Source: Candidatus Thiodiazotropha endoloripes
GTDB lineage: Bacteria; Pseudomonadota; Gammaproteobacteria; Chromatiales; Chromatiaceae
NCBI GenBank assembly: GCA_001709035.1
Contig: LVKA01000019.1
Span: forward strand, 1-64,000
Direction: 5' to 3'
DNA length: 64,000 nt
Below the pieces are notes generated by a model. It had not been told where the DNA came from. It was given only the letters and a program-made list of their open reading frames with translations, and did no database searches. The position numbers were made by a program, and so were the translations under genes. Numbering within the stretch: position 1 is the first letter of the stretch; every line of letters begins with the position of its first letter. Below, one piece after another: positions 1 through 64,000 of the stretch.

Positions 1-118
1 GGGCTCCTTGGGTTGTGGTGACCTTCCACTTTACCGAGCTTCCGGTTTAAAGGGGAGGAGTCCATACCATTGAGACAAGGGGTCTCGTTAACGTAACTGT
101 TATGTGTAAGGAGAAAAC

Positions 119-541
119 ATGAGCACAGTTCTATGGGCAAATGTTCTCATCGACGGGAAGGTTGATTCAGATGAGTCAGATAAATACGCTTTATATAAAT
201 ATACTAAGAAGCTTGATGAAATTTCAAAAAGCCTAAATGTAGTTGGCTTTAAGGCAGCACAAGATATTACCGAAATGCAATGCAATATATCTGATGATGA
301 TTTACCTGAGGGTATGGAATCAACAGATGAATTAATGGCTAAAGAAGGAGTGTGGATCTCAGGGTCTGAAGCAGTAGAAATGCTAGAAATAATTATTTCC
401 CATATTACTGAGAAAGGTGTTCGATTTGGGCTTTTAGGTAATGATCATGAAGAGGTAGTTAGAGAGTTAAAAGAAAGCCTTCTAGTTGCTAAAAGAGCGA
501 AAAGTGAAAATGGCGCGTTTAATTTTTCTGTTGTCATGTGA
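119..541 (+). CDS. cassette-encoded protein of unknown function
   Basis: This encodes a 140-residue soluble, acidic protein with no signal peptide or membrane segment. I do not recognise the family. An N-terminal strand-like segment (VLWANVLIDGKV) is followed by an acidic stretch and a helical C-terminal half containing GVWISGSEAVEMLE and FGLLGNDHEE. A good ribosome binding site (AAGGAG) precedes the ATG. It sits alone between matched recombination-core sequences, 14 bases after the upstream core, as expected of an integron cassette gene. Base composition is markedly AT-rich compared with the chromosome to the right, suggesting acquisition. Cassette proteins of this kind often have no assigned role, and none is claimed here. 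Confidence 0.75.
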   Translation: MSTVLWANVLIDGKVDSDESDKYALYKYTKKLDEISKSLNVVGFKAAQDITEMQCNISDDDLPEGMESTDELMAKEGVWISGSEAVEMLEIIISHITEKGVRFGLLGNDHEEVVRELKESLLVAKRAKSENGAFNFSVVM

Positions 542-543
542 AC

Positions 544-619
544 ACATAACAATCGCATTCACACGGATATTTTGCTCTGTTGTCGCTCCGCAAAATCCCG
601 GTGATGCACGGCGATAGAT
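544..619 (+). repeat. attC-like recombination site after cassette gene 1
   Basis: ACATAAC (544-550) can act as the R'' core. GCATTCAC (555-562) pairs with GTGATGC (601-607) as an L''/L' arm, and GATATTTTGC pairs with GCAAAATCC inside it. The right core GATAGAT (613-619) differs by one base from a perfect GTTAGAT, so this end may be degenerate or inactive. Confidence 0.45.
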
Positions 620-663
620 TTCGGGAATAAGATATGTACGTTGAATCAAAAGAACGATATATA

Positions 664-725
664 TAAGTGAGGTCAGATTAGACTTTTAGAGTTAGTGGTT
701 TGTGGATTAAGCCTCATCTACCACA
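664..725. repeat. GRGGTCAGA short palindromic element, copy 1
   Basis: This block of about 60 bases starts AAGTGAGGTCAGATTAGAC. It aligns over its whole length with a second copy at 1770-1830. Both lie in the non-coding sequence after a cassette gene. In this copy the right arm is degraded (CATCTACCAC instead of CATCTGACCCC). Confidence 0.6.
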
Positions 726-789
726 GTTGTTAGCCATTTATTCATTTAAGCGTTAAATTTTACAGTTGTAAATTATAGTAGGAAAAAAC

Positions 790-939
790 ATGAACACTCA
801 TAGAAATATCATTCTTTTTTTAATGCTTCTTACCGCTATGTTTCTTTCTGGTTGTTCGAAATCATTCAACATCAAAGAGCAAATCCATCATCCATTAAAT
901 ACGTTAGCAGCGTGGTTGGACTTCAAGATTTCTCAATAG
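790..939 (+). CDS. lipoprotein signal-peptide leader frame of the HEAT-repeat gene (frameshifted 5' part)
   Basis: A plausible start ATG at 790, preceded by AGTAGGAAAAAAC, opens a 49-residue frame that begins with a textbook lipoprotein signal peptide: basic start, hydrophobic core LFLMLLTAMF, lipobox LSGC. It continues SKSFNIKEQIHH and stops at 937-939. The long downstream frame (852-1733) has no signal peptide and no ribosome binding site. The two frames most likely form one gene broken by a single-base shift between about 855 and 905, near the repeated motif ATCCATCATCCATT. Sequencing error, a true mutation or programmed shifting cannot be told apart here. Confidence 0.55.
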   Translation: MNTHRNIILFLMLLTAMFLSGCSKSFNIKEQIHHPLNTLAAWLDFKISQ

Positions 940-1733
940 AAGATCTTCGAGAGGGGGATGATAAAGCTATTAGTGTAGGAAGGTTGAATGTCGTATTGGT
1001 TGGAATGGAGAATGAGATAGAGTTTTTAGGAAATAATATTGAGAAAGCGCTTAATTCGCGGGGAATAGCAGCTAAATACAAATCAACAGGTACTAGCGAA
1101 AATATTCAATTTAAGGTTAAAAAATTCCAAATTAGAAATCATAGAACGTCTGCTTTTTCGCCGTATTACACATTTTCCATGCTTAGTGGTGATCTAGTAT
1201 ATGGTGATATGAAAAGGCGAATCACCGCATATTTTAAGAACGGTAAGGTCCCAGTATGGGCATTTCGAGAAGTCGAAGAGCCTTGTTATAACGTGCCAGT
1301 AAGTTTGATGGTTAAAGAGATATCTACAAAAATCAATAGACATGTGTTTGGGCTTCAATCATCTGATGAGAAAGTAGAGAAGTTAGCACACGAGATCAAT
1401 GAAACTAACGAAAAATATAACTATTTAAAGGTCTTAGAGCTCGGCTATACAAATAATCCCTCAGCAATACCTCATTTAGTAGAGTTGATTAATCATCCGG
1501 ATTCTATGATGAGGGCGACCGCCGTATCGTCATTAGGTATGTTGCAAGCGGAAGATCAACTGGATTTATTAAAGACATTCTATGCTGACCATGAAAATAC
1601 ACAGAAATTTATGGCGTTAAAATCAATTGGAGACCTAGAGTCAGATGCATCAAAAGCGTTCTTTGATTCAGTAATTAATTCAGATGACTACAATGACGAA
1701 ATGATTAAAGAGGTTGTTGATTTGTATTTGTAG
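852..1733 (+). CDS. HEAT-repeat protein, body of a probable lipoprotein (5' frameshift)
   Basis: This frame encodes 293 residues if read from TTG at 852, but that start overlaps the lipoprotein leader and has no ribosome binding site. The true product probably begins at 790 in another frame. The N-terminal two thirds show no family I recognise. Roughly residues 190-290 form HEAT-like helical repeats, including IPHLVELINHPDSMMRATAVSSLG, which suggests protein-protein interaction. The gene is AT-rich and is bounded by the matched cores GTTAAAT and ATTTAAC, so it looks like an integron cassette. If the frameshift is real the protein is either cytoplasmic or absent. If it is a sequencing error it is a membrane-anchored lipoprotein. 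Confidence 0.65.
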   Translation: MFEIIQHQRANPSSIKYVSSVVGLQDFSIEDLREGDDKAISVGRLNVVLVGMENEIEFLGNNIEKALNSRGIAAKYKSTGTSENIQFKVKKFQIRNHRTSAFSPYYTFSMLSGDLVYGDMKRRITAYFKNGKVPVWAFREVEEPCYNVPVSLMVKEISTKINRHVFGLQSSDEKVEKLAHEINETNEKYNYLKVLELGYTNNPSAIPHLVELINHPDSMMRATAVSSLGMLQAEDQLDLLKTFYADHENTQKFMALKSIGDLESDASKAFFDSVINSDDYNDEMIKEVVDLYL

Positions 1734-1769
1734 ATAATTTAACCATCAATTTCATTAGCCCAGAAGAAT

Positions 1770-1838
1770 AAGTGGGGTCAGAATAGACTTTTAGAATTGG
1801 TAATTTATGGTTTAAGTTTCATCTGACCCCGGTTTTTT
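1770..1838 (+). repeat. GGGGTCAGA palindromic element, copy 2, possible terminator
   Basis: GGGGTCAGA at 1774-1782 is the exact inverse of TCTGACCCC at 1822-1830, followed by GGTTTTTT. The intact inverted ends plus the T-run would let it terminate transcription of the preceding cassette gene. It is homologous to the copy at 664-725. Confidence 0.6.
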
Positions 1839-1920
1839 AGAAAGTAGGGTGTATGCGATATATCGCGATATCAGTGCATGCTAGATATTCCAATATCAGT
1901 GCGCGTAAGATAATACGCTG

Positions 1921-2385
1921 TTAGCTTTCAAAAAATGATTGGCGAACACTTCATTAAAGAATGGATTATGTATCAGGAAAAAACGTACGATGATGACGAT
2001 ACGGAATTACATTGGACAGATGATCATCTGTTCAACTTAATGCTTAATGGAAAAATCGAGGAGCTTTGGCAGTTCGTTATTCGAGCATATAAAAAAGATC
2101 TCACTCAAAAGGTCATTGGAATTCTATCAGCCGGAGCACTGGAAGATGTTCTGGCTGCAAAAGGCGAAGAATATATTGGGCGAGTAGAATTACTGGCTGC
2201 AAACGATCAAAAGTTCAAATATCTATTGGGTGGAGTGTGGAAAAACGCCATGTCCAATGATGTGTGGTCAAGGGTACAAGCAGCGGCTGAGCCATGGGAG
2301 TAAAAGCTAACAAGCACATTATGGCGTTCGCTTTTGCTCACTCGGACGCACTCCGCTTCGCTGCGTGCTCCGCATATGTAAAACG
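1921..2385 (+). mobile_element. integron-type gene cassette 3
   Basis: GTTAGCT at 1920-1926 and its exact reverse complement AGCTAAC at 2305-2311 flank a single gene. The cassette ends in a well-formed attC-like site whose right core is GTTAATG at 2385-2391. The spacing is compact, nine bases from core to start codon. Confidence 0.55.
1935..2303 (+). CDS. DUF6869-like protein
   Basis: This encodes a 122-residue acidic soluble protein. The C-terminal half carries the conserved pattern of the DUF6869 family as I recall it: AGALEDVL, then LAANDQKF, then LLGGVWKNAMSNDVW near the end. The N-terminal half has the family's WI.Y and acidic loop before HWTDDHLFNLM. The function of the family is unknown. 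The start at 1935 has no obvious ribosome binding site because it lies nine bases after the cassette core; an internal ATG (MYQEKTYDDD) is an alternative. The gene is the single ORF of the third cassette-like unit and is AT-rich relative to the chromosome on its right. Confidence 0.75.
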   Translation: MIGEHFIKEWIMYQEKTYDDDDTELHWTDDHLFNLMLNGKIEELWQFVIRAYKKDLTQKVIGILSAGALEDVLAAKGEEYIGRVELLAANDQKFKYLLGGVWKNAMSNDVWSRVQAAAEPWE

Positions 2386-2391
2386 TTAATG
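2305..2391 (+). repeat. attC-like recombination site after cassette gene 3
   Basis: Order of parts: AGCTAAC core (2305-2311), ACATTATGGCG arm, a long central hairpin in which CGGACGCAC pairs with GCGTGCTCCG, the opposing arm CGCATATGT, and the right core GTTAATG (2385-2391). Nested pairing with outer core and inner arm separated by an unpaired spacer is the attC architecture. At 87 bases it falls inside the known size range. Confidence 0.6.
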
Positions 2392-2454
2392 TCTGCTTTC
2401 TCTAAGTACTGAGATTATCCTCAATGTCAGCTTCGGTCGCGTAGCAGGCGTCTA

Positions 2455-2509
2455 AGCTAACGACTCGCTATGTCTCCTTTTACCGGGACGGAAACTATGA
2501 CTGTTAGAT
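2455..2509 (+). repeat. possible short attC remnant at the end of the array
   Basis: AGCTAAC at 2455-2461 and a perfect GTTRRRY core, GTTAGAT, at 2503-2509 enclose about 40 bases with weak pairing (GTCTCC against GGGAC). It may be the last, ORF-less cassette end. The 2392-2454 stretch before it holds nothing recognisable. Confidence 0.3.
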
Positions 2510-2554
2510 GACATCAAAACTAGACTTTCAATCTGTCAGATCAAGTTCAGACTT

Positions 2555-2746
2555 CTACACTTTACCACTGAATACGGCCAGTCCCGCAACGCAACCATCC
2601 AGATCGGTAACTCTGAGTGCTGGCAAAGGCGCAGCCGGATCAAGCCTGACAGTATGGATGATATTTGATAAAGCGGCTTCATCTGAGGAAATGAATACGA
2701 ACTCTTCACAGAGTGTTTTATCCTGATACGACTCAGGTCTCAGCAT
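2555..2746 (-). CDS. short hypothetical protein
   Basis: This is a 63-residue reading frame that starts inside the last codons of the SRPBCC gene (14-base overlap) and ends close to the array boundary. It has no recognisable domain, and the end could have been lost when the neighbouring array was inserted. The C-terminal part, VTDLDGCVAGLAVF, looks protein-like but could also be chance. The call is weak. Confidence 0.3.
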   Translation of the reverse strand: MLRPESYQDKTLCEEFVFISSDEAALSNIIHTVRLDPAAPLPALRVTDLDGCVAGLAVFSGKV

Positions 2747-3224
2747 TCTGATAAGGTGATCCTTTACCCGTTTCCAGATAATCTTTCAAACTACTGGTAA
2801 AATAGAAGTTCCAGCCCTGCTCACAGATCTCATAGCAGTCAAGTTCAGACACAAGACCCTCATGGAGGAAATCGATCTGAGTACCTCCATCAACCGCTTG
2901 CAACTCCCACTTGAGTTTTGTTCCTTCCCACTCCTTCTCGATTGAGGCAGGCAAACCTTGATGGAGATGATGGGCTTCAATACAGAGCAACTCTATCAGT
3001 CTGTTCTCAGACAGCCCAATAACCTCCATTTTCCAATAGGTTGAATCGAATCTGAAAGTTACTCGATCGCCAATCTGAGTGATAACGTTGCAATTCGTAG
3101 TCCACCACTGATCGATCTCTGCGGTAAGCGCCTGGAATGTAATTGCCGGCGTGGCAGAAACGACAATTTGACGGGTAAAGCCGAGTGTCAAAGCGTAAAC
3201 CCTCATTGTAAGTTTTATGATCAA
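2733..3224 (-). CDS. SRPBCC (START-like) domain protein
   Basis: This encodes 163 residues. The pattern is that of the AHSA1/SRPBCC fold: VVSATPAITFQALT as the first strand and helix, DQWWT in place of the usual W at the cavity mouth, FRF and YWKMEVIGL strands, then GTQIDFLHEGL, and a C-terminal long helix ending SSLKDYLETGKG. Such proteins bind small hydrophobic ligands or modulate stress responses, but no ligand can be assigned. An in-frame ATG six codons downstream (MRVYALTLG) is an equally likely start. It is the first of a minus-strand run of unrelated small enzymes. Confidence 0.75.
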   Translation of the reverse strand: MIIKLTMRVYALTLGFTRQIVVSATPAITFQALTAEIDQWWTTNCNVITQIGDRVTFRFDSTYWKMEVIGLSENRLIELLCIEAHHLHQGLPASIEKEWEGTKLKWELQAVDGGTQIDFLHEGLVSELDCYEICEQGWNFYFTSSLKDYLETGKGSPYQNAET

Positions 3225-3374
3225 GCGGACTCAAACACCGAACCTTACATCGGCTGGCCCTGCGCATGAATCACCCACCATTGCAGTATAGATGACTCAT
3301 CGGTATGAGTAATGCCACACTTGCGCCCACAGCTTGAAGTCAACCAGGACATGTAAACAATGTTCCAATTCACC

Positions 3375-3878
3375 CTAGGGTGATTCAGCCACACCACCCA
3401 ATGAAACAACCTTATCCTTAAGGTTGACTTTTCCGGCCTGAATTACACTTGCAACGATCCCGCCATGACCACGCATTGCGTTATAGCCTCCCTCACCCAA
3501 AGCCTTCTCCATCTTACTGCAGGGGTGACAAAGCCCTCTGAACTCGAGAACCGCCTCACCAACCTGAAAGCGTTTATCTTTCAGTGCCAGCAGATTGATA
3601 CCCGACACCACAATATTTCGGCGTAACAGCTCAGGCAACAGCTCTTTTCGGTGAAGACATCCTGCTATGACCGGTAGATGCTCATATTGAATCAGTGTCA
3701 CTTGCCTGGCACTCTCGGCACGACCTTTGAAACGGTCCCCGACCAAGCCTTTTCCCAGCTCGACCATCACCGATTGGAGAGAGCGCATGGGTTCACCACG
3801 TGCAGGCCTCACACCGATCCATTCCACGCAGCCTCTCTGCGGTAGATGCATCATCAGAGCTTTTAGCGGTTTGTGCAT
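3375..3878 (-). CDS. MOSC-domain protein
   Basis: This encodes 167 residues. It matches the MOSC (molybdenum cofactor sulfurase C-terminal) fold, with GLVGDRFKG near the N-terminus, QVTLIQYEHL, RRNIVVSGINL in the middle and the conserved cysteine segment GLCHPCSKME, followed by MRGHGGIVASVIQAG. MOSC proteins handle sulfur or bind molybdenum cofactor. This stand-alone form resembles the YiiM/YuaD group, some of which reduce N-hydroxylated compounds. The substrate is unknown. It lies 24 bases downstream of the histidine phosphatase gene, so the two may be cotranscribed. Confidence 0.85.
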   Translation of the reverse strand: MHKPLKALMMHLPQRGCVEWIGVRPARGEPMRSLQSVMVELGKGLVGDRFKGRAESARQVTLIQYEHLPVIAGCLHRKELLPELLRRNIVVSGINLLALKDKRFQVGEAVLEFRGLCHPCSKMEKALGEGGYNAMRGHGGIVASVIQAGKVNLKDKVVSLGGVAESP

Positions 3879-3902
3879 ATTCGACCGTTTCTGAAGTTCA
3901 AC

Positions 3903-4475
3903 TCACTCTGTTGTCACGCACATTTCGTAGCTACCGAACTCCCAGTATTTTCTTCCTGGACTTGAAGGGCCATTCCAACCCAATGCCCTCAGTTCCTTGG
4001 CAATATAGTGATTGAGAAAACCATGACCAACCAACAGCACGGCATGATGTTTCGACGCCAACTCAATCAACCTCTCTGCGGCCGACTTTGCTCTCGACCT
4101 GGCTTCCCGGTATGACTCACTGTTTTTTGAAAATCCCATATACCACAGACTTCTCAATACAATGACCCATATTTCCAACGGTAGTCTTAGCGAAGTTTTG
4201 TCAAAATAGGGCAGATTCAACTCACGAAAGAGTCGATCTGAGAAGTCCACCTGAGCCACGCCAAGCGCCTTTGCCGAATCCAAGGATCGAGCCAAATCAC
4301 TGCAAACGAAACAGTGGTGATGTGTTATCTGCTGAACAGATTCCGCCGGTGGTGAATCGTTGATAGTTGCACCATCATACTCCCTTTCCAGCTGTTTAAA
4401 CTCATAGCCTCTAACACTTCGTTGCCACTCAAAATCAGGACTGCCATGTCTTAGTAGCGTTATACGCATAACCAA
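3903..4475 (-). CDS. histidine phosphatase family protein
   Basis: This encodes 190 residues. The phosphohistidine motif LLRHGSPDF is at residues 7-15 and the second catalytic histidine is in LLVGHGFLNHY near residue 155. A conserved arginine is in FVCSDLARSLDSAK. The family (phosphoglycerate mutase-like, branch 1) removes phosphate from small molecules or phosphoproteins. The substrate cannot be read from sequence. A hydrophobic stretch (LEIWVIVLRSLWYMGF) in the insert domain is unusual and may lie against a membrane or ligand. The start MVMRIT leaves an alternative ATG two codons in. Confidence 0.85.
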   Translation of the reverse strand: MVMRITLLRHGSPDFEWQRSVRGYEFKQLEREYDGATINDSPPAESVQQITHHHCFVCSDLARSLDSAKALGVAQVDFSDRLFRELNLPYFDKTSLRLPLEIWVIVLRSLWYMGFSKNSESYREARSRAKSAAERLIELASKHHAVLLVGHGFLNHYIAKELRALGWNGPSSPGRKYWEFGSYEMCVTTE

Positions 4476-4599
4476 TAATCACCAGTTGTATAACCCTCAT
4501 TCATCCCTGCACTGGAGGAACTCGATGGTTCTGGAATGATGGATTACCTCTGAATACTACCGCCTGTTAATCAATCAACAAGCGAACCTGATGCACAGA

Positions 4600-5124
4600 C
4601 TACCAGAGCTCGCGCTTACCGAAGGCCTCTGCACATCGCACTTTGCCTTTAATGTCGCTGACCGCTCCCGGGTTCAATTCCAATACCATCCAGGCCTCCG
4701 GATAGTCGATCTGATAGGGTGGCTCAATTCCATGTCCAGCCCAGAAGCCAACACGCTGGTAGTAGTTGGGATCACCAAGAACCAGCACGAAATCGGCCTG
4801 CAGTTTCCTTGCTCTTTCAATACCCTCTTTGATCAGAGCAGTACCGATACCTGATTTCTGATAGGCCTCGCGTACAGCCAAAGGGGCCAGAATGACTCCC
4901 GAACAATTCAAAGCACCTTCTATGGTCACAGAACTGAAGAGAATATGCCCTACAATCTGCCCCTCATCCATAGCCACCAGTGAGATCAGTGGCTTCACCG
5001 ATTCATCACGAAGCAGATCAGCAGCCAACCTGGCTACACTTTCGCCTTCAGTTGCACCAAATACCTGCTTATGCAGCTCGATGACTGCATCTACATCTTC
5101 ATTCGCAGACGCTTTTATTATCAC
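4600..5124 (-). CDS. GNAT family N-acetyltransferase (YhbS-like)
   Basis: This encodes 174 residues. The GNAT acetyl-CoA loop is clear: LAPLAVREAYQKSGIGTALI around residues 81-101, followed by VLVLGDPNYYQRVGF, the signature of the YhbS-like subgroup. The acceptor substrate is unknown; members acetylate amino groups of small molecules or proteins in the cytoplasm. The start codon overlaps the stop of the upstream lipoprotein gene by four bases (ATGA), so both are translated from one message. Confidence 0.88.
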   Translation of the reverse strand: MIIKASANEDVDAVIELHKQVFGATEGESVARLAADLLRDESVKPLISLVAMDEGQIVGHILFSSVTIEGALNCSGVILAPLAVREAYQKSGIGTALIKEGIERARKLQADFVLVLGDPNYYQRVGFWAGHGIEPPYQIDYPEAWMVLELNPGAVSDIKGKVRCAEAFGKRELW

Positions 5125-5597
5125 TCTTTTTCAGCCCACTCACGAATCTTGCGTTTGAGTTTTTTCTCGACCTTCTCGCCGATCTCATCCCACTCCCCAT
5201 CCGACCCAGCTGGCGCATCCTCTTCTGCCCACTCCTTAAGCCTGCGCATCACTTTATTCTCCACTTTGTCACCGATCTCATCCCACTCTTTATCACTGCT
5301 CGCCTCCTGCTTTGTCTTACAGCTGGCATGACAACCACCACCCCAGACCATGATGACACCAAGCAGGAATCCGAAATCGTACCAACCCCCACTGTTGTCC
5401 AGTTCATAGACAACCACATTGTCGTTGAATAGATGGATTACCAGACTGATCACAGAGATCACACCGTGCCAGAGCCCCCAAAAGAATCCCGCTGGATTCT
5501 CCGCGGTGAACTGAGAATCTCCCGCCGTACAGGATGCAAGCGTTACAGCCAACAGTAAAACCAGCATATATCTTAATAGTGAATAGACCTTGTTCAT
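5121..5597 (-). CDS. lipoprotein with membrane segment and duplicated amphipathic repeat
   Basis: I chose the ATG at 5597 because AGGGGGGT lies just upstream and the protein then opens MNKVYSLLRYMLVLLLAVTLASC, a lipoprotein signal. Next come a hydrophobic stretch (HGVISVISLVIHLF), the segment DFGFLLGVIMVWGGGCHASC, and a C-terminal half made of two tandem copies of a 24-residue charged helix (EWDEIGDKVENKVMRRLKEW and EWDEIGEKVEKKLKRKIREW). This pattern occurs in small uncharacterised gammaproteobacterial proteins. The function is unknown. It is translationally coupled to the GNAT gene. Confidence 0.75.
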   Translation of the reverse strand: MNKVYSLLRYMLVLLLAVTLASCTAGDSQFTAENPAGFFWGLWHGVISVISLVIHLFNDNVVVYELDNSGGWYDFGFLLGVIMVWGGGCHASCKTKQEASSDKEWDEIGDKVENKVMRRLKEWAEEDAPAGSDGEWDEIGEKVEKKLKRKIREWAEKE

Positions 5598-5670
5598 TGC
5601 ACCCCCCTTACCCACCAGACTCACTGAAACTCACTAACGAACTCATAATATTCTGATTTTTAGTGGACAT

Positions 5671-6051
5671 TTAACCTTCTGAGTGAAGCCCGAACATATT
5701 ACCCTCAGTATCGATTACGATCGAAATAAAACCATATTCGCCAATAGACATCTTGGCCTGATGTATCCGCCCTCCGGCCTTCTCCACACGTGACTCCTCT
5801 GTCGCACAGTCTTCACAACCGAAATAGACCAGTGTGCTGTTACCACCAGCAGAGAATCCCTCCATCTTCACCAGCGCACCAGGAGCCCCATAACGCTCCA
5901 TATCTGAAGGAAATGACCACATCTCCACCCCTGATTCGGTTGGAACAACGAGTTTTTCCAGGGAAGTATCAAGCACCGTCTGGTAAAAGTTTTTTGCTCT
6001 CTCCATATCGTCCACATAGATCTCAAACCAGCCTACAGGATTGTTTTCCAT
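5671..6051 (-). CDS. VOC (glyoxalase/bleomycin-resistance) family protein
   Basis: This encodes 126 residues from the ATG at 6051. A longer in-frame start at 6243 would overlap the next gene and add a non-homologous leader, so it was rejected. It is a single VOC unit: PVGWFEIYVDDMERAKNFYQ at the N-terminus, GALVKMEGF in the middle, TLVYFGCEDC opening the second module, and the terminal GFISIVIDTEGNMFGLHS carrying the metal-side glutamate region. It resembles the short PhnB/YdcJ-like lactoylglutathione-lyase relatives. No reaction can be assigned. Confidence 0.85.
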   Translation of the reverse strand: MENNPVGWFEIYVDDMERAKNFYQTVLDTSLEKLVVPTESGVEMWSFPSDMERYGAPGALVKMEGFSAGGNSTLVYFGCEDCATEESRVEKAGGRIHQAKMSIGEYGFISIVIDTEGNMFGLHSEG

Positions 6052-6196
6052 TGCATTTCCTCTTGTTGAACCCAAGTGCGTAACAGTTTGATGCCCCTTC
6101 TGGTAAAAGTGTAGACCAATCGAAATTCGGCTAACCGCCAGGATCAGCATCCATGCAAGCGAATCGGCTTGGTTGACCCCGTAGCTGCCTGGAATG

Positions 6197-6937
6197 TTAG
6201 AGTCTGAAATAGACAGCACCGTCCACGATAGCAAAGTCAGCACCGCTTTTTAAATGAAATCCCCTTCCAAGCACCAGGTAGCCTTCAGCCTCAACCGGCA
6301 GCCCCTCCTTGCCACCCACCAACATACCGCTGTTGATAGTCTGATACTCGACAAACTCATTTGAAAAGCCTCTCCCGGCCCTTGGCGCAGGATCATGTAT
6401 TACCAAATGCTCGGCATCTGCACCAACCAAGGTCACCCAGTGACCTCCCAATCGTCGATACTCATTCCTTGTCTTATCGTATCGATACCACCCGACATTC
6501 AACCAGGCAGCAGATCGGTTGGATATAGCGTTTTTCAGTTTGTTTATTTCGGGACGAAGTATCCCTGTCGAATATTTCGAAGCGTGTTTTCTCCAACCTT
6601 GATACTCCAGCTTTGAATAACCACCAAACAACTCTTTAGCGATCTTATCGACACCACGCAGTACCCCTGTGGTTCCGGTACCATTTTTAAGACTGGTATT
6701 CATATACTCGGAAGAGGCAAGTAACGCGATCATCTCATTCTGTTCCTGAGCGCGGCCACTCAGCATAATAAATGAGTTAGACACAGCAACTGGAGCACAA
6801 AACTGATGCCCGTTACCACTACCAGAATAGGTGACATCTGTTTGGGTAAAATCGGGAATTTGATTGATATAGGCAAGATCGGCCAGACCTGCCAGCGGAT
6901 ACAAACACAACAGTATAATCGGATAGAATATTTTCAT
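6197..6937 (-). CDS. exported C39-like cysteine peptidase
   Basis: This encodes 246 residues with a signal peptide (MKIFYPIILLCLYPLAGLA). The mature part opens with an aromatic/Asp segment (YINQIPDFTQTD). The putative nucleophile lies in HQFCAPVAVSNSF and the histidine in LGGHWVTLVGAD, followed by VIHDPAP, the spacing seen in papain-like peptidases of the C39/C70 type. No ATP-binding or transport domain is attached, so it is a soluble exported enzyme and not a bacteriocin exporter. The substrate is unknown. It lies upstream of the VOC gene in the same direction. Confidence 0.7.
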   Translation of the reverse strand: MKIFYPIILLCLYPLAGLADLAYINQIPDFTQTDVTYSGSGNGHQFCAPVAVSNSFIMLSGRAQEQNEMIALLASSEYMNTSLKNGTGTTGVLRGVDKIAKELFGGYSKLEYQGWRKHASKYSTGILRPEINKLKNAISNRSAAWLNVGWYRYDKTRNEYRRLGGHWVTLVGADAEHLVIHDPAPRAGRGFSNEFVEYQTINSGMLVGGKEGLPVEAEGYLVLGRGFHLKSGADFAIVDGAVYFRL

Positions 6938-7008
6938 TGTTCTTATTTGCCGCCTACTTTAACTGCTTATCATCCACGCCGAATCACCAAACAAAATGGC
7001 GTACGCTG

Positions 7009-7314
7009 TCACTCATCTCTATGAAACCCCTTGATCCTGAAACCACTTTTTCTTTTTTTTGCCGTACGGATCGAATCGAGCATTATCATGAGTGATATCC
7101 CCGAAAAAATCAGAGCAAACAGCACGCCCTCAATAAAACCAAGATAGTGAACACTGACAAATACCAAGACACAAAACGCCGCAAAAAGAACCAAAACTGT
7201 AAAACTCAACGGCCTTGGTTTTTCCCATATTCTACCAAGTGGTAGTTTTGTGAATAGAATCCTGTAGAGTTTGCTACCGGCGTGCTTGGCTTTTCCACTT
7301 CGGCTACGCGTCAT
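7009..7314 (-). CDS. small two-helix membrane protein
   Basis: This encodes 101 residues. A strongly basic N-terminus of about 30 residues (MTRSRSGKAKH) is followed by two closely spaced hydrophobic helices (LSFTVLVLFAAFCVLVFVSV and FIEGVLFALIFSGISLMIML) and a basic tail (RTAKKRKSGFRIKG). By the positive-inside rule both termini face the cytoplasm. The family and function are not recognised. It reads in the same direction as the exported peptidase gene downstream. Confidence 0.6.
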   Translation of the reverse strand: MTRSRSGKAKHAGSKLYRILFTKLPLGRIWEKPRPLSFTVLVLFAAFCVLVFVSVHYLGFIEGVLFALIFSGISLMIMLDSIRTAKKRKSGFRIKGFHRDE

Positions 7315-7351
7315 TTTATACTACCCTAATCTCTGTCGAGCTCCTGGCTCC

Positions 7352-7657
7352 TTAAGCTTCAACACGGATAACAGCTTCTCTCGATCCCTGCCACTCAAGG
7401 AACCAAGCGGCACACAACATCATCATGGATCGTATTGAGTTTTCTACCGAACTACATAGACTGCAGTGGTACCTCTTAACGCTACACCGTATATCATTCA
7501 CGTTCAGAGTATCGTTGTCGATCTCAAAAACAGGCGTTCTTGGTTGCTTATGGGCTGTATAAATAACGCACCCTAAAAGCACATAGAGGAAAACATTTGA
7601 AGCCAACAGATGGACAAACTCTTTTCCATGAACACCGGAGCCAGTAAACTTAAACAC
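7352..7657 (-). CDS. hypothetical protein, doubtful
   Basis: This is a 101-residue frame with one hydrophobic segment (HLLASNVFLYVLLGCVIY) and five cysteines. It has no recognised domain or clear ribosome binding site. It lies between two small membrane-protein genes in the same direction, which is the main reason to list it. It may be spurious. Confidence 0.3.
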   Translation of the reverse strand: MFKFTGSGVHGKEFVHLLASNVFLYVLLGCVIYTAHKQPRTPVFEIDNDTLNVNDIRCSVKRYHCSLCSSVENSIRSMMMLCAAWFLEWQGSREAVIRVEA

Positions 7658-7782
7658 AGAATTATCGGCGTTAGAAGATAAATCAGTCTGAGATAGGCTG
7701 ATTGAACTAAAACTTCATACCGACTCCTTGTACTAAACATCAACACCTGAAAGAAAAAACCTTTGGATCCATCACAGCCAGG

Positions 7783-8025
7783 CTACTCCCCTCCACATCC
7801 ACCTCCATCACCACTTCCATCGCCAAAACCACCAGTATCACCGCCATACCTCCCATCAGCCTCTCGACCGATACCGGCTTTTATAACCAACCAAAAGCCA
7901 AATGCAACGATCGAGACAAAGAGTAATATTGGCGCCATGATGCTTCTGAGCAGACTATCAGACGCCAAATCTATGAAATACCATGAAACGAGAACAGACA
8001 GGACTATTGCAATTAGAGACTTCAT
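7783..8025 (-). CDS. small membrane protein with glycine-rich tail
   Basis: This encodes 80 residues. Two hydrophobic segments (LIAIVLSVLVSWYFI and IMAPILLFVSIVAFGFWLVI) are followed by a Gly/Asp-rich tail (GGDTGGFGDGSGDGGGCGGE). Very similar tails of G, D and C occur in short bacterial membrane proteins of unknown role. A start is given at MKSLIAI. No partner gene can be deduced. Confidence 0.55.
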   Translation of the reverse strand: MKSLIAIVLSVLVSWYFIDLASDSLLRSIMAPILLFVSIVAFGFWLVIKAGIGREADGRYGGDTGGFGDGSGDGGGCGGE

Positions 8026-8121
8026 AATGCATCCACCTTATCAATGACGGCTGACCACCAAGCACTGCGACTGAATCCATACTATGAGATTCATCACTTC
8101 AACAATAAAAATATAACCAGT

Positions 8122-9132
8122 TCATTCCTGCCAACATGCGTAAGGCCAGATCATCTTCGTATCCACAGGCCATACCCCACCCTCTTCAAGTCTGTACGCG
8201 ATTGAGACACCCTTTCGGTTTTCCGCGAGAGCTTTCAAAGATTCAGAGTCCACCGGCATACTGCCACGAAAAAGTGCATTTGGATCCATCCAATATCCAT
8301 CTACGGGAATCAAGACGCTACCAGTATCGTAATATTCCGGGCGACCTGAATAGAGAATATCGAAATGCAGGGCCGGTCGACGCGATCTGCCCCTGCAAGG
8401 TCTGTTCTTGAGCTCGCAACCGAGCAATCCCGTATTACCCGTCTCACCCAATACATCGCCCATCGCTACCGTTTCACCGATTGTTAACCCTGGCAGGGAA
8501 TCAAAATGGGTATAACGTGAATAGAGGTAGAGAGGCAAACCACTCTGCTCTGGCGTGTGTCTGAGTACAACCTCGATACCGCGTGGATTGGTCCTGGCTG
8601 CATCATAGATCGCCACAACTTCACCCGCCATCACAGCCAGAATCGGCGTACCAAAGGGTGCAGGCAGATCAATACCACCGTGATAAGCCTCTTTCGGTCG
8701 CTTATGAGAGTAGTCCATGGCATAGGTCTCATCGATACCACGGCAGGCAATTCCTTTCGGCCAGACAGGATAGAGGCCTGTAGGAATCAAACCTTTCTCT
8801 TTAAGATCCTGGGGGTCGTCAAATTTCGACCTTCTGATAGCACTGATTGTTTTATTGTCAGGCAGACTCCCCGGATTCACACCCTCAACAGCTTCACCAA
8901 AAAAGCGCTTCAACTCAGTTATATCGAGATAGTTATCGCCATCAAAGTCGATTCGCTTGAATAGTCGTTTTTTTCGCCATTCGTCATAACTGAGTCGGTT
9001 ATCCCCATCCCGATCCATTTTTTTCAATGCGCCGGCAGCCGACTTTGCTTCAGCAACCAGACTTGTAGAGGATAGAGCTGTCAGCAGAAGCATTAAGATC
9101 CAATAATTTGTTCGTGTAGCTATCAGCTTCAT
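8122..9132 (-). CDS. exported M23-family peptidase with EF-hand pair
   Basis: This encodes 336 residues with a signal peptide (about residues 1-29). Two canonical EF-hand calcium loops follow: DRDGDNRLSYDE and DFDGDNYLDITE at about residues 40-75. The C-terminal part is a LytM/M23 metallopeptidase with the zinc HxxxD motif in HGGIDLPAPFGTPI, a YTHFDSLPGL strand, and the distal HxD in PALHFDIL. M23 enzymes cut peptidoglycan cross-bridges. The calcium loops suggest calcium-dependent stability or activity, which is inference. Cysteine pairs (ACRG, GCELKNRPC) suggest disulfides in the periplasm. It appears monocistronic. Confidence 0.8.
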   Translation of the reverse strand: MKLIATRTNYWILMLLLTALSSTSLVAEAKSAAGALKKMDRDGDNRLSYDEWRKKRLFKRIDFDGDNYLDITELKRFFGEAVEGVNPGSLPDNKTISAIRRSKFDDPQDLKEKGLIPTGLYPVWPKGIACRGIDETYAMDYSHKRPKEAYHGGIDLPAPFGTPILAVMAGEVVAIYDAARTNPRGIEVVLRHTPEQSGLPLYLYSRYTHFDSLPGLTIGETVAMGDVLGETGNTGLLGCELKNRPCRGRSRRPALHFDILYSGRPEYYDTGSVLIPVDGYWMDPNALFRGSMPVDSESLKALAENRKGVSIAYRLEEGGVWPVDTKMIWPYACWQE

Positions 9133-9576
9133 TTTTACAATTTGCTTGAGTCGTATTGTGCCAGGAGCATACTTGTAACAATAAGCGCTACAAGCTGAAT
9201 TGACTGCATGACTAATAGGGTATCAGCAGTTCTTGAATCCATCTGGTAAAGCCTCTTTCCTTCCATCACAATCCCCTATATCAATAGCCGAATCAGCTTC
9301 CTTCCCTGCAATCCACAGTAATAACCATTCAACTTCAGGCGCCAGAAAACAACCTAGGCAAATCAACAATCGTCAGATCAAGATTCAATCCAATCACTGA
9401 TTTCCAACAGGTGATTTCCAACACTAACACTCATCTATCATATTATGAGCGATTAACATCGCACGATCCGATAAGCGACAGCGTACAGGCCTCTTTAATC
9501 AACTAACCACATTCCTAACAATATCATTTCGCTTACAAAAAACACGAGCTAACCCGGCAAACTTAAAACAACCCTC
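9133..9576. other. gap without gene between EF-hand peptidase and glycan locus
   Basis: This stretch of about 440 bases is AT-leaning, with no ORF supported by a ribosome binding site, no strong hairpin and no repeat shared with other gaps. It probably contains the promoter of the minus-strand peptidase gene at its left end. Confidence 0.4.
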
Positions 9577-10650
9577 TCATCGTCCACTAAGTAGATTCGT
9601 GTAAAGCTCCAGATAGGCCCGCATGATCGGCTGTTTGGCAAACTCCTGTTGGGCCCGTTGCAATCCCCTGTCCGCCATCGATTTCCGCAAACTCTCATCC
9701 TTCAGAGCCTGCTCAATATATATTGCTAGTGAGTTCGAATTTTCGCATTCGAACAGCAGCCCATCCTCACCATGCTGCATTACCTCTCTTGCTCCCATGG
9801 AAGCCGAGGTGACAAGGGGCCTGTTATATCCCCAAGCCTCTATCATGACATTGCCGAAAGGCTCCGCATTGGTGGAAGGAAAGACAATCAAATCAGCGAG
9901 CCGATAGTAGGCATCCGGATTGAGTTGCCAACCCGTCCAGACAATGCGTTGATCGATATTAAGTTGCTCTGCCTGCTGGTGCAGATCATCTTTGAGTGGC
10001 CCATCACCAAGAATGACCTGCCAGACAGGTCGGTCAGCGATCTCATCCGGTAGTTTAGCCAGGGCATCGAGCAGAAAGCGGTGGCCTTTGAAGGGAACAA
10101 ATCTACCCGGGGTCATCAGTACCCAGGCATCCTCAGGTATGCCCAGCTCAGCTTTCAGGCCTGCCGGGGCCGGTCCAGGTTCAGGCAGTTCAGCGAAGTT
10201 GTAGATATGGAACACCTGTTGACTGGAAAAACCGGCATCGATCAGATAGTCACAAATCCCTTTGGTGTTACCGATCCAAGCGTCGGCGTGTCGGTAACCA
10301 TCTACTTTGTAGTAACCGCCCAAACGAGCGACATGCACAGCACCACTCTGTTTCGGCAGATGGGTGAGCCGGGTTGCCCTCCCCATGTAGGTCTGCACGA
10401 TCTGTGGTTGGCGCTGTTTGATCAGCTGCTTCACTTCGTATTTCGACAGCGGATCCCAAACCGTGCGCATTCCCAGTGGATGACAGCTCAGGTTGCCCCA
10501 GTGCTCTCCATCAAGTTCACTGTCCCGGCGCACACCGATCTCGGTTGGATGGCCAAGCTTCTCCAGCTCCAGGGAGAAGCGCTGGAACCAGCGCTCCGCA
10601 CCACCGAAGGATTTGCTGCCGATGATCTGTAGGCTTTTGATCTCGCTCAT
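9577..10650 (-). CDS. GT4-family glycosyltransferase
   Basis: This encodes 357 residues with a GT-B fold. The N-terminal acceptor domain opens with LQIIGSKSFGGAERW, the glycine-rich loop of GT4 enzymes. The C-terminal donor domain has MTPGRFVPFKGHRFLLDA, VILGDGPLKDDL and the EX7E region EPFGNVMIEAWG. GT4 enzymes transfer a sugar from a nucleotide donor with retention. The specific sugar is not deducible. Its ATG overlaps the stop of the next upstream glycosyltransferase gene by four bases, so it is the last gene of a three-gene minus-strand operon (GT9, GT4, GT4). Location: cytoplasmic face of the inner membrane. Confidence 0.9.
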   Translation of the reverse strand: MSEIKSLQIIGSKSFGGAERWFQRFSLELEKLGHPTEIGVRRDSELDGEHWGNLSCHPLGMRTVWDPLSKYEVKQLIKQRQPQIVQTYMGRATRLTHLPKQSGAVHVARLGGYYKVDGYRHADAWIGNTKGICDYLIDAGFSSQQVFHIYNFAELPEPGPAPAGLKAELGIPEDAWVLMTPGRFVPFKGHRFLLDALAKLPDEIADRPVWQVILGDGPLKDDLHQQAEQLNIDQRIVWTGWQLNPDAYYRLADLIVFPSTNAEPFGNVMIEAWGYNRPLVTSASMGAREVMQHGEDGLLFECENSNSLAIYIEQALKDESLRKSMADRGLQRAQQEFAKQPIMRAYLELYTNLLSGR

Positions 10651-11744
10651 GGGGTGTTATCTGTGTTGAGCAAGCCTTGGTAGACGGCCAGGTTACCCTC
10701 CACCATCTGTTCCACCGAGAAACTTCTACGCATCTTCTCTCTCCCCGACTCACCCATCTCCCGGCGCAGGGACTCATCGCCCAGCAGTTGCTCCACCGCA
10801 TCCCCAAGGACCTCCACACTGCCACCAGGAACCAGACGGCCATTGACACCATCCTCAACCACTTCGGGCATGCCACCGGCATCCACCGCCACGATCGGCA
10901 GTCCAGCACTGGCCGCCTGCAACAGGGCTATCCCCAGCCCTTCCATCAGCGCTGGATGCACCAGCAGATCGAGACAGGGGTAGATGTCTGCCAGATCCTG
11001 GCGGAATCCGGCTAACTGTATATGGGATTGCAGACCACGTCGGTCGACCTCATCCTGCAGTTCCTCCTGCAACGGCCCTTTGCCGAAAATCAACCAACGA
11101 AGATTGGGAAATCGCTGGATCAGTCTGGGCATCGCCTGCATCAGAAAACGATGACCTTTGCGACTGATCAACTGAGCGACGGTGGCCATCACCAGAGCAT
11201 CTTCAGGTAGATTGAATTCCGCTCTGAACCAATTCTTGTCGCAGAACTTTTGATAGGCCTCCACATCCACCGCACTGCGGACACAGGCCAGTTTCTCCTG
11301 CGCCACTCCCTCTTCGAGCAGCACATCGGCGATCCCCTGTGAGATGGCGATCACCTGGTCGTAGAGGGCGTATTTCCACTTCACAACAGCGGGGGATTCC
11401 GGATTGTCCACCCGACGGGAGAGCAGGGTTTTAATACCGCTCCAACGGCCTGCTATGCCGCCCAGCAGATCAGCTCCCCGGCGACTGTGCAGATGTAACA
11501 GATCAGGCTCAACCTGGCGAATGATCCGACGCAGTCGCCAGATAAATCCAAGATCGAGATCACCCCGCATCGGCACTTCGTAAACCTCTGCCACACTCTC
11601 TTTCACTGTGCGGCCGATGGCGCTGCCGATTGGGCAGACCAGATACGACTCCACCCCATGCTGCTGTAGCCCGGCCAGCAGGTAACTGACCTGCTTGGCG
11701 CCGCCGTAGAGATGTTGACCTGTCTCTACGTGGACTACTTTCAC
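10647..11744 (-). CDS. GT4-family glycosyltransferase
   Basis: This encodes 365 residues. I chose the GTG at 11744 because GGAGG lies upstream, it overlaps the previous stop by four bases (GTGA), and the protein then starts VKVVHVETGQHLYGGAKQVS, a normal GT4 N-terminus. The longer frame from 11819 would add a non-homologous basic leader. The donor domain carries VAQLISRKGHRFL, IFGKGPLQEEL and HPALMEGLGIALLQAAS with the EX7E glutamates. The sugar and acceptor are unknown. It is part of the GT9-GT4-GT4 operon, likely building the lipopolysaccharide core or a related glycan. Confidence 0.9.
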   Translation of the reverse strand: MKVVHVETGQHLYGGAKQVSYLLAGLQQHGVESYLVCPIGSAIGRTVKESVAEVYEVPMRGDLDLGFIWRLRRIIRQVEPDLLHLHSRRGADLLGGIAGRWSGIKTLLSRRVDNPESPAVVKWKYALYDQVIAISQGIADVLLEEGVAQEKLACVRSAVDVEAYQKFCDKNWFRAEFNLPEDALVMATVAQLISRKGHRFLMQAMPRLIQRFPNLRWLIFGKGPLQEELQDEVDRRGLQSHIQLAGFRQDLADIYPCLDLLVHPALMEGLGIALLQAASAGLPIVAVDAGGMPEVVEDGVNGRLVPGGSVEVLGDAVEQLLGDESLRREMGESGREKMRRSFSVEQMVEGNLAVYQGLLNTDNTP

Positions 11745-12808
11745 TGATCGCCTCCGATGAAACCGGGCAGACGATTGGCCCGCGCCACGATCTCCGCTGC
11801 TGTAATCTCCGCCATGCAATCGAACGAACCTTGGCAGGTCGGTTTACGCTTGCAGGGGGAACAGCTGCGGGGGTGGTAGATCACTTGAGCGTTCTCATGG
11901 GTTGTATCCAGATAGGGTCGGGTGGAGCCGAACAGACAGAGGGTCGGCCGGTTCATGGCGATACCGATATGAGTCAGCCCCGTATCGACCCCCACAACCA
12001 GTGAGCCTCTGGCAATCAGTGCGGCCGCCTGCCGAAGACTGGTCTCCCCCACCAGATTGATCAATCCCTCGCCTGAGGCTTTAATCTGCGCTGCCGGCTG
12101 ACGATCTCCCGGACCGCCAAGCATCACTACAGGCAACTGCCAGTTTTCCGCGATCTGTTCTATCAGCGCTTGCCATGAAGCATTGAACCAGTGCTTCTGT
12201 GGCCGGGTGGTAAAGGGACAGATTATCACGAATCCCCGCTTCATCTGATGCTTTTCGATGAGCTGATCCGCATACGCCCGGTCCTCATCGGAGAGCCCCA
12301 CATGCATCTCAAACCGATCCACCGGAAGATCCAGCTGCTCCGCCAGATAGAGATACTCGGAACCGATCCGCCTCGGCTCCCCTCCCTTCTCAACTGTGGC
12401 ACTCATCAGGTATTGGCTGCCCTCTCTGGAGCCCAAACCGATCCGCTGGCTGGCGCCTGAGAACCAGGTCAGCAGACCGCTCTTTAGCAAGCCCTGTACA
12501 TCCAGGGCCAGATCAAAACCCCGCTCCTGCAATGAACGACGGAAACCTGCCACTTCCCGCCAGAGGGTCAACCAGCGGCGCTCCTTCCACAGGGTCTGCC
12601 ATCTGGCTCTGGGCCAGATCACCACTTCATCCAACTCTGGATGGTGTTCCAAAAGGGCTTTCGATTCGGGCTGCACCAACCAACTTATACGAGCCTCGGG
12701 ATAGCGTTGTCGCAGGGCGTGGATCAGTGGCGAGGCGAACACGATATCCCCGATGGCGCTGAGGCGCACGATCAGAATCGACGGATTGTCATGCTCATGG
12801 ATTTTCAC
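11741..12808 (-). CDS. GT9-family glycosyltransferase (ADP-heptose:LPS heptosyltransferase-like)
   Basis: This encodes 355 residues. Family GT9 is shown by the N-terminal ILIVRLSAIGDIVFASPL, the DVQGLLKSGLL segment, CPFTTRPQKHW at the start of the second domain, LGGPGDRQ, and VGVDTGLTHIGIAMNRPTLCL followed by GSTRPY. A cysteine-rich end (CSPCKRKPTC, FDCM) is common in this family. Members add heptose to the inner core of lipopolysaccharide. Heptosyltransferases I, II and III cannot be separated here. It is the promoter-proximal gene of the minus-strand operon, facing a plus-strand glycosyltransferase across a shared 240-base promoter region. Confidence 0.9.
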   Translation of the reverse strand: MKIHEHDNPSILIVRLSAIGDIVFASPLIHALRQRYPEARISWLVQPESKALLEHHPELDEVVIWPRARWQTLWKERRWLTLWREVAGFRRSLQERGFDLALDVQGLLKSGLLTWFSGASQRIGLGSREGSQYLMSATVEKGGEPRRIGSEYLYLAEQLDLPVDRFEMHVGLSDEDRAYADQLIEKHQMKRGFVIICPFTTRPQKHWFNASWQALIEQIAENWQLPVVMLGGPGDRQPAAQIKASGEGLINLVGETSLRQAAALIARGSLVVGVDTGLTHIGIAMNRPTLCLFGSTRPYLDTTHENAQVIYHPRSCSPCKRKPTCQGSFDCMAEITAAEIVARANRLPGFIGGDQ

Positions 12809-13051
12809 ATTGGATCCGGTATTGGTTGTTTGTCGACGTCATGGAGCGCTGAGTCTGACACGGCATTGATTACAACCGGATATATTACAAGCAGCTTGGG
12901 GATTATGTTAGTGTTAACCCTCAATGGAAGTCCTGATTATTCTGTCATACCGATGAGAACCGGTTTCCCTGTGGATGATTCACTCAATTCCGGCATCTGC
13001 CTGGATGAGGATGAATCTATCAGCACTTCCTTATTTTTATAAATAACATCA
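12809..13051. promoter_or_regulatory. divergent promoter region of the glycan locus
   Basis: These 243 bases separate divergently oriented glycosyltransferase genes, so promoters for both operons must lie here. I see no confident operator or paired -35/-10 boxes. Confidence 0.45.
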
Positions 13052-14137
13052 ATGCTGAACACTGACATTCCTGATCTGATCTATCTGGGCCGCAGTCGGC
13101 TGCATCGCAACCGTGCCAATCTGATCCAGACCCTGCACACAGTGGCGGCACTAACCGAACTGGGTATCGACACCCGTCTCTATCTCCCCCCTTGGCATCG
13201 ACCGGTGACCCCACAGCAACGCTGCGATGAGATGGGCATCACCAGTAAGATCGATATCCGTGCCAGCCAGTGGCTGCATCGGCGCTGGCCTTTGTCACTC
13301 TTCCCGCGTCTGCATAAACGCATGCTCAGCCGGGCGAAAGCGGTCTATGTACGCTCCCCCGAGTTGAGTCTCGGACTTGCCTCCCAGAGGATCAGGCACC
13401 ATTTCGAGGTGCACACCCTGCAGCCGATGATACAGCGAAACCAGTTGTCTCAAGTGATCGAGCTGCACCGTCAGGGGATAATCGATCAACTGTTGCCGAT
13501 CAGCCGCAACGCTGCTGATGCCCTGATCGAGGCGGGTGCGGATGAACAGCGAATCCATATCAGCCCCTCCGGGGTTGAGCTTGAGGCATTTCAAAAAGTG
13601 CCTGAATTCAACAGCAATGACCTGAACAATCCGAGGATCGTCTATCTCGGACGCATCAGTCGGGACCGGGGCCTGGATATTCTGACCCGAATTGCGCAGG
13701 GTGAACTTGGACAGGTAGTGCTGGTTGGCGATTGCGATGATCCGATACCCAACCACCCGGCACTGCAGCACCGACCCAGCGTCCCCCACCGGGAAGTGGC
13801 CAAGCTCTACGGCGAGAGCGAGCTGGTGGTGCTACCCTACCAGGCCGACCTGAGCCATGCGGACGGGATCAGCCCAATGAAGCTGTTCGAAGCGATGGCG
13901 GCGGGACGGCCGATCATTGCCAGTGATATTCCGCCGTTGCGGGAGATTCTTCAGTCTGGGCGTAATGCCCTGCTGGCCGATCCGGCCGATCCGGATGCCT
14001 GGGTGCAACAGGTGGCTGAATTGAGAGATAATCCGCAGCTGGCCAAGCGAATCGCTCTGCAGGCGCGTGAAGATGCGGCTGCCTACAGTTGGCCGAACCG
14101 GGCGGCAGGCATTGCCAGAGCCATCGGTCTCCTATGA
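13052..14137 (+). CDS. GT4-family glycosyltransferase
   Basis: This encodes 361 residues. It is GT-B fold with a shorter acceptor domain than its neighbours (DLIYLGRSRLHRNRANLIQT). The donor domain is clear: IVYLGRISRDRGLDIL, VVLVGDCDD, LVVLPYQADLSHADGISPMKLFEAMAAGRPIIAS with the EX7E glutamate, then GRNALLADPADPDAW. It resembles galactosyl/mannosyl-type GT4 enzymes, but specificity is not readable. It is first in the plus-strand arm and ends 10 bases before a large hairpin, which suggests that part of transcription stops there. Confidence 0.88.
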   Translation: MLNTDIPDLIYLGRSRLHRNRANLIQTLHTVAALTELGIDTRLYLPPWHRPVTPQQRCDEMGITSKIDIRASQWLHRRWPLSLFPRLHKRMLSRAKAVYVRSPELSLGLASQRIRHHFEVHTLQPMIQRNQLSQVIELHRQGIIDQLLPISRNAADALIEAGADEQRIHISPSGVELEAFQKVPEFNSNDLNNPRIVYLGRISRDRGLDILTRIAQGELGQVVLVGDCDDPIPNHPALQHRPSVPHREVAKLYGESELVVLPYQADLSHADGISPMKLFEAMAAGRPIIASDIPPLREILQSGRNALLADPADPDAWVQQVAELRDNPQLAKRIALQAREDAAAYSWPNRAAGIARAIGLL

Positions 14138-14146
14138 TATCATTAG

Positions 14147-14223
14147 CCCGGCGCCTTGATAGGCCATGTTCAGGGCTTCTGACAGGCACGCTTCGGCTGA
14201 ACACGGCCTATGCAGGCGCCGGG
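14147..14223 (+). terminator. long imperfect hairpin between glycosyltransferase and ligase genes
   Basis: CCCGGCGCC (14147-14155) is perfectly complementary to GGCGCCGGG (14215-14223). The interior also pairs (TAGGCCATGTTCAG against CTGAACACGGCCTA). No T-run follows, so factor-independent termination is uncertain. It could also be a mobile palindrome or an RNA-stability element. Confidence 0.5.
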
Positions 14224-14275
14224 TCAATAATAAGAAAACTATAAGAACGACATAACTATTAGAAACGCAGAAACC

Positions 14276-15655
14276 ATGTTGCAAGCCCTTAGCCCCTATT
14301 TCAAACCGAGCCGTTTAGCCGACTCGAAACTGCAGCAGGCCAGTGATTGGATTGGTGTGCTCGGGCTCTATATCTTCTCCTTTTTCAGCCTGCTGAGTAT
14401 CGCCGGGGCCAACCTGGGGCTGGGGCTGATGCTGATCGGCCTGCTCCTCTCGAGTGACGCCTGGCGACGCCTGCCGCGACAGTTTCTGTTCTGGTCCTGC
14501 CTGCTGATCATCGCCTATATCGCCTACCGGGGCAGCGAAGCCATGGCCGAAATTCCACTCGACCACAAGACCCAGGCCAATCAGGCGAGGGACTGGGCAT
14601 TGTTGTTTCTGTTCTTTATCCCCGCCTGGTGGCTCAGTCAGTCTCCGAGGCGAATCCCGACCGCCCTGGGCCTGATATTGGCCGGATTCACCCTCGGCAT
14701 CCTCAGCGCACTGGACGGGGAGTCCCTCTCTCAACTGCTGCAGGGGGAGCGTTCCGGCATGCATTTTGGCAAGCCGATCATCTTCGGCTTTGATTGTGCA
14801 GCGGTGATCCTTGGATTGATCGTCCTGGCGATCTACCGACTCAACCCCCAGCTGAAACAGAACCGAAGTCAGCAGATCCTACTGGTTGTGCTGATCATTC
14901 TGGGCATACTCTTCTACACCCAGGGGCTGATCATCAGCCAATCCCGCGGGGTCTGGCTGGCTCTCTTTTTTGCCCTGCCCACCATCTTTCTGACACTCAA
15001 GTTCACTCGCCAGAGCAAGAAACAGCCAAAGGTCTCACTGCTGATGCCCCTGGCTGCGGTGGGCCTGGTGCTGGCGCTGATCCTGGCTCTCAACTGGGAC
15101 ACCATTCAGGCCAGAGTCTCAACCGAGCAGACCGAGCTGGGCACGGTGGTCAGCGAGGGTCTCGATGAGGCCCCTCTCACCGCTTCCACCTATCGGTTGC
15201 ATCTGTGGGAGTTCGGACTCAACAAATGGCTGGAGCGCCCTTTTACCGGCTGGGGGCCTGGCACCACCCATGCTCTGGTGGAAGCGGAGAACAACCCCAA
15301 CCTGAAGGACCACCGGGATATCGGCTTCGACCATCTGCACAACGCCTATCTGGAGGTGGTGTTTCAGCTCGGGCTGGTGGGCATCATGATCATCGCCCTG
15401 ATCTGCGGCCTGATGATCTCGAAAATCATGGAGGCGTTTCGCCGCCAGCGGATCTCGATCTACTTCCTCGCCTTCCTGTTCAGCAACTTCATGTTGATCG
15501 CCATCTATAGCCTGACCGACTTTCGCCATCTACACTGGAATTGGCGCTTCTACTGGCTGATAATCGCCGGCTGTACCTATGCCTTTACCCTGATGACCTT
15601 CAGGCCACACCTGGAGCGCCAGTACCGATCCCCCAAGAGGCGTGACGATGAGTGA
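14276..15655 (+). CDS. O-antigen ligase-like membrane protein (Wzy/WaaL family)
   Basis: This encodes 459 residues with about 11-12 hydrophobic segments. The Wzy_C signature lies in the large periplasmic loop: SQSRGVWLALFFALP, then RLHLWEFGLNKWLERPFTGWG, and later HLHNAYLEVVFQLGLVG containing the functional histidine. Proteins of this family join polymerised or single-unit glycans to lipid A core (WaaL) or polymerise O-units (Wzy). The two cannot be separated by sequence alone. Its neighbours are glycosyltransferases without visible wzx or wzz, which favours the ligase role. The downstream GFA gene starts inside its last codons. Confidence 0.85.
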   Translation: MLQALSPYFKPSRLADSKLQQASDWIGVLGLYIFSFFSLLSIAGANLGLGLMLIGLLLSSDAWRRLPRQFLFWSCLLIIAYIAYRGSEAMAEIPLDHKTQANQARDWALLFLFFIPAWWLSQSPRRIPTALGLILAGFTLGILSALDGESLSQLLQGERSGMHFGKPIIFGFDCAAVILGLIVLAIYRLNPQLKQNRSQQILLVVLIILGILFYTQGLIISQSRGVWLALFFALPTIFLTLKFTRQSKKQPKVSLLMPLAAVGLVLALILALNWDTIQARVSTEQTELGTVVSEGLDEAPLTASTYRLHLWEFGLNKWLERPFTGWGPGTTHALVEAENNPNLKDHRDIGFDHLHNAYLEVVFQLGLVGIMIIALICGLMISKIMEAFRRQRISIYFLAFLFSNFMLIAIYSLTDFRHLHWNWRFYWLIIAGCTYAFTLMTFRPHLERQYRSPKRRDDE

Positions 15656-16073
15656 AGACCAAACCATTGCCACCGGCCGCTGTCTGTGCGGCGCGGTAAG
15701 TTATCAGATCAAGGGAAACCTGGGAATATTTCAATATTGCCACTGCTCCCGTTGCCGCAAATTCACCGGCAGTGCCTTTGCAGCCAACCTGTTTGTCTCA
15801 CCGAAGCAGTTTGAATGGCTGAGCGGCGAGGCGCTGGTGGGGCGCTTCGAACTGAGCGAGGCGAAACACTTTGCCACCGGTTTCTGCAAACAGTGCGGCT
15901 CCTCTCTGCCCTGGCGTTCCCAGAGCGGCAAGGCGGTAATCGTGCCTGCCGGTACCCTGGATGAGGATCCGGGTATCCATCCCTCGCAGAACGTCTTCAC
16001 CACCTCTGCTGCTGACTGGTACGAAGAACCCTATACGCTACCCCATTACGATACCCTGCCCGGCAAGAAATGA
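15648..16073 (+). CDS. GFA-family (glutathione-dependent formaldehyde-activating-like) zinc protein
   Basis: This encodes 141 residues from the ATG at 15648, chosen over an upstream GTG because AGAGG sits seven bases before it. The GFA fold is shown by GRCLCGAVSYQI, then YCHCSRCRKFTGSAF, and later FCKQCGSSLPWRS, which supply the zinc-binding cysteines. The family includes carbon-sulfur lyases acting on S-hydroxymethylglutathione, but most members have no proven substrate. It overlaps both the ligase stop (8 bases) and the next glycosyltransferase start (4 bases, ATGA). It is therefore translated with the glycan genes although it has no obvious place in that pathway. Confidence 0.85.
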   Translation: MSEDQTIATGRCLCGAVSYQIKGNLGIFQYCHCSRCRKFTGSAFAANLFVSPKQFEWLSGEALVGRFELSEAKHFATGFCKQCGSSLPWRSQSGKAVIVPAGTLDEDPGIHPSQNVFTTSAADWYEEPYTLPHYDTLPGKK

Positions 16074-17185
16074 GTGACAGCAAGGTATCGCCCCCGGATC
16101 TCGCTGTGCTTGTATCACTCTCCGGAGAGGGAGGCGTGGAACGAATGGTGTTGAATCTGGTCAACGCCATCGCTGAACAGGGAACCCGGGTCGACTTGCT
16201 GCTGATCAAGACCCGCAGCAAACACCTGGACGCACTCCATCCCCAAGTGAATCGCATCGATCTCGGCAGCAAGCATACCGCCACCAGCCTATGGCCGCTG
16301 CGCCGCTACCTGAAGCAGGCCAATCCACCGGCACTGCTGGCGGCGAAAGACCGGGCCGGTCGCATGGCCGTCATCGCCAGGGTACTGGCCGGGTCCGGCA
16401 AAACCCGACTGCTGATGCGACTGGGCACCAACCTGACCGCCGCACTGGCGCATAAATCCCCTTGGCGGATGCGCCTGCGACGCCTGCCGATCCGCCTGCT
16501 CTACCCGCACATCGACAGAATCGTTGCCGTTTCCGAAGGGGTTCGGCAGGATACCCTGACGGTCTCCGGGGTCGATCCACAAAAGGTCAGTGTGGTGCGC
16601 AACCCAGTGATCACCCCGCAACTGCAGACAGCCGCGGAAGCACCAGTACCTCACCCCTGGCTCGAGGATAGCGAAGTGCCGGTGATACTGGGCGCCGGAC
16701 GCCTGACCCTGCAGAAAGATTTTCACACCCTGATCCAGGCGTTTGCCCAGCTCAGAGAAAGCCGTCCCTGCCGCTTGATCATCCTTGGTGACGGACGGCA
16801 GAAAACACCCTTGTTGGAACTGGCTGAAAGCCTCGGCGTGACAGCCGATCTGGACTTCCCCGGTTTCACCTCGAACCCCTACGCCTACATGAAACGGGCA
16901 CAGCTGTTTGTACTCTCATCACGTTGGGAGGGTTCACCGAACGTACTCACTGAGGCGATGGCTCTGGGGGTACCGGTGGTCTCCACGAACTGTCCCAGCG
17001 GCCCGAACGAAATCCTCGATCAAGGTCGAATCGCACCGCTTGTCCCGGTTGGCGATCACCAGGCCCTGGCGGCGGCGATGGGGAAAGTACTCGACTCACC
17101 ACCACAGGGAGAGCGGCTGCGTGAGGCTGTTGCAGAATACCGCGCTGAGATCAGCGCCACCCACTATTTAAAACTCATCGGTTGA
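16070..17185 (+). CDS. GT4-family glycosyltransferase (paralog A)
   Basis: This encodes 371 residues. The GT4 loop LSGEGGVERMVLNLVNAIA is at the N-terminus. The donor domain has VILGAGRLTLQKDFHTLIQA, IILGDGRQKTPL and LSSRWEGSPNVLTEAMALG, then the distinctive STNCPSGPNEIL. The same motif order and the CPSGP signature occur in the genes at 21334 and 22445, so these three are paralogs and resemble N-acetylgalactosamine/galactose-type transferases. Specificity is not provable. The start is coupled to the GFA gene by an ATGA overlap. Confidence 0.88.
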   Translation: MSDSKVSPPDLAVLVSLSGEGGVERMVLNLVNAIAEQGTRVDLLLIKTRSKHLDALHPQVNRIDLGSKHTATSLWPLRRYLKQANPPALLAAKDRAGRMAVIARVLAGSGKTRLLMRLGTNLTAALAHKSPWRMRLRRLPIRLLYPHIDRIVAVSEGVRQDTLTVSGVDPQKVSVVRNPVITPQLQTAAEAPVPHPWLEDSEVPVILGAGRLTLQKDFHTLIQAFAQLRESRPCRLIILGDGRQKTPLLELAESLGVTADLDFPGFTSNPYAYMKRAQLFVLSSRWEGSPNVLTEAMALGVPVVSTNCPSGPNEILDQGRIAPLVPVGDHQALAAAMGKVLDSPPQGERLREAVAEYRAEISATHYLKLIG

Positions 17186-17189
17186 CACC

Positions 17190-17855
17190 ATGCTGCTTTC
17201 CATCAAATACAATTTTCTGTTCGTCCACATCGCCAAGACCGGCGGCACCAGTGTCAGATCGGCCCTGCAGCCCCTGCGCTGGCGCGACCCCTGGTACTAC
17301 CCGATGTTCCTCTGCTCCCGCTTCAGCCATCTGAGCGGGCACCGTATCGGCACCAAATTCCCCCGTCACTCAAGGATCGTCGCCGCCAAGGAGCTGCTGC
17401 CGGAAGATTTCTTCAACAATCTGTTCAAGTTCGCCATTGTGCGCAACCCCTGGGACCTGCAGGTCAGCTCTTACCATCACATCCGCCGGGAGCGGCCCCA
17501 CCTGATCTCCCATATCGAGGACTTCGACCACTTCATCCGTTGGAAACTCGATCCGGAGCGGCCCTATCAATACCATGTGGACACCTCCATCCAATCCCAG
17601 CTCGACTACCTGATCGACCTGCAGGGCAAGATCCTGGTGGATTTCATCGGCCACTACGAAAATCTGGCGGAAGATTTCAAAACAATCACAACCCAACTCA
17701 AGCTCGATGACATCAGCCTGCCCCACAAACGCCGGGCAAAAGATCGCTCAAAGGATTATCGGGAGTACTATACGGACGACCTGGCGGAGCTGGTGGGCAA
17801 CCACTTCAAACGCGACATCGAGGCGTTTGGGTACCATTTCGATCAGGCAAAGTGA
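17190..17855 (+). CDS. sulfotransferase family 2 protein
   Basis: This encodes 221 residues. The PAPS-binding loop is FVHIAKTGGTSVRSAL near residue 12, and the 3'-phosphate-binding segment is KFAIVRNPWDLQVSSYH near residue 85. A catalytic acid/base region is not obvious. Enzymes of this family move sulfate from PAPS to sugar hydroxyls. The gene starts five bases after the glycosyltransferase and is the last of the plus-strand glycan operon. I infer that one sugar of the surface glycan made here may be sulfated. Confidence 0.82.
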   Translation: MLLSIKYNFLFVHIAKTGGTSVRSALQPLRWRDPWYYPMFLCSRFSHLSGHRIGTKFPRHSRIVAAKELLPEDFFNNLFKFAIVRNPWDLQVSSYHHIRRERPHLISHIEDFDHFIRWKLDPERPYQYHVDTSIQSQLDYLIDLQGKILVDFIGHYENLAEDFKTITTQLKLDDISLPHKRRAKDRSKDYREYYTDDLAELVGNHFKRDIEAFGYHFDQAK

Positions 17856-17857
17856 CT

Positions 17858-17986
17858 GCGGTTGGGCCGTATTACGGCTTGATTGCAAAACGGCCGACCG
17901 ATGGACAAGGCAGATTGAAGTCGCCGTCGTCACAACCTGCGGACAACCCCGGGGCGAAGGCTTGAGTCAAGAAACTTCGGCCCGGG
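17858..17986. terminator. two hairpins between convergent genes
   Basis: The first hairpin pairs CGGTTGGGCCGT with ACGGCCGACCG. The second pairs CCCGGGGCGAAG (17948-17959) with CTTCGGCCCGGG (17975-17986), flanked by GTCGTC and ACGAC. They lie between the sulfotransferase stop and the subtilase stop and probably end transcription from both sides. No T-run is present. Confidence 0.45.
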
Positions 17987-18008
17987 ACGACCAGTTAATC
18001 ACAAAACG

Positions 18009-20174
18009 TTACTGTGGACAGTTGACCGTGTATTCCCATGCGGTGCCACTGGTCCCCTCACAGTTTGGAACCACCTCAACCGCGATCACCGACGAGTTGC
18101 CCGAGTAGTTGATGGGCACTGTCTTTTCCTCACCCACACAACCGCTATCGAACAACAGCTCGCCTTCATAGTGCAAGCGCATGCGATCACGAATGCTGTA
18201 GGTTTCGTAGTAGAAATCGAAACTCCCAGAATTCTGGCCCAGCTCGATCTGACGGGTGTCGGGCGTATCACCCCCTGCATTCTGGGTACTGCTGCAGGCC
18301 TCCGGTTCACCGGTGCCATAAAACTTCAGACGCCAGGATTGTAGGCTACCGCTATCGCCGGTCACCCGATCCCGTACCGTCAAGGTCCAATCACCATCAG
18401 CGTCGCCCCCGAGGTGCCGTGCGCTGCCGAACACCCAGCCATTGAAACTGCTGCAGGTCACCCGAGTAAACAGCGGGAATCCGCTGGAACAGCCACGGGG
18501 CTCGGTAAGCAGACTCTGTGAGCCATCGGGACCGGTCAGCAGAACCTCAAGATCACCGGGCTCCGTATGGCTGGCGCTGAAGGTGATTTCAACATACTCA
18601 ATATGGTCGATGCCGCTGTTGGATACGGTGATGGTACTGGTTGTTGTACCCATATCCGCGATCGGTTCATTCGGACTCTCCAGATCCGTCTCATGGGTTC
18701 GCTCCTGGCCGAGATTGGTCCAGCTGCGCGCCAATGCGACAGCCGCCTGTGCATCAGGAACACCAAAACCATACTTGTGATTGAAATTGTAACGGGGATT
18801 GGTTCCTGTGGTCAGCCAGCCGGAATCCGAGGCATGGTTTTTACGCGCAGTCTGGGCCAGGATCATGCGCACATCCCGCCAACCCAGATTGGGATTCGCT
18901 TCGAGTATCAGGCCAACCACACCGGAGACGACCGGTGCAGCGGCCGATGTCCCACTGAAGCAGGTATAACTGCGGTTCGATACATCGGCGGTTCCATCGG
19001 TGGAATCGTTGTAGGGCAATTCGCCGGTTCTATCGGTTGAGAGAACACAGTCTGCGCCCGGTGCACTGATCCACAGATTGGCGCCACTCTCGGAGAAGTC
19101 GGCTTGAAACCCATCGTTGTCAACGGCCCCCACCGCGATGACTCCGCGATTGTTCACATACCCGTCATGATTGGAATTATCGCCTCTTTCTGCCCCATTG
19201 CCTCCGGCAAACACATACACGATGCCTCGGCCGAAACGGCCGCTGGCGAGACCGGTTTGGATTGCGGATTCCCATAACGACGGTGGCGACTCGAGCATGC
19301 CGGTACTGTCGAACGAACCCCAGCTGTTACTGGATACCGCGTTGTCCACCGCATCACGTGACATGGCATCGGCTTTGTCCGCATCGGTATTGGTGAGGAT
19401 TGCGTTATAGCCAATCAGACTGGCGCGAGGCGCGACACCACGCACACCCACCCCATTCAAATCCCGAGCCGCAATCAGTCCCGCTACCGCAGTACCATGG
19501 GCGAATGGGTCAGAAGCGCTGGGTTGTGGTGGCGATGGGTCCGTATCGTTGTTCTGATAGTCCCAGCTTTGATCCACCGCCACATTGGCGGCAAGATCTT
19601 CGTGGCCGATCTCCACGCCATCATCAACCACCACGATGCGTACACCACGGCCCTTGATCCCGTCCACATCCCATACTGGCTCAGCATTGATATCCTCTCC
19701 GGCGGTAGCACCACTCTGCCCGGTATTCTTGATGTGCCACTGCTGATCATAGAGCGGGTCCCCCTGAGTCAGGGTCAGATAGATCTCGGTATCGGCATTC
19801 ATCGTTACCACACAACTGGTTCCGGCTCCGGAACAACCACCACCGCTCCACTCCTCAACGGCGTTGTCAGGGGCTGGATAGACGTTTAACGTCACACGGC
19901 TGCCACTGTCGAATCGTGCCGAGCAAACACTGTCGATTTCGCTGCAATTGATACCGCTTGGGGTAGAGATGATGCCGCCTTCCCCGTCTCCGGTAATGTT
20001 GATGGTCAGCAGAAAGGTCGTCAGTTGATCGATGATCTCATCTTCTACATCCTCATCATCTTCAACACCGCCGCAAGAGCCGAGCAGGCCCGTGGTTAAC
20101 ACCAATAGGAACCCGGCCAGCGGCCCCCACCTGAACCCGTTTGGATTCTGTTTCGATTGAATTGCGATCGTCAT
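18009..20174 (-). CDS. lipoprotein subtilisin-like serine protease (S8) with P domain
   Basis: This encodes 721 residues. A lipobox (LLGSC, Cys34) predicts outer-membrane or cell-surface anchoring. Residues 55-135 form a small beta domain like the InlB B-repeat. The S8 catalytic domain has Asp184 (VVVDDG), His226 (FAHGTAVAG), the oxyanion Asn in FAGGNG and Ser410 (SGTSAAAP). Residues about 500-610 match a proprotein-convertase P domain (HIEYVEITFSASH, GDWTLTVRD). There is no I9-type prodomain ahead of the catalytic domain, which begins with the usual post-prodomain segment DPLYDQQWHIKNTG. A prodomain-like protein is encoded three bases upstream, so the pair is probably coexpressed. Confidence 0.88.
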   Translation of the reverse strand: MTIAIQSKQNPNGFRWGPLAGFLLVLTTGLLGSCGGVEDDEDVEDEIIDQLTTFLLTINITGDGEGGIISTPSGINCSEIDSVCSARFDSGSRVTLNVYPAPDNAVEEWSGGGCSGAGTSCVVTMNADTEIYLTLTQGDPLYDQQWHIKNTGQSGATAGEDINAEPVWDVDGIKGRGVRIVVVDDGVEIGHEDLAANVAVDQSWDYQNNDTDPSPPQPSASDPFAHGTAVAGLIAARDLNGVGVRGVAPRASLIGYNAILTNTDADKADAMSRDAVDNAVSSNSWGSFDSTGMLESPPSLWESAIQTGLASGRFGRGIVYVFAGGNGAERGDNSNHDGYVNNRGVIAVGAVDNDGFQADFSESGANLWISAPGADCVLSTDRTGELPYNDSTDGTADVSNRSYTCFSGTSAAAPVVSGVVGLILEANPNLGWRDVRMILAQTARKNHASDSGWLTTGTNPRYNFNHKYGFGVPDAQAAVALARSWTNLGQERTHETDLESPNEPIADMGTTTSTITVSNSGIDHIEYVEITFSASHTEPGDLEVLLTGPDGSQSLLTEPRGCSSGFPLFTRVTCSSFNGWVFGSARHLGGDADGDWTLTVRDRVTGDSGSLQSWRLKFYGTGEPEACSSTQNAGGDTPDTRQIELGQNSGSFDFYYETYSIRDRMRLHYEGELLFDSGCVGEEKTVPINYSGNSSVIAVEVVPNCEGTSGTAWEYTVNCPQ

Positions 20175-20177
20175 GTT

Positions 20178-20825
20178 CTAACGCCTTGAACTGGGTTTCC
20201 ACCAATTGGGGGTTGCATTGACAACCTCACCGGACTCCCGCAACTGATTGGCGAGTTCCAGGGCTTCAATCCCTGGTGCGGTACGCAACAGATAGGTGTG
20301 TGCACCAATCGGTAAGCGGCGCTCGACTTCAAGGCCTTTGCGAATCAACCAATTGTCAATCTGGGGTTTCTCCCAGCTGGGATCGAGTGTCACAATCAGC
20401 CCACCGGGTAGCGCCCTTAATGGTCCCGCTTCTGTGGGAGAGTCGTGAAATACCGGTGAAAGCCTGCCGGCATACTGTTCGGACTTCGCCTGTTGCGTCA
20501 CGTTTAGTGAGTTGCCGGACTCCAACCGCCAGAAGCGCACACTACCTTGAGCCGGGAACGCCGCCACATCCCGCCCGCTGTAACGCTGGCGCATCACGGA
20601 TGCGGTGGCATCGGAAGATTCAAATTCTGCGATCAGGCTTGGATTGAGCCAGATGGTCCTGGGCTCGTCACCGTCGTACCAGACATATTGCTGCTGAAGT
20701 GTAGCGATGCTCTTATAGTTTTTGTGATTCAACGTACCAGCCGAGGGTCCGGCACAGGCCGAGGCGACGGTCATGAAAAAAATGATCGGCAGACAACAAT
20801 CTCGTAGTGCTCGAAGATGTTTCAT
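20178..20825 (-). CDS. exported stand-alone subtilase prodomain-like protein
   Basis: This encodes 215 residues with a signal peptide (to about ACAG). The C-terminal 80 residues resemble the prodomain of fervidolysin/kexin-type subtilases: GLIVTLDPSWEKPQIDNWLIRKG, then VERRLPIGAHTYLLRT, then ALELANQLRESGEVVNATPNWW, whose last segment normally fills the protease active site. It is not fused to a protease and ends three bases before the subtilase start. I infer a separate folding chaperone or inhibitor acting in trans. The N-terminal half (YVWYDGDEPRTIWLNPSL) is not recognised; a similar region precedes prodomains in some subtilases. Confidence 0.65.
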   Translation of the reverse strand: MKHLRALRDCCLPIIFFMTVASACAGPSAGTLNHKNYKSIATLQQQYVWYDGDEPRTIWLNPSLIAEFESSDATASVMRQRYSGRDVAAFPAQGSVRFWRLESGNSLNVTQQAKSEQYAGRLSPVFHDSPTEAGPLRALPGGLIVTLDPSWEKPQIDNWLIRKGLEVERRLPIGAHTYLLRTAPGIEALELANQLRESGEVVNATPNWWKPSSRR

Positions 20826-21333
20826 CTCAACTTCCCCCTATGCCGGATTGATTGCGATGACCTGCATCGCGTTCCCTTCAGGTCAGATCCAGACTCCCTG
20901 GAGGCCGAGCTAAAAACGGCCATCCAGGGAAGCTCTTAAGTGTCTTGGTTGTTTATTCTCGAACCCAGCGCACGGGTGAAACGACGTGGATCCTGAATGC
21001 GTGGCCCATTGAAACCGGACTCTACACATTTGACGGGATTCGACACAAAACGCCTCGCCACGTACAAATTAAACACTGTACAAAGATGCCAGAATAAAGG
21101 ATTGAATAAAAGCTGATGTCCCGCCGGGAAGCGCCAAAACCCGAATAAAAATACTGAATTGATGATACAAAGAATTCTGAGGGTTTCTGCTTGAGGGTTT
21201 CATCAGCTTGTGCCGCTGGATTCCGGCCTGTGCTGGAATGAACACGACACACCTGGTCAGGCCAAAGTCAAATAGACCAGTATGCCGCTCATACACCCGG
21301 GATGATGGGTATCAGCCACTCAACACCGCTGGC
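20826..21333. other. gap with a degenerate REP-like motif
   Basis: There is no supported gene in this 508-base stretch. It contains one copy of a REP-like sequence near 21216-21241 (GGATTCCGGCCTGTGCTGGAATG), the type of inverted motif often scattered between genes in proteobacteria. The promoter of the prodomain/subtilase operon should lie at the left end. Confidence 0.45.
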
Positions 21334-22452
21334 TTACTGAGCCTCTGGCAATCCTATGGCCTTCAAATAGCTGGTGACACTTTTCTCCAACGTGTATGGC
21401 GCCGCTGCGGTCTGAAGCCGCTCCCTGGGCAACGGATTGTCCAACTGCCTGGCCATCGCATCGGCCAGGGCAGCCGGATCGCCCGGCGGCGCCAATGGCT
21501 CTCCAGGCAGATCCCCCAACAATTCCTCAGGACCACTCGGGCAACGGGTGGAAGCCACCGGTGTCCCGGCAGCCAGGGCTTCAACCAGCACCGCCCCCAA
21601 TCCTTCCCATAAAGAGGAGAGCACAAACAGAGCCGAGGCCTTCATGTAGGGGTAGGGGCTGTCCACAAAGCCCGGCAATGAAACCCGTTGCTCCAGGCCC
21701 AGCTTTTTTACTTCGGCTTCGAGCCGCTCACGGGCACGCCCTTCACCAACGATCATCAGGCGGCAGTCATATCGATCCTTGAGCTGTGCGAATGCCCGTA
21801 TCAGGGTGGTGAAATCTTTTCGGCGGCACAGCTCACCCACCCCAAGGATCACTCTCGGTTCACCAGGTTTGAACCAGGGATGGTCAAGTGGCTGATTCAT
21901 CCGCTGATAGAAACTCGGTGTGATGATCGGGCTGGGCACCACTTCAATTCCCGCGCGCTCAACACCGATGTAGTCGGCAAAATCATCCGCCGCACCCTGA
22001 GATGGAACCAGGATAGTATCCGCATGACGATAGAGGTAGCGCATAGAGTTACGCTGCACGAAGCGATCGAAGCGACTGCGGCTGGCCAGGTTCGTACTCA
22101 CCGTGGTGCCGCTGCGTACTGCCACCCGGGCGCGATTACCGCTCAAGGCATTGGCCAACAGAGCGGTACGATTGACCCGGTCCTTGTCTGAGAGTAGAAC
22201 CTCGGGACGGTACTGTTTCAGATAACGAATCAGCTCCGGCAGGGCGGGATAGACATGTTTGGCTTTAAACTCCACCACCCGCAGATTCTCCGGTAGAGGG
22301 TGATTCAGTTCTGGCCCATGGTTGTGGATCTTCAGCAAGTCGACCTGATAGCCCGCTTCGGCCATCCCCGGCAACAGATTTTTCGCCAGCCGGTCCACGC
22401 CACTGTGACCGGAGGTGGCAAGAAAGCAGGCGATACGGCGGGACTCAACCAT
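21334..22452 (-). CDS. GT4-family glycosyltransferase (paralog B)
   Basis: This encodes 372 residues. The N-terminal loop GHSGVDRLAKNLLPGMA replaces the usual GG-ER form. The donor domain has VILGVGELCRRKDFTTLIRA, LMIVGEGRARERL, SSLWEGLGAVLVEALAAG and STRCPSGPEELLG. It is closely related to the genes at 16070 and 22445 by motif order and by the CPSGP signature. The start overlaps the end of the upstream paralog by eight bases, so the two form an operon. The sugar specificity is unknown. Confidence 0.88.
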   Translation of the reverse strand: MVESRRIACFLATSGHSGVDRLAKNLLPGMAEAGYQVDLLKIHNHGPELNHPLPENLRVVEFKAKHVYPALPELIRYLKQYRPEVLLSDKDRVNRTALLANALSGNRARVAVRSGTTVSTNLASRSRFDRFVQRNSMRYLYRHADTILVPSQGAADDFADYIGVERAGIEVVPSPIITPSFYQRMNQPLDHPWFKPGEPRVILGVGELCRRKDFTTLIRAFAQLKDRYDCRLMIVGEGRARERLEAEVKKLGLEQRVSLPGFVDSPYPYMKASALFVLSSLWEGLGAVLVEALAAGTPVASTRCPSGPEELLGDLPGEPLAPPGDPAALADAMARQLDNPLPRERLQTAAAPYTLEKSVTSYLKAIGLPEAQ

Positions 22453-23617
22453 CGACCGCCACTGGGGCTGTCAGGCCGAATGCAGCAAGATAGCTTCTGG
22501 CACTTCGCTCCAGGGTGTACTCACTCACGGCTGCCTGAAGCTTTTCAGGATCCGGTGGCTGATTCAGTGTTTGCAACATCGCCTCGGCCAGACCGTCCAC
22601 ATCGCCCACTTCGACTAACGGCGCCACTTCACCCGCCCGGGTAATCTCAAAGGGACCGGAGGGGCAGTCGGTGCTGACCGAGGGCGTGCCCAGAGCCAGT
22701 GCTTCGGTAAGCACGTTGGGGGATCCCTCCCACAGGGAGGAGAGTACAAACAGTCCGGCATGCTTCAGATAGACGTAGGGATTGTCGACAAAGCCGGCGA
22801 GACGAAAATCGTCCTCAATCGCCAACTCCCTGGCGAGCTGTTTCAACTGCGCCTCTTTATTGCCCTGGCCAAGAATCATCAGGCGGCAGGACTGCTGCTG
22901 TCGCACCTGGGCAAAGGCACGCAACAGGGTGGGAAAATCCTTTTGCCGGCGCAGTCCGCCGATACCGAGTATCACCGGCGGCTGGCCCTTCGCCAGCCAG
23001 GGATCCGGCAGCTCGGCCTTTGACTGTTGATAGAGCTCGGGGGTGATGGTTGGGTTTTTAATCACGTTGATCCGTTCCCGGGGGATACCACTCAACGCCA
23101 TCACTTCATCCGCAACCCCCTGGGAGACCGCGACCACACCATCGGTCTGATTGAACAGCTTGACCAGATTGCGGGTCTTCAGCCAACGCCGCAACCAGCC
23201 CATGCCCCGTGCCTTCATACGGGAAACCAGGGCCGTGCCCGGGCGCAGGTAGAAGCGTGTCTTGCCATGGTGGCGTTGCCGCGCCTGCATGGCGATCTCG
23301 TCATCCCGGGTCTTTGCCGTCAGCAGGATGTCGGGATCGTTCTGCTGCAGATAGTCGAGCAGCCTGGGCAGGGAGTCGCTCTGTTTGGCCACCGGAAACT
23401 TGATCACCCGGACATTCTCGGGCAGCAGATGGAGGTAGGGGGCATTGCTGTTTTTGATGATGAAATCGACCTTCACCCCGATCAGCGCCAAGCCTCTGGC
23501 TATATTGACCATCATGCGTTCAACGCCGCCGTCACCGAACTTCAGAATAAACAGACAGACGTGAGGAACAGGTTTGGATGAATCGGGCATGGGTTTATCT
23601 AATCCGGATAGCGCCAT
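22445..23617 (-). CDS. GT4-family glycosyltransferase (paralog C)
   Basis: This encodes 390 residues (381 if translation starts at the second Met, MPDSSKPVP). Family features are LFILKFGDGGVERMMVNIARG, LRPGTALVSRMKARG, VILGIGGLRRQKDFPTLLRA, LMILGQGNKEAQL, SSLWEGSPNVLTEALALG and STDCPSGPFEI. It is the best match in the window to the enzyme at 16070, suggesting local duplication. It is promoter-proximal in the two-gene minus-strand operon at the right edge of the glycan locus. Confidence 0.88.
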   Translation of the reverse strand: MALSGLDKPMPDSSKPVPHVCLFILKFGDGGVERMMVNIARGLALIGVKVDFIIKNSNAPYLHLLPENVRVIKFPVAKQSDSLPRLLDYLQQNDPDILLTAKTRDDEIAMQARQRHHGKTRFYLRPGTALVSRMKARGMGWLRRWLKTRNLVKLFNQTDGVVAVSQGVADEVMALSGIPRERINVIKNPTITPELYQQSKAELPDPWLAKGQPPVILGIGGLRRQKDFPTLLRAFAQVRQQQSCRLMILGQGNKEAQLKQLARELAIEDDFRLAGFVDNPYVYLKHAGLFVLSSLWEGSPNVLTEALALGTPSVSTDCPSGPFEITRAGEVAPLVEVGDVDGLAEAMLQTLNQPPDPEKLQAAVSEYTLERSARSYLAAFGLTAPVAVDG

Positions 23618-23688
23618 CAGTAGACAACAGTTGTATTAAGACAGCTTAGGCTCGGACCAAAATGGCAGTGAGTACAATCAAAGGATTT

Positions 23689-23751
23689 TGGTGGGGCGTG
23701 GCCCCACCCTACAGCCATAATTCTACAGTAGGGTGGGGCCACGCCCCACCA
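23689..23751. repeat. perfect 24-base inverted repeat
   Basis: The arm at 23689-23712, starting TGGTGGGGCGTGGCCCC, is perfectly complementary to 23728-23751, with a 15-base loop. The sequence type (GGTGGGGC...GCCCCACC) is a widespread dispersed palindrome. It lies just past the end of the macrodomain gene and could act as its transcript end. Confidence 0.7.
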
Positions 23752-23890
23752 GATGCGGCTTAAGGTAAGCGCCATTCAGCTTAGGCCTGTCCTGTAAGGA
23801 GCGCATGATATCACCTTTCCAATCAAGGCACAGGCAACTTCAGATACAGAGCCAGCAAGAGATTCCAAAGCTGGGATCAACCATAGAGAC

Positions 23891-24418
23891 TTATTCCCTA
23901 ATGCACTGAGCACAGGCGTTTTGATAGAGCTCCGCATCAGCCTCACTGAAACAGCATGCGATAATGCGTTGGAAACGTTCCCGCCAGGCTTGCATCACCG
24001 ACAGGGCGATCTCAGCCGCCTCGGTCTTGGGATAACCATAGACGCCGGTGCTGATACCGGGGAAGGCGATCTGCTGCAGCTTGTGTTCTGACGCCAGGGC
24101 GAGGCTGTTCTCGTAACAGTCCCGAAGCAGTTTCGGTTCACCCAGGGTGCCACCCTGCCAAATCGGCCCAACCGTATGAATCACCCATTTTGCGGGCAAT
24201 TTGAAACCGGGCGTCAGTTTCGCCTCACCTACCTGGCAGCCGCCGAGGCTACGGCAGTAGTCGAGCAGCTCCCCACCAGCGACCCGATGAATGGCACCAT
24301 CCACCCCGCCACCGCCAAGCAGGGTTGTATTGGCGGCATTGACGATAACATCGACTTCCAGCCGGGTGATGTCTGCCGTTACAATGTGTATCTGACCCAT
24401 AACTTCTAGTGTAGGCAT
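23891..24418 (-). CDS. macrodomain protein (O-acetyl-ADP-ribose deacetylase-like)
   Basis: This encodes 175 residues; an alternative ATG at 24400 gives [12 protein letters not shown], a more usual start. ADP-ribose-binding loops are clear: [21 protein letters not shown] near residues 25-45 and the second glycine loop [13 protein letters not shown]. The middle segment KWVIHTVGP is typical of the YmdB/MacroD type, whose members hydrolyse O-acetyl-ADP-ribose or remove ADP-ribose from acidic residues. It is cytoplasmic. It stands alone between the glycan locus and the divergent DUF3301 gene. Confidence 0.92.
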
Positions 24419-24517
24419 AACGCCGCGACTGGCCTGATAAAAAAGTAAATGCGCAACCCCTGTACGGTCGCCAATCAGGTAGAATCCTTATAATCCGACA
24501 GATCACAACACCACCCC

Positions 24518-24865
24518 ATGTCCTATTCAACACTCAATTTGTTACTCCTGCTGATGCTGATTGCCTGGTTCTGGCGGGACAGTTTGAAAGTCAGAGAGGT
24601 GGCGATCCGGATCAGCCGCAGCAGCTGTCAAAGCCATGGGGTCCAGTTTCTGGATCAGACGGTGGCGCTGCACCGGCTGGGAGTCCGCTGGTTGCGCAGC
24701 GGCCCGAAACTGCGTCGTGTCTACGCCTTTGACTACAGTCTTGAGGGATCGGGGCGCCGAACCGGCTATCTGGTGATGATGGGCATCCACAATGTGAGCC
24801 TGCACATGGATATCCCTCAGCCGCCTCAACCCCCAGCTGAACCATCGGAGCAGCAGCAGGATTAA
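24518..24865 (+). CDS. DUF3301 family protein
   Basis: This encodes 115 residues. An N-terminal hydrophobic helix (LLLLLMLIAWFW) anchors a small cytoplasmic domain with the family pattern REVAIRISRSSCQSHGVQFLDQTVAL, then RVYAFDYSLEGSGRRTGYLVMMG. The C-terminus is proline-rich. The function is unknown. DUF3301 proteins are found in many gammaproteobacteria. It converges on sspB with one base between stop codons, with no separate terminator visible. Confidence 0.85.
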   Translation: MSYSTLNLLLLLMLIAWFWRDSLKVREVAIRISRSSCQSHGVQFLDQTVALHRLGVRWLRSGPKLRRVYAFDYSLEGSGRRTGYLVMMGIHNVSLHMDIPQPPQPPAEPSEQQQD

Positions 24866-24866
24866 G

Positions 24867-25265
24867 CTATTTGACAACCTTCAGCGCCGGACGGCTGCTG
24901 GGTGGCTTAGGATCCGGGTCGTCTTCCGGTTCACTGTCGGTATCCACTTCCTCTTCCGGAAACAGCATACCCTGGCCATTCTCCTTGGCGTAGATCCCCA
25001 TCACCGCGCCTGGGGGGATGAGGATCTCTTCCTCAGCACCCCTGAAGCGGGCACTGAAACTGATCCAGTCGTTACCCAGTTCCAGTCCGGACACGGCAGA
25101 TGGATCCACATTCAGAATGATGCGTCCGTTCTCGACGAACTGCATTGGCACCACTGCCCCCTGATACTCTGCATTGACCATCAGATAGGGGGTATTGTCG
25201 TTATCCACCAGCCACTCATAGAGGGCCCGGATCAGATAGGGACGATTGGATGTCATCTCTGACAT
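24867..25265 (-). CDS. sspB: ClpXP protease specificity-enhancing factor SspB
   Basis: This encodes 132 residues. The substrate-binding core is present (SNRPYLIRALYEWLVDN, TPYLMVNAEY, GRIILNVDPSAVSGLEL, ISFSARFRG, PPGAVMGIYAKENGQGM), then an acidic linker and the short hydrophobic ClpX-docking tail (RPALKVVK). SspB delivers ssrA-tagged proteins from stalled ribosomes to ClpXP in the cytoplasm. It follows sspA on the minus strand after a gap of about 210 bases, the usual gene order in gammaproteobacteria. Confidence 0.95.
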   Translation of the reverse strand: MSEMTSNRPYLIRALYEWLVDNDNTPYLMVNAEYQGAVVPMQFVENGRIILNVDPSAVSGLELGNDWISFSARFRGAEEEILIPPGAVMGIYAKENGQGMLFPEEEVDTDSEPEDDPDPKPPSSRPALKVVK

Positions 25266-25476
25266 GGTCTAACCTAGAGTCCGCAGATGGACAGGTTGAT
25301 GTGTGCGCTTGTCGTGATCTAGGGCAAGGAGTTGCAACGCCGCCATGCGCCGCCACAGGCGTATTACTCGCTCTGTAGCGTGACTCCCCCAGCGGGTGAT
25401 ACCCTCTTTCGAACACTTTTTCATGTCATTCTCCAACTAAGCAACAGAATGGAGCGGTTAACTGCGGAACCGAGGT

Positions 25477-26100
25477 TTATCCACGCATTTCTTGTTCAGC
25501 TTCAGACAGACTCTTGATGAATGACTCTTTCTCAAACAGACGCTTGGAGTATTCGTGCAGGCCCTTGGCGCTGGTCGGAATCTCGATGCCCATTTCAGGC
25601 AGGCGCCACAGCAGCGGTGCAATGGCACAATCCACCAGGGAGAACTCATCGCTCATGAAGAAGGGTTTGGCACCGAATACCGGTGCCGTGGAGATGAGAC
25701 TCTCACGGAGCTCTTTACGAGCCTTTGCCGCCTCTTTCTTGCCACTCAGAATGATATCCAGCTGACGATACCAGTCCGACTCGACCCGATACATCAATAA
25801 ACGCGATGTGGAACGGGAGACAGGATCGACCGGTAACAGGGGCGGATGGGGAAACCGCTCATCCAGATACTCCATGATGATGCGGGACTCGTACAGCTTG
25901 AGATCCCGGTCCACCAGGGTGGGAAGGGTTCCGTAGGGATTCAGCTCCATCACCTCTTCGGGTACGTTCAGCGGATCGATATCCTCCACTTCGTAGGTGA
26001 TGTTTTTTTCCGCCAACACCATCCTGACCCGGTGGCAGTAGGGGTCCGTCGGATCCGAATAGAGGGTCATCACTGAGCGTTTATTCGCAACTGCTGCCAT
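25477..26100 (-). CDS. sspA: stringent starvation protein A
   Basis: This encodes 207 residues with a glutathione S-transferase fold but lacking the catalytic cysteine/tyrosine of true transferases. Conserved segments are TLYSDPTDPYCHRVRMVLAEK at the start, NPYGTLPTLVDRDLKLYESRIIMEYLDE, and the C-terminal DCAIAPLLWRLPEMGI, which contains the surface patch that binds RNA polymerase. SspA is an RNA polymerase-associated regulator of stress and starvation genes. It sits downstream of petABC and upstream of sspB. A terminator separates it from petC. Confidence 0.94.
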   Translation of the reverse strand: MAAVANKRSVMTLYSDPTDPYCHRVRMVLAEKNITYEVEDIDPLNVPEEVMELNPYGTLPTLVDRDLKLYESRIIMEYLDERFPHPPLLPVDPVSRSTSRLLMYRVESDWYRQLDIILSGKKEAAKARKELRESLISTAPVFGAKPFFMSDEFSLVDCAIAPLLWRLPEMGIEIPTSAKGLHEYSKRLFEKESFIKSLSEAEQEMRG

Positions 26101-26175
26101 TTATTGCCTCTCTCCAAAATTTCTGACACGCCATCAACCAGTGGATTTTGTGCCGGAAAAATAATTTTCACATAA

Positions 26176-26213
26176 AAAAAGGCGCACAGTATAACGCAAC
26201 TGTACGCCTTTTT
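26176..26213 (-). terminator. intrinsic terminator downstream of petC
   Basis: The stem AAAAAGGCG (26176-26184) pairs with CGCCTTTTT (26205-26213), with further pairing of ACAGT against ACTGT. Reading on the minus strand after petC it ends in a T-run. It separates the bc1 operon from sspA. Confidence 0.75.
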
Positions 26214-26235
26214 GTCAGCTAAACACCAATGAGTT

Positions 26236-26973
26236 CTAGTGAACGTCCTTCCAGTACTCCTTTTTGAGCAGATAGGACATCACGAAAAACACCGCAATGA
26301 ACAGCAACACCCAGACACCCAGGCGCTTTCTCTCCATCTGGATCGGTTCACCGATGTAACTCAGGAAGGCGGTAATATCACGCGCAACCTGATCGAACTC
26401 TTCCGGGCTCATGGTGCCTTCGCTGGCGGGTTCCAGGCGATCCAGCACTTCGGTTTCAGTGCCGTTGTGAACCTCGGTCTTGAAGACCGCTTTCTGATCA
26501 CCCTGCAACTGCCACAACACATTGGGCATGCCCACATCGGGGAAGACCCGGTTGTTGACACCGAAAGGACGCTTCTCATCGATGTAGAAACCACGCAGGT
26601 AGGTGTAGAGCCAGTCCACACCACGGGCACGGGCGATAACACTCAGATCCGGCGGCGGATTACCGAACCACTCAGTACCTTTCTCGGCCGTCATGGCGAT
26701 GTTCATGGTGCCACCAATCTTGTCGGTGGTGAACATCAGGTTATCGATGACCTCCTGCTCGGTCAGACCCAGATCCTTCGCCATCCGGTTATAGCGTTGG
26801 TACTTGGCCGAGTGACAACTCAGACAGTAGTTCATGAAGTACTTGGCGCCGCGCTGCAGGGAGGCCTGATCGCTCAGATCGATGTCCGCGTCGTCCAGCG
26901 GCACGCCGCCACCGGCTGCCAGCCCGAGCATCGGGGTCACGGCTAATAAGAATGCAACAATCAGCTTTTTCAT
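26236..26973 (-). CDS. petC: cytochrome c1 of the bc1 complex
   Basis: This encodes 245 residues. A signal peptide (to about LGLAA) is followed by the heme c site CLSCH near residue 50, the axial methionine region after GGTMNIAMTAEKG, and a C-terminal membrane anchor (LGVWVLLFIAVFFVMSYLL). It is the electron-carrying subunit on the periplasmic side that takes electrons from the Rieske protein and passes them to soluble cytochrome c. It overlaps petB by four bases. It is of normal length for proteobacteria. Confidence 0.96.
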   Translation of the reverse strand: MKKLIVAFLLAVTPMLGLAAGGGVPLDDADIDLSDQASLQRGAKYFMNYCLSCHSAKYQRYNRMAKDLGLTEQEVIDNLMFTTDKIGGTMNIAMTAEKGTEWFGNPPPDLSVIARARGVDWLYTYLRGFYIDEKRPFGVNNRVFPDVGMPNVLWQLQGDQKAVFKTEVHNGTETEVLDRLEPASEGTMSPEEFDQVARDITAFLSYIGEPIQMERKRLGVWVLLFIAVFFVMSYLLKKEYWKDVH

Positions 26974-28211
26974 TCGGTCACCCTCTCTGGCACGGGTTTG
27001 GTATTGTCCATCTTGCTGTAGATCGGCATCAGCAGGAAGAAGGCGAAGTAGTAGATGGTGCCGATCTGCGCCAACAGCTTGTAGAGGTCAGTGGTCGGTT
27101 GTGTACCCAGATAACCCAGCAGGATGAAGTTGACCACGAAGACCCACAACATCACTTTATAGAGCATACCTTTGTAACGGATCGACTTGACCGGGCTGCG
27201 ATCCAGCCAGGGCATGAAGAACATGATCAGGATCGAGGCAAACATCGCCACCACACCCGGGAAGGCCGAACCGGCAATCGAGGGCACAGCACGCAGAATC
27301 GCGTAGAACGGCGTGAAGTACCACACCGGCGCGATATGCTCAGGCGTCTTCAGCGGGTTGGCTGGTTCGAAGTTTGGATGCTCGATGAAGTAGCCACCCA
27401 TCTCCGGCGCGAAGAATACCACCGCCGCGAAGATGAACAGGAATCCGGCAACCCCGGCAATATCCTTCACTGTGTAGTAAGGGTGGAAAGGAATGCCGTC
27501 AGCAGGCGCTTTGTCAGACCAGCGGTTGCCCTTGGGACCCTTCTTGATCTCCACGCCATCCGGGTTGTTGGAGCCGACTTTGTGAAGCGCAACGATATGG
27601 ATGAACACCAGTGCAGCCAAGATGAAAGGCAACAGGAAGTGCAGGGCAAAGAAGCGGTTCAGGGTTGCATCGGAGATGACATAGTCACCACGAACCCAGA
27701 CACCCAGATCCGGACCGATCACCGGCACCGCTGAGAACAGGTTGACGATAACCTGGGCGCCCCAGTAGGACATCTGACCCCAAGGCAGCAGATAACCGAA
27801 GAAAGCGGTCGCCATCATCGCCAGGTAGATGATCACACCGATGATCCACAGCAGCTCTCTTGGTTTACGGTATGAACCGTACATCAGACCACGGAACATG
27901 TGCAGATAGATCACCACAAAGAAGGCTGAAGCACCGGTTGAGTGCATGTAACGAATCAGCCAGCCCCAGTCCACATCACGCATGATGTATTCCACAGAAC
28001 CGAATGCCAGTTCCGCATCAGGCTTGTAGTTCATCGCCAGCCAGACGCCGGTGAGAATCTGAATAACCAGTACCAGCAGGGCGAGTGAGCCCATGAAGTA
28101 CCAGAAGTTGAAGTTCTTGGGGGCGTAGTATTGCGCCAGGTGCTCGTTCCAGACCTTGGTCGCCGGATAGCGGTCGTCTATCCAAGTCATAAAATTTTTC
28201 ATCATACTCAT
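26970..28211 (-). CDS. petB: cytochrome b of the bc1 complex
   Basis: This encodes 413 residues with eight membrane helices. Heme-ligand histidines are in RYMHSTGASAFFVVIYLHMFRG (helix B) and HFLLPFILAALVFIHIVALH (helix D). The Qo-site motif appears here as APVWYFTPFYAIL; PEWY is usual, and the change to PVWY is seen in several gammaproteobacterial proteins. It oxidises ubiquinol and pumps charge across the inner membrane. It lies between petA and petC with four-base overlaps on each side, so all three are made in step. Confidence 0.96.
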   Translation of the reverse strand: MSMMKNFMTWIDDRYPATKVWNEHLAQYYAPKNFNFWYFMGSLALLVLVIQILTGVWLAMNYKPDAELAFGSVEYIMRDVDWGWLIRYMHSTGASAFFVVIYLHMFRGLMYGSYRKPRELLWIIGVIIYLAMMATAFFGYLLPWGQMSYWGAQVIVNLFSAVPVIGPDLGVWVRGDYVISDATLNRFFALHFLLPFILAALVFIHIVALHKVGSNNPDGVEIKKGPKGNRWSDKAPADGIPFHPYYTVKDIAGVAGFLFIFAAVVFFAPEMGGYFIEHPNFEPANPLKTPEHIAPVWYFTPFYAILRAVPSIAGSAFPGVVAMFASILIMFFMPWLDRSPVKSIRYKGMLYKVMLWVFVVNFILLGYLGTQPTTDLYKLLAQIGTIYYFAFFLLMPIYSKMDNTKPVPERVTE

Positions 28212-28807
28212 GAGGATGAACCTCCGTCGGCACCGACCATAATCTTCGTCTCAGAGAGATACTGGTATGGGGGAATTTCCAGGTTTTTCGGTGCAGGCAC
28301 ACCGGCGTAGACGCGACCAGCCAGGTCGAATCGCGAACCGTGGCAAGGACAGAAGAAGCCACCTTTCCAATCAGCGCCGAGATCCTCGGGAGCCACTTCA
28401 GGACGGTAGGTGGGAGAACAACCCAGATGAGTACAGATACCCACAGCGACAAGATACTTGTCGTTGACCGCCCGGGTTGGGTTTTTGCAGTAGTCTGGCT
28501 GCTGTCCGGTATCATCGGAGTTTGGATCGGCCAAGACACCATCCAGTGACGGCAGATCGGTAAGGTTCTTATCGGTACGATGAACGATCCAAACCGGCTT
28601 TCCGCGCCATTTCACCCGCATCAGCTGACCCGCTTCAAGCTTGCCGATATCAGCCTCAACCGGCGCACCTGCCGCCTTGGCCTTCTCACTGGGGGCCCAG
28701 GCCGCCAGAAATGGATAGATCACGAAACCGGCACCAACCGCTCCGACCGCACTGGTAGCAAGCGTAAGGGTACGCCGCTTCTTTAAATCAACGCCATCTG
28801 CGCTCAT
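28208..28807 (-). CDS. petA: Rieske iron-sulfur subunit of the bc1 complex
   Basis: This encodes 199 residues from the ATG at 28807, chosen because it gives the standard short twin-arginine-like N-terminus (VDLKKRRTLTLATS). An in-frame start at 28873 would add 22 residues. The single helix anchor is followed by the two cluster loops, CTHLGCSPT and CPCHGSRFD, which supply two Cys and two His to the 2Fe-2S centre. The segment between them is slightly extended (RPEVAPEDLGADWKGG), as in proteobacteria. It is the first gene of petABC. Confidence 0.95.
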   Translation of the reverse strand: MSADGVDLKKRRTLTLATSAVGAVGAGFVIYPFLAAWAPSEKAKAAGAPVEADIGKLEAGQLMRVKWRGKPVWIVHRTDKNLTDLPSLDGVLADPNSDDTGQQPDYCKNPTRAVNDKYLVAVGICTHLGCSPTYRPEVAPEDLGADWKGGFFCPCHGSRFDLAGRVYAGVPAPKNLEIPPYQYLSETKIMVGADGGSSS

Positions 28808-29003
28808 AACTTTATGGACTCCCCGGATACTGTCATGAGCCTTCGAAGCCGAAACGGCCCCTTCCCAGCCCACATTTTCAGGACATTAGAATATACTTAC
28901 ATAAAACAATGAAAATTAACCGCGCATTCTCCACAATGTGACCTTGTTGGTCAAGGCGCATTCACATGGCGAAGATAAATAAAACCGTGTAAAGCCACTC
29001 CAT

Positions 29004-29756
29004 TTAAACGGGGTTTTCAATATCGCAAAAGCGCCATTCAAGCTGATGGCGCTCAGCCAGATGGCGTCCCAAGGCCTCAACACCATAGCGCTCTGTTGCA
29101 TGGTGGCCTGCCGCAAAATAGTGGATATCGAGCTCCCTGGCCAGGTGCACCGTGGGCTCCGACACCTCACCGGATATATAGGCGTCGAGCCCCAGCGCGG
29201 CGGCCTGCTCGATATAACCTTGGGCCGCGCCGGTACACCAGCCAAGCCGCTTGATCTGTGGCCGCTCGGCACGGATATGCAGCGGCTCCCTGCCCAGCAC
29301 CTCGGCCAGCTTTGCATTCAGGGTTTGCGGCGATTGGGGTTGGGCGAACTCGGCCGTCCACACCAGGCCCTGCCCGGCGGTTGAAGCTTCCGCCTGGGGC
29401 AGACCCAGATGATTGCCCAATTGACGGTTGTTGCCAAACTCCTGATGGGCATCCAGCGGCAGATGGTAGGCAAGCAGGCTGATGCCTTGACGATAGAGGC
29501 TGGCAATCCGCTGTCCTTTGATGCCACGCAGTGGTTGCGGCTCACCCTTCCAGAAATAGCCGTGATGAACCAGCAAGGCATCCGCCCCCCAGTCTGCCGC
29601 CGCATCGATCAGCGCCTGGCTGGCAGTCACTCCCACCATCAACTTACCAACTGTGGTGCCGGCCTCGACCTGGATACCGTTAGGGCAGTAGTCATCGAAG
29701 CTATCCGCTGCCAACAAATGGTTACAGTAGTTTTCAAGCGTAATCAGTTCAATCAT
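29004..29756 (-). CDS. Nif3-like dinuclear metal-center protein
   Basis: This encodes 250 residues of the NIF3/YbgI family. Metal-binding segments are visible: LLVHHGYFWKG (His pair) in the first half and the closing AAGHHATERYGVE in the second, with YHLPLDAHQEFGNN between. Family members form hexameric rings with two metals per subunit. The role is debated (GTP cyclohydrolase-like FolE2 relatives have been proposed, but no accepted reaction). In many gammaproteobacteria this gene lies next to a DegS/AlgW protease gene, as it does here, divergently. Confidence 0.93.
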   Translation of the reverse strand: MIELITLENYCNHLLAADSFDDYCPNGIQVEAGTTVGKLMVGVTASQALIDAAADWGADALLVHHGYFWKGEPQPLRGIKGQRIASLYRQGISLLAYHLPLDAHQEFGNNRQLGNHLGLPQAEASTAGQGLVWTAEFAQPQSPQTLNAKLAEVLGREPLHIRAERPQIKRLGWCTGAAQGYIEQAAALGLDAYISGEVSEPTVHLARELDIHYFAAGHHATERYGVEALGRHLAERHQLEWRFCDIENPV

Positions 29757-29920
29757 GTTATGTTTGCCTGCTATAGGGCTCTACTGGGGCCTGGTGTGCT
29801 CTGCGCATGAGGTTTCGAGCACTGTCCAGCGAATTTGAAACTTTTTCTCAACCATCAACTCAACCTAAACTTCAATTTAGAGTTGCCAGAAGTAACGTTT
29901 TTACCACACTAGATCATCCG

Positions 29921-31090
29921 ATGCGTATGCAAAGACTGCTATCACTACTACTCACGGCCTTGACCGCCGGTTTGGCAGGGGCCTTCGTTGTTCTTTTTTT
30001 GATGCCTGACCGCATATTCGCACCGCAACCGGCAAACCCACCCGCCGCGTCAACGGCCAACCAGCCGGAGATCAACCTGCCCAGAGAATCCGGCCCGGTA
30101 TCCTATGCGGAGGCGGTCGAACGGGCTGCCCCATCGGTGGTCAATATCTTTTCCACGAAAATCACCACCGAATCCCAGGCGATGCGCTTCAAGGATCCGG
30201 TTCTGCAGCACCTGTTTGGTAGCATTCTGCCGGAAAAGACCCGTCAACGCCTGGATACCAGCCTTGGCTCCGGGGTGATCGTCACGGAAGACGGCTACAT
30301 GCTGACCAACCACCATGTGATCGATGGCGCCGACGAGATCAAAGTGGTGCTGGCCAACGGTCAGAGCGTCAGTGTCAGTGTGGTGGGCAGTGACGCGGAA
30401 TCCGATGTGGCGGTGCTGAAGATCAAGAGTGAAGAATCCCTGCAACCGATACCGGTTGGCCACTCCAGCACCCAGCAGGTGGGGGATGTGGTACTCGCCA
30501 TCGGCAATCCGTTCGGTGTGGGACAGACCGTGACCATGGGCATTATCAGCGCCACCGGCCGATCGCGACTGGGTATCAGCACCTTCGAGAATTTCATCCA
30601 AACCGATGCGGCGATCAACCCGGGTAATTCCGGAGGCGCGCTGGTGAATGGCCATGGCGAACTGATCGGCATCAACACCGCCATCTTCTCCCAGACCGGC
30701 GGCTCCCACGGGATCGGTTTTGCCATCCCTTTCGATCTCGCCCAGGGCATCATGCAACAGCTGATCAGCACCGGACATGTGGTACGGGGCTGGATCGGCA
30801 TCCAGGGACAGGATGTGACGAAAAAGCTGGCTGAAGCGTTTGGCCTGCACATTGAGGACGGTGTCCTGGTGACCGGGGTGTTGGAAAACGGCCCGGCAAG
30901 CCGAGCCGGCTTACGGCCGGGCGATGTGATCACAAGCATCAACCAGATCCAACTCAATAATTCCCAGGATCTGATGCAGCATATTGCCGGCCTGCCACCC
31001 GGCACCGAGCTGATGGTTGGTGGCTGGCGCGGCAGCGACGCCTTCAATCTGAAAACCGTTTCCGGAGAGCGCCCGGCATTTGATGAGTAG
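29921..31090 (+). CDS. degS: single-PDZ periplasmic serine protease (DegS/AlgW type)
   Basis: This encodes 389 residues from the ATG at 29921; the upstream extension from 29807 lacks any family homology. An N-terminal membrane anchor (LLSLLLTALTAGLAGAFVVLF) is followed by the trypsin-like domain with His132 (TNHHVID), Asp162 (SDVAVLKI) and Ser237 (NPGNSGGAL), then a single PDZ domain near residues 285-375 (DGVLVTGVLENGPASRAGL). One PDZ and a membrane anchor mean DegS/AlgW, the sensor that starts cleavage of the anti-sigma factor RseA/MucA in envelope stress. No rseA or rpoE is near. It stands divergent to the Nif3-like gene. Confidence 0.9.
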   Translation: MRMQRLLSLLLTALTAGLAGAFVVLFLMPDRIFAPQPANPPAASTANQPEINLPRESGPVSYAEAVERAAPSVVNIFSTKITTESQAMRFKDPVLQHLFGSILPEKTRQRLDTSLGSGVIVTEDGYMLTNHHVIDGADEIKVVLANGQSVSVSVVGSDAESDVAVLKIKSEESLQPIPVGHSSTQQVGDVVLAIGNPFGVGQTVTMGIISATGRSRLGISTFENFIQTDAAINPGNSGGALVNGHGELIGINTAIFSQTGGSHGIGFAIPFDLAQGIMQQLISTGHVVRGWIGIQGQDVTKKLAEAFGLHIEDGVLVTGVLENGPASRAGLRPGDVITSINQIQLNNSQDLMQHIAGLPPGTELMVGGWRGSDAFNLKTVSGERPAFDE

Positions 31091-31303
31091 ATCCGAGCTT
31101 TGCAGCGGTTGAGCAGCCCTTGCCGGGGCCCTAACACCCGTTATTCATCGGGTTTCAGATCACGCCTGTCTGGCTATACTGAAACCATGGCCTGACAACC
31201 GATTCCGGCACTTCAGTGCCACGCTGCGGTGCGGCCAATGAGGCTCCTTCGAGCTACCGCCGAGCACTCGGGACAGAGAAGAAATCCAATAAGGAGCTGT
31301 TTC

Positions 31304-32374
31304 ATGAAACACGCCGAAGAGATCGAGAGAATTATCGATACCGTCGGCAAGACCCTGCAAACCCAGCTCTCACCGACTGAAAGAAGCCGGCTTCACCAGG
31401 CGCTGATCAAATCTCTCGACACTCCCGAGGGAGGTATTCGACCGGAGACCAAACAGGTCACCATTCTACTCTCCGATCTGAGAGGTTTCACCGCACTCTC
31501 GGAACACTACCAACCCGATATCATCATTGAGATCCTAAACTTCTACTTCTCCCGCATGTGCGAGATCATCTTTCGTTTCGGCGGCACCATCGACAAGTTC
31601 ATGGGCGACTCCATCATGGCCCTTTTCGGCCTCTCGGAGCAGCGGGAAGACGATCTGGAGCGCGCCATCGCCTGTGCCGTGGAGATGCAACGCAGCATGC
31701 AGAGCATCAACAGCGAAAACATCCAGCATGGACACCCCAGACTGTTCATGGGCATTGGTATCAACACCGGTGAGGTGGTTGCCGGCAACCTGGGATCGGA
31801 GCTGCATCACGAGTACACGGTAATCGGTGATGAGGTTAACCTCGCCTCACGTATCGAGGCCTACAGCCTGAGAGGCCAGATCCTGCTCAGCGAACACTCC
31901 CGGGAACTGGCTAAAGATTTTATCGAGTGCGAAAAGCCGAACCAGGTACTGGTCAAAGGCAAGCAGACGCCGGTCAAACTGTATGAGCTGATCTCCACCA
32001 AGCGCCCAAGGTTCCTTGAAGTCCCACGGGTTGAATCCCGCAAAAGCCCACGCATAGAAGTCGATTTTCCGTTAACTTTTCAAACCCTTAAAAACAAGAC
32101 CGTATCTGAAACAAGCTATGCAGGGCAGGCCATCGACCTGAGTTATTATGGACTGCAGGCACGTCTACCGATCGAGCTGCAGGCCTTGTCGGACATCCGC
32201 ATCACCCTCTATACCTCAATGATGAGCGAGCAGAGCAGCCACATCTACGCGAAGATTCTCGATAACGAGAAAAACGGTGAGGACTGGCTCTGCCGGATGG
32301 AGTTTACCGGCATCGACGAAGCGGGACAGAGCGCCATCAAACGGTACATCGACCAGGCGGTGAGTCGACGCTGA
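31304..32374 (+). CDS. class III adenylate/guanylate cyclase with C-terminal PilZ domain
   Basis: This encodes 356 residues from the ATG at 31304, which follows AAGGAG; the longer frame from 31229 has no such site. The catalytic domain (about 45-225) has both metal aspartates (LLSDLRGF and FMGDSIMALFG), the lysine in DKFMGD and the IGDEVNLASRIE segment with the transition-state Asn and Arg. Together these indicate an active cyclase; cAMP versus cGMP is not settled. Residues about 245-350 are a PilZ domain with both binding motifs, RKSPR and DLSYYG. I infer control by cyclic di-GMP. It is monocistronic, between degS and murA. Confidence 0.88.
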   Translation: MKHAEEIERIIDTVGKTLQTQLSPTERSRLHQALIKSLDTPEGGIRPETKQVTILLSDLRGFTALSEHYQPDIIIEILNFYFSRMCEIIFRFGGTIDKFMGDSIMALFGLSEQREDDLERAIACAVEMQRSMQSINSENIQHGHPRLFMGIGINTGEVVAGNLGSELHHEYTVIGDEVNLASRIEAYSLRGQILLSEHSRELAKDFIECEKPNQVLVKGKQTPVKLYELISTKRPRFLEVPRVESRKSPRIEVDFPLTFQTLKNKTVSETSYAGQAIDLSYYGLQARLPIELQALSDIRITLYTSMMSEQSSHIYAKILDNEKNGEDWLCRMEFTGIDEAGQSAIKRYIDQAVSRR

Positions 32375-32570
32375 CAGCACCGATTGAGTAAGTTTTCTAC
32401 AAATACTCCCGTTTTCCATCCATTTTCGTTATCATCTCCTGTCTTTTTCGTCAGAAACCCCGGGGTTGGGTGGATTTCAGCGGGACAGTGAGCTTCCACG
32501 ACTGTCGCTTTCCATACCCAACCTGGTCCTAAAACCAGACTTCAGGCCTATATCCTTTACATAGATATAG

Positions 32571-33896
<1,326 letters not shown>

Positions 33897-34004
33897 TGCA
33901 TGAAAAACCGGGTGACGGCGGAATAATCGCCCTTTCCCGGATTTCATCCGCTTCGTCATTTGTTATCCTTGCAGCTTCCAAGCTGTGCTAACCCTGTACC
34001 AATC

Positions 34005-34643
34005 ATGAAATTTGACGCACCCATAACCATCGCCCTGTCGAAAGGCCGCATCTTCAATCAAAGTCTGCCCCTGCTGGCCCATGCCGGAATCGAGCCTACC
34101 GACGACCCGGAGAAGAGCCGCAAGCTGATTCTCGATACCAATCATGAACAGGTTAAACTGGTGATCATTCGCGCCACCGACGTACCCACCTATGTGGAGT
34201 ATGGCGCAGCGGATCTCGGCATCGCCGGTAAGGATGTGTTACTCGAGCATGGCGGTGAGGGGCTCTACGAACCGCTGGATCTGAATATCGCCCGCTGCCG
34301 CATGATGACCGCCGGCTACCCGGACGCGGTAGAACAGAAAGGACGCCTGCGGGTGGCCACCAAATACGTCAAAAGCGCGCAACGCTATTTTGCCGCCAAG
34401 GGTGAACAGGTCGAGATCATCAAGCTCTATGGCTCGATGGAGCTGGCGCCCATCGTCGGTCTGGCAGACATCATTGTCGACCTGGTTGAGAGCGGCAATA
34501 CACTGAAGGCGAATGGACTGGTACCGCTTGAGCATATCAGTGATATCAGCTCCAGACTGGTGGTCAACAAGGCTTCCTGGAAGATGAAGCACAGCCTGAT
34601 CATGCAGCTGATCGAAGCCTTCCGCGAAGCAGTCAAGAAATAG
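34005..34643 (+). CDS. hisG: ATP phosphoribosyltransferase, short form
   Basis: This encodes 212 residues, the short form that lacks the C-terminal regulatory ACT-like domain and in other organisms works with HisZ. No hisZ is in the window. Typical segments are [42 protein letters not shown] and the PRPP loop [27 protein letters not shown]. It catalyses the first step of histidine synthesis in the cytoplasm. I chose the ATG at 34005 over the longer frame from 33960. It is separated from hisD by a short gap of about 90 bases. Confidence 0.95.
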
Positions 34644-34733
34644 CCCCAGCCAATCCGCTATTATTGACGGGCAGATTCACTGAAACTCCGGTCTCCCGAT
34701 GGAGCCGGACTATCCATTTTAGAGAACTTGAAG

Positions 34734-36044
34734 ATGAGCGACATACGCAAACTGTCGACCAGCAACGGCGACTTCCAGCAACAGCTCGATGCCCTGCTCG
34801 CCTGGGAATCGGTCTCCGACACCGGTGTTAACGATACGGTCAACCAGATCATTCAGGCTATCCGTCAACGAGGCAATGAGGCGCTGCTGGAATTCACCCA
34901 TCGCTTCGATCGCTGGCAGGCAAACAGCGCTGATGATCTGCAGATCCCACTGAGTCGTCTGCAACAGGCCTGGGAGACGATTCCCGCGGAGCAGCAACAG
35001 GCGCTGCAGGTCTCGGCCGATCGGATCCGCGCCTATGCGCAGCGTCAGCTGATGGATTCCTGGTCCTACACCGAGGCGGACGGCACGTTGCTGGGTCAAC
35101 AGGTGACCCCGCTGGACCGGGTTGGACTGTATGTGCCTGGCGGCAAGGCCGCCTACCCGTCATCGGTACTGATGAACGCCATCCCCGCCAAGGTTGCCGG
35201 AGTCGATGAGCTGATCATGGTGGTCCCCACCCCGGACGGCGAACTCAACGAACTGGTCTTGGCAGCCGCTCACGTCTCCTCGGTCGACAAGGTTTTTGCC
35301 GTGGGTGGTGCCCAGGCTGTGGCGGCATTGGCTTACGGTACTGAAACCGTACCACCGGTGGATAAAATCGTCGGCCCTGGCAATATCTATGTGGCCACCG
35401 CCAAGCGGGCCGTATTCGGTCAGGTCGGTATCGATATGGTGGCCGGCCCCTCTGAAATCCTCATCGTCTGCGATGGCCAGACCGCACCGGACTGGATCGC
35501 CATGGATCTCTTCTCCCAGGCGGAACATGATGAAGACGCCCAATCGATCCTGCTCTGCCCCGATGGCGACTACCTGAAACAGGTGGAGGCCAGCATCGAC
35601 CGACTGCTGCCGACCATGGAACGCCAGGAGATCATTGCCACCGCACTGCGAGTGCGAGGTGCGCTGATCGAGGTCAAGGATATGGACGAAGCGGTGGACG
35701 TGGCCAACCACATCGCCCCTGAGCATCTGGAGCTCTCGGTGGCCAATCCGCAGGAGATGGCAAAAAGTATCCGTCACGCCGGCGCCATCTTCATGGGCCG
35801 ACACACTGCCGAAGCCATGGGTGACTACTGTGCCGGGCCCAACCATGTGTTGCCCACATCCCGCACAGCGCGCTTCTCTTCGCCTCTGGGCGTGTATGAT
35901 TTCCAGAAGCGTTCCAGCCTGATCATGGCCTCCCCAGATGGGGCGGACACCCTGGCAAAAACCTCCTCGGTGATGGCACGCGGTGAGGGGCTGACCGCCC
36001 ACGCCCGTTCTGCCGAATACCGTTTCAAGGCTGACAAGGATTAA
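34734..36044 (+). CDS. hisD: histidinol dehydrogenase
   Basis: This encodes 436 residues from ATG 34734 ([14 protein letters not shown]). Recognisable parts are [60 protein letters not shown] with the NAD-binding region, [27 protein letters not shown], and ending [22 protein letters not shown], which contains the catalytic and zinc ligand residues. It carries out the last two oxidations of histidine synthesis. It ends six bases before hisC and so is translated with it. Confidence 0.97.
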
Positions 36045-36049
36045 TCAGC

Positions 36050-37105
36050 ATGAATCCCTACTGGAGCCCGGGCATCGATAAGCTATCCCCCTATGTTCCG
36101 GGGGAGCAGCCCAAGCTTGCGCGACTGGTCAAACTCAACACCAACGAGAATCCCTATGCCCCCTCACCCAAAGTGATCGAGGCGATCCGTGAAGAGGCGG
36201 GGGAGAATCTGCGGCGCTACCCCCAGGCGGACTCCGCCGAACTGCGTGAGGTGGTAGCTGAGTATTATGGCCTGCAAGCCGACCAGGTGTTCGTCGGCAA
36301 TGGTTCTGACGAGGTTCTGGCCCACACCTTCTTCGCCCTGTTCCAGCAGCCGAAGCCGCTACTGTTTCCCGACATCAGCTACAGCTTCTACCCGGTCTAC
36401 TGCGGCATCTACAACATTGATTACCGCACCATCCCCCTGAGAGAGGATTTCTCCATCGGCCTGGAAGATTATCCGATGGAAAACGGCGGCATCATCTTTC
36501 CCAATCCGAATGCCCCCACCGGGCGGTTGTTGGCGTTATCTGACATCGAACAGCTGCTGAAGCGTAATCGTGACTCTGCCGTGGTGGTTGACGAGGCCTA
36601 TATCGATTTCGGCGGGGAAAGCGCCGCCTCGCTGATCGACCGCTATCCGAATCTGCTGGTGGTGCAGACTCTCTCCAAATCCCGCTCTCTGGCCGGCCTG
36701 AGGATTGGCCTGGCGATGGGGGATGTGGGCCTGATCCAAGGCCTGATTCGAGTCAAAGACAGCTTCAACTCCTATCCGATGGATCGAATCGGCGCCAAAG
36801 CGGCGATCGCCTCATTCAAGGATGAGGACTATTTTCAGCAGATCCGTCAACAGATCATCAGCTCCCGGGACACCCTGACCGAAGCACTGACAAAGCTGGG
36901 TTTCCAGGTGCTGCCTTCTGCAGCCAACTTTGTCTTTGCCAGTCATCCTCGACATCAGGCTGAGACCATCTCAGCCAAACTGCGGCAACAGGGCGTCATC
37001 GTGCGTCACTTCAAGCAGCCCCGAATCAAAGCGTTTCTGCGTATCACCGTCGGTACAGCGGAAGAGAACCAAAGACTGCTCGAAGTACTGCAGCAGATCG
37101 TCTGA
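36050..37105 (+). CDS. hisC: histidinol-phosphate aminotransferase
   Basis: This encodes 351 residues of fold type I aminotransferase. [13 protein letters not shown] is near the start, [18 protein letters not shown] carries the cofactor phosphate-binding loop, NPNAPTGR and [14 protein letters not shown] are in the middle, and the PLP lysine is in [14 protein letters not shown]. It converts imidazole acetol-phosphate to histidinol phosphate. It closes the murA-hisGDC block. Only the three his genes of the usual ten are here; the remainder must be elsewhere. Confidence 0.96.
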
Positions 37106-37183
37106 GTCGATTTTCAGGCTGCAAATGAACACATACGACTTTCCTGCCTCTCCCTCTATTCTTGCTTAGCTGCTGAAATCCGC

Positions 37184-37576
37184 TTATGAGTTTGCTGCTG
37201 ACTCATAGGCACGGTTAACCAACATCTGCAGATTTTCTGAGTTGTAGGGTACCGGGTACCAACCAGTTTCTTGCTTAAAGCTTTCAGGCTGTGGTGTCAT
37301 CGGCAAACCCAATTCAGCGCTTTGTGACAATCTTAAACCCACATTCCGCATACCCGAGGCATAGGCGAAAACAATCCCATTCACATACCAGAGCATATAA
37401 GCAAAGTTCTGACTGTCGGGACAATAGGACTTCACACCTTCAAGCTCGGATAGACACTTTTCAATCGGAGCAATGATGTCTGTATGACAGCTCTGCCCAT
37501 CAAGATGAGTCAATATCTGCTGATTCAATGGATTGTCCAATTCGGACGGTATCGGTTTGATCATATTACCCATCAC
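37184..37576 (-). CDS. conserved hypothetical protein
   Basis: This encodes 130 residues, with candidate starts at MMGNMIKP and MIKPIPSE. It is acidic, with no signal peptide or membrane helix. The central part SDAY-like helix is replaced by QNFAYMLWYVNGIVFAYASGMRNVGLRLS, and the end GWYPVPYNSENLQMLVNRAYESA looks like a packed alpha protein. I do not recognise the family and no function is claimed. It lies convergent to hisC and just upstream of a large palindromic element. Confidence 0.55.
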   Translation of the reverse strand: MMGNMIKPIPSELDNPLNQQILTHLDGQSCHTDIIAPIEKCLSELEGVKSYCPDSQNFAYMLWYVNGIVFAYASGMRNVGLRLSQSAELGLPMTPQPESFKQETGWYPVPYNSENLQMLVNRAYESAANS

Positions 37577-37647
37577 TACCGGTTGACACTGACACAGAAG
37601 AACTCACATATATTTGTGTTCATTTGCAGACAGAATTCTTCCTGGTT

Positions 37648-37813
37648 TAGGGAACCTCCGAACAAGTCATGAACCGAACAGATTGTCGATCAAAATGCAC
37701 CAATTCAAGGCGCAGATCGCAGGTAATAGCCCGCTATTGAGAAGATCTGCAACATAGAAGTGGTGCGTTTTGGTGACGAGATGTCGGTTCATGACTCGCT
37801 CAGAGCTTCCTTA
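37648..37813. mobile_element. imperfect palindromic MITE-like element
   Basis: About 166 bases that fold back on themselves along the whole length. The left end GGAACCTCCGAACAAGTCATGAACCGA aligns with the inverse of the right end GGAAGCTCTGAGCGAGTCATGAACCGA, and pairing continues to the centre (GCAGATC ... GATCTGC). It sits right behind the fructosamine kinase stop and has no gene. It is different from the GGGCCTGTTAACAC family near priA. Confidence 0.65.
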
Positions 37814-37816
37814 GAT

Positions 37817-38695
37817 TCAAACTTCAGCCAGCAACCGGTCGATCATCCCCTCCGCCTGACTGAGATAACCACCACCGAACAGATTGAGGTGATTGAGAAT
37901 GTGGTAGAGGTTATACAACACCTTGCGAGTGGAGTAGCCCGGCGACAGGGGCAAACTCTCCCGATAGGCATCGTAGAAGCGGTTGCCGAATCCGCCAAAC
38001 AGCTCGGTCATCGCCAGGTCCGCCTCCCGATCACCAAAGTAGACCGCCGGATCGTAGATTACCGGCTGCCCCGTCCGGTCATAGGCCAAATTGCCACCCC
38101 ACAGATCACCATGCAGGATCGACGCGACCGGTTGGTGGTCCAGCAGCAGATGAAAGTGATCGAGCAGCCGCTCACCCCGCCGCTGCAGACTTCCCCGGTA
38201 TCCGTTCTCTCCTGCCAGTTGCAACTGGAAACCGAGACGCTGCTCACGCCAGAACTCGATCCAGTCATCCTCTCTTTGATTCGGCTGATGGGTTGAACCG
38301 ATGGTATTGTCCCGGTGCCATCCGAAATAGGGCTGCTCTACCTGATGCATGGCGGCCAGCATGCGCCCGGCAATCTCCGCACCATCCCGACTGCCGTGCC
38401 CCATCTCCAGAAACTCCATCACCAGATAGGATTGATCGCCACTCACACCGCTGCAAACCGGCCTGGGTACTCGAATGGTATGGGTATCGGCCAGGGCCTG
38501 AAGTCCCTCTGACTCCGCTTCGAACATATCGAGCAAACTACTTCGATTGAGTTTGACGAAATAGCTGCGCTCACCATCGTTCAAGCGCACCCCGGTGTTG
38601 ATGCATCCCCCACCGATCATTTTAGGCTCTAACGGACTGAATGGCGCTTCAGTAGCGTGTGCAATGTGCTGCGCGATAATCTGCCAATCATTCAT
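37817..38695 (-). CDS. fructosamine kinase family protein (ketosamine-3-kinase-like)
   Basis: This encodes 292 residues from the ATG at 38695 (MNDWQIIAQHIAHA). A frame starting further upstream is open but has no family match. The kinase fold is shown by the glycine loop MIGGGCINTGVRL, YFVKLNRSSLLDMFEAESEGL, LVMEFLEMG, and the catalytic ILHGDLWGGNLAYD with IYDPAVYFGDREADLAMTELFGGF. Members phosphorylate fructosamines on glycated proteins or ribulosamines so that they decay. It ends inside a palindromic element at its 3' side. Confidence 0.92.
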   Translation of the reverse strand: MNDWQIIAQHIAHATEAPFSPLEPKMIGGGCINTGVRLNDGERSYFVKLNRSSLLDMFEAESEGLQALADTHTIRVPRPVCSGVSGDQSYLVMEFLEMGHGSRDGAEIAGRMLAAMHQVEQPYFGWHRDNTIGSTHQPNQREDDWIEFWREQRLGFQLQLAGENGYRGSLQRRGERLLDHFHLLLDHQPVASILHGDLWGGNLAYDRTGQPVIYDPAVYFGDREADLAMTELFGGFGNRFYDAYRESLPLSPGYSTRKVLYNLYHILNHLNLFGGGYLSQAEGMIDRLLAEV

Positions 38696-39286
38696 GCCAA
38701 ATCCCCCTATCCTGCGGATCAAAGCCCGCCCTTTCACACCTCTGGCAGCCAGTGATTATTCACAATGTGCTAATGTTGCAACACAACATACAAGGCTTTG
38801 CGAATTTTATTACTATTAGAAGTGGTTAATATACTATAACTACTTGTTAATTATAGTGTTAGTCAAACTGCTAAAAAAATAGTCAAATTAACAGTAATCC
38901 AACAAACACAAGGCCTTGGGCCCTCTATTCCATAAATGTCCACAAAGTTATCCACAGCACTTGTGGAAAAAGTCCTGCCTTAAACCAGTGCATTTCGCCA
39001 ACTCATTGATAACAACATTTTATACCCCAATAACACCACCCTAATCCTCTCTCCCATCAACACGCCAAAACACCACAGACAGCTCTGAAGATTGCAATTG
39101 AACGACGCACAATGCAGAGTGACCACGGGTATGGCAAACCGAAATGGTGCGACAACCATTTCAACCGCTAACAGAGTCGTTCACTGATGTAGAATAATCA
39201 CACATCGCTCATTCCACCTTGCTGGAAAATAAAGCAGCCCCAGCAGGGCTGATTGGATTAGTGTTAACAGGCCCTGAAGTCTCGTG
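38696..39286. other. AT-rich gap with DnaA-box-like cluster before priA
   Basis: There are 590 bases without a gene. An AT-rich block at 38805-38885 is followed by a cluster at 38938-38969: TGTCCACAA, TTATCCACA (a perfect DnaA box) and TTGTGGAAA. At 39233-39274 there is a partial copy of the GGGCCTGTTAACAC element. priA starts 13 bases after that copy, so its promoter or leader may be inside it. Confidence 0.5.
39233..39274. repeat. partial GGGCCTGTTAACAC element before priA
   Basis: Only the right arm is present (GCAGCCCCAGCAGGGCTGATT, then GGATTAGTGTTAACAGGCCC), matching the right arm of the complete element at 41525-41682 at nearly all positions. It ends in TG where the complete copy has TA. 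Confidence 0.6.
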
Positions 39287-41485
39287 ATGGAATCGGATAC
39301 CATATTAAAGATAGCGCTCGCCGGCCCCCTTCGCGGCTACTTCGACTACCTACCTCCCGAAGACAAAGGCATTACGTTCGCCCCCGGATGCCGTTTTGAG
39401 ATACCTTTTGGCCGCAGCAGCCGAGTGGGCATACTGATTTCAACCAACAACAAGTCTTCAGTTCCGGCTGATAAACTGAAACGAGCTCTGTCTCAACTCG
39501 ACCATACCCCGCTGCTCCAGCCATCAGACCTGCGTCTTCTGAAGTGGGCGGCTGACTACTATGAGCACCCGTTGGGTGATGTCATATTTCATGCCCTGCC
39601 TGTCAACCTGAGAAAAAAACCGACCGCTTCCAAAACCAGCCCTCCAGGTCTGCGACTGACCCAGACAGGCGAGACTGTGGATGCAGACAGTCTCTCCAGA
39701 GCACCCAAGCAGCGCAGTGTAATCCTGGCACTTCAACGACATCCCCAGGGCTTGGCCAAAAGCAAGCTTGTGGAGGATCACGACCTCTCCCCTGCGGTAT
39801 TGCGCAGTCTGCTTGATAAAGGTCTGGTTACCCCCTGTGAACTACCGCCCCAACCACTCCCCAGTGAAGCGGCTTATCTGCTCAATCCACAACAAAAGCA
39901 GGCGGTAGACAAGGTCCGTGAAAAACTGGATGGATTTCAGGCCTTTCTGCTCAACGGGGTAACCGGCAGCGGAAAAACCGAGGTCTATCTGCACCTGGTA
40001 GCCGATGTTCTGGCCCAGGGACGCCAAGCATTGATCCTGGTTCCGGAGATCGGTCTGACCCCGCAGCTGCTGCAGCGTTTTCAACAACGCATGGGGCATG
40101 AGGTTGCCGTACTACACTCCGGACTGGCGGATGGAGAGCGGGAAAAGGTCTGGCATGCCATACGTCAGATGCGGCAGCATATCCTCATCGGAACACGTTC
40201 AGCCGTGTTTACCCCGATGCCCGACCTGGGTCTGGTAATTGTCGACGAGGAGCATGATCTCTCTTACAAACAGCAGGAAGGATTCCGTTATAACGCCAGG
40301 GATATCTCTCTGGTTCGTGCGCAGCAGACCGGCTGCCCAGTAATTCTGGGCTCTGCGACCCCATCCCTAGAGTCGTTGAGAAACGTTCAGGAGGGCCGTT
40401 ACCGCCAGCTCGATCTGCCGAAACGGGCCGCCGATGCCAGCATGCCCAGCCTTTCACTGATCGACATTCGCAATGGTCATCTCAAAGGGGGATTGTCTCC
40501 CGCCCTGCTCAAACACCTTGAACAGACCCTGCAGGCCGGGGAGCAGGCGATGTTGTTCCTCAACCGTCGCGGTTACGCCCCGATGCTCACCTGTCACGCC
40601 TGCGGTTGGCTGACCGACTGTCCCCGATGCGATGCGCGCATGACTCATCATCGCCGTCAGAAAATGCTCTGGTGTCACCATTGCGGTCACCAGCAGAGAG
40701 AACCGGCCGTTTGTCCCAGCTGTGGCAGCCCCGATCTGCGCCCAATCGGTCAAGGTACCGAACGGGTTGAAGAGATCTTACAGCAGCACTTTCCGAATTA
40801 TCCCCTGGCACGAATCGACAGGGACTCCACCAGCCGCAAGGGCAGTCTGGAAAAACTATTGAAGCAGGTCCAATCAGGCAGTATCCCACTGCTGATCGGT
40901 ACCCAGATGATCGCCAAAGGACACCATTTTCCCGCCGTCACACTGGTCGCCATCCTGGATGTTGATCAGGGGCTGTTTGGTGCCGATTTCAGAGCTTCTG
41001 AAAGAATGGCCCAGCTGATCCTGCAGGTGGCCGGCAGAGCTGGGCGGGCCGAACGCCCGGGAAGAGTGATGATCCAGACCCGTCATCCCGACCATCCATT
41101 GATGCAACTGCTGACCCAACAGGGATATGCTGCTTTTGCCAAACTGGCAATGCAGGAGCGGCAAATGGCTATGTTGCCCCCCTATGCTCATCAGATTCTG
41201 ATTCGCGCCGAAGCGACTCGATCGGATTATCCTGAGCTGTTTCTTAAACAGTTGTTACAAGCCTGTCAGAAACTCCAACACGCCGCAGAACTTGAGTTCT
41301 GGGGCCCGGTCCCTGCTCCCATGGAGCGGCGGGCCGGTAAGACCAGAGCCCATCTTCTGATTCAATCAAATCAGCGCCTGCCTTTGCATCGCTGGTTGTC
41401 GGAAGCAATCGAGATATTCCCGACGCTACCTCACGCCCGCAAGGTACGCTGGTCTGTCGACGTTGACCCACAAGAGATGCTGTGA
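39287..41485 (+). CDS. priA: primosomal replication protein N' (PriA helicase)
   Basis: This encodes 732 residues from ATG 39287. A 3'-DNA-binding N-terminal domain precedes the superfamily 2 helicase: Walker A NGVTGSGKTEVYLHL, Walker B IVDEEHDLSYKQQEG, and the zinc region with four CxxC pairs (CHACGWLTDCPRC, WCHHCGHQQREPAVCPSC). RVEEILQQHFPNYPLARIDRDS and QMIAKGHHFPAVTLV complete it. PriA restarts stalled replication forks by loading DnaB away from oriC. It stands alone. Its upstream region contains a DnaA-box-like cluster and a mobile-element fragment. Confidence 0.96.
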   Translation: MESDTILKIALAGPLRGYFDYLPPEDKGITFAPGCRFEIPFGRSSRVGILISTNNKSSVPADKLKRALSQLDHTPLLQPSDLRLLKWAADYYEHPLGDVIFHALPVNLRKKPTASKTSPPGLRLTQTGETVDADSLSRAPKQRSVILALQRHPQGLAKSKLVEDHDLSPAVLRSLLDKGLVTPCELPPQPLPSEAAYLLNPQQKQAVDKVREKLDGFQAFLLNGVTGSGKTEVYLHLVADVLAQGRQALILVPEIGLTPQLLQRFQQRMGHEVAVLHSGLADGEREKVWHAIRQMRQHILIGTRSAVFTPMPDLGLVIVDEEHDLSYKQQEGFRYNARDISLVRAQQTGCPVILGSATPSLESLRNVQEGRYRQLDLPKRAADASMPSLSLIDIRNGHLKGGLSPALLKHLEQTLQAGEQAMLFLNRRGYAPMLTCHACGWLTDCPRCDARMTHHRRQKMLWCHHCGHQQREPAVCPSCGSPDLRPIGQGTERVEEILQQHFPNYPLARIDRDSTSRKGSLEKLLKQVQSGSIPLLIGTQMIAKGHHFPAVTLVAILDVDQGLFGADFRASERMAQLILQVAGRAGRAERPGRVMIQTRHPDHPLMQLLTQQGYAAFAKLAMQERQMAMLPPYAHQILIRAEATRSDYPELFLKQLLQACQKLQHAAELEFWGPVPAPMERRAGKTRAHLLIQSNQRLPLHRWLSEAIEIFPTLPHARKVRWSVDVDPQEML

Positions 41486-42109
41486 TCTCAACGCAGAGTT
41501 CACGAAACATTAGACCAGTTACTAGGGCCTGTTAACACTAATCCAATGCGCCCTGCTGGGGCTGTTTTTGTGCCCGGCAAGGCAGAGTGAGCGTGGTGTA
41601 GCCCAGCTACATGAGCGAAAGATAACGCCGCTGGGTGCAAAAACAGCCCCAGCAGGGCGCATTGGATTAGTGTTAACAGGCCCTAAGCATATTGATGGAT
41701 ATTGTTATAACAGAGATCTATTCTGACGTATCAAACTCGTCACGACAAAACTACTTATAAACCAGCATCGGTTATTGTTAAAACTCAACAACGTTCTTTT
41801 TTCTTAACCAAATCTCCAACCCAATCATATTAAGCACTGAATTAATAGCAGACCAGTGAGTTGTCTCGCTCATTTACCTGCGGAGAGATGAAGCGCAACA
41901 CATGACACGATCTTTCTACTTGTCGACTACAACGCAATTCGAACACCATTCTTTGCCGATAAGCTAGGATACTAAGGAATTCTATGTTATTAAAAAATAC
42001 TTACGCTTCGAGTAAGCGTAAAAATTGGATTTACAGTTTTAGATAAAAACTTTTTTATTAAACATCAACAGATAAAAAGCAGGCCGCATGACAGTCTGGT
42101 TGGTGACTT
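41486..42109. other. gap between priA and the DUF4388-like gene
   Basis: These 624 bases include the MITE-like element (41525-41682). The rest (41683-42109) is AT-rich. Only one small hairpin (TTACGCTT at 42001-42008 against AAGCGTAA at 42014-42021) is visible. No gene is supported. Confidence 0.4.
41525..41682. mobile_element. complete MITE-like element (GGGCCTGTTAACAC family) with TA flanks
   Basis: A 158-base palindromic element with perfect 46-base terminal inverted repeats, each beginning GGGCCTGTTAACACTAATCC, around a centre of about 66 bases. It is flanked on both sides by TA (41523-41524 and 41683-41684), consistent with the TA target duplication of IS630/Tc1-mariner-type elements. 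It encodes no transposase and must be moved in trans, if at all. Confidence 0.75.
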
Positions 42110-42685
42110 ATGAGCTCAAACTACCTACCACTTACCGAGATCATTCTTGAACTTCGTTCATTGGCCAAGGGAAAATCCACTGGCTATCTCTTTATCGTCA
42201 GCAGCGAGCAACACTCCGCCACATTCGGCCTTGAACAGGGTCGTATCGTCTCCCTCCAATGCAGACTGCGTACCGGCGATAAAGCGATTCCATTGATCGC
42301 AAAAACCAAGCATGGATCCTGCCGATTTGAGGAGAGCACCAGCCTGATAAAGAAGATGCAGCTAGAAGATAACGAAACCATCTTCAACAAGATCCTATCC
42401 CTCCACGCACAGATGATTGAAGCTGCGTCCGACCAAGCGAAAGCAGCTATAAAAACTATCTCCGGCAATAACCGCCCTATACAGCTCTCCACTCAACAGA
42501 GAACCGAAATCGAAAACAGTCTACTGGAAGAGATTGGTCCAATGGGCAGTTTTGTTATGGATACAATTGAACGATGTAACGAATTCGATTCAATCAAAGA
42601 TATCATCAATGAAGAGATTGACCGACCCGATATCGCGCAGGCACTTCTGTTCAAAATCGACAAGATTATCAACCAATCTGTGTAA
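42110..42685 (+). CDS. DUF4388-like protein, probable signalling accessory
   Basis: This encodes 191 residues. The N-terminal half resembles the DUF4388/PATAN-type domain seen in response regulators and two-component accessory proteins: [22 protein letters not shown], then [16 protein letters not shown]. The C-terminal part ([23 protein letters not shown], then [14 protein letters not shown]) is like the C-terminal helical domain often paired with it. No catalytic residues are visible. Start ATG 42110 is supported weakly. It lies alone between two long gaps. Its function is inferred only as regulatory. Confidence 0.6.
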
Positions 42686-43520
42686 CTCACTGATTGACTG
42701 TGATCAATGAATGAAGCCGCTTTAAAACGCCAAAGAGACCTTCGGAATTACGATACATGAAGACGAGCCGAAACTCCTTCATGGAGCCGACTCATAACCA
42801 TCAATTCCAACCAGTTAACCCGAACCAATAAGCGTTCACTATCACTGTCGCGAGCGGATTAAACAGGTGAGTTTTATAACACCATTTAGTTATAGTTATT
42901 GCTTCTGTTATTTTATTTGGTTTAGATTACCCTGGTTTTTTTAGGGATGTGAAGGATCGCTGAACATCAACACGCAACCTTGGGTTCATTTAATAAGGAA
43001 CTGACACGTATCAGTTTGTTGGTGATTCGATGGAGTATTGGCGTTACCGGTTATTGAAACCGCCAATCAGTCTAAACACACTGTTCTACTCACTACCAGC
43101 CGTAGACAGTCTGAAACATGACAAGCTCACTGGCCCAAAAACCCGGAAAGCCCAGTCTATCCTGCTGTCAATCCAGCAGCCACTCAACTTGAACCAACCA
43201 TTCATGAACTGTCTCCGGTCACACCCGCCAATCCATTTGGCCAGCCTGGCCCATCGTTTCAGCGGTAATTGGCACAGACAGACAAGCGCTTCGGCACACA
43301 TCCCACGAACCCGATCAACAAAACGATCGATGGCCAACGCCTACAACACGGAAAGGACATATAGAGGAGTACAAGGACTTAATCAGAAACACCAACCATT
43401 AGATCCTACAGTCAACTTGCAACCAACCGCAATCAAGATCTCACACCGAGTTAGATACATCAGCAGTATTTGAGATTACTTATATAAATTAGTTACATAA
43501 TATTTAATGAGGAGAAACCA
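42686..43520. other. 835-base gap without a supported gene
   Basis: A 147-codon frame at 43030-43473 exists but has no ribosome binding site and a composition unlike a protein. I see no repeat shared with other gaps. The promoter of the rhodanese gene probably lies at the right end, which becomes AT-rich (TTATATAAATTAGTTACAT) before GGAG at the start. Confidence 0.4.
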
Positions 43521-44543
43521 ATGAAGCTTCATAGGATTCTATTGTCCCTAACATTTTCATTCGCCATTCTGAGCGGAAATGCATCCGCTGCTCAACTGCC
43601 CGGCTCAATCGTAGATACCCAATGGTTGGCCAAGAACCTCAAAGAGGTTCAAGTCATCGATGTACGCTCCAATAAAGCGACTTTTACAACCCAACCTGTG
43701 TTTGAACTACAGGAAAAAGCCCAGCGGGAAGTATTGACACAGGCTGGCGGACATATTGAAAACGCCATTCTGCTGCCCTATAAATCGATTCGCGGTGAAC
43801 GTCAGGTTGATGGCCAGAAAGTAAAATATCTTCTACCGGAAAAAGATGATTTTGAACAACTCATGCAATCAGCGGGATTGCGTGCCGGTAAACCTATTAT
43901 CATCGTTTCCACCGGCATGACACCAAAGCGTGTAAACGAAGCACTGCGGCTATTCTGGCAATTGAAATATTTCGGTGAAGACAATATTTCCGTACTGGAT
44001 GGCGGACTGGCCGCCTGGCTCAACGATGGACACGAAGTGGTTACCACTGAGGGAAGCGCCACACCAGGCGACTGGAAGGCCACTGCAACCCGCAGTGAAC
44101 TGATCGCCACACCGAATGACGTCTCAAACGCCGATACCAATGTACAACTGGTCGATGCCCGTGGTACTGAACAATTCTACGGAATCAACAAACGGGACTA
44201 TGTCTCAGCTTTCGGCCATATCAGAGGCGCTAAAATGCTGCCGACAGAAGTACTGTTCCGCAAAGACCGCGATGCGGTCAAATTCTACTCCCCTGAGGCC
44301 TACCGTTCGATCCTGGAGATCAGTGAGATCGAAGCCGACCAACCGACCATTTTCTACTGCAACAGTGGTCATCTAGCCGCCGGCCCCTGGTTTATCGAAC
44401 ATGAACTCGTCGGCAACAACAAGGCACGCCTGTTTGATGGTTCGATGCATCAATGGACCCTGCAGAACCGTCCGGTAAAAACTGTGATGCTTGAGCCGCT
44501 TCCGGCCACCTGTAAATCAGGCATGAGCAAACCAGGCTGTTGA
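43521..44543 (+). CDS. exported tandem-rhodanese sulfurtransferase
   Basis: This encodes 340 residues with a signal peptide (cut near ASAAQ). Two rhodanese domains follow. The first carries VIDVRSN, but where the active-site loop should hold cysteine it reads IVSTGMTPKR, so it is likely inactive. The second has VDARGTEQFYG and the catalytic loop FYCNSGHLAAGPW with Cys. Such proteins move sulfane sulfur in the periplasm. Its stop overlaps the start region of the CxxCH/HAMP gene, so the pair forms an operon. The start is marked by GAGGAG. The partner and location suggest a sulfur-sensing or relay job, which is inference. Confidence 0.85.
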   Translation: MKLHRILLSLTFSFAILSGNASAAQLPGSIVDTQWLAKNLKEVQVIDVRSNKATFTTQPVFELQEKAQREVLTQAGGHIENAILLPYKSIRGERQVDGQKVKYLLPEKDDFEQLMQSAGLRAGKPIIIVSTGMTPKRVNEALRLFWQLKYFGEDNISVLDGGLAAWLNDGHEVVTTEGSATPGDWKATATRSELIATPNDVSNADTNVQLVDARGTEQFYGINKRDYVSAFGHIRGAKMLPTEVLFRKDRDAVKFYSPEAYRSILEISEIEADQPTIFYCNSGHLAAGPWFIEHELVGNNKARLFDGSMHQWTLQNRPVKTVMLEPLPATCKSGMSKPGC

Positions 44544-44551
44544 GAAGTCCA

Positions 44552-45466
44552 ATGAGTCTTGCGTCCCGGGAAACAACACAAACAGGATCTGTTTCAACAG
44601 CTTTTTATAGAGGGCTTTTTATCATCTATCTGGTCAGTATTTTGACCGCCATACCGACCATCTATTTTATTACCAAGGATGAACTCTATTCTCAAGCTGA
44701 CAAGGAACTCAAGCTCATGGTCGACGTGGTCCGCTCCGCACGCTCTATCGTCAGGGAGCGGACCAGACCCCACTTTCTACCCAAGGGGGTCTTTTTTCCA
44801 CCCGTAGTCTCCTCCACGGTAATGGCAAAGGAGCTGGCAACTCAGTTTAAAAAACTGCAGCCCAGTTACCTGATCCGAATGGTGAGTGACAATCCACTCA
44901 ACAAGGACAACTACCCACAAGGGCTTGAGCTGAAAGTCCTGGAGATGTTGCGTTACGGCAACCCGGATGACGGCCTCGTGATGACCGGTGACATTCAGGG
45001 TCGTCAGTATCTGATCTCTGCGGCGGCAACCAAGGTCAGTGATGGCTGCCTGATCTGTCATGGCTCTGCGAAAACAGCACCGCGGGAGATCGTTGATCAA
45101 TACGGCTCGAATTCGGGCTATGGATGGCAGTCCGGTACGATCATCGGCGCCAGCCTGGTGGGCGTACCCTTGGCCGATCTCAACTCCGCCGTCCTGCAAC
45201 GATTTCTGATTGTTATCGCATCCATCACCGTACTCTTTGCGATTGTTCTACTGGTGCTTAACCGAGTGGTGCAGCACAAGATCATACAGCCTATACAGGA
45301 GATCACTGAAATCGCCAAAGAGGTCAGCCTTGGGCGTAGCAATCAACCGTTTTACTCAGAAAGAGATGATGAAATTGGCGCATTGACACGCTCGTTTGAA
45401 CTCATGCGCCGAAGTGTCAACATTGCCGCGAAGAAGATCAGCAAACTCTCTCAAGACAGGAAGTGA
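44552..45466 (+). CDS. membrane heme-type sensor: DUF3365-like domain with CxxCH, plus HAMP
   Basis: This encodes 304 residues. An N-terminal helix (YRGLFIIYLVSILTAIPTIY) leads into a periplasmic domain of about 150 residues of the Tll0287/DUF3365 type, with one c-type heme motif GCLICHGSAKTAP near residue 165. A second membrane helix (FLIVIASITVLFAIVLLVL) is followed by a HAMP-like segment (IQPIQEITEIAKEVSLGR, DDEIGALTRSFELM) and then the chain ends without kinase, cyclase or methyl-accepting output. It is probably a receptor that signals through a partner. It is coupled to the rhodanese gene (overlap region at 44540-44552). I used the ATG at 44552. Confidence 0.82.
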   Translation: MSLASRETTQTGSVSTAFYRGLFIIYLVSILTAIPTIYFITKDELYSQADKELKLMVDVVRSARSIVRERTRPHFLPKGVFFPPVVSSTVMAKELATQFKKLQPSYLIRMVSDNPLNKDNYPQGLELKVLEMLRYGNPDDGLVMTGDIQGRQYLISAAATKVSDGCLICHGSAKTAPREIVDQYGSNSGYGWQSGTIIGASLVGVPLADLNSAVLQRFLIVIASITVLFAIVLLVLNRVVQHKIIQPIQEITEIAKEVSLGRSNQPFYSERDDEIGALTRSFELMRRSVNIAAKKISKLSQDRK

Positions 45467-45479
45467 ATTCGGTTGATCA

Positions 45480-45518
45480 GATTCCCATCCCTCAATGAGA
45501 CCGTGAGGGATGGGATTC
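45480..45518 (+). terminator. hairpin after the sensor gene
   Basis: GATTCCCATCCCTCA (45480-45494) pairs with TGAGGGATGGGATTC (45504-45518), 14 of 15 bases. It lies between convergent genes (sensor and phoU) and probably ends the sensor transcript. There is no long T-run. Confidence 0.6.
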
Positions 45519-45520
45519 TA

Positions 45521-45549
45521 GGGCGTATTGGATACGTGTTAACAGGCCC
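45521..45549. repeat. single-arm remnant of the GGGCCTGTTAACAC element
   Basis: GGGCGTATTGGATACGTGTTAACAGGCCC matches the right arm of the complete element at 26 of 29 positions. It is bounded by TA on both sides. It lies between the sensor gene and phoU. Confidence 0.6.
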
Positions 45550-45578
45550 TAGGACGGGAGTACGGTCTATTATGGCAA

Positions 45579-46313
45579 TTATTCAGCTACTCGGTTGGCT
45601 TCAATCTCCGCCGAAATCGCCTGAATGTCCTCGTGCCGAACATCCTTACCAGTGACCAAAAAGATCACAAAGCCACCAATATTCTTTGCATGACCGCCAA
45701 TCCGTTCCAGGGCGCGCAGCGCCAGCACAATATCCACAACAGAGCCTACGTTGCGGGAGTCTTCCATGATGAAGGTTGAAAGACGACGCAGACTTCCCCT
45801 GAAGTCCTCGTAGAGCTTCTTGTCCATCTCGATCACTTCCAGCGCCTTGTCCAGATCAAGCTCGGTAAAGGCAACCAGACTCAGCCCCAGCATCTCATCG
45901 ACAAACTCCGACATGTCATAGATGTCATGCAGAATCTCTTTACTGGGAGGATTTTTCCCGTTGTCATAGAAGTGGATGGTGAGGTTGGCAATCTTACGCG
46001 CTTCATCCCCCACCCGTTCCAGATCCGAGATGGTCTTCTGAACGGTCAGGATGTCTCGCAGATCCTTTGCCATCGGCTGACGCTTGGCGATCAAGCGGAT
46101 AATCTCTTCATCCGCCTGTATATCGATATCATTCAGTTTACGATCACGGTCGATCACCTGACCGGCCGCCTTCGGATCTTCATCCTTTAATGTCTGCACC
46201 GCCCGGCGAAGCTGGTCCTGCCCCAGGTTACCCATATCCAGCACCAGCTCGTTCAGGTGGTCAAGCTCTGCGCTATAGGCCTTAACGATATGTCCGCTTG
46301 TCATTTCATTCAT
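45579..46313 (-). CDS. phoU: phosphate signalling protein PhoU
   Basis: This encodes 244 residues, an all-helical protein with two PhoU domains. The metal-binding acidic motifs are DIQADEEIIRLIAKRQPMAKDLR and LEVIEMDKKLYEDF, with RALERIGGHAKNIGGF near the end. PhoU links the Pst transporter to PhoR/PhoB and keeps the Pho response off when phosphate is plentiful. It is the last gene of the pstSCAB-phoU order, 18 bases after pstB. It is normal in length. Confidence 0.95.
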   Translation of the reverse strand: MNEMTSGHIVKAYSAELDHLNELVLDMGNLGQDQLRRAVQTLKDEDPKAAGQVIDRDRKLNDIDIQADEEIIRLIAKRQPMAKDLRDILTVQKTISDLERVGDEARKIANLTIHFYDNGKNPPSKEILHDIYDMSEFVDEMLGLSLVAFTELDLDKALEVIEMDKKLYEDFRGSLRRLSTFIMEDSRNVGSVVDIVLALRALERIGGHAKNIGGFVIFLVTGKDVRHEDIQAISAEIEANRVAE

Positions 46314-46331
46314 TACAGATCCACCCTCGCA

Positions 46332-47204
46332 TTAGCCGAAACGGCCAGTGATGTAGTCTTCAGTCAGTTTGTGTCTTGGTGAGGTGAAGATCTGATCGGT
46401 CTCCCCCACTTCAATCAATTTACCCAAATGAAAATAGGCGGTACGTTGACTGACACGGGCAGCCTGCTGCATGGAGTGGGTGACAATCGCAATGGTAAAG
46501 TTCTCGCGCAACTCATCGATCAACTCCTCGATTTTTGCCGTAGCAATCGGGTCGAGTGCGGAACAGGGCTCATCCATCAGAATGACTTCAGGACTGACAG
46601 CAATCGCGCGGGCAATGCAGAGCCGCTGCTGCTGACCACCGGAGAGACCGGTACCCGGCTGATCGAGGCGATCCTTGACCTCTTCCCAGAGACCGGCTCT
46701 CTGCAGTGAACTCTCTACGATCGAATCCAGGTGCTCTTTGTTATCACTCAGACCATGAATCTTCGGACCATAGGCGATGTTGTCGTAGATCGACTTGGGA
46801 AACGGGTTGGGTTTCTGGAACACCATACCAACACTGGCGCGCAGTGGAACCACATCCAAACCACCATCATAGATATCCTGCTCATCCATCTTTATCTGAC
46901 CGGTCACCCTGCAGACATCAATGGTATCATTCATCCGATTTAGGCAACGCAGAAAGGTTGATTTACCACAACCGGAGGGGCCAATCATGGAGATCACCTG
47001 GTTCTTGCCGATGTCCAGACTGACATCGAAAATCGCCTGTTTTTCACCATAATAGACATTGACGTTACGGCAAGTCATACGTGGATCATCAACATAGATC
47101 TCACCGACGGTGGCATCCGTACTCTGCACTGTGCCCGCAGCCGCTTCGGTTTCTTCTGCTAAACCTGGCGTTGCGGCACTTGTCTCATTCATTACTTGTT
47201 CCAC
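46332..47204 (-). CDS. pstB: phosphate ABC transporter ATP-binding protein
   Basis: This encodes 290 residues; ATGs at 47204 and 47192 are both possible. A leader of about 40 residues ([18 protein letters not shown]) precedes the ATPase and is longer than usual. Walker A is [15 protein letters not shown], the signature is [14 protein letters not shown], and Walker B is [13 protein letters not shown]. It energises phosphate uptake from the cytoplasmic face. It lies between pstA and phoU. Confidence 0.96.
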
Positions 47205-47225
47205 AGTTTCCTCACTTACGCCAGT

Positions 47226-48524
47226 CTACCAACGGCGCTCAAATTTCTTTCTCAGCCAGACCGCCAGCAGATTCATGCTGATGAGAAAGGCCAGCAGTAT
47301 CATAATCGCTGCGGATGTACGTTCGACGAAGGCACGCTCCGGACTGTCTGCCCACAGATAGATCTGTACAGGCAGGACAGCTGACGGATCCATCACGCTA
47401 CCCGGCACATCTACGATAAACGCCACCATACCGATCATCAGTAGTGGTGCGGTCTCACCCAAAGCCTGCGCCATGCCGATGATCGTGCCGGTCAACATAC
47501 CCGGTAGCGCCAATGGCAGTACATGATGAGTTATGGTCTGCATCGGAGAAGCACCAACACCCAGCGCGGCCTCTCTGATCGAAGGGGGTACCGACTTAAG
47601 TGCGGCTCGACTGGCGATTATGATTGTCGGCAAGGTCATCAATGCCAATACCAGACCACCAACCAGAGGTACCGATCTGGGCAGACCGAAGAAGTTGATG
47701 AATACCGCCAGGCCCAATAGACCGAACACGATGGAAGGCACAGCAGCAAGATTGTTAATGTTCACCTCGATGATATCGGTCCAGCGGTTTTTGGGAGCAA
47801 ACTCCTCCAAATAGACCGCCGCGGCAACACCTACCGGAAAGGCGATGGTCAAACATATCAGCAAGGTAAAGAACGAACCGTAGGCAGCACCTTTGATACC
47901 AGACAGTTCAGGCTCTCTGGAATCACCGGCTGTGAAAAAGGTGGTATTGAACCTTTTCTCTACCCGGTCCTGCTCCTGTAAATCATGGATCCAGGCCAGT
48001 TGATTATCCTTGATGCGGCGATCGCTCTCGGGTAAGCGCAGGTCGATATGACCTTTGATCAGCATGTCGAAATCATCGTCAGCCACTACCCAGACTTCCT
48101 GTTTGGTGCCGATCAGTTCCGGGTTATTCATCACCGCATCCCGGATCTCATAAGCGGCGCCGCTACTGATCAGACCATACAGCACCTTTTTCTCTCGGCG
48201 ATTGGTCACATCAGGAAACATCTGCCGCATCGAGGCTTTGATCAATCCACCATAGTTGGCTCTTGAAAGCACCTCCGGATCGGTCTCCCCAATCGGCGCA
48301 ATCATCTCCGGATCATAAAACACATCCAGCTTCACGTAGGTCTGCTGAAACGCGGTGTAACCGTTAGAGATAATCGTGATAAACAGAAAAGAGACAAATA
48401 CCAGGCCCAGGATGATTGCACCCAAACCTAGCCACTGAAAATGCCTCTCCTGACGATAACGGCGATCCAGTCCCTTCTGCACCCGATCCATGGTCTTTTT
48501 ATGTTGTTGCTGCTGATTATTCAT
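47226..48524 (-). CDS. pstA: phosphate ABC transporter permease PstA
   Basis: This encodes 432 residues, longer than PstA of E. coli because of a DUF3333-type N-terminal region of about 150 residues. That region includes the first membrane helix (GAIILGLVFVSFLFITIIS) and a periplasmic part (YDPEMIAPIGETD). The permease core carries the EAA loop AALGVGASPMQTITHHVLPLALPG. It works with PstC as the inner-membrane channel. Its start overlaps pstC by eight bases. The extended form is common in marine and sulfur-oxidising gammaproteobacteria. Confidence 0.95.
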   Translation of the reverse strand: MNNQQQQHKKTMDRVQKGLDRRYRQERHFQWLGLGAIILGLVFVSFLFITIISNGYTAFQQTYVKLDVFYDPEMIAPIGETDPEVLSRANYGGLIKASMRQMFPDVTNRREKKVLYGLISSGAAYEIRDAVMNNPELIGTKQEVWVVADDDFDMLIKGHIDLRLPESDRRIKDNQLAWIHDLQEQDRVEKRFNTTFFTAGDSREPELSGIKGAAYGSFFTLLICLTIAFPVGVAAAVYLEEFAPKNRWTDIIEVNINNLAAVPSIVFGLLGLAVFINFFGLPRSVPLVGGLVLALMTLPTIIIASRAALKSVPPSIREAALGVGASPMQTITHHVLPLALPGMLTGTIIGMAQALGETAPLLMIGMVAFIVDVPGSVMDPSAVLPVQIYLWADSPERAFVERTSAAIMILLAFLISMNLLAVWLRKKFERRW

Positions 48525-49899
48525 ACTGTTCCCGATACTTACGTACGATGTGCAGTGCGATCATGTTGAGCGCCAGGGTGATGACAAAGAGCACCAGCGC
48601 CAGGGCAAAAGCGGCCAGAGTCTTGGCACTGTCGAATTCCTGATCCCCGACCAACAGAGTAACGATCTGTACGGTTACTGTTGTCACCGCCTCCAAGGGA
48701 TTCGCGGTAAGGTTGGCGGAGAGGCCGGCGGCCATGACCACGATCATGGTCTCACCGATGGCACGGGAAACTGCCAGCAATACACCACCCACGATACCCG
48801 GCAGTGCGGCCGGTATGATGACATTACGGATGGTTTCGGAACGGGTGGCGCCCAGGCCATAGGAGCCGTCACGCATTGCTTGTGGGACAGCGTTGATTAC
48901 ATCGTCGGAAAGAGAGGATACGAATGGGATGATCATGATACCCATTACAACGCCTGCAGCCAGAGCCGACTCAGAGGAGACAGTCAAGCCGATGTCGGTC
49001 CCCAGATCCCGGAAGAACGGAGCCACGGTCAGCGCCGCGAAGAACCCATACACAACGGTGGGAATACCAGCCAACACTTCAAGCACCGGCTTGGCCAGGG
49101 TACGGAAATGTTTACTGGCATACTCCGCCATGTAGATCGCCGACATCAGGCCGATGGGTACGGCGACAATCATCGCAATCAGGGTGATCAACATGGTGCC
49201 CGCGAACAGAGGCACAGAGCCGAACACGCCGGATGATCCAACCTGATCAGGTCTTATGGCGGTCTGCGGCGACCACTCCAGACCGAACAAAAATTCTGTA
49301 ACTGGGATTTGCTGAAAGAACCTGACAGATTCAAACAGCACTGAAAGCACGATACCTACGGTCGTGAATATCGCCAGGGTTGAACTTGAAAGCAGAAAGA
49401 AATTAATCGCTTTTTCAACCCGGTTTCGTGCCCTCTGTTCACGCGTGATGGTGCGTTGCGCCCATAGGCCAGCCAGTATCGCCACACTCAGCGCAACAAC
49501 GAAAAGCGCCATATGGCTGATGCTCATCAGACTGGTGTAGTGATCTGCCGCCTGCTGCATGGTTTGATCAACTGTCGAGGAGACAATATCACCTTGTGAC
49601 AGATTTCGAACATCGTTTAGAACAAGATCAAGACGCTCAGGGGGCAGGTTCTGAACCTCTTGCGGAAGCGATTCGACCACCATGCCGGTGACCACCGACT
49701 CTTCGAAGGATAACCAAAACGCCAATAGAATTAGTGCCGGAATGCCACACCACATGGCGGTCTGCATTCCATAGTAAGAGGGTAGTGAATGAAGATCGCG
49801 AACCTTTCCCCCAACAAGACTGAGAGAGCGTTTGCGCCCGAAGTAATAGGCCAGCGACATCAGGCCCAATAGCAGAATAATCAGTGTGGATGTATGCAT
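48517..49899 (-). CDS. pstC: phosphate ABC transporter permease PstC
   Basis: This encodes 460 residues, also of the extended type. The N-terminus has two helices around a loop of about 100 residues, and the transport core ends with the EAA loop SYGLGATRSETIRNVIIPAALPGIVGG. Membrane segments such as LITLIAMIVAVPIGLMSAIYMAEY are typical. It pairs with PstA. A strong hairpin sits between pstS and this gene, so pstC is expected to be transcribed at lower level than pstS. Confidence 0.95.
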   Translation of the reverse strand: MHTSTLIILLLGLMSLAYYFGRKRSLSLVGGKVRDLHSLPSYYGMQTAMWCGIPALILLAFWLSFEESVVTGMVVESLPQEVQNLPPERLDLVLNDVRNLSQGDIVSSTVDQTMQQAADHYTSLMSISHMALFVVALSVAILAGLWAQRTITREQRARNRVEKAINFFLLSSSTLAIFTTVGIVLSVLFESVRFFQQIPVTEFLFGLEWSPQTAIRPDQVGSSGVFGSVPLFAGTMLITLIAMIVAVPIGLMSAIYMAEYASKHFRTLAKPVLEVLAGIPTVVYGFFAALTVAPFFRDLGTDIGLTVSSESALAAGVVMGIMIIPFVSSLSDDVINAVPQAMRDGSYGLGATRSETIRNVIIPAALPGIVGGVLLAVSRAIGETMIVVMAAGLSANLTANPLEAVTTVTVQIVTLLVGDQEFDSAKTLAAFALALVLFVITLALNMIALHIVRKYREQYE

Positions 49900-49914
49900 C
49901 TTTTTTACTACCCA

Positions 49915-49951
49915 GAAAAAAGCGGCTACTTGCGTTTCACAAGTAGCCGCT
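49915..49951 (-). terminator. intercistronic terminator between pstS and pstC
   Basis: AGCGGCTACTTG (49921-49932) pairs perfectly with CAAGTAGCCGCT (49940-49951). On the minus strand it is followed by six T's (the A-run 49915-49920). It would let pstS be made in excess of the permease and ATPase. Confidence 0.8.
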
Positions 49952-49975
49952 CCTTGCAGCCAAAGCTTCAGCCCA

Positions 49976-51019
49976 TCAGAGCTTCAGAGGTTTCATCGCT
50001 TCGATGTCGCTCCTGAAAGCTTTACGCTCTTCAGTAGGCATTGGGATCAGACCCTTGTCAGCCAGATAGCCCTCTTCACCCCAGGCCTTATCACTGCTGA
50101 ACTCAGCCAGGTATTCGATGATGCCGGGGATTTTGCCCATGTGCGCTTTCTTCACATAGAAGTAGAGCGGACGGGATACCGGGTAACTGCCATCGGCGAT
50201 CAGTTCGAAAGTCGGAGCAACGCCATCGATCAGGGAACCCTGAACCTTATCGGAATTCTGATCCAGGAAGCTGTAACCGAATACGCCCAGAGCACCTTTG
50301 TTGGCTTCCAGTTTCTGCACGATCAGGTTGTCGTTCTCACCGGCTTCGATGTATTTGCCATCTTCACGAACGGTGTGGCAAAGCGCCTTGTAGGCTTTCT
50401 TGTCCTTCTTCTTCATGGCCTTGATCCAATCGATCTTCTTACAGCCACCTTCCATGGCCAGTTCGGCGAATGCGTCGCGGGTACCGGAAGTGGGAGGAGG
50501 ACCCAGCACTTCGATCGCCATGTCAGGCAGATCCTTGTTCACCTCTTTCCAGGTTTTGTAAGGGTTGGCAACCAGTTTACCGCTCATGGGATCTTTGGGA
50601 TCCGGAACCTGTTTGGCCAGAGCCAGGAAGATGTCCTTACGGGTTACTTTGAACTGAGGCGCTTTCTTGGAGTTGGCCAGTGCGATACCGTCGTAACCGA
50701 CTTTGACTTCGATGATATCGTTGATGCCGTTGCCCTCGCAGCGTTCAACTTCCGAGCTTTTAATGCGACGGGAAGCGTTGGTGATATCAGGATGCTCGAC
50801 ACCGACACCGGCGCAGAAGAGCTTCAAACCACCACCGGAACCGGTAGATTCGATCTTCGGAGTTTTAAACTTGGTGGTTTTGCCGAACTGTTCAGCAACC
50901 ACGGTAGCAAATGGGTATACGGTCGAGGAACCGACTACGCTGATGTAGTCGCGGGCTGAGGCCATGCTCACAAAACCGGTCAGCGAAACTGCGACCGCTG
51001 CTGAAATCAGCTTCTTCAT
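49976..51019 (-). CDS. pstS: phosphate-binding periplasmic protein PstS
   Basis: This encodes 347 residues with a signal peptide (MKKLISAAVAVSLTGFVSMASA). The phosphate pocket is in VVGSSTVYPFA and STGSGGGLKLFCAGVG, and ITNASRRIKSSE and the SGTRDAFAELA region complete it. The GLxG-like glycine loop and the long lysine-rich segment (MKKKDKKAYKAL) place it in the PstS group typical of gammaproteobacteria. It captures phosphate in the periplasm for the PstCAB channel. It is preceded by a Pho box and followed by a terminator. Confidence 0.95.
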   Translation of the reverse strand: MKKLISAAVAVSLTGFVSMASARDYISVVGSSTVYPFATVVAEQFGKTTKFKTPKIESTGSGGGLKLFCAGVGVEHPDITNASRRIKSSEVERCEGNGINDIIEVKVGYDGIALANSKKAPQFKVTRKDIFLALAKQVPDPKDPMSGKLVANPYKTWKEVNKDLPDMAIEVLGPPPTSGTRDAFAELAMEGGCKKIDWIKAMKKKDKKAYKALCHTVREDGKYIEAGENDNLIVQKLEANKGALGVFGYSFLDQNSDKVQGSLIDGVAPTFELIADGSYPVSRPLYFYVKKAHMGKIPGIIEYLAEFSSDKAWGEEGYLADKGLIPMPTEERKAFRSDIEAMKPLKL

Positions 51020-51120
51020 AATATTTCTCTCCTTACGAGAATTTTGTCAATAAAAGGGTTTGACGTTTTATTGGGTAAGCAGAGGATAGGCGGGCAAGAT
51101 GAATACTGGATGAGATTTAG

Positions 51121-51138
51121 GTGACAGTTTTGTTACCG
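51121..51138 (-). promoter_or_regulatory. Pho box upstream of pstS
   Basis: On the minus strand it reads CGGTAAC AAAA CTGTCAC: two seven-base half sites separated by four A's, close to the PhoB consensus (CTGTCAT repeat). It lies about 100 bases upstream of pstS, consistent with PhoB activation under phosphate limitation. Confidence 0.65.
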
Positions 51139-51229
51139 TCACAGCCATCCACCACCATTCCTGCAGAAAGGCGTAGGTTTCAACTGAATGAAAGGCGGGA
51201 CATCCTTGATTTACCAGAAAAGGAGACGG

Positions 51230-51934
51230 TCAGGGCTTGTCTGAGAAGCGGTAACCCGCACCTCGGACAGTCTGTAGCAGCGTCTCTTTACCTGAGGGTT
51301 CCAGCGCCTTGCGCAGACGCCGGATATGCACATCGACAGTACGCTCTTCGATATAGACGTTGGTTCCCCAGACCCGGTCGAGCAATTGACTGCGGGAGAA
51401 AACCCGCTCCCGGTGGGTCATGAAGTAGTGCAGCAGGCGGAACTCGGTCGGGCCCAGCTCGACCACTTCCTCATCGGAGGTGACCCGATGGCTGACCGGA
51501 TCGAGCTGCAGACCGCCACAGTCCAGCACCTCCCCGGCCAGCAGGGGCGATACCCGTCGCAGAATGGAGCGGATTCTGGCCAGCAGCTCCCTGGCGGAGA
51601 ATGGCTTGGTGACATAGTCCTCAGCGCCGATATCCAGCCCGGTAACCTTGTCGTTCTCCTCACCCTTGGCGGTGAGCATGATGATCGGTATCGACTCGGT
51701 CTCCCGGTCTTTTTTCAAACGACCGGCCAGTTCGACACCACTCATCCCCGGCAGCATCCAATCCAGCAGGATCAGATCGGGGCGGGACTTCTTGATCAGG
51801 CTGATCGCCTGAGTCGCATCTTCAGCGAAATCCGCCTGAAAACCATCCTGCTCCAGGATGAAACGCAGCATCTCGCCAACCGCCGGTTCGTCGTCTACTG
51901 CAAGTATTCTTGGGATTGTCATCTCCGTGTCCAT
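51230..51934 (-). CDS. phoB: phosphate regulon response regulator PhoB
   Basis: This encodes 234 residues. The receiver domain has the acidic pocket VDDE, the phosphoacceptor Asp in [10 protein letters not shown], and the conserved Lys in [12 protein letters not shown]. The winged-helix effector domain ends with [14 protein letters not shown] and VRGAGYRF. PhoB activates the pst genes under phosphate starvation. Its sensor kinase phoR is not next to it. A second start (MTIPRIL) lies 12 bases inside. A Pho box lies just upstream, suggesting autoregulation. Confidence 0.95.
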
Positions 51935-51973
51935 AAGCTGCCAATATTTAGCACCATATTAAACAGGAGGTTT

Positions 51974-51991
51974 GTTACATGGAGATGACAA
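51974..51991 (-). promoter_or_regulatory. Pho box upstream of phoB
   Basis: On the minus strand it reads TTGTCAT CTCC ATGTAAC: two half sites with a four-base spacer, six and five of seven bases matching CTGTCAY. It is 40 bases before the phoB start. Confidence 0.5.
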
Positions 51992-52051
51992 CAAACCGGC
52001 GGATTTCATCAGACACTCCATGTGATTATGACCGGGTTGGAATCCTGAAAA

Positions 52052-52405
52052 CTAAGGATGCACATCCACAGGTGTGAGCAGAGGCACCGCGGCAACTCTT
52101 CTGAGATCCGAGACTTCCGCAATCACCGACTCATAGAGCTCTGCCTGGGGTTTCCAGAACATCACCCCGACGCCATCCTGCTGGGTGTGGGTAACCACCC
52201 CCATGATCGAACACTGCCGACCACCACGGAACAGCTCCAACTCCACCAGCGCCCCGGTCAGCATGGTCAGGCTTTCGGTGCGCAGGTAGATCCCCTGCAT
52301 GGAGCAGTTCACCGCTTTTGCCGGAATCAACCGCTGTTTCCTGTAGCGGATATAGACCTCGCCATCCATCGGATAGCGCTTACTGTATCGTTTCTCGACT
52401 GGCAT
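52052..52405 (-). CDS. PilZ-domain protein
   Basis: This encodes 117 residues from ATG 52405, chosen because AAGGAAAAG lies just before it and the PilZ domain then begins at once. Both cyclic-di-GMP motifs are intact: RYSKR near residue 6 and NCSMQG near residue 40. The rest is a beta barrel (SIMGVVTHTQQDGVGVMFW). Such single-domain proteins bind cyclic di-GMP and pass it to partners in motility or surface attachment. It lies between phoB and argS, monocistronic. Confidence 0.85.
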   Translation of the reverse strand: MPVEKRYSKRYPMDGEVYIRYRKQRLIPAKAVNCSMQGIYLRTESLTMLTGALVELELFRGGRQCSIMGVVTHTQQDGVGVMFWKPQAELYESVIAEVSDLRRVAAVPLLTPVDVHP

Positions 52406-52675
52406 TTTCTTTTCCTTGGACTCTTCGTGCGCCAAGTGTAGGCAGCCAATATGACTAACATGTGACCAGGGGATGAAGCCTTTCTGACCTGAAATCATTA
52501 CCTTTTTCAGCTCAAACCGGGCCTGTCGCCACGACTTTCACCCGGACTTAGGGCCGGATTCAGTCATTTTTTCGACAATGTCTCGAAATGCAACAAATTC
52601 TCGGGAATCTCCCACGAACAGGCCAATTCCTGGTATCCTTGCCCGCCTCTGAAAGTGGTAAATCCGACATCTGAA

Positions 52676-54436
52676 ATGAAGAAGCAAATCGAGCAATTGG
52701 TCGTCACGGCGCTGCAGCAACTCGCCGCCCAGAACATGATACCGTCCGATTCCCTGACGGCGCCCAAAATTGAACGAGCGAGAGACAGTAAGCATGGTGA
52801 CTTTGCCACCAATGCGGCACTGGTGCTGGCCAAGCCTGCGGGTAAAAATCCCAGGGAGCTGGCGCAGGCGATCATCGATGCCCTACCCGCCTCCGAGTTG
52901 GTGGAAAAGTGCGATATCGCCGGACCCGGATTTATCAATTTCACACTCTCATCAACGGCTTATCACACTCTGATTCCCACCATCATCAGCCAGGCCGATC
53001 GCTATGGGCGGAGCGACCTGGGGGCGGGCAAGAAGGTTCAGGTCGAATATGTTTCAGCCAACCCCACCGGTCCCCTGCATGTGGGGCATGGCCGTGGGGC
53101 GGCCTATGGATCGGTGGTCGCCGACCTGCTCGAAGCGGTGGGCTATGAGGTACACCGGGAGTATTACGTCAACGATGCTGGGCGGCAGATGGATATCCTC
53201 GCCACCTCGGTCTGGCTGCGCTACCTGGAGCTGTGTGACGAGAGCCTGACCTTTCCCGCCAACGGCTACAAAGGGGACTATGTGTGGGATATCGCCGCCA
53301 CCCTGCACCGGGATCACGGCGAGGATTACAAAGTCGCGGCGGAGACCCTGTTTGAGGGAGTACCCGCTGATGAGCCCGATGGCGGTGACAAGGAGGCCCA
53401 TATCGACGGCCTGATCCAGCAGGCGAAAAAGCTGCTGGGAGACAACCGCTACCGGTTCGTTTTCGAGCTGGGCCTGAACACCATACTCGACGATATTCGC
53501 GACGACCTCTCTCTGTTCGGGGTCAACTATGAGGAGTGGTACTCCGAACGCAGTCTGATGGAATCCGGTGCGGTGAACCAGGTGATCGAGCGCCTGCGCG
53601 GCAGCGGACACCTGTATGAAAAAGGGGGCGCACTCTGGTTCCGCTCGACCGATTTCGGTGACGAAAAAGATCGGGTTGTGGTTCGGGACAATGGCCAGAC
53701 CACCTACTTCGCTTCGGATATCGCCTACCACCTGGACAAACTGCAGCGCGGTTTCGAACGGGTCATCGATGTCTGGGGCGCCGACCACCACGGCTATGTG
53801 CCGAGGGTCAAGGCGGCACTACAGGCACTGGGGGAGGATGCGGACAAACTCGATGTACTGCTGGTGCAGTTCGCCATTCTCTACCGTGGCGGTGAGAAGA
53901 TGCAGATGTCGACCCGCTCCGGTGAGTTCGTCACCCTGAGGGAGCTGCGCAAAGAGGTAGGCGCCGATGCGGCGCGCTTTTTCTATGTGATGCGCAAATG
54001 TGAGCAGCATATGGATTTCGACCTGGATCTGGCCAAATCCCAGTCCAACGACAATCCGGTCTACTACATGCAGTATGCCCATGCCCGTATCTGCAGTGTA
54101 CTGCAGCAGGCCGCCGAGCAGCAGATCACCATTGCCAGCGACGCCAATGCGATCGATTACGCCTGCCTGGTCGAATCCCAGGAAGAGGCGCTGCTAACCA
54201 ACCTGGCAAAATATCCGGAAGCGTTGGAACTCTCCGCTCTGAATGAAGAGCCTCACCAGTTGACCCACTACCTGCGCGACCTGGCCACCGACTTCCATAC
54301 CTATTACAACGCCCACAAGTTCCTGGTGGAAGATGCCAAGCTGCGCGATGCCCGTCTGCAGCTGATCCTGGCGACCCGCCAGGTGATTCGAAACGGCCTT
54401 GGTCTGCTGGGTGTCTCCGCACCTGAGAAGATGTAA
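52676..54436 (+). CDS. argS: arginyl-tRNA synthetase
   Basis: This encodes 586 residues. The class I catalytic signature is visible: [21 protein letters not shown] (HIGH equivalent) and later [14 protein letters not shown] (KMSK equivalent). An N-terminal Add-1 domain precedes them and the DALR anticodon-binding domain ends the protein ([19 protein letters not shown]). It charges tRNA-Arg with arginine. Start ATG 52676 gives [10 protein letters not shown] seven-codon upstream extension is possible but has no homology. It is followed by an SPOR-domain gene, a common pairing. Confidence 0.97.
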
Positions 54437-54441
54437 CAGCC

Positions 54442-55029
54442 GTGGCGGACTACAAACACCGAGCGGGGAGCAAGAAAAAGCGCCCCACCAGTTGCAGTCA
54501 TGGGCTGTTCTTTTTTGGCGGCCTGGTGGCCGGGCTGTTTCTGGCTGGATTGGCCTGGCTGCAGTTGGGTCAGCAGCTCAGAAGTCACGAAATCCCCGGC
54601 ATTGCCACCAAACCACAACAGAGCCGGGAACCGCAACAGACGGCCCCAAAACCGAATTTCGAGTTCTATACCATCCTGCCGGAAATGGAGGTGGTGATTC
54701 CGGATGAGGAGATCGTCACTCCCGAACCAACAGCCACACCGCGCAGACCCAGCTCAAGCGAGAATCGCGAGGCGAGCCGTGAGCGCAGCAATGGGGGCTA
54801 TATCCTGCAGATGGGTTCGTTCCGCAAACACCAGGATGCTGACCGTCTCAAGGCCAGACTGGCCCTGATCGGTATCGAAGCCGAGATTCAGCGGGTGAGC
54901 ATCAACAACCGGGATACCTACCACCGGGTACGCAGTGGTCCCTACCGGTCACAGTCGCAACTCAACAGCGCCCGTAAACTGGCCAAGCAAAATGGAATTA
55001 CCAGTCTGGTGATCAAGCTGAAAGAGTAA
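54442..55029 (+). CDS. SPOR-domain membrane protein (FtsN-like)
   Basis: This encodes 195 residues with a GTG start five bases after argS. A basic cytoplasmic start (HRAGSKKKRPTSC) leads to one transmembrane helix (LFFFGGLVAGLFLAGLAWLQL), then a Pro/Gln-rich periplasmic linker and an SPOR domain at the C-terminus (GGYILQMGSFRKHQDADRL and YHRVRSGPYRSQSQL). SPOR domains bind denuded glycan at the division septum. The layout matches FtsN, and argS-ftsN-like gene pairs are common in this class. The linker is short relative to E. coli FtsN. Confidence 0.88.
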   Translation: MADYKHRAGSKKKRPTSCSHGLFFFGGLVAGLFLAGLAWLQLGQQLRSHEIPGIATKPQQSREPQQTAPKPNFEFYTILPEMEVVIPDEEIVTPEPTATPRRPSSSENREASRERSNGGYILQMGSFRKHQDADRLKARLALIGIEAEIQRVSINNRDTYHRVRSGPYRSQSQLNSARKLAKQNGITSLVIKLKE

Positions 55030-55401
55030 GTTTATTTGCGTAAATGAACACGAACAAACACCAATCCCTCGAGGCTGGATTTTTGGTTTTTCCGTACTCT
55101 TTTACAGTTCCTTTTTATGCTTTCCTAAGTATCAATCAATTGAAATAAAGGGCCTCCCGTTATTCCACCATTAAGGTGGTTTTCGATTCTTACCGGTTTC
55201 CATGCCTCATCATTCTTGATACTAACGAAAAGTATTACTTATCCACCCTAATACCAAATAATTTAACAGCGATCATTTTAGTTGCTTATGCTACCTGGCA
55301 TCAGAACTATCCTTCAAATACACAGTTTTACCCATATACCAAGCACCCTATAGAGCCTATTTTTACAGATAGCATCACCAGAGTAGGGAGCACTCTAGCC
55401 A
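55030..55401. other. AT-rich gap before the LuxR-type gene
   Basis: There are 372 bases with no supported gene (one 77-codon frame at 55176 has no ribosome binding site). It marks the left edge of the AT-rich stretch that runs to about 58500. No hairpin or repeat was seen. Confidence 0.4.
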
Positions 55402-56538
55402 ATGCTTGAGACATACGACCGCTTTATTAACCTGATCTATGAAGCTGCTACGGATTTTGGTTGCTGGGAAGATATTATCAATCAACTCGTGACCACTACC
55501 CGATCAAGCAGTAGTGTTTTTCTGGTTGTAAATACCAAACACCCAGAGAGAAATTATGGAGAGTTCCTGATCAACGTCGATCCGGATCACAGACGACTTT
55601 ACGAATCGGGTCACTACAACAGAATCGATAAGTTTTCTGTTCAACTTGGCAACCATCCAGGCCTAGCAATACACAGTACCGAAGCGGTTTCCCGCAGACC
55701 TGAGCTATTTCTTGAGGAAGAGGTCGAAGCCGATTTCTTTCGCAAATATGGCTACGATTACAGGCTAGGAGTCGCGATACCCTATGACAGCTCTCAACAT
55801 ATCTGTTTATACCTGAATCGCAGCAAACAGGATGGCGATTATAACAACCCACGCCAGACAAGTGGTTTTATTAATTTTTTGGCGCCCCATATCAAGAGAT
55901 CGATCACTCTCTGTGAAAAAATCTCACTGCATAGCGATATCGTTAACTGCCTCTCCAGCAGTTTATCCGACTCCTCTACCGGAATAGTTTTACTCGACAG
56001 GAAGAAGCGTGTCATTTTTTTAAACCACCAAGCAGAAACACTAATCAAAGAGCACTCACACATACTCTCCTGCGCGGCAACCTTTTCCTGTAAAAGCCAT
56101 AAAAGCACGGTCGACACATATATCAACAACGCTCTATCCGCTCTTGATCATGGCATATGCAAACCCGGCGGCGCTTTATCAATACCAGGCAATAAGTATC
56201 AACAAAAACTAGAGCTATTGGTATCCCCCATAAAACTAAGCCATCTTACCTGCACCTATTTCAAATATGCTGCAGTGGCCATTTTTTTAACGCCATCCGA
56301 TATACAAATCACCTGCAAACAAACACTCCAACAGCTCTACTCACTAACACCCACAGAAGCTTCCATAGCCATCGATTTTGCAAACAACCCCGATCTTAAA
56401 ACAATCTCAGAACTGCGAAACAGAAACCTTGAAACCCTGCGCTCGCAATTAAAATCAATCATGCACAAGGTTGATGTCAATAAACAAACAGAGTTGGTAA
56501 GAAAAATACTCCAAGGCCCAAGTAGATTCACTCACTAG
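55402..56538 (+). CDS. LuxR-family transcriptional regulator
   Basis: This encodes 378 residues. The N-terminal part is about 200 residues with features of a ligand- or signal-sensing fold (YDYRLGVAIPYDSSQHICLYLNR), then a PAS-like segment (STGIVLLDRKKRVIFLNHQAETL). The C-terminal 60 residues are a LuxR-type helix-turn-helix: YSLTPTEASIAIDFANNPDLKTI, then LRSQLKSIMHKVDVNKQTELVRKIL. The regulated genes are unknown. The neighbours in the same direction are exported proteins at 56802 and 57546, which are candidates. Base composition is AT-rich compared with argS. Confidence 0.75.
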   Translation: MLETYDRFINLIYEAATDFGCWEDIINQLVTTTRSSSSVFLVVNTKHPERNYGEFLINVDPDHRRLYESGHYNRIDKFSVQLGNHPGLAIHSTEAVSRRPELFLEEEVEADFFRKYGYDYRLGVAIPYDSSQHICLYLNRSKQDGDYNNPRQTSGFINFLAPHIKRSITLCEKISLHSDIVNCLSSSLSDSSTGIVLLDRKKRVIFLNHQAETLIKEHSHILSCAATFSCKSHKSTVDTYINNALSALDHGICKPGGALSIPGNKYQQKLELLVSPIKLSHLTCTYFKYAAVAIFLTPSDIQITCKQTLQQLYSLTPTEASIAIDFANNPDLKTISELRNRNLETLRSQLKSIMHKVDVNKQTELVRKILQGPSRFTH

Positions 56539-56801
56539 CGGACTAGTTGATCTCATTATCTTATTTATTCTCTAGCAATTTGCTACTGCACCCAAGATTT
56601 ACCTGACAAGCATCAAGCAATACACGCTAATTGCCAGAGAAACTCTACCCCATATAGGGGATGACGAGTCCATCTCTACTTTCTAGTTTAAATAACACCT
56701 CAATTAATTATTAATTCTTAACTAAATTCTAACACGACACCAGTTTGGAGGAGTTTTACTCGACCCATTTACATTCCTTTCATGTACAGGGAGCATTTAT
56801 A

Positions 56802-57536
56802 ATGAAAGCACTAGTACTAACCATTCATTCCGCTCTATTGATTTTTACCTGCAATGCATTAGCAGACGAAAGCGGGAATAACAGCACCACCAGTACACCT
56901 CAAGAAAAACAAGATCCAGATACCAAAGACACGGATGATGGTAAAAAAACTAAAAGTAAACTGGATAATATAATAGAAAATTCTAGTAACCTCAGTGATT
57001 TCAGCTTTGCTCCTGCACTTTACTTAATATCATATGACAACGAAATTCTTCAAGACAGTAAAGACGTCAAGATCAGGAGTGATGGAAAGCTAAGTTCATC
57101 CGGATCCAAGTACTCAACCTCGATAGGACTTGAAGTACATTACAACCTTTCTTTTGGTTTAATGTGCAAACACCAATACAGCAAAAAGCAATCCAAGCTA
57201 AAGGACGATATGAGTGGCTGCGAAAAATCCGAAAAATATGACTTTATATCTGGCCACACAATCTCTCCTTACATAGGCCTCTATGATTTCAATAACGGCA
57301 TTAATGGCCTTTCTGTTGGTGCGCTATATGGGTACTGGAAAGTTAATTCTGAAACACAAAAGTCCTCATCTTTAAATATTGGACTTGGCTGGACAGTCCA
57401 CAAAGACAGATTAGTTCTTGCAGATGATTTTAAAGAGGGTCAGACACTCGATCCTTCAACAAACTTGGATGATCTTACTGAACGACAAGACATCAAGGGA
57501 TTAACCCTAATGATTTCTGCGTACATAGGCTTTTAG
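56802..57536 (+). CDS. exported protein of unknown function, probable outer-membrane barrel
   Basis: This encodes 244 residues from ATG 56802; the frame from 56745 adds residues before the signal peptide. A signal peptide (MKALVLTIHSALLIFTCNALA) is followed by a Lys/Asp/Thr-rich linker and then alternating aromatic and polar segments (FAPALYLISYDNE, YSTSIGLEVHYNLSFGLMC, TISPYIGLYDFNNGINGLSVG). It ends in LMISAYIGF, with terminal Phe as in beta barrels. I do not recognise the family. It ends nine bases before the OMPLA-like gene, so they are probably cotranscribed. Confidence 0.65.
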   Translation: MKALVLTIHSALLIFTCNALADESGNNSTTSTPQEKQDPDTKDTDDGKKTKSKLDNIIENSSNLSDFSFAPALYLISYDNEILQDSKDVKIRSDGKLSSSGSKYSTSIGLEVHYNLSFGLMCKHQYSKKQSKLKDDMSGCEKSEKYDFISGHTISPYIGLYDFNNGINGLSVGALYGYWKVNSETQKSSSLNIGLGWTVHKDRLVLADDFKEGQTLDPSTNLDDLTERQDIKGLTLMISAYIGF

Positions 57537-57545
57537 AGATTCCGC

Positions 57546-58463
57546 ATGAAAAGCAAAATCATCATATACTTATTAGTCATATACTCGTCTCAAACATTCG
57601 CAAATTTTGCATCAAATCGATTTGAAGCCTATGACACAAACTACGCGCTCGGTCAGTGGAGTGAAAATGATGAATGGGCACTCGAGGCCCAATACTCTTT
57701 CAGGTACAATTTCTTCAGCTGCGATCTTTTTGACAGACCTGCCATTCTGGGCTGTAAGGATGAAAACAAAACAGATATTGAGCTGTTTTTTAAATACACA
57801 GGAAAATTCGATTTTTATCTTGACTCCAGAGACTCCGGCCCAATCATCAATCGATTAAGCAATCCAGCGCTACATCTACGCTGGATTTATAAAGATAAGA
57901 ATCGATCTATCAACATGTTTGATCTAGGACTAGAGCACCGCTCAAATGGTCAAACTGTGGATGCTGACGAACTAGACCTAAACCCGAACAGCCCAACATA
58001 CGGCCAACATATCGCAGAAATTGAACATCAAAACAACAATCACCAGTACTTTGATACTATTAGCCGAGGCGCCGACTACCTCTCACTGACATTAGGTGGA
58101 GTGGTTTGGAAAAACCTTGAATACGAACTAAGCACCAAACTCTATTTCAACTCGGAAGAGTCACAGGTCACCTGGGGCAAACTCGCTGGAAATAAAACGA
58201 GTTTCAAGGATTACGATACAATTAACCTAAAACTCACAAAGGAACTGTCAAAGACACTTAAAACGGAGATTGATTACAAAGTCGGACTCAGCGGTCTCGC
58301 CACTGATTCAGCTGATATCTATCTTATGTACCGATGGTCATCAAAAACGGAAGGGTGGAACATACCTATTTTCTTCAAAGCTCATTTCGGCCCGATGGAA
58401 AGACTGTCAGACTATACCAATTCAATCACATCTTATGGGTTAGGAATCCTCTTTTACCATTAA
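57546..58463 (+). CDS. outer-membrane phospholipase A-like protein (OMPLA family)
   Basis: This encodes 305 residues with a signal peptide (to about SQTFA). The family active-site motif HRSNG is visible in LGLEHRSNGQTVDADELD, corresponding to the His and Ser of OMPLA. A following segment SRGADYLSLTLG aligns with the third catalytic position, but carries Asp where OMPLA has Asn (SRSWN type), and the spacing between the motifs is longer. The barrel ends in GLGILFYH. OMPLA cleaves phospholipids in the outer membrane, usually as a calcium-dependent dimer. Whether this one is active is uncertain. AT-rich, in an operon with 56802. Confidence 0.72.
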   Translation: MKSKIIIYLLVIYSSQTFANFASNRFEAYDTNYALGQWSENDEWALEAQYSFRYNFFSCDLFDRPAILGCKDENKTDIELFFKYTGKFDFYLDSRDSGPIINRLSNPALHLRWIYKDKNRSINMFDLGLEHRSNGQTVDADELDLNPNSPTYGQHIAEIEHQNNNHQYFDTISRGADYLSLTLGGVVWKNLEYELSTKLYFNSEESQVTWGKLAGNKTSFKDYDTINLKLTKELSKTLKTEIDYKVGLSGLATDSADIYLMYRWSSKTEGWNIPIFFKAHFGPMERLSDYTNSITSYGLGILFYH

Positions 58464-58533
58464 CCTAATAGCTCACATTCACTTCGCTTCCAATTCAATA
58501 ACTTGATAACGGAATATCTGAATCAATTGATAA

Positions 58534-58767
58534 TTAGGAAGGACGCTTTCCACCTCTCCAAACGTACAACTCCATTACTTGTGGATCACATCGAGTGCAA
58601 CTACTGCCACATTCGGCCTTTACCTTGCGCCGCTCAACCCGGCCTTTACGCTCCCACTGTTCAAGCATACCCCTAACCGCATCCGCATCCGCATCCAGAT
58701 GCCGGGAGATATCGGCCAGTGACGCCTCGCCTCGCTGTTGAAGATAGTCGCGGATCGCTGACAGCAT
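58534..58767 (-). CDS. feoC: FeoC-like transcriptional regulator
   Basis: This encodes 77 residues. The winged-helix part (LSAIRDYLQQRGEASLADISRHL) is followed by cysteines in CGSSCTRC, the iron-sulfur ligand region of FeoC, and a C-terminal ELYVWR. In enterobacteria FeoC protects FeoB from proteolysis by FtsH. Its start overlaps the feoB stop by one base (TGATG), so translation is coupled. Confidence 0.85.
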   Translation of the reverse strand: MLSAIRDYLQQRGEASLADISRHLDADADAVRGMLEQWERKGRVERRKVKAECGSSCTRCDPQVMELYVWRGGKRPS

Positions 58768-61121
58768 CAGGCTTCCACCCCGCTGTTGCTCTGGTCACGC
58801 AACGACCAGAATCTCAACCCGACAATGGTAGCCACAAGCATACCGAGTAGAACAATGACCCAGAAAAAACCGCTATCCGGGTGACTGTCGTAGGTGGAGA
58901 GCTGATAGAAGAGGCTGGCGCTGATGTAGGCTACACCTGTCGACCAGGCGACGACGAAGGCGGCCCATCTCGGCCCGGCTTCCCGGCGGATCGCACCGAT
59001 GGTCGCCACGCAGGGTGAATAGAGCAGGATGAACAGCAGATAGGCAAAGGCCCCGGCCTGGCCATCGAAACGGGCGGCCATGGCGCCGAAGACCCCCACA
59101 TTGATCTGCTGCGCTTCAGCCGCCGCTTGCTGATTGGAGATATCCCCCACATCCATTGCCAGAGGATCGGTGACCAAGTCCTTCACGCCCAGCAGATTCT
59201 CCGGTACGCTGGCTGCTGCCTCACGGATGGCTTGCCAGAAGTCGAACGCATCGTGTTGCGGTGTGATACCCGCCTCATCATTGGCCAGATTCGTATAGAG
59301 TGCATCCAGGGTTCCCACCACGGTCTCCTTGGCCAGTATCCCGGTAAACACCCCAACCGTCGCCGGCCAGTTATCCTCGGAGATCCCCATCGGTGAGAGC
59401 ACCGGGGTTACCACCTTGCTCACCGCACTGAGAACGGAATGTTCCGTATCCTCATTGCCGAAGCTGCCATCTGTACCGATCGAATTGAGGGTATTGATCA
59501 CCAGCACCATCAAGACAATCACCTGGCCTGCCTCTTTGATGAACAGCTTCACCCGGTCCCAGGTTCGCAGCATCACCCCGCGCAGGGTCGGCATGTGGTA
59601 GTGGGGCAGCTCCATCATGAAACCTGAGCTCTCACCGGAGAGCAGGGTCTTCTTCATGATCAGTCCGGTCAATATGGCCACTATGATGCCGATCAGATAG
59701 AGACCGAAGACCAGGTTCTGGCCGCTCTCTGGAAAGAAGGCCGCGGCGAACAGCACATACACCGGTAGGCGGGCGCCACAGGACATGAACGGGTTCATCA
59801 GGATGGTCAGTTTGCGCTCCCGGTCACTCTCCAGGGTACGGGTCGCCATCACCGCCGGCACGTTACAGCCGAAGCCGACGATCATCGGTACGAAGGCCTT
59901 GCCGGGGAGTCCGATGGAGCGCATGAAGCGGTCCATGACAAAGGCGGCACGGGCCATGTAACCGGAATCCTCCACCACCGAGAGAAACAGATAGAGCGCA
60001 GTGATGATCGGAATGAATGTGGCCACCACCTGTATACCGCCACCAGCACCATCCGCCAGCAGCACCACCAGCCAGTCGGGCAATCCCCAGCTGTTGAGCA
60101 GATGGCCGAAACCATCGACAAACAGCGCCCCGGCAACCCCATCGAAAAAGTCGATGAAGGCCCCGCCGATGTTGATGGCGAACATGAACATCAGATACAT
60201 CACGGCGAGGAAAACCGGAATGCCGAAGAGACGACTGAGCACCAATTTGTCGATCCGGTCACTGACTGTCTTTTCCAGCCGGCCATGGTTGCGGGTTGCA
60301 ATCTGGGCAATCGCATGGGCATGGCTGAAGCGGGAGTCCGCAATGTGGATATCGAGTTCCTCGTCCACCCTGTCCTCGATCATTTTGCCCCAATGCCTGA
60401 TCCGTTCACGCAACAGATCATCGGCATAGTTGAGGGCGAACTCATCCCCCTCCAGCATCTTCAGCAGCAGCCAGCGACGTTGCGAGTGGTATCGACTCTC
60501 CGGCAGTTGCAAGCCGCTCTCCAGATCGGTGATCGCCTGCTCAACCATCTCATCCTGGGCCAACGGAAAACCACCTTTGACCCGCTCAGCGGCCAGATCC
60601 TGAATCGTGCCTTTGAGCTTGGTGACCCCCTCACCACTGACCGCCACAATGGGTATCACCTGGCAGCCAAGCTCCTCACTGAGACGCTGAATATCGATCT
60701 CAAGACCGCGCTTACGCGCCACATCCATCATGTTCAATGCCAGGATCAGGGGTACCCCCATCTCCAGCATCTGCACGGTGAAGTAGAGATTTCGCTCCAG
60801 GTTGGAGGCATCCACCACATTGACGATCAGATCTGCCTCTCCGGAGAGCAGATAGTCACGGGTAACCTTCTCATCCTGGGAGGAGGCATCCAGGGAATAG
60901 ATACCGGGAAGATCGACTGCATTCACCTCGTCACTGTCGATGGTGAACTGACCCTCCTTGCGATCAACCGTGACCCCAGGCCAGTTACCCGTACGTTGGC
61001 GGATTCCGGTGAGGATATTGAACAGGGCGGTTTTACCACAATTGGGATTACCGGCCAGGGCAATGGTCAGGATTCCCGAATTGGGTCTACTGCTGGATGA
61101 TTCGGGGTCGTGGCAGGCCAT
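58767..61121 (-). CDS. feoB: ferrous iron transporter FeoB
   Basis: This encodes 784 residues. An N-terminal G domain has G1 GNPNCGKTALFN, G3 DLPGIYS and G4 NMMD, then the GDI linker. The membrane part has the two Gate motifs with conserved cysteines, including VPMIVGFGCNVPA and MNPFMSCGARLPVY. It moves ferrous iron across the inner membrane, driven or regulated by the G domain. It lies 22 bases after feoA and is coupled to feoC. Confidence 0.96.
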   Translation of the reverse strand: MACHDPESSSSRPNSGILTIALAGNPNCGKTALFNILTGIRQRTGNWPGVTVDRKEGQFTIDSDEVNAVDLPGIYSLDASSQDEKVTRDYLLSGEADLIVNVVDASNLERNLYFTVQMLEMGVPLILALNMMDVARKRGLEIDIQRLSEELGCQVIPIVAVSGEGVTKLKGTIQDLAAERVKGGFPLAQDEMVEQAITDLESGLQLPESRYHSQRRWLLLKMLEGDEFALNYADDLLRERIRHWGKMIEDRVDEELDIHIADSRFSHAHAIAQIATRNHGRLEKTVSDRIDKLVLSRLFGIPVFLAVMYLMFMFAINIGGAFIDFFDGVAGALFVDGFGHLLNSWGLPDWLVVLLADGAGGGIQVVATFIPIITALYLFLSVVEDSGYMARAAFVMDRFMRSIGLPGKAFVPMIVGFGCNVPAVMATRTLESDRERKLTILMNPFMSCGARLPVYVLFAAAFFPESGQNLVFGLYLIGIIVAILTGLIMKKTLLSGESSGFMMELPHYHMPTLRGVMLRTWDRVKLFIKEAGQVIVLMVLVINTLNSIGTDGSFGNEDTEHSVLSAVSKVVTPVLSPMGISEDNWPATVGVFTGILAKETVVGTLDALYTNLANDEAGITPQHDAFDFWQAIREAAASVPENLLGVKDLVTDPLAMDVGDISNQQAAAEAQQINVGVFGAMAARFDGQAGAFAYLLFILLYSPCVATIGAIRREAGPRWAAFVVAWSTGVAYISASLFYQLSTYDSHPDSGFFWVIVLLGMLVATIVGLRFWSLRDQSNSGVEA

Positions 61122-61143
61122 TTCGCGTTACTGGATCCTTGGA

Positions 61144-61407
61144 TTAAACCGATTTGTCGACCGGGCTGAGCAGCAGCTTCTCCGCCACACCGGCGCCCAA
61201 AGCCACTCGATTGCCCTGACAAGCCACAACCACACCGCTCCCACGACGTTGCAGCAATTCGATTTCCGAACCCGCCCGCAGACCAAGACTGAGCAGCCGG
61301 TGGACCAAAAGCCGCCCACCCACTACCCGTTTGATTGTGGCTCGGCTGCTGACTGGTAGATCAGACAGCTTCACCAGATCGTCTGAGAGGGTAGATTTCA
61401 AAGCCAC
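61144..61407 (-). CDS. feoA: ferrous iron transport accessory protein FeoA
   Basis: This encodes 87 residues with an SH3-like fold, typical in VKLSDLPVSSRATIKRV, then LLSLGLRAGSEIELLQRRG and the ending RVALGAGVAEKLLL. It binds FeoB and is needed for ferrous iron uptake. It is the first gene of feoABC. A Fur-box-like sequence lies about 30 bases upstream of the start. Confidence 0.93.
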   Translation of the reverse strand: MALKSTLSDDLVKLSDLPVSSRATIKRVVGGRLLVHRLLSLGLRAGSEIELLQRRGSGVVVACQGNRVALGAGVAEKLLLSPVDKSV

Positions 61408-61438
61408 TTGTCCTGCAGAGCGTGTTTAGTCATCAAAT

Positions 61439-61457
61439 GTTAATGATTCTCATTAGA
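61439..61457. promoter_or_regulatory. Fur box upstream of feoA
   Basis: GTTAATGATTCTCATTAGA matches the 19-base Fur consensus GATAATGATAATCATTATC at 14 of 19 positions, including the central inverted repeat. It lies 31 bases before the feoA start, expected for repression by Fur-iron when iron is available. Confidence 0.75.
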
Positions 61458-61543
61458 GCAGGGTTCCCGCTGCTATGCAATGATCTTTTTACAGTATTTG
61501 CCGATTAACTAATAGACAAGACGCCCACTTCAGTTCGACAGGA

Positions 61544-62269
61544 CTACCCTGGCTGCTTTCTCAGCAGGTCGATTCGATGGGGTTTGAGAAAATGGGCTCC
61601 GTCCTCTCCCAGGTGCTCACTAAAGGCCTTCCTGATCTGCTGGTATCTTCGCTCATCCAGATCCAGCTTGGTATGAGTCACCTTGAGGAAACGGGATTCA
61701 AACACTTCCCAACTCTCGTAACAGCCAGGCACATTGAGAAACAGCTGTTGCTGCAGAGCCATATCATCACGCTCCGCCAGACTGCAGATGGCTGCAAATG
61801 CCGCTTGCCGCACCTGTTTTTCATCATGGATGAGGCTCATCAGGGCATTGAATTCGCCACAGTAGACCGGCTCAGAGAAGTAGGCATAACCACCGGGCTT
61901 GAGCACCCGTGCGATCTCTTCCATCGCCTGCGCCATCAGATCGGTGGGCACATGATGGAGAGATTTCAGCATCCAGACCGCATCCAGACTCTCATCCGGC
62001 TCACTAATCTGCTGCGCCCCCTCAAGCCGGAACTCAAGATTTTCAATCGACTCCTGCAGGTTCTTGCGATGCTGAATAGTGTCCACTTCGGTGGCGATGA
62101 AACGGGCATTGGGATAGCGCCGGGCCAGGTTTTTTGTCAGCCAGGCAGAGCCGCACCCCAGCTCGATTCCCCGCATCCCATCGAACCGCAGGAGCTGCTC
62201 CATGAGGTCCAGTTCCTGTCCGGTGACATAAGCTTCAGGCCGATCAAGAACCATTTGATTTGCTGACAT
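61544..62269 (-). CDS. class I SAM-dependent methyltransferase
   Basis: This encodes 241 residues. The SAM-binding motif I is GIELGCGSAWLTKNLARRYPN near residue 35, the acidic post-I residue is in FIATEVD, and motif III/IV features are DAVWMLKSLHHVPTDLMAQAM and RVLKPGGYAYFSEP. The C-terminal part (VPGCYESWEVFESRFLKVTH) is not recognised. The substrate is unknown. It is divergent from the ClC gene and separate from feo. Confidence 0.85.
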   Translation of the reverse strand: MSANQMVLDRPEAYVTGQELDLMEQLLRFDGMRGIELGCGSAWLTKNLARRYPNARFIATEVDTIQHRKNLQESIENLEFRLEGAQQISEPDESLDAVWMLKSLHHVPTDLMAQAMEEIARVLKPGGYAYFSEPVYCGEFNALMSLIHDEKQVRQAAFAAICSLAERDDMALQQQLFLNVPGCYESWEVFESRFLKVTHTKLDLDERRYQQIRKAFSEHLGEDGAHFLKPHRIDLLRKQPG

Positions 62270-62333
62270 TTTATTACTGCTCCAGTATCTTATCCTGTTT
62301 CGCAGTCCATTCTACGCTATAGGTTTCCACAAC

Positions 62334-64000
62334 GTGCTACTCGATGGGATAGTTAATCGGCTCGACCGGCTGCGACTGCAGCTCTCCCGTCACGACGCGC
62401 TGCTGATCCTGTCGGTAATGGGGCTGCTGTGCGGTTTTCTTGCCGGTATGGTAATCGTGCTGTTTCGCCTGCTTGTGGAGTCTATCCAGGCATCCATGCT
62501 GCCTGGCGGTGAGGTGGAGAACTATGAAGCCCTGCCGCCGCTGATTCAGTTCGCCCTGCCGGTGATCGGGGGACTGCTGCTGGGCTTGATGTTCGTGCGT
62601 TTTTCCAAAGGACTCCATGTGCTGGGTATCGCGCGGGTCATGGAACGCCTGGTCTACCACCAGGGACACCTCTCCCTGCGCGGCTTGCTGCTGCAGTTTT
62701 TCGGCGCCGCAATCGCCATCATTACCGGCCACTCGGTAGGTAGAGAGGGCCCCCATGTATTTCTCGGCGCCGCCAGCGGTTCGCTGCTTGGCCAATATCT
62801 CTCACTGCCCAACAACAGCATTCGCATTCTGGTTGGTTGCGGGACTGCGGCCGGCATCTCCGCCTCTTTCGACACCCCGCTGGCCGGGGTGATCTTTGCC
62901 CTTGAAGTGGTGATGATGGAGTACACCCTGATCAGTTTCATACCCATCATGCTGGCTGCCGTCAGCGCCAACAGCCTCTCCCTGATGATGTTCGAGGGTG
63001 AGCGGGTATTCGACCTGGATATCATCCAGCTCGGCTCATTGCACGAACTGGCATTCATCCTGATGTTGGGACTGGCCGCCGGCACTGTCTCAGCGGCCTA
63101 TGTTCAACTGATTGAATTCATCTCCGACAAGAGTCAGAAAATGAGTATCTGGCTACGCAACCTGAGCGCCGGAGTACTGGTCGGTCTGTGCGCGCTGGTC
63201 GCACCCCAGATCATGGGCATTGGCTATGACACGGTTAACCAGATCTTGCTGGGTGAAATCGGCTTGAGCCTGCTGGCACTGCTGGTGGTGGCGAAGTTAA
63301 TCGCCACTGCAGCGAGTATCGGGTTGGGCATCCCGGGCGGCACCATCGGCCCTGCCCTGTTCATCGGCGCTGCACTCGGCGGGGTTTTTGCCCCGCTACC
63401 TTCTCTGCTGCTCGAAGGACCGGTATCCGACCCCGGCGTCTATGCCCTGATCGGTATGGGCGCCGTGATGGGCGCCGCACTGCAAGCCCCGCTGGCCGCC
63501 CTGACCACGGTGATTGAATTGACCCACAATCCGGAAATCATCATGCCCGGAATGCTGGCAATCGTGGTAGCCAGCCTGGTCAGCAGCGAAGTGTTCGGCA
63601 AATCCTCCATGTTTCACACCCTGCTGGAAGCCACAGGATTGAACTACCATACCGATCCGGTGATGCAGTCCCTGCGCCGGACCGGGGCGGCTGAATTCAT
63701 GAACCGCAGTTTTGTTCAGCTCGACGCAAGCCTGAGCCGGGAGGCGGCCAAGATGGCACTTAATCAGAAACCTGAATGGGTGCTGATCAATGGCCCTGAG
63801 GACGAGCTGGCCCTGATGCCCAGCGTCGAACTGTTACGCAACCTGGAACTGCAGAACGACAAAGAGATCGATCTGCTAAAAATCCCGGCAACCCGCTACC
63901 AGATGTCTCCCATCCGCATGCAGTCCACCCTGCAGGAGGCGCTGGAAATTTTGGACAACAGCAGTGCGGAAGCACTCTATATCGAATGGTTTGATGAGGC
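62334..64000 (+). CDS. voltage-gated chloride channel (ClC) family protein, cut by the window edge
   Basis: Starting at GTG 62334 (preceded by AGG), the frame stays open to the end of the window, so the C-terminus is missing. It is a ClC chloride channel or chloride/proton exchanger. The conserved motif GHSVGREGPHVFLGAASG holds the gating glutamate, and the third motif is PGGTIGPALFIGAALGG. The usual first motif GSGIP is not present and appears as LHVLGIARVME. Membrane segments such as GLLCGFLAGMVIVLF are seen. The last part (about residues 440-555) has no membrane segments and resembles a CBS domain (MSPIRMQSTLQEALEILDN). Confidence 0.88.
   Translation, partial: MLLDGIVNRLDRLRLQLSRHDALLILSVMGLLCGFLAGMVIVLFRLLVESIQASMLPGGEVENYEALPPLIQFALPVIGGLLLGLMFVRFSKGLHVLGIARVMERLVYHQGHLSLRGLLLQFFGAAIAIITGHSVGREGPHVFLGAASGSLLGQYLSLPNNSIRILVGCGTAAGISASFDTPLAGVIFALEVVMMEYTLISFIPIMLAAVSANSLSLMMFEGERVFDLDIIQLGSLHELAFILMLGLAAGTVSAAYVQLIEFISDKSQKMSIWLRNLSAGVLVGLCALVAPQIMGIGYDTVNQILLGEIGLSLLALLVVAKLIATAASIGLGIPGGTIGPALFIGAALGGVFAPLPSLLLEGPVSDPGVYALIGMGAVMGAALQAPLAALTTVIELTHNPEIIMPGMLAIVVASLVSSEVFGKSSMFHTLLEATGLNYHTDPVMQSLRRTGAAEFMNRSFVQLDASLSREAAKMALNQKPEWVLINGPEDELALMPSVELLRNLELQNDKEIDLLKIPATRYQMSPIRMQSTLQEALEILDNSSAEALYIEWFDE

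Follow-up and report, generated by a model that had tools for sequence, protein, structure and literature searches.

Results

The window, by which we mean the whole 64,000-nt stretch of DNA analysed, begins at the left end of its contig (C18), and close to this edge lie three small genes that all point one way and whose functions are mostly not assignable. Each occupies a cassette on the forward strand: cassette 1 (100–619) has the start core TTATGT, an ORF at 119–541 (140 aa) and its R'' core at 544–550; cassette 2 (753–1743) has the start core TTAAAT, a frameshifted HEAT-repeat lipoprotein gene and R'' at 1737–1743; and cassette 3 (1921–2385) has the start core TTAGCT and a DUF6869 gene at 1935–2303. 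A preliminary description had proposed that each gene is flanked by its own exact seven-base core pair, and we found all six cores where it had placed them (GTTATGT at 99 and ACATAAC at 544; GTTAAAT at 752 and ATTTAAC at 1737; GTTAGCT at 1920 and AGCTAAC at 2305). The second core does lie near the stop, but at 3, 4 and 2 bases past the last stop base rather than at 'three to two'.

The proposed complementarity of each start core to its own R'' was compared with controls comprising 552 ORFs with a length of 100 aa or more (window 3001–64000 plus 20 other loci of the same genome), taking as ORF start the first start of the open frame. With 120 bp searched upstream for all ORFs, the pair was present in all three window genes and in 4 of 552 controls; with a 60-bp limit and the same start rule, it was present in two of three and 3 of 552, gene 2 dropping out because the rule takes its first start at 852 and not the signal start at 790. 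Random AT-rich flanks (60 bp) gave a core pair in 34 of 20,000 cases. Three of the four positive control ORFs sit at contig ends (C7 left, C25 right and C18 right), with attC model matches at C7 left and C25 right and none at the C18 right end; the core of the fourth (C1), GTTTGTG, departs from the consensus.

The sites that follow the genes are unequally preserved: structure and sequence modelling recognised one of three attCs strongly, one weakly and one not at all. The complete attC of cassette 3 (2305–2391, forward strand; R'' AGCTAAC, R' GTTAATG) was the sole match in 64 kb of covariance model R1 (41.5 bits, E 2e-7) and scored 43.1 bits with model R2, the attC covariance model having been trained on 18 sites, all outside the window. 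Of the two places where attC models had been expected to respond, this one gave a strong hit; the other, the decayed attC of cassette 1 (544–619, forward strand), where GATAGAT stands at the R' core in place of GTT..., responded only weakly (second-best match in 1–3000, 11 bits, E 0.14; 14.2 bits, E 0.79 over 124,853 bases with R2). Between it and cassette 2 lies a spacer with no assignment (620–751, forward strand), which holds one copy (663–731) of a two-copy repeat; the second copy falls within 1755–1850, inside the disrupted attC region of cassette 2 (1744–1919, forward strand), which also contains a 25-bp tandem repeat (1849–1902) and gave no attC model match. Measured from the first base of R'', the next GTT lies 208 nt on for gene 1 and 183 nt on for gene 2, owing to extra sequence there that includes the two-copy repeat. 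We rejected the repeat (663/1768) as a dispersed REP, no further copy having been found in the genome. Folded alone as plain single-stranded DNA, the attC of cassette 3 did no better than shuffles (z 0.22); a forced-pair hairpin energy scan passed no window pair and also failed several sites of other arrays, and no Rfam model reached its gathering threshold.

Pfam bore out the gene labels given earlier (unknown, HEAT repeat and DUF6869). The gene 1 protein had no match above cut-off, no PADLOC match and, from a predicted structure with pLDDT 95.5, no PDB match at E ≤ 0.001 (best E 0.78); a copy of cassette 1 in genome G025 stops at the same two cores (alignment read by eye). Gene 2 matches HEAT_2 (1.5e-10) and is frameshifted after the lipoprotein signal, which runs from 790 while the body (852–1733) is in another frame; its relatives are intact at 314 aa. 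Weak PADLOC matches of gene 2 to HEAT-containing models (best 0.0017) were read as repeat likeness. Gene 3 matches DUF6869 (6.5e-30), and an attC match follows its relative in G016. Occurrence is patchy: at the E-value limits of these searches, among 56 genomes including its own, gene 1 was found in one other genome, gene 3 weakly in two others and gene 2 in none. A conserved fixed order of the three genes across relatives, which the preliminary description had said would speak against an array, was not seen in the 56 genomes examined.

The left edge (1–72, reverse strand) is the transposase-proximal end of an IS110/IS1111-family insertion sequence (IS), with a subterminal inverted repeat at 54–65 and an outer 7 bp at 66–72; its transposase would begin left of the window and read leftwards. 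The same end occurs at the right end of contig C19 (99% over 109 bp) and also terminates a complete copy found in the relative G008 (contig C4). That copy has an open 280-aa transposase piece (PF02371 3e-16, PF01548 1.9e-8) and the subterminal inverted repeat at both ends, whereas the window has one end only. Next to it, 73–99 (forward strand) is the right-hand portion of a compact, attI-like hairpin site, AGACAAGGGGTCTCGTTAACGTAACTG, with a 33-bp match (93.9%) to the attI on contig C3; across the genus its unit recurs in attIs as well as short attCs. The hairpin pattern at 69–90 has 2 mismatches, 0.08 matches being expected in the window at ≤3 mismatches. We infer that 73–99 belongs to an attC which the IS interrupted, and which came from a cassette located before cassette 1. 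When the 7/3-bp end rule for IS1111 elements, as given in PMC11187229, is applied to the complete G008 copy, the flanks meet as an uninterrupted hairpin. The preliminary description did not anticipate these two features, nor that two attCs have decayed, nor the frameshift of gene 2.

Following the attC of cassette 3, 2386–2440 (forward strand) is a conserved array terminus of the genus, 98% identical over 57 bp to the array end in the complete genome G004, and in G004, G005, G014, G020, G008 and G016 an attC or short attC is followed by a comparable end. It runs into a dispersed genus repeat that is not integron-specific (2420–2560, forward strand; copies at C19:87673, C19:188090, C7:1025866 and in relatives). 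The chromosomal flank (2641–5964, reverse strand; AHSA1, MOSC, His_Phos, GNAT and further genes) is collinear with G002, which is without the array (86% over 3369 bp). We claim no terminal inverted repeats bounding the integron, because most of 20 pairs did not rise above shuffles; shuffles scored as high in 0/500 (C21/G008C9), 1/500 (C21/G004), 2/500 (C21/window) and 2/500 (G004/C19R).

An intact intI lies on contig C3 of the same genome (218–1228; TIGR02249 398.9 bits, and 398.7 bits for 272–1210, against a curated cut-off of 265). It reads away from the array and sits beside a putative attI (72–130), assigned from its location and its similarity to the site next to intI in G004. In G004 a single stretch runs from intI (83% identity) through attI and the array to the terminus, and a transposon-like insert follows attI. 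No contig spans a join of the left ends of C18 and C3, which we propose because their flanks adjoin in G002 and the C3 end bears intI and attI: in G002 the window flank (2641 onward) and the C3 flank (from 1584–1623 onward) stand side by side in matching orientation, without an array at the junction, and a 20-kb stretch there contained no attC match at E ≤ 0.01 and no compact hairpin in the junction stretch. Twelve small contigs were masked. The integrase expected left of the window is thus present in the genome, beside the array as G002 would place it, the join itself being deduced; most likely the integrase serving the window array is on this neighbouring contig, and a contig break inside the integron would explain why the array is visible without it. 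A relative lacking the array can, in this way, point to the likely missing half of a contig-broken integron.

Discussion

The core pairs, one complete attC, and the presence in this genome of an intact intI with its attI uphold the original claim of a cassette array. We consider it very probable that a chromosomal (sedentary) integron, with its intact intI and attI on C3 and gaining cassettes at attI, has its distal end at 73–2440. Like sedentary chromosomal integrons, it has an IntI above the TIGR02249 cut-off with an adjacent attI, the R''/L''/L'/R' layout in its one complete attC, self-matching cores, and unidirectional cassettes carrying small genes mostly of unknown function and patchy occurrence. 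It departs from them in three ways: attI is a short hairpin that looks like many of the attCs; one genome contains several integrons together with fragments of arrays; and a single short terminus is common to the arrays.

That these are ordinary AT-rich genes with chance palindromes might be argued from the shortness of the core motifs and from attCs that are weak or missing for two of three genes, but the rarity of core pairs in control ORFs (4/552), the attC match (E 2e-7) and a terminus common to other integrons of the genus lead us to regard it as refuted. A closer competitor, though still improbable, joins the window array through the IS to an integron at the right end of C21, where intI is broken by a stop and attI is interrupted by the same IS, so that the C3 integrase would belong elsewhere. 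Such a link was our first choice, both ends having IS ends, before the G002 comparison replaced it by C3: C21 terminates, inside attI, with the opposite end of this IS, and the window begins with the transposase-proximal end, but G002 sets the C18 flank beside the C3 flank in matching orientation, and C19-right, with the same IS end, would pair with C21 just as well. Because the C19 right end has that IS end, a different partner for C18-left, such as the C21 right end, is conceivable.

Slightly less probable again is a CALIN (an attC cluster without integrase), the leftover of a lost integron with no adjacent integrase serving it. Such a remnant would fit the poor state of two attCs, the frameshift in a cassette, the IS found at the edge and the relic-like C19:188–194 kb, where an attI lacks a typical IntI beside it; the intact intI and attI on the flank that adjoins according to G002 speak against it.

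For a sedentary integron we envisage the following history. Cassettes would have been inserted at attI one by one, the TTRRRY start and the attC RYYYAA closing each circle. The window cassettes would be farthest from attI and beside the terminus, and are for that reason presumably the oldest. An IS1111-type element may then have interrupted the attI-like attC just before cassette 1, and decayed or disrupted attCs would leave cassettes 1 and 2 poorly excisable and hence the distal end partly frozen, while the attI end could still accept cassettes. Insertion sequences of an IS1111-attC group are reportedly known from Tetu and Holmes 2008 and Post and Hall 2009. Ours resembles them in its DEDD-type transposase family, subterminal inverted repeats and insertion in integron sites, whereas it targets the left arm (AACG/AGAC) of an attI-like hairpin, both within attI and within compact attCs.

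The attI of this integron lineage is a small hairpin, and of 45 cassette sites listed in six arrays, 19 end in a near-identical hairpin, with R'' an exact match to the cassette's own start in 17 of the 19. In four of five arrays compared they closely match the attI of the array or of its genome; 16 of 18 differ from it by 0–2 of 30 bases, the two G016 sites have 3 and 8 differences in 30, and sites ending AATAAAGCTG matched none of the attIs compared. In arrays of G000, G004, G008 and G019, attI-like sequence replaces a classical attC 3' of the ORF. We tentatively suggest, without favouring it over other explanations, that the compact hairpin doubles as attI and attC, with cassettes receiving a copy of the resident attI sequence after their own R''. 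From sequence comparison, delta-attI-type cassettes, known from class 1/2 integrons, would then extend to chromosomal integrons. In PMC12901181, such cassettes end in an attI-derived site with no classical attC, proposed to form when the attI L-box recombines with R''; 110 were found in 1742 complete mobile integrons, mostly with 17 nt of attI, and gene cassette genesis is called a remaining knowledge gap. The sites described here are alike in their attI-like cassette end but comprise about 35–40 nt including a hairpin, occur on many cassettes in chromosomal arrays and keep R''.

Cassette sites bearing the signature of a neighbouring attI offer a direct, testable case of genesis outside drug-resistance integrons; if our suggestion is true, the integron writes its own docking site onto captured genes, and these arrays are a natural system for watching attC creation in chromosomal integrons. 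Among the matches listed, no title or abstract opening equated attI with attC in chromosomal integrons, which is no proof of absence, and the text retrieved that joins Thiodiazotropha and integron uses each word once. The window itself shows only the right part of one attI-like short site.

The left end of the window is very probably a genuine integron end

The 4.87 Mb genome comprises 25 contigs and belongs to Candidatus Thiodiazotropha, symbionts of lucinid clams; base 1 of the window is also base 1 of contig C18. We consider it highly likely that an actual integron end lies here, one of an ordinary kind. The preliminary description had claimed a self-matching core pair around each of the three left-end genes (119-541; 852-1733, with a signal start at 790; 1935-2303), and all three pairs proved exact (GTTATGT at 99 and ACATAAC at 544; GTTAAAT at 752 and ATTTAAC at 1737; GTTAGCT at 1920 and AGCTAAC at 2305). 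With a 120-bp upstream limit throughout, such pairs flanked 3/3 window genes vs. 4/552 control ORFs (3/552 controls with a 60-bp limit, at which gene 2 passes only from its signal start, 790, and not from the open-frame start, 852); random AT-rich flanks gave 34/20,000. Contig ends hold three of the positive control ORFs: attC covariance models matched three times at the left end of C7 and once at the right end of C25, and found no match at the right end of C18, the final bases of which recur identically at the right ends of C3 and C25.

We built model R1 from an alignment of 18 attCs, drawn from G004 and from the arrays that this genome has elsewhere. Its search of the window returned 2305-2391 as the sole match up to E 10 (E = 2e-7); run unfiltered over 1-3000, it placed 544-619 second (E = 0.14), with ends exactly as expected and GATAGAT as the right core. 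Model R2, built from 57 matches that all lie outside the window, gave 43.1 bits for 2305-2391 and 14.2 bits (E = 0.79) for 544-619, so that of the two attCs predicted there the former was strongly recovered and the latter only weakly. No attC model matches were listed between 1737 and 1926; the disrupted attC region of gene 2 contains a tandem repeat at 1849-1902 (25-bp unit, 2.2 copies). Beyond the last cassette, window 2384-2440 corresponds to the array end of G004 (98% over 57 bp), with similar array ends in G005, G008, G014, G016 and G020, and the adjoining 2420-2560 is a dispersed repeat. Array termini (2384-2440 in the window) showed a weak inverted likeness to the sequence beyond intI at left ends in some of 20 pairs only, which might reflect remains of mobile-unit ends.

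Gene 1 has 281 matches, its own included, among them named matches from Candidatus Thiodiazotropha taylori, Rhabdochromatium marinum, Vibrio parahaemolyticus and Pleionea; its protein has a confident structure model, for which no PDB match was found. A copy in G025 (78%; L180, G025:C7:26094-26510) stands alone between chromosomal genes, with homology that stops, by eye, at TTATGT and ACATAA and no attC match in the extracted stretch; it is likely an off-site cassette insertion, outside an integron. Gene 2, frameshifted in the window, belongs to a HEAT-repeat lipoprotein family in which intact 314-aa relatives occur. Gene 3 is a DUF6869 gene; an attC match follows its G016 relative, and a DUF6869-like cassette (27% identity) also occurs in the C19 array.

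The probable integrase lies at the end of another contig

Searching the genome with NCBIfam TIGR02249 gave three matches above the cut-off: C3:272-1210, pointing away from the C3 left end; C3:17562-18485, the genome's second integron type; and C21:303075-304013, with one in-frame stop. Between the first of these and the C3 left end lies an attI, followed by ~22 cassette codons cut by the contig end. The reverse complement of C18, as far as base 2641 of the window, aligns with 2-2782 of G002 locus L267 (86%), C3 1623-18441 matches 3038-20000 of the same locus in pieces (80-94% identity), and an additional 49-bp match places C3:1584 at 2850; the attC model had no match at E <= 0.01 over this G002 stretch. 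Since both flanks match one G002 stretch lacking an attC match, we infer a C18-C3 join in which the integron, absent from G002, would sit between an AHSA1 gene and the gene of a 126-aa protein (MSELYSEHP...). The integrase predicted left of the window is probably the one found, with its attI, at the C3 left end; the G002 comparison suggests its adjacency to the window.

The C21 right end (L011 8000-9252) carries a second integrase copy with 94% protein identity to that of C3 and one in-frame stop; the attI next to it is split by an IS110/IS1111-family insertion sequence (IS). An array at C19:188000-194300 (L021), with an attI, no typical IntI adjacent and the dispersed genus repeat at its close, looks like a relic integron within the same genome.

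In canonical IntI chemistry, the bottom strand of an attC is recombined into attI, with the crossover between G and TT; insertion at attI therefore leaves the newest cassette beside attI and the oldest at the array terminus. The window very probably contains the far end of the array, and cassettes 1 and 2 would be expected to excise poorly because the attC of the first is decayed and that of the second interrupted.

Short cassette sites resemble attI

The attI-like attCs make this integron lineage unusual. The attI beside the C3 intI contains AACGAGACAGGGGGTCTCGTTAACGTCACTG, and as a single strand its region forms one hairpin (z -5.7). Allowing one mismatch, the hairpin pattern occurred in 15/56 genomes including this one (15/22 of the genus vs. 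0/34 outside it), and a reversed control pattern occurred once; the hairpin is absent from the attI region of the second integron type (C3:17562-18485). Many copies stand away from intI at cassette ends: for six arrays, 19 such short sites and 26 classical attCs were listed (one of the 26, G004 6607, came from an energy scan rather than the model, and at least one more classical attC, L009:19575 of the C3 array, is omitted). The exact complement of the cassette start precedes the spacer in 17/19 short sites, and at least five of six bases in 19/19, whereas shuffled partners yielded 1.6 exact complements on average and never more than 8. The miss at G004 10607 turns exact with an unlisted boundary near L169:9909, found afterwards and outside the 17/19 count.

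Compared over 30-nt units in five arrays, 16/18 short sites show 0-2 base differences from their own attI, and the two G016 sites show 3 and 8. When attIs were swapped among arrays, 2/120 arrangements equalled the true one, itself counted, with G008 and G000 interchangeable; here intI is visible only beside the G004 attI and, broken, the G016 attI, those of G008:C9 and G019:C34 were identified by a leader (...AGGTCTTGCTATAAA) found elsewhere between intI and attI, and the IS-interrupted site used for the C19 array could be a short attC. Without the C19 array the true arrangement was the best of 24, and with the C3 attI in place of the C19 site the result was again 2/120. Sites ending AATAAAGCTG (C10, the C3 right array, G016, G002 and G003) had no match among the attIs seen, and those of the C3 right array carry a variant hairpin; these unmatched sites count against an origin that is solely local, or else point to movement across species. 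In a scheme outlined for delta-attI cassettes (PMC12901181), R'' and the attI left box recombine with each other. The attI-type sites of the genus fit that formation scheme as outlined, and may arise here by the same R'' x attI left-box recombination; the view that the integron writes its attI onto cassettes is a tentative reading, and we lean somewhat against it.

Mobile elements at hairpins and attC sites

The right end of C19 shares 99% identity with window 1-109, a stretch that includes the IS end (1-72). A complete IS copy in G008:C4 (L238, about 2530-3892) has the subterminal repeat at both 2535 and 3874, together with a minus-strand transposase frame with an in-frame stop after ~60 codons (read by eye), an open 280-aa piece of which matches PF02371 and PF01548. 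If its ends are set to the lengths that PMC11187229 states for IS1111 elements (7 bp left, 3 bp right), the G008 flanks join as ...TAACG + AGACAGGGGGTCTCG..., an uninterrupted hairpin. The opposite IS end was found both within a site that ends a cassette, at C19:191.3 kb, and within the C21-end attI. Because its ends lie within hairpin sites in all three places, the IS appears to target the attI-like hairpin. A diverged copy (82%) lies at C19:104.6 kb.

In G004, an element directly after the attI hairpin (L169 4300-6540) carries a gene resembling a tyrosine recombinase (26.6% to IntI) and another resembling an IS91-type transposase (assigned by eye); at L245:4790, a different hairpin is likewise followed by a similar recombinase match. 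The C3, C18 and C25 right ends (L014, L053, L055) stop in one common sequence starting after a cassette R'' (AAGCGACTGTGG...), and the C7 and C10 left ends (L047, L032) open with a common sequence running into an attC; the common sequences at these five contig ends probably mark insertions into attC sites by a second element present in multiple copies.
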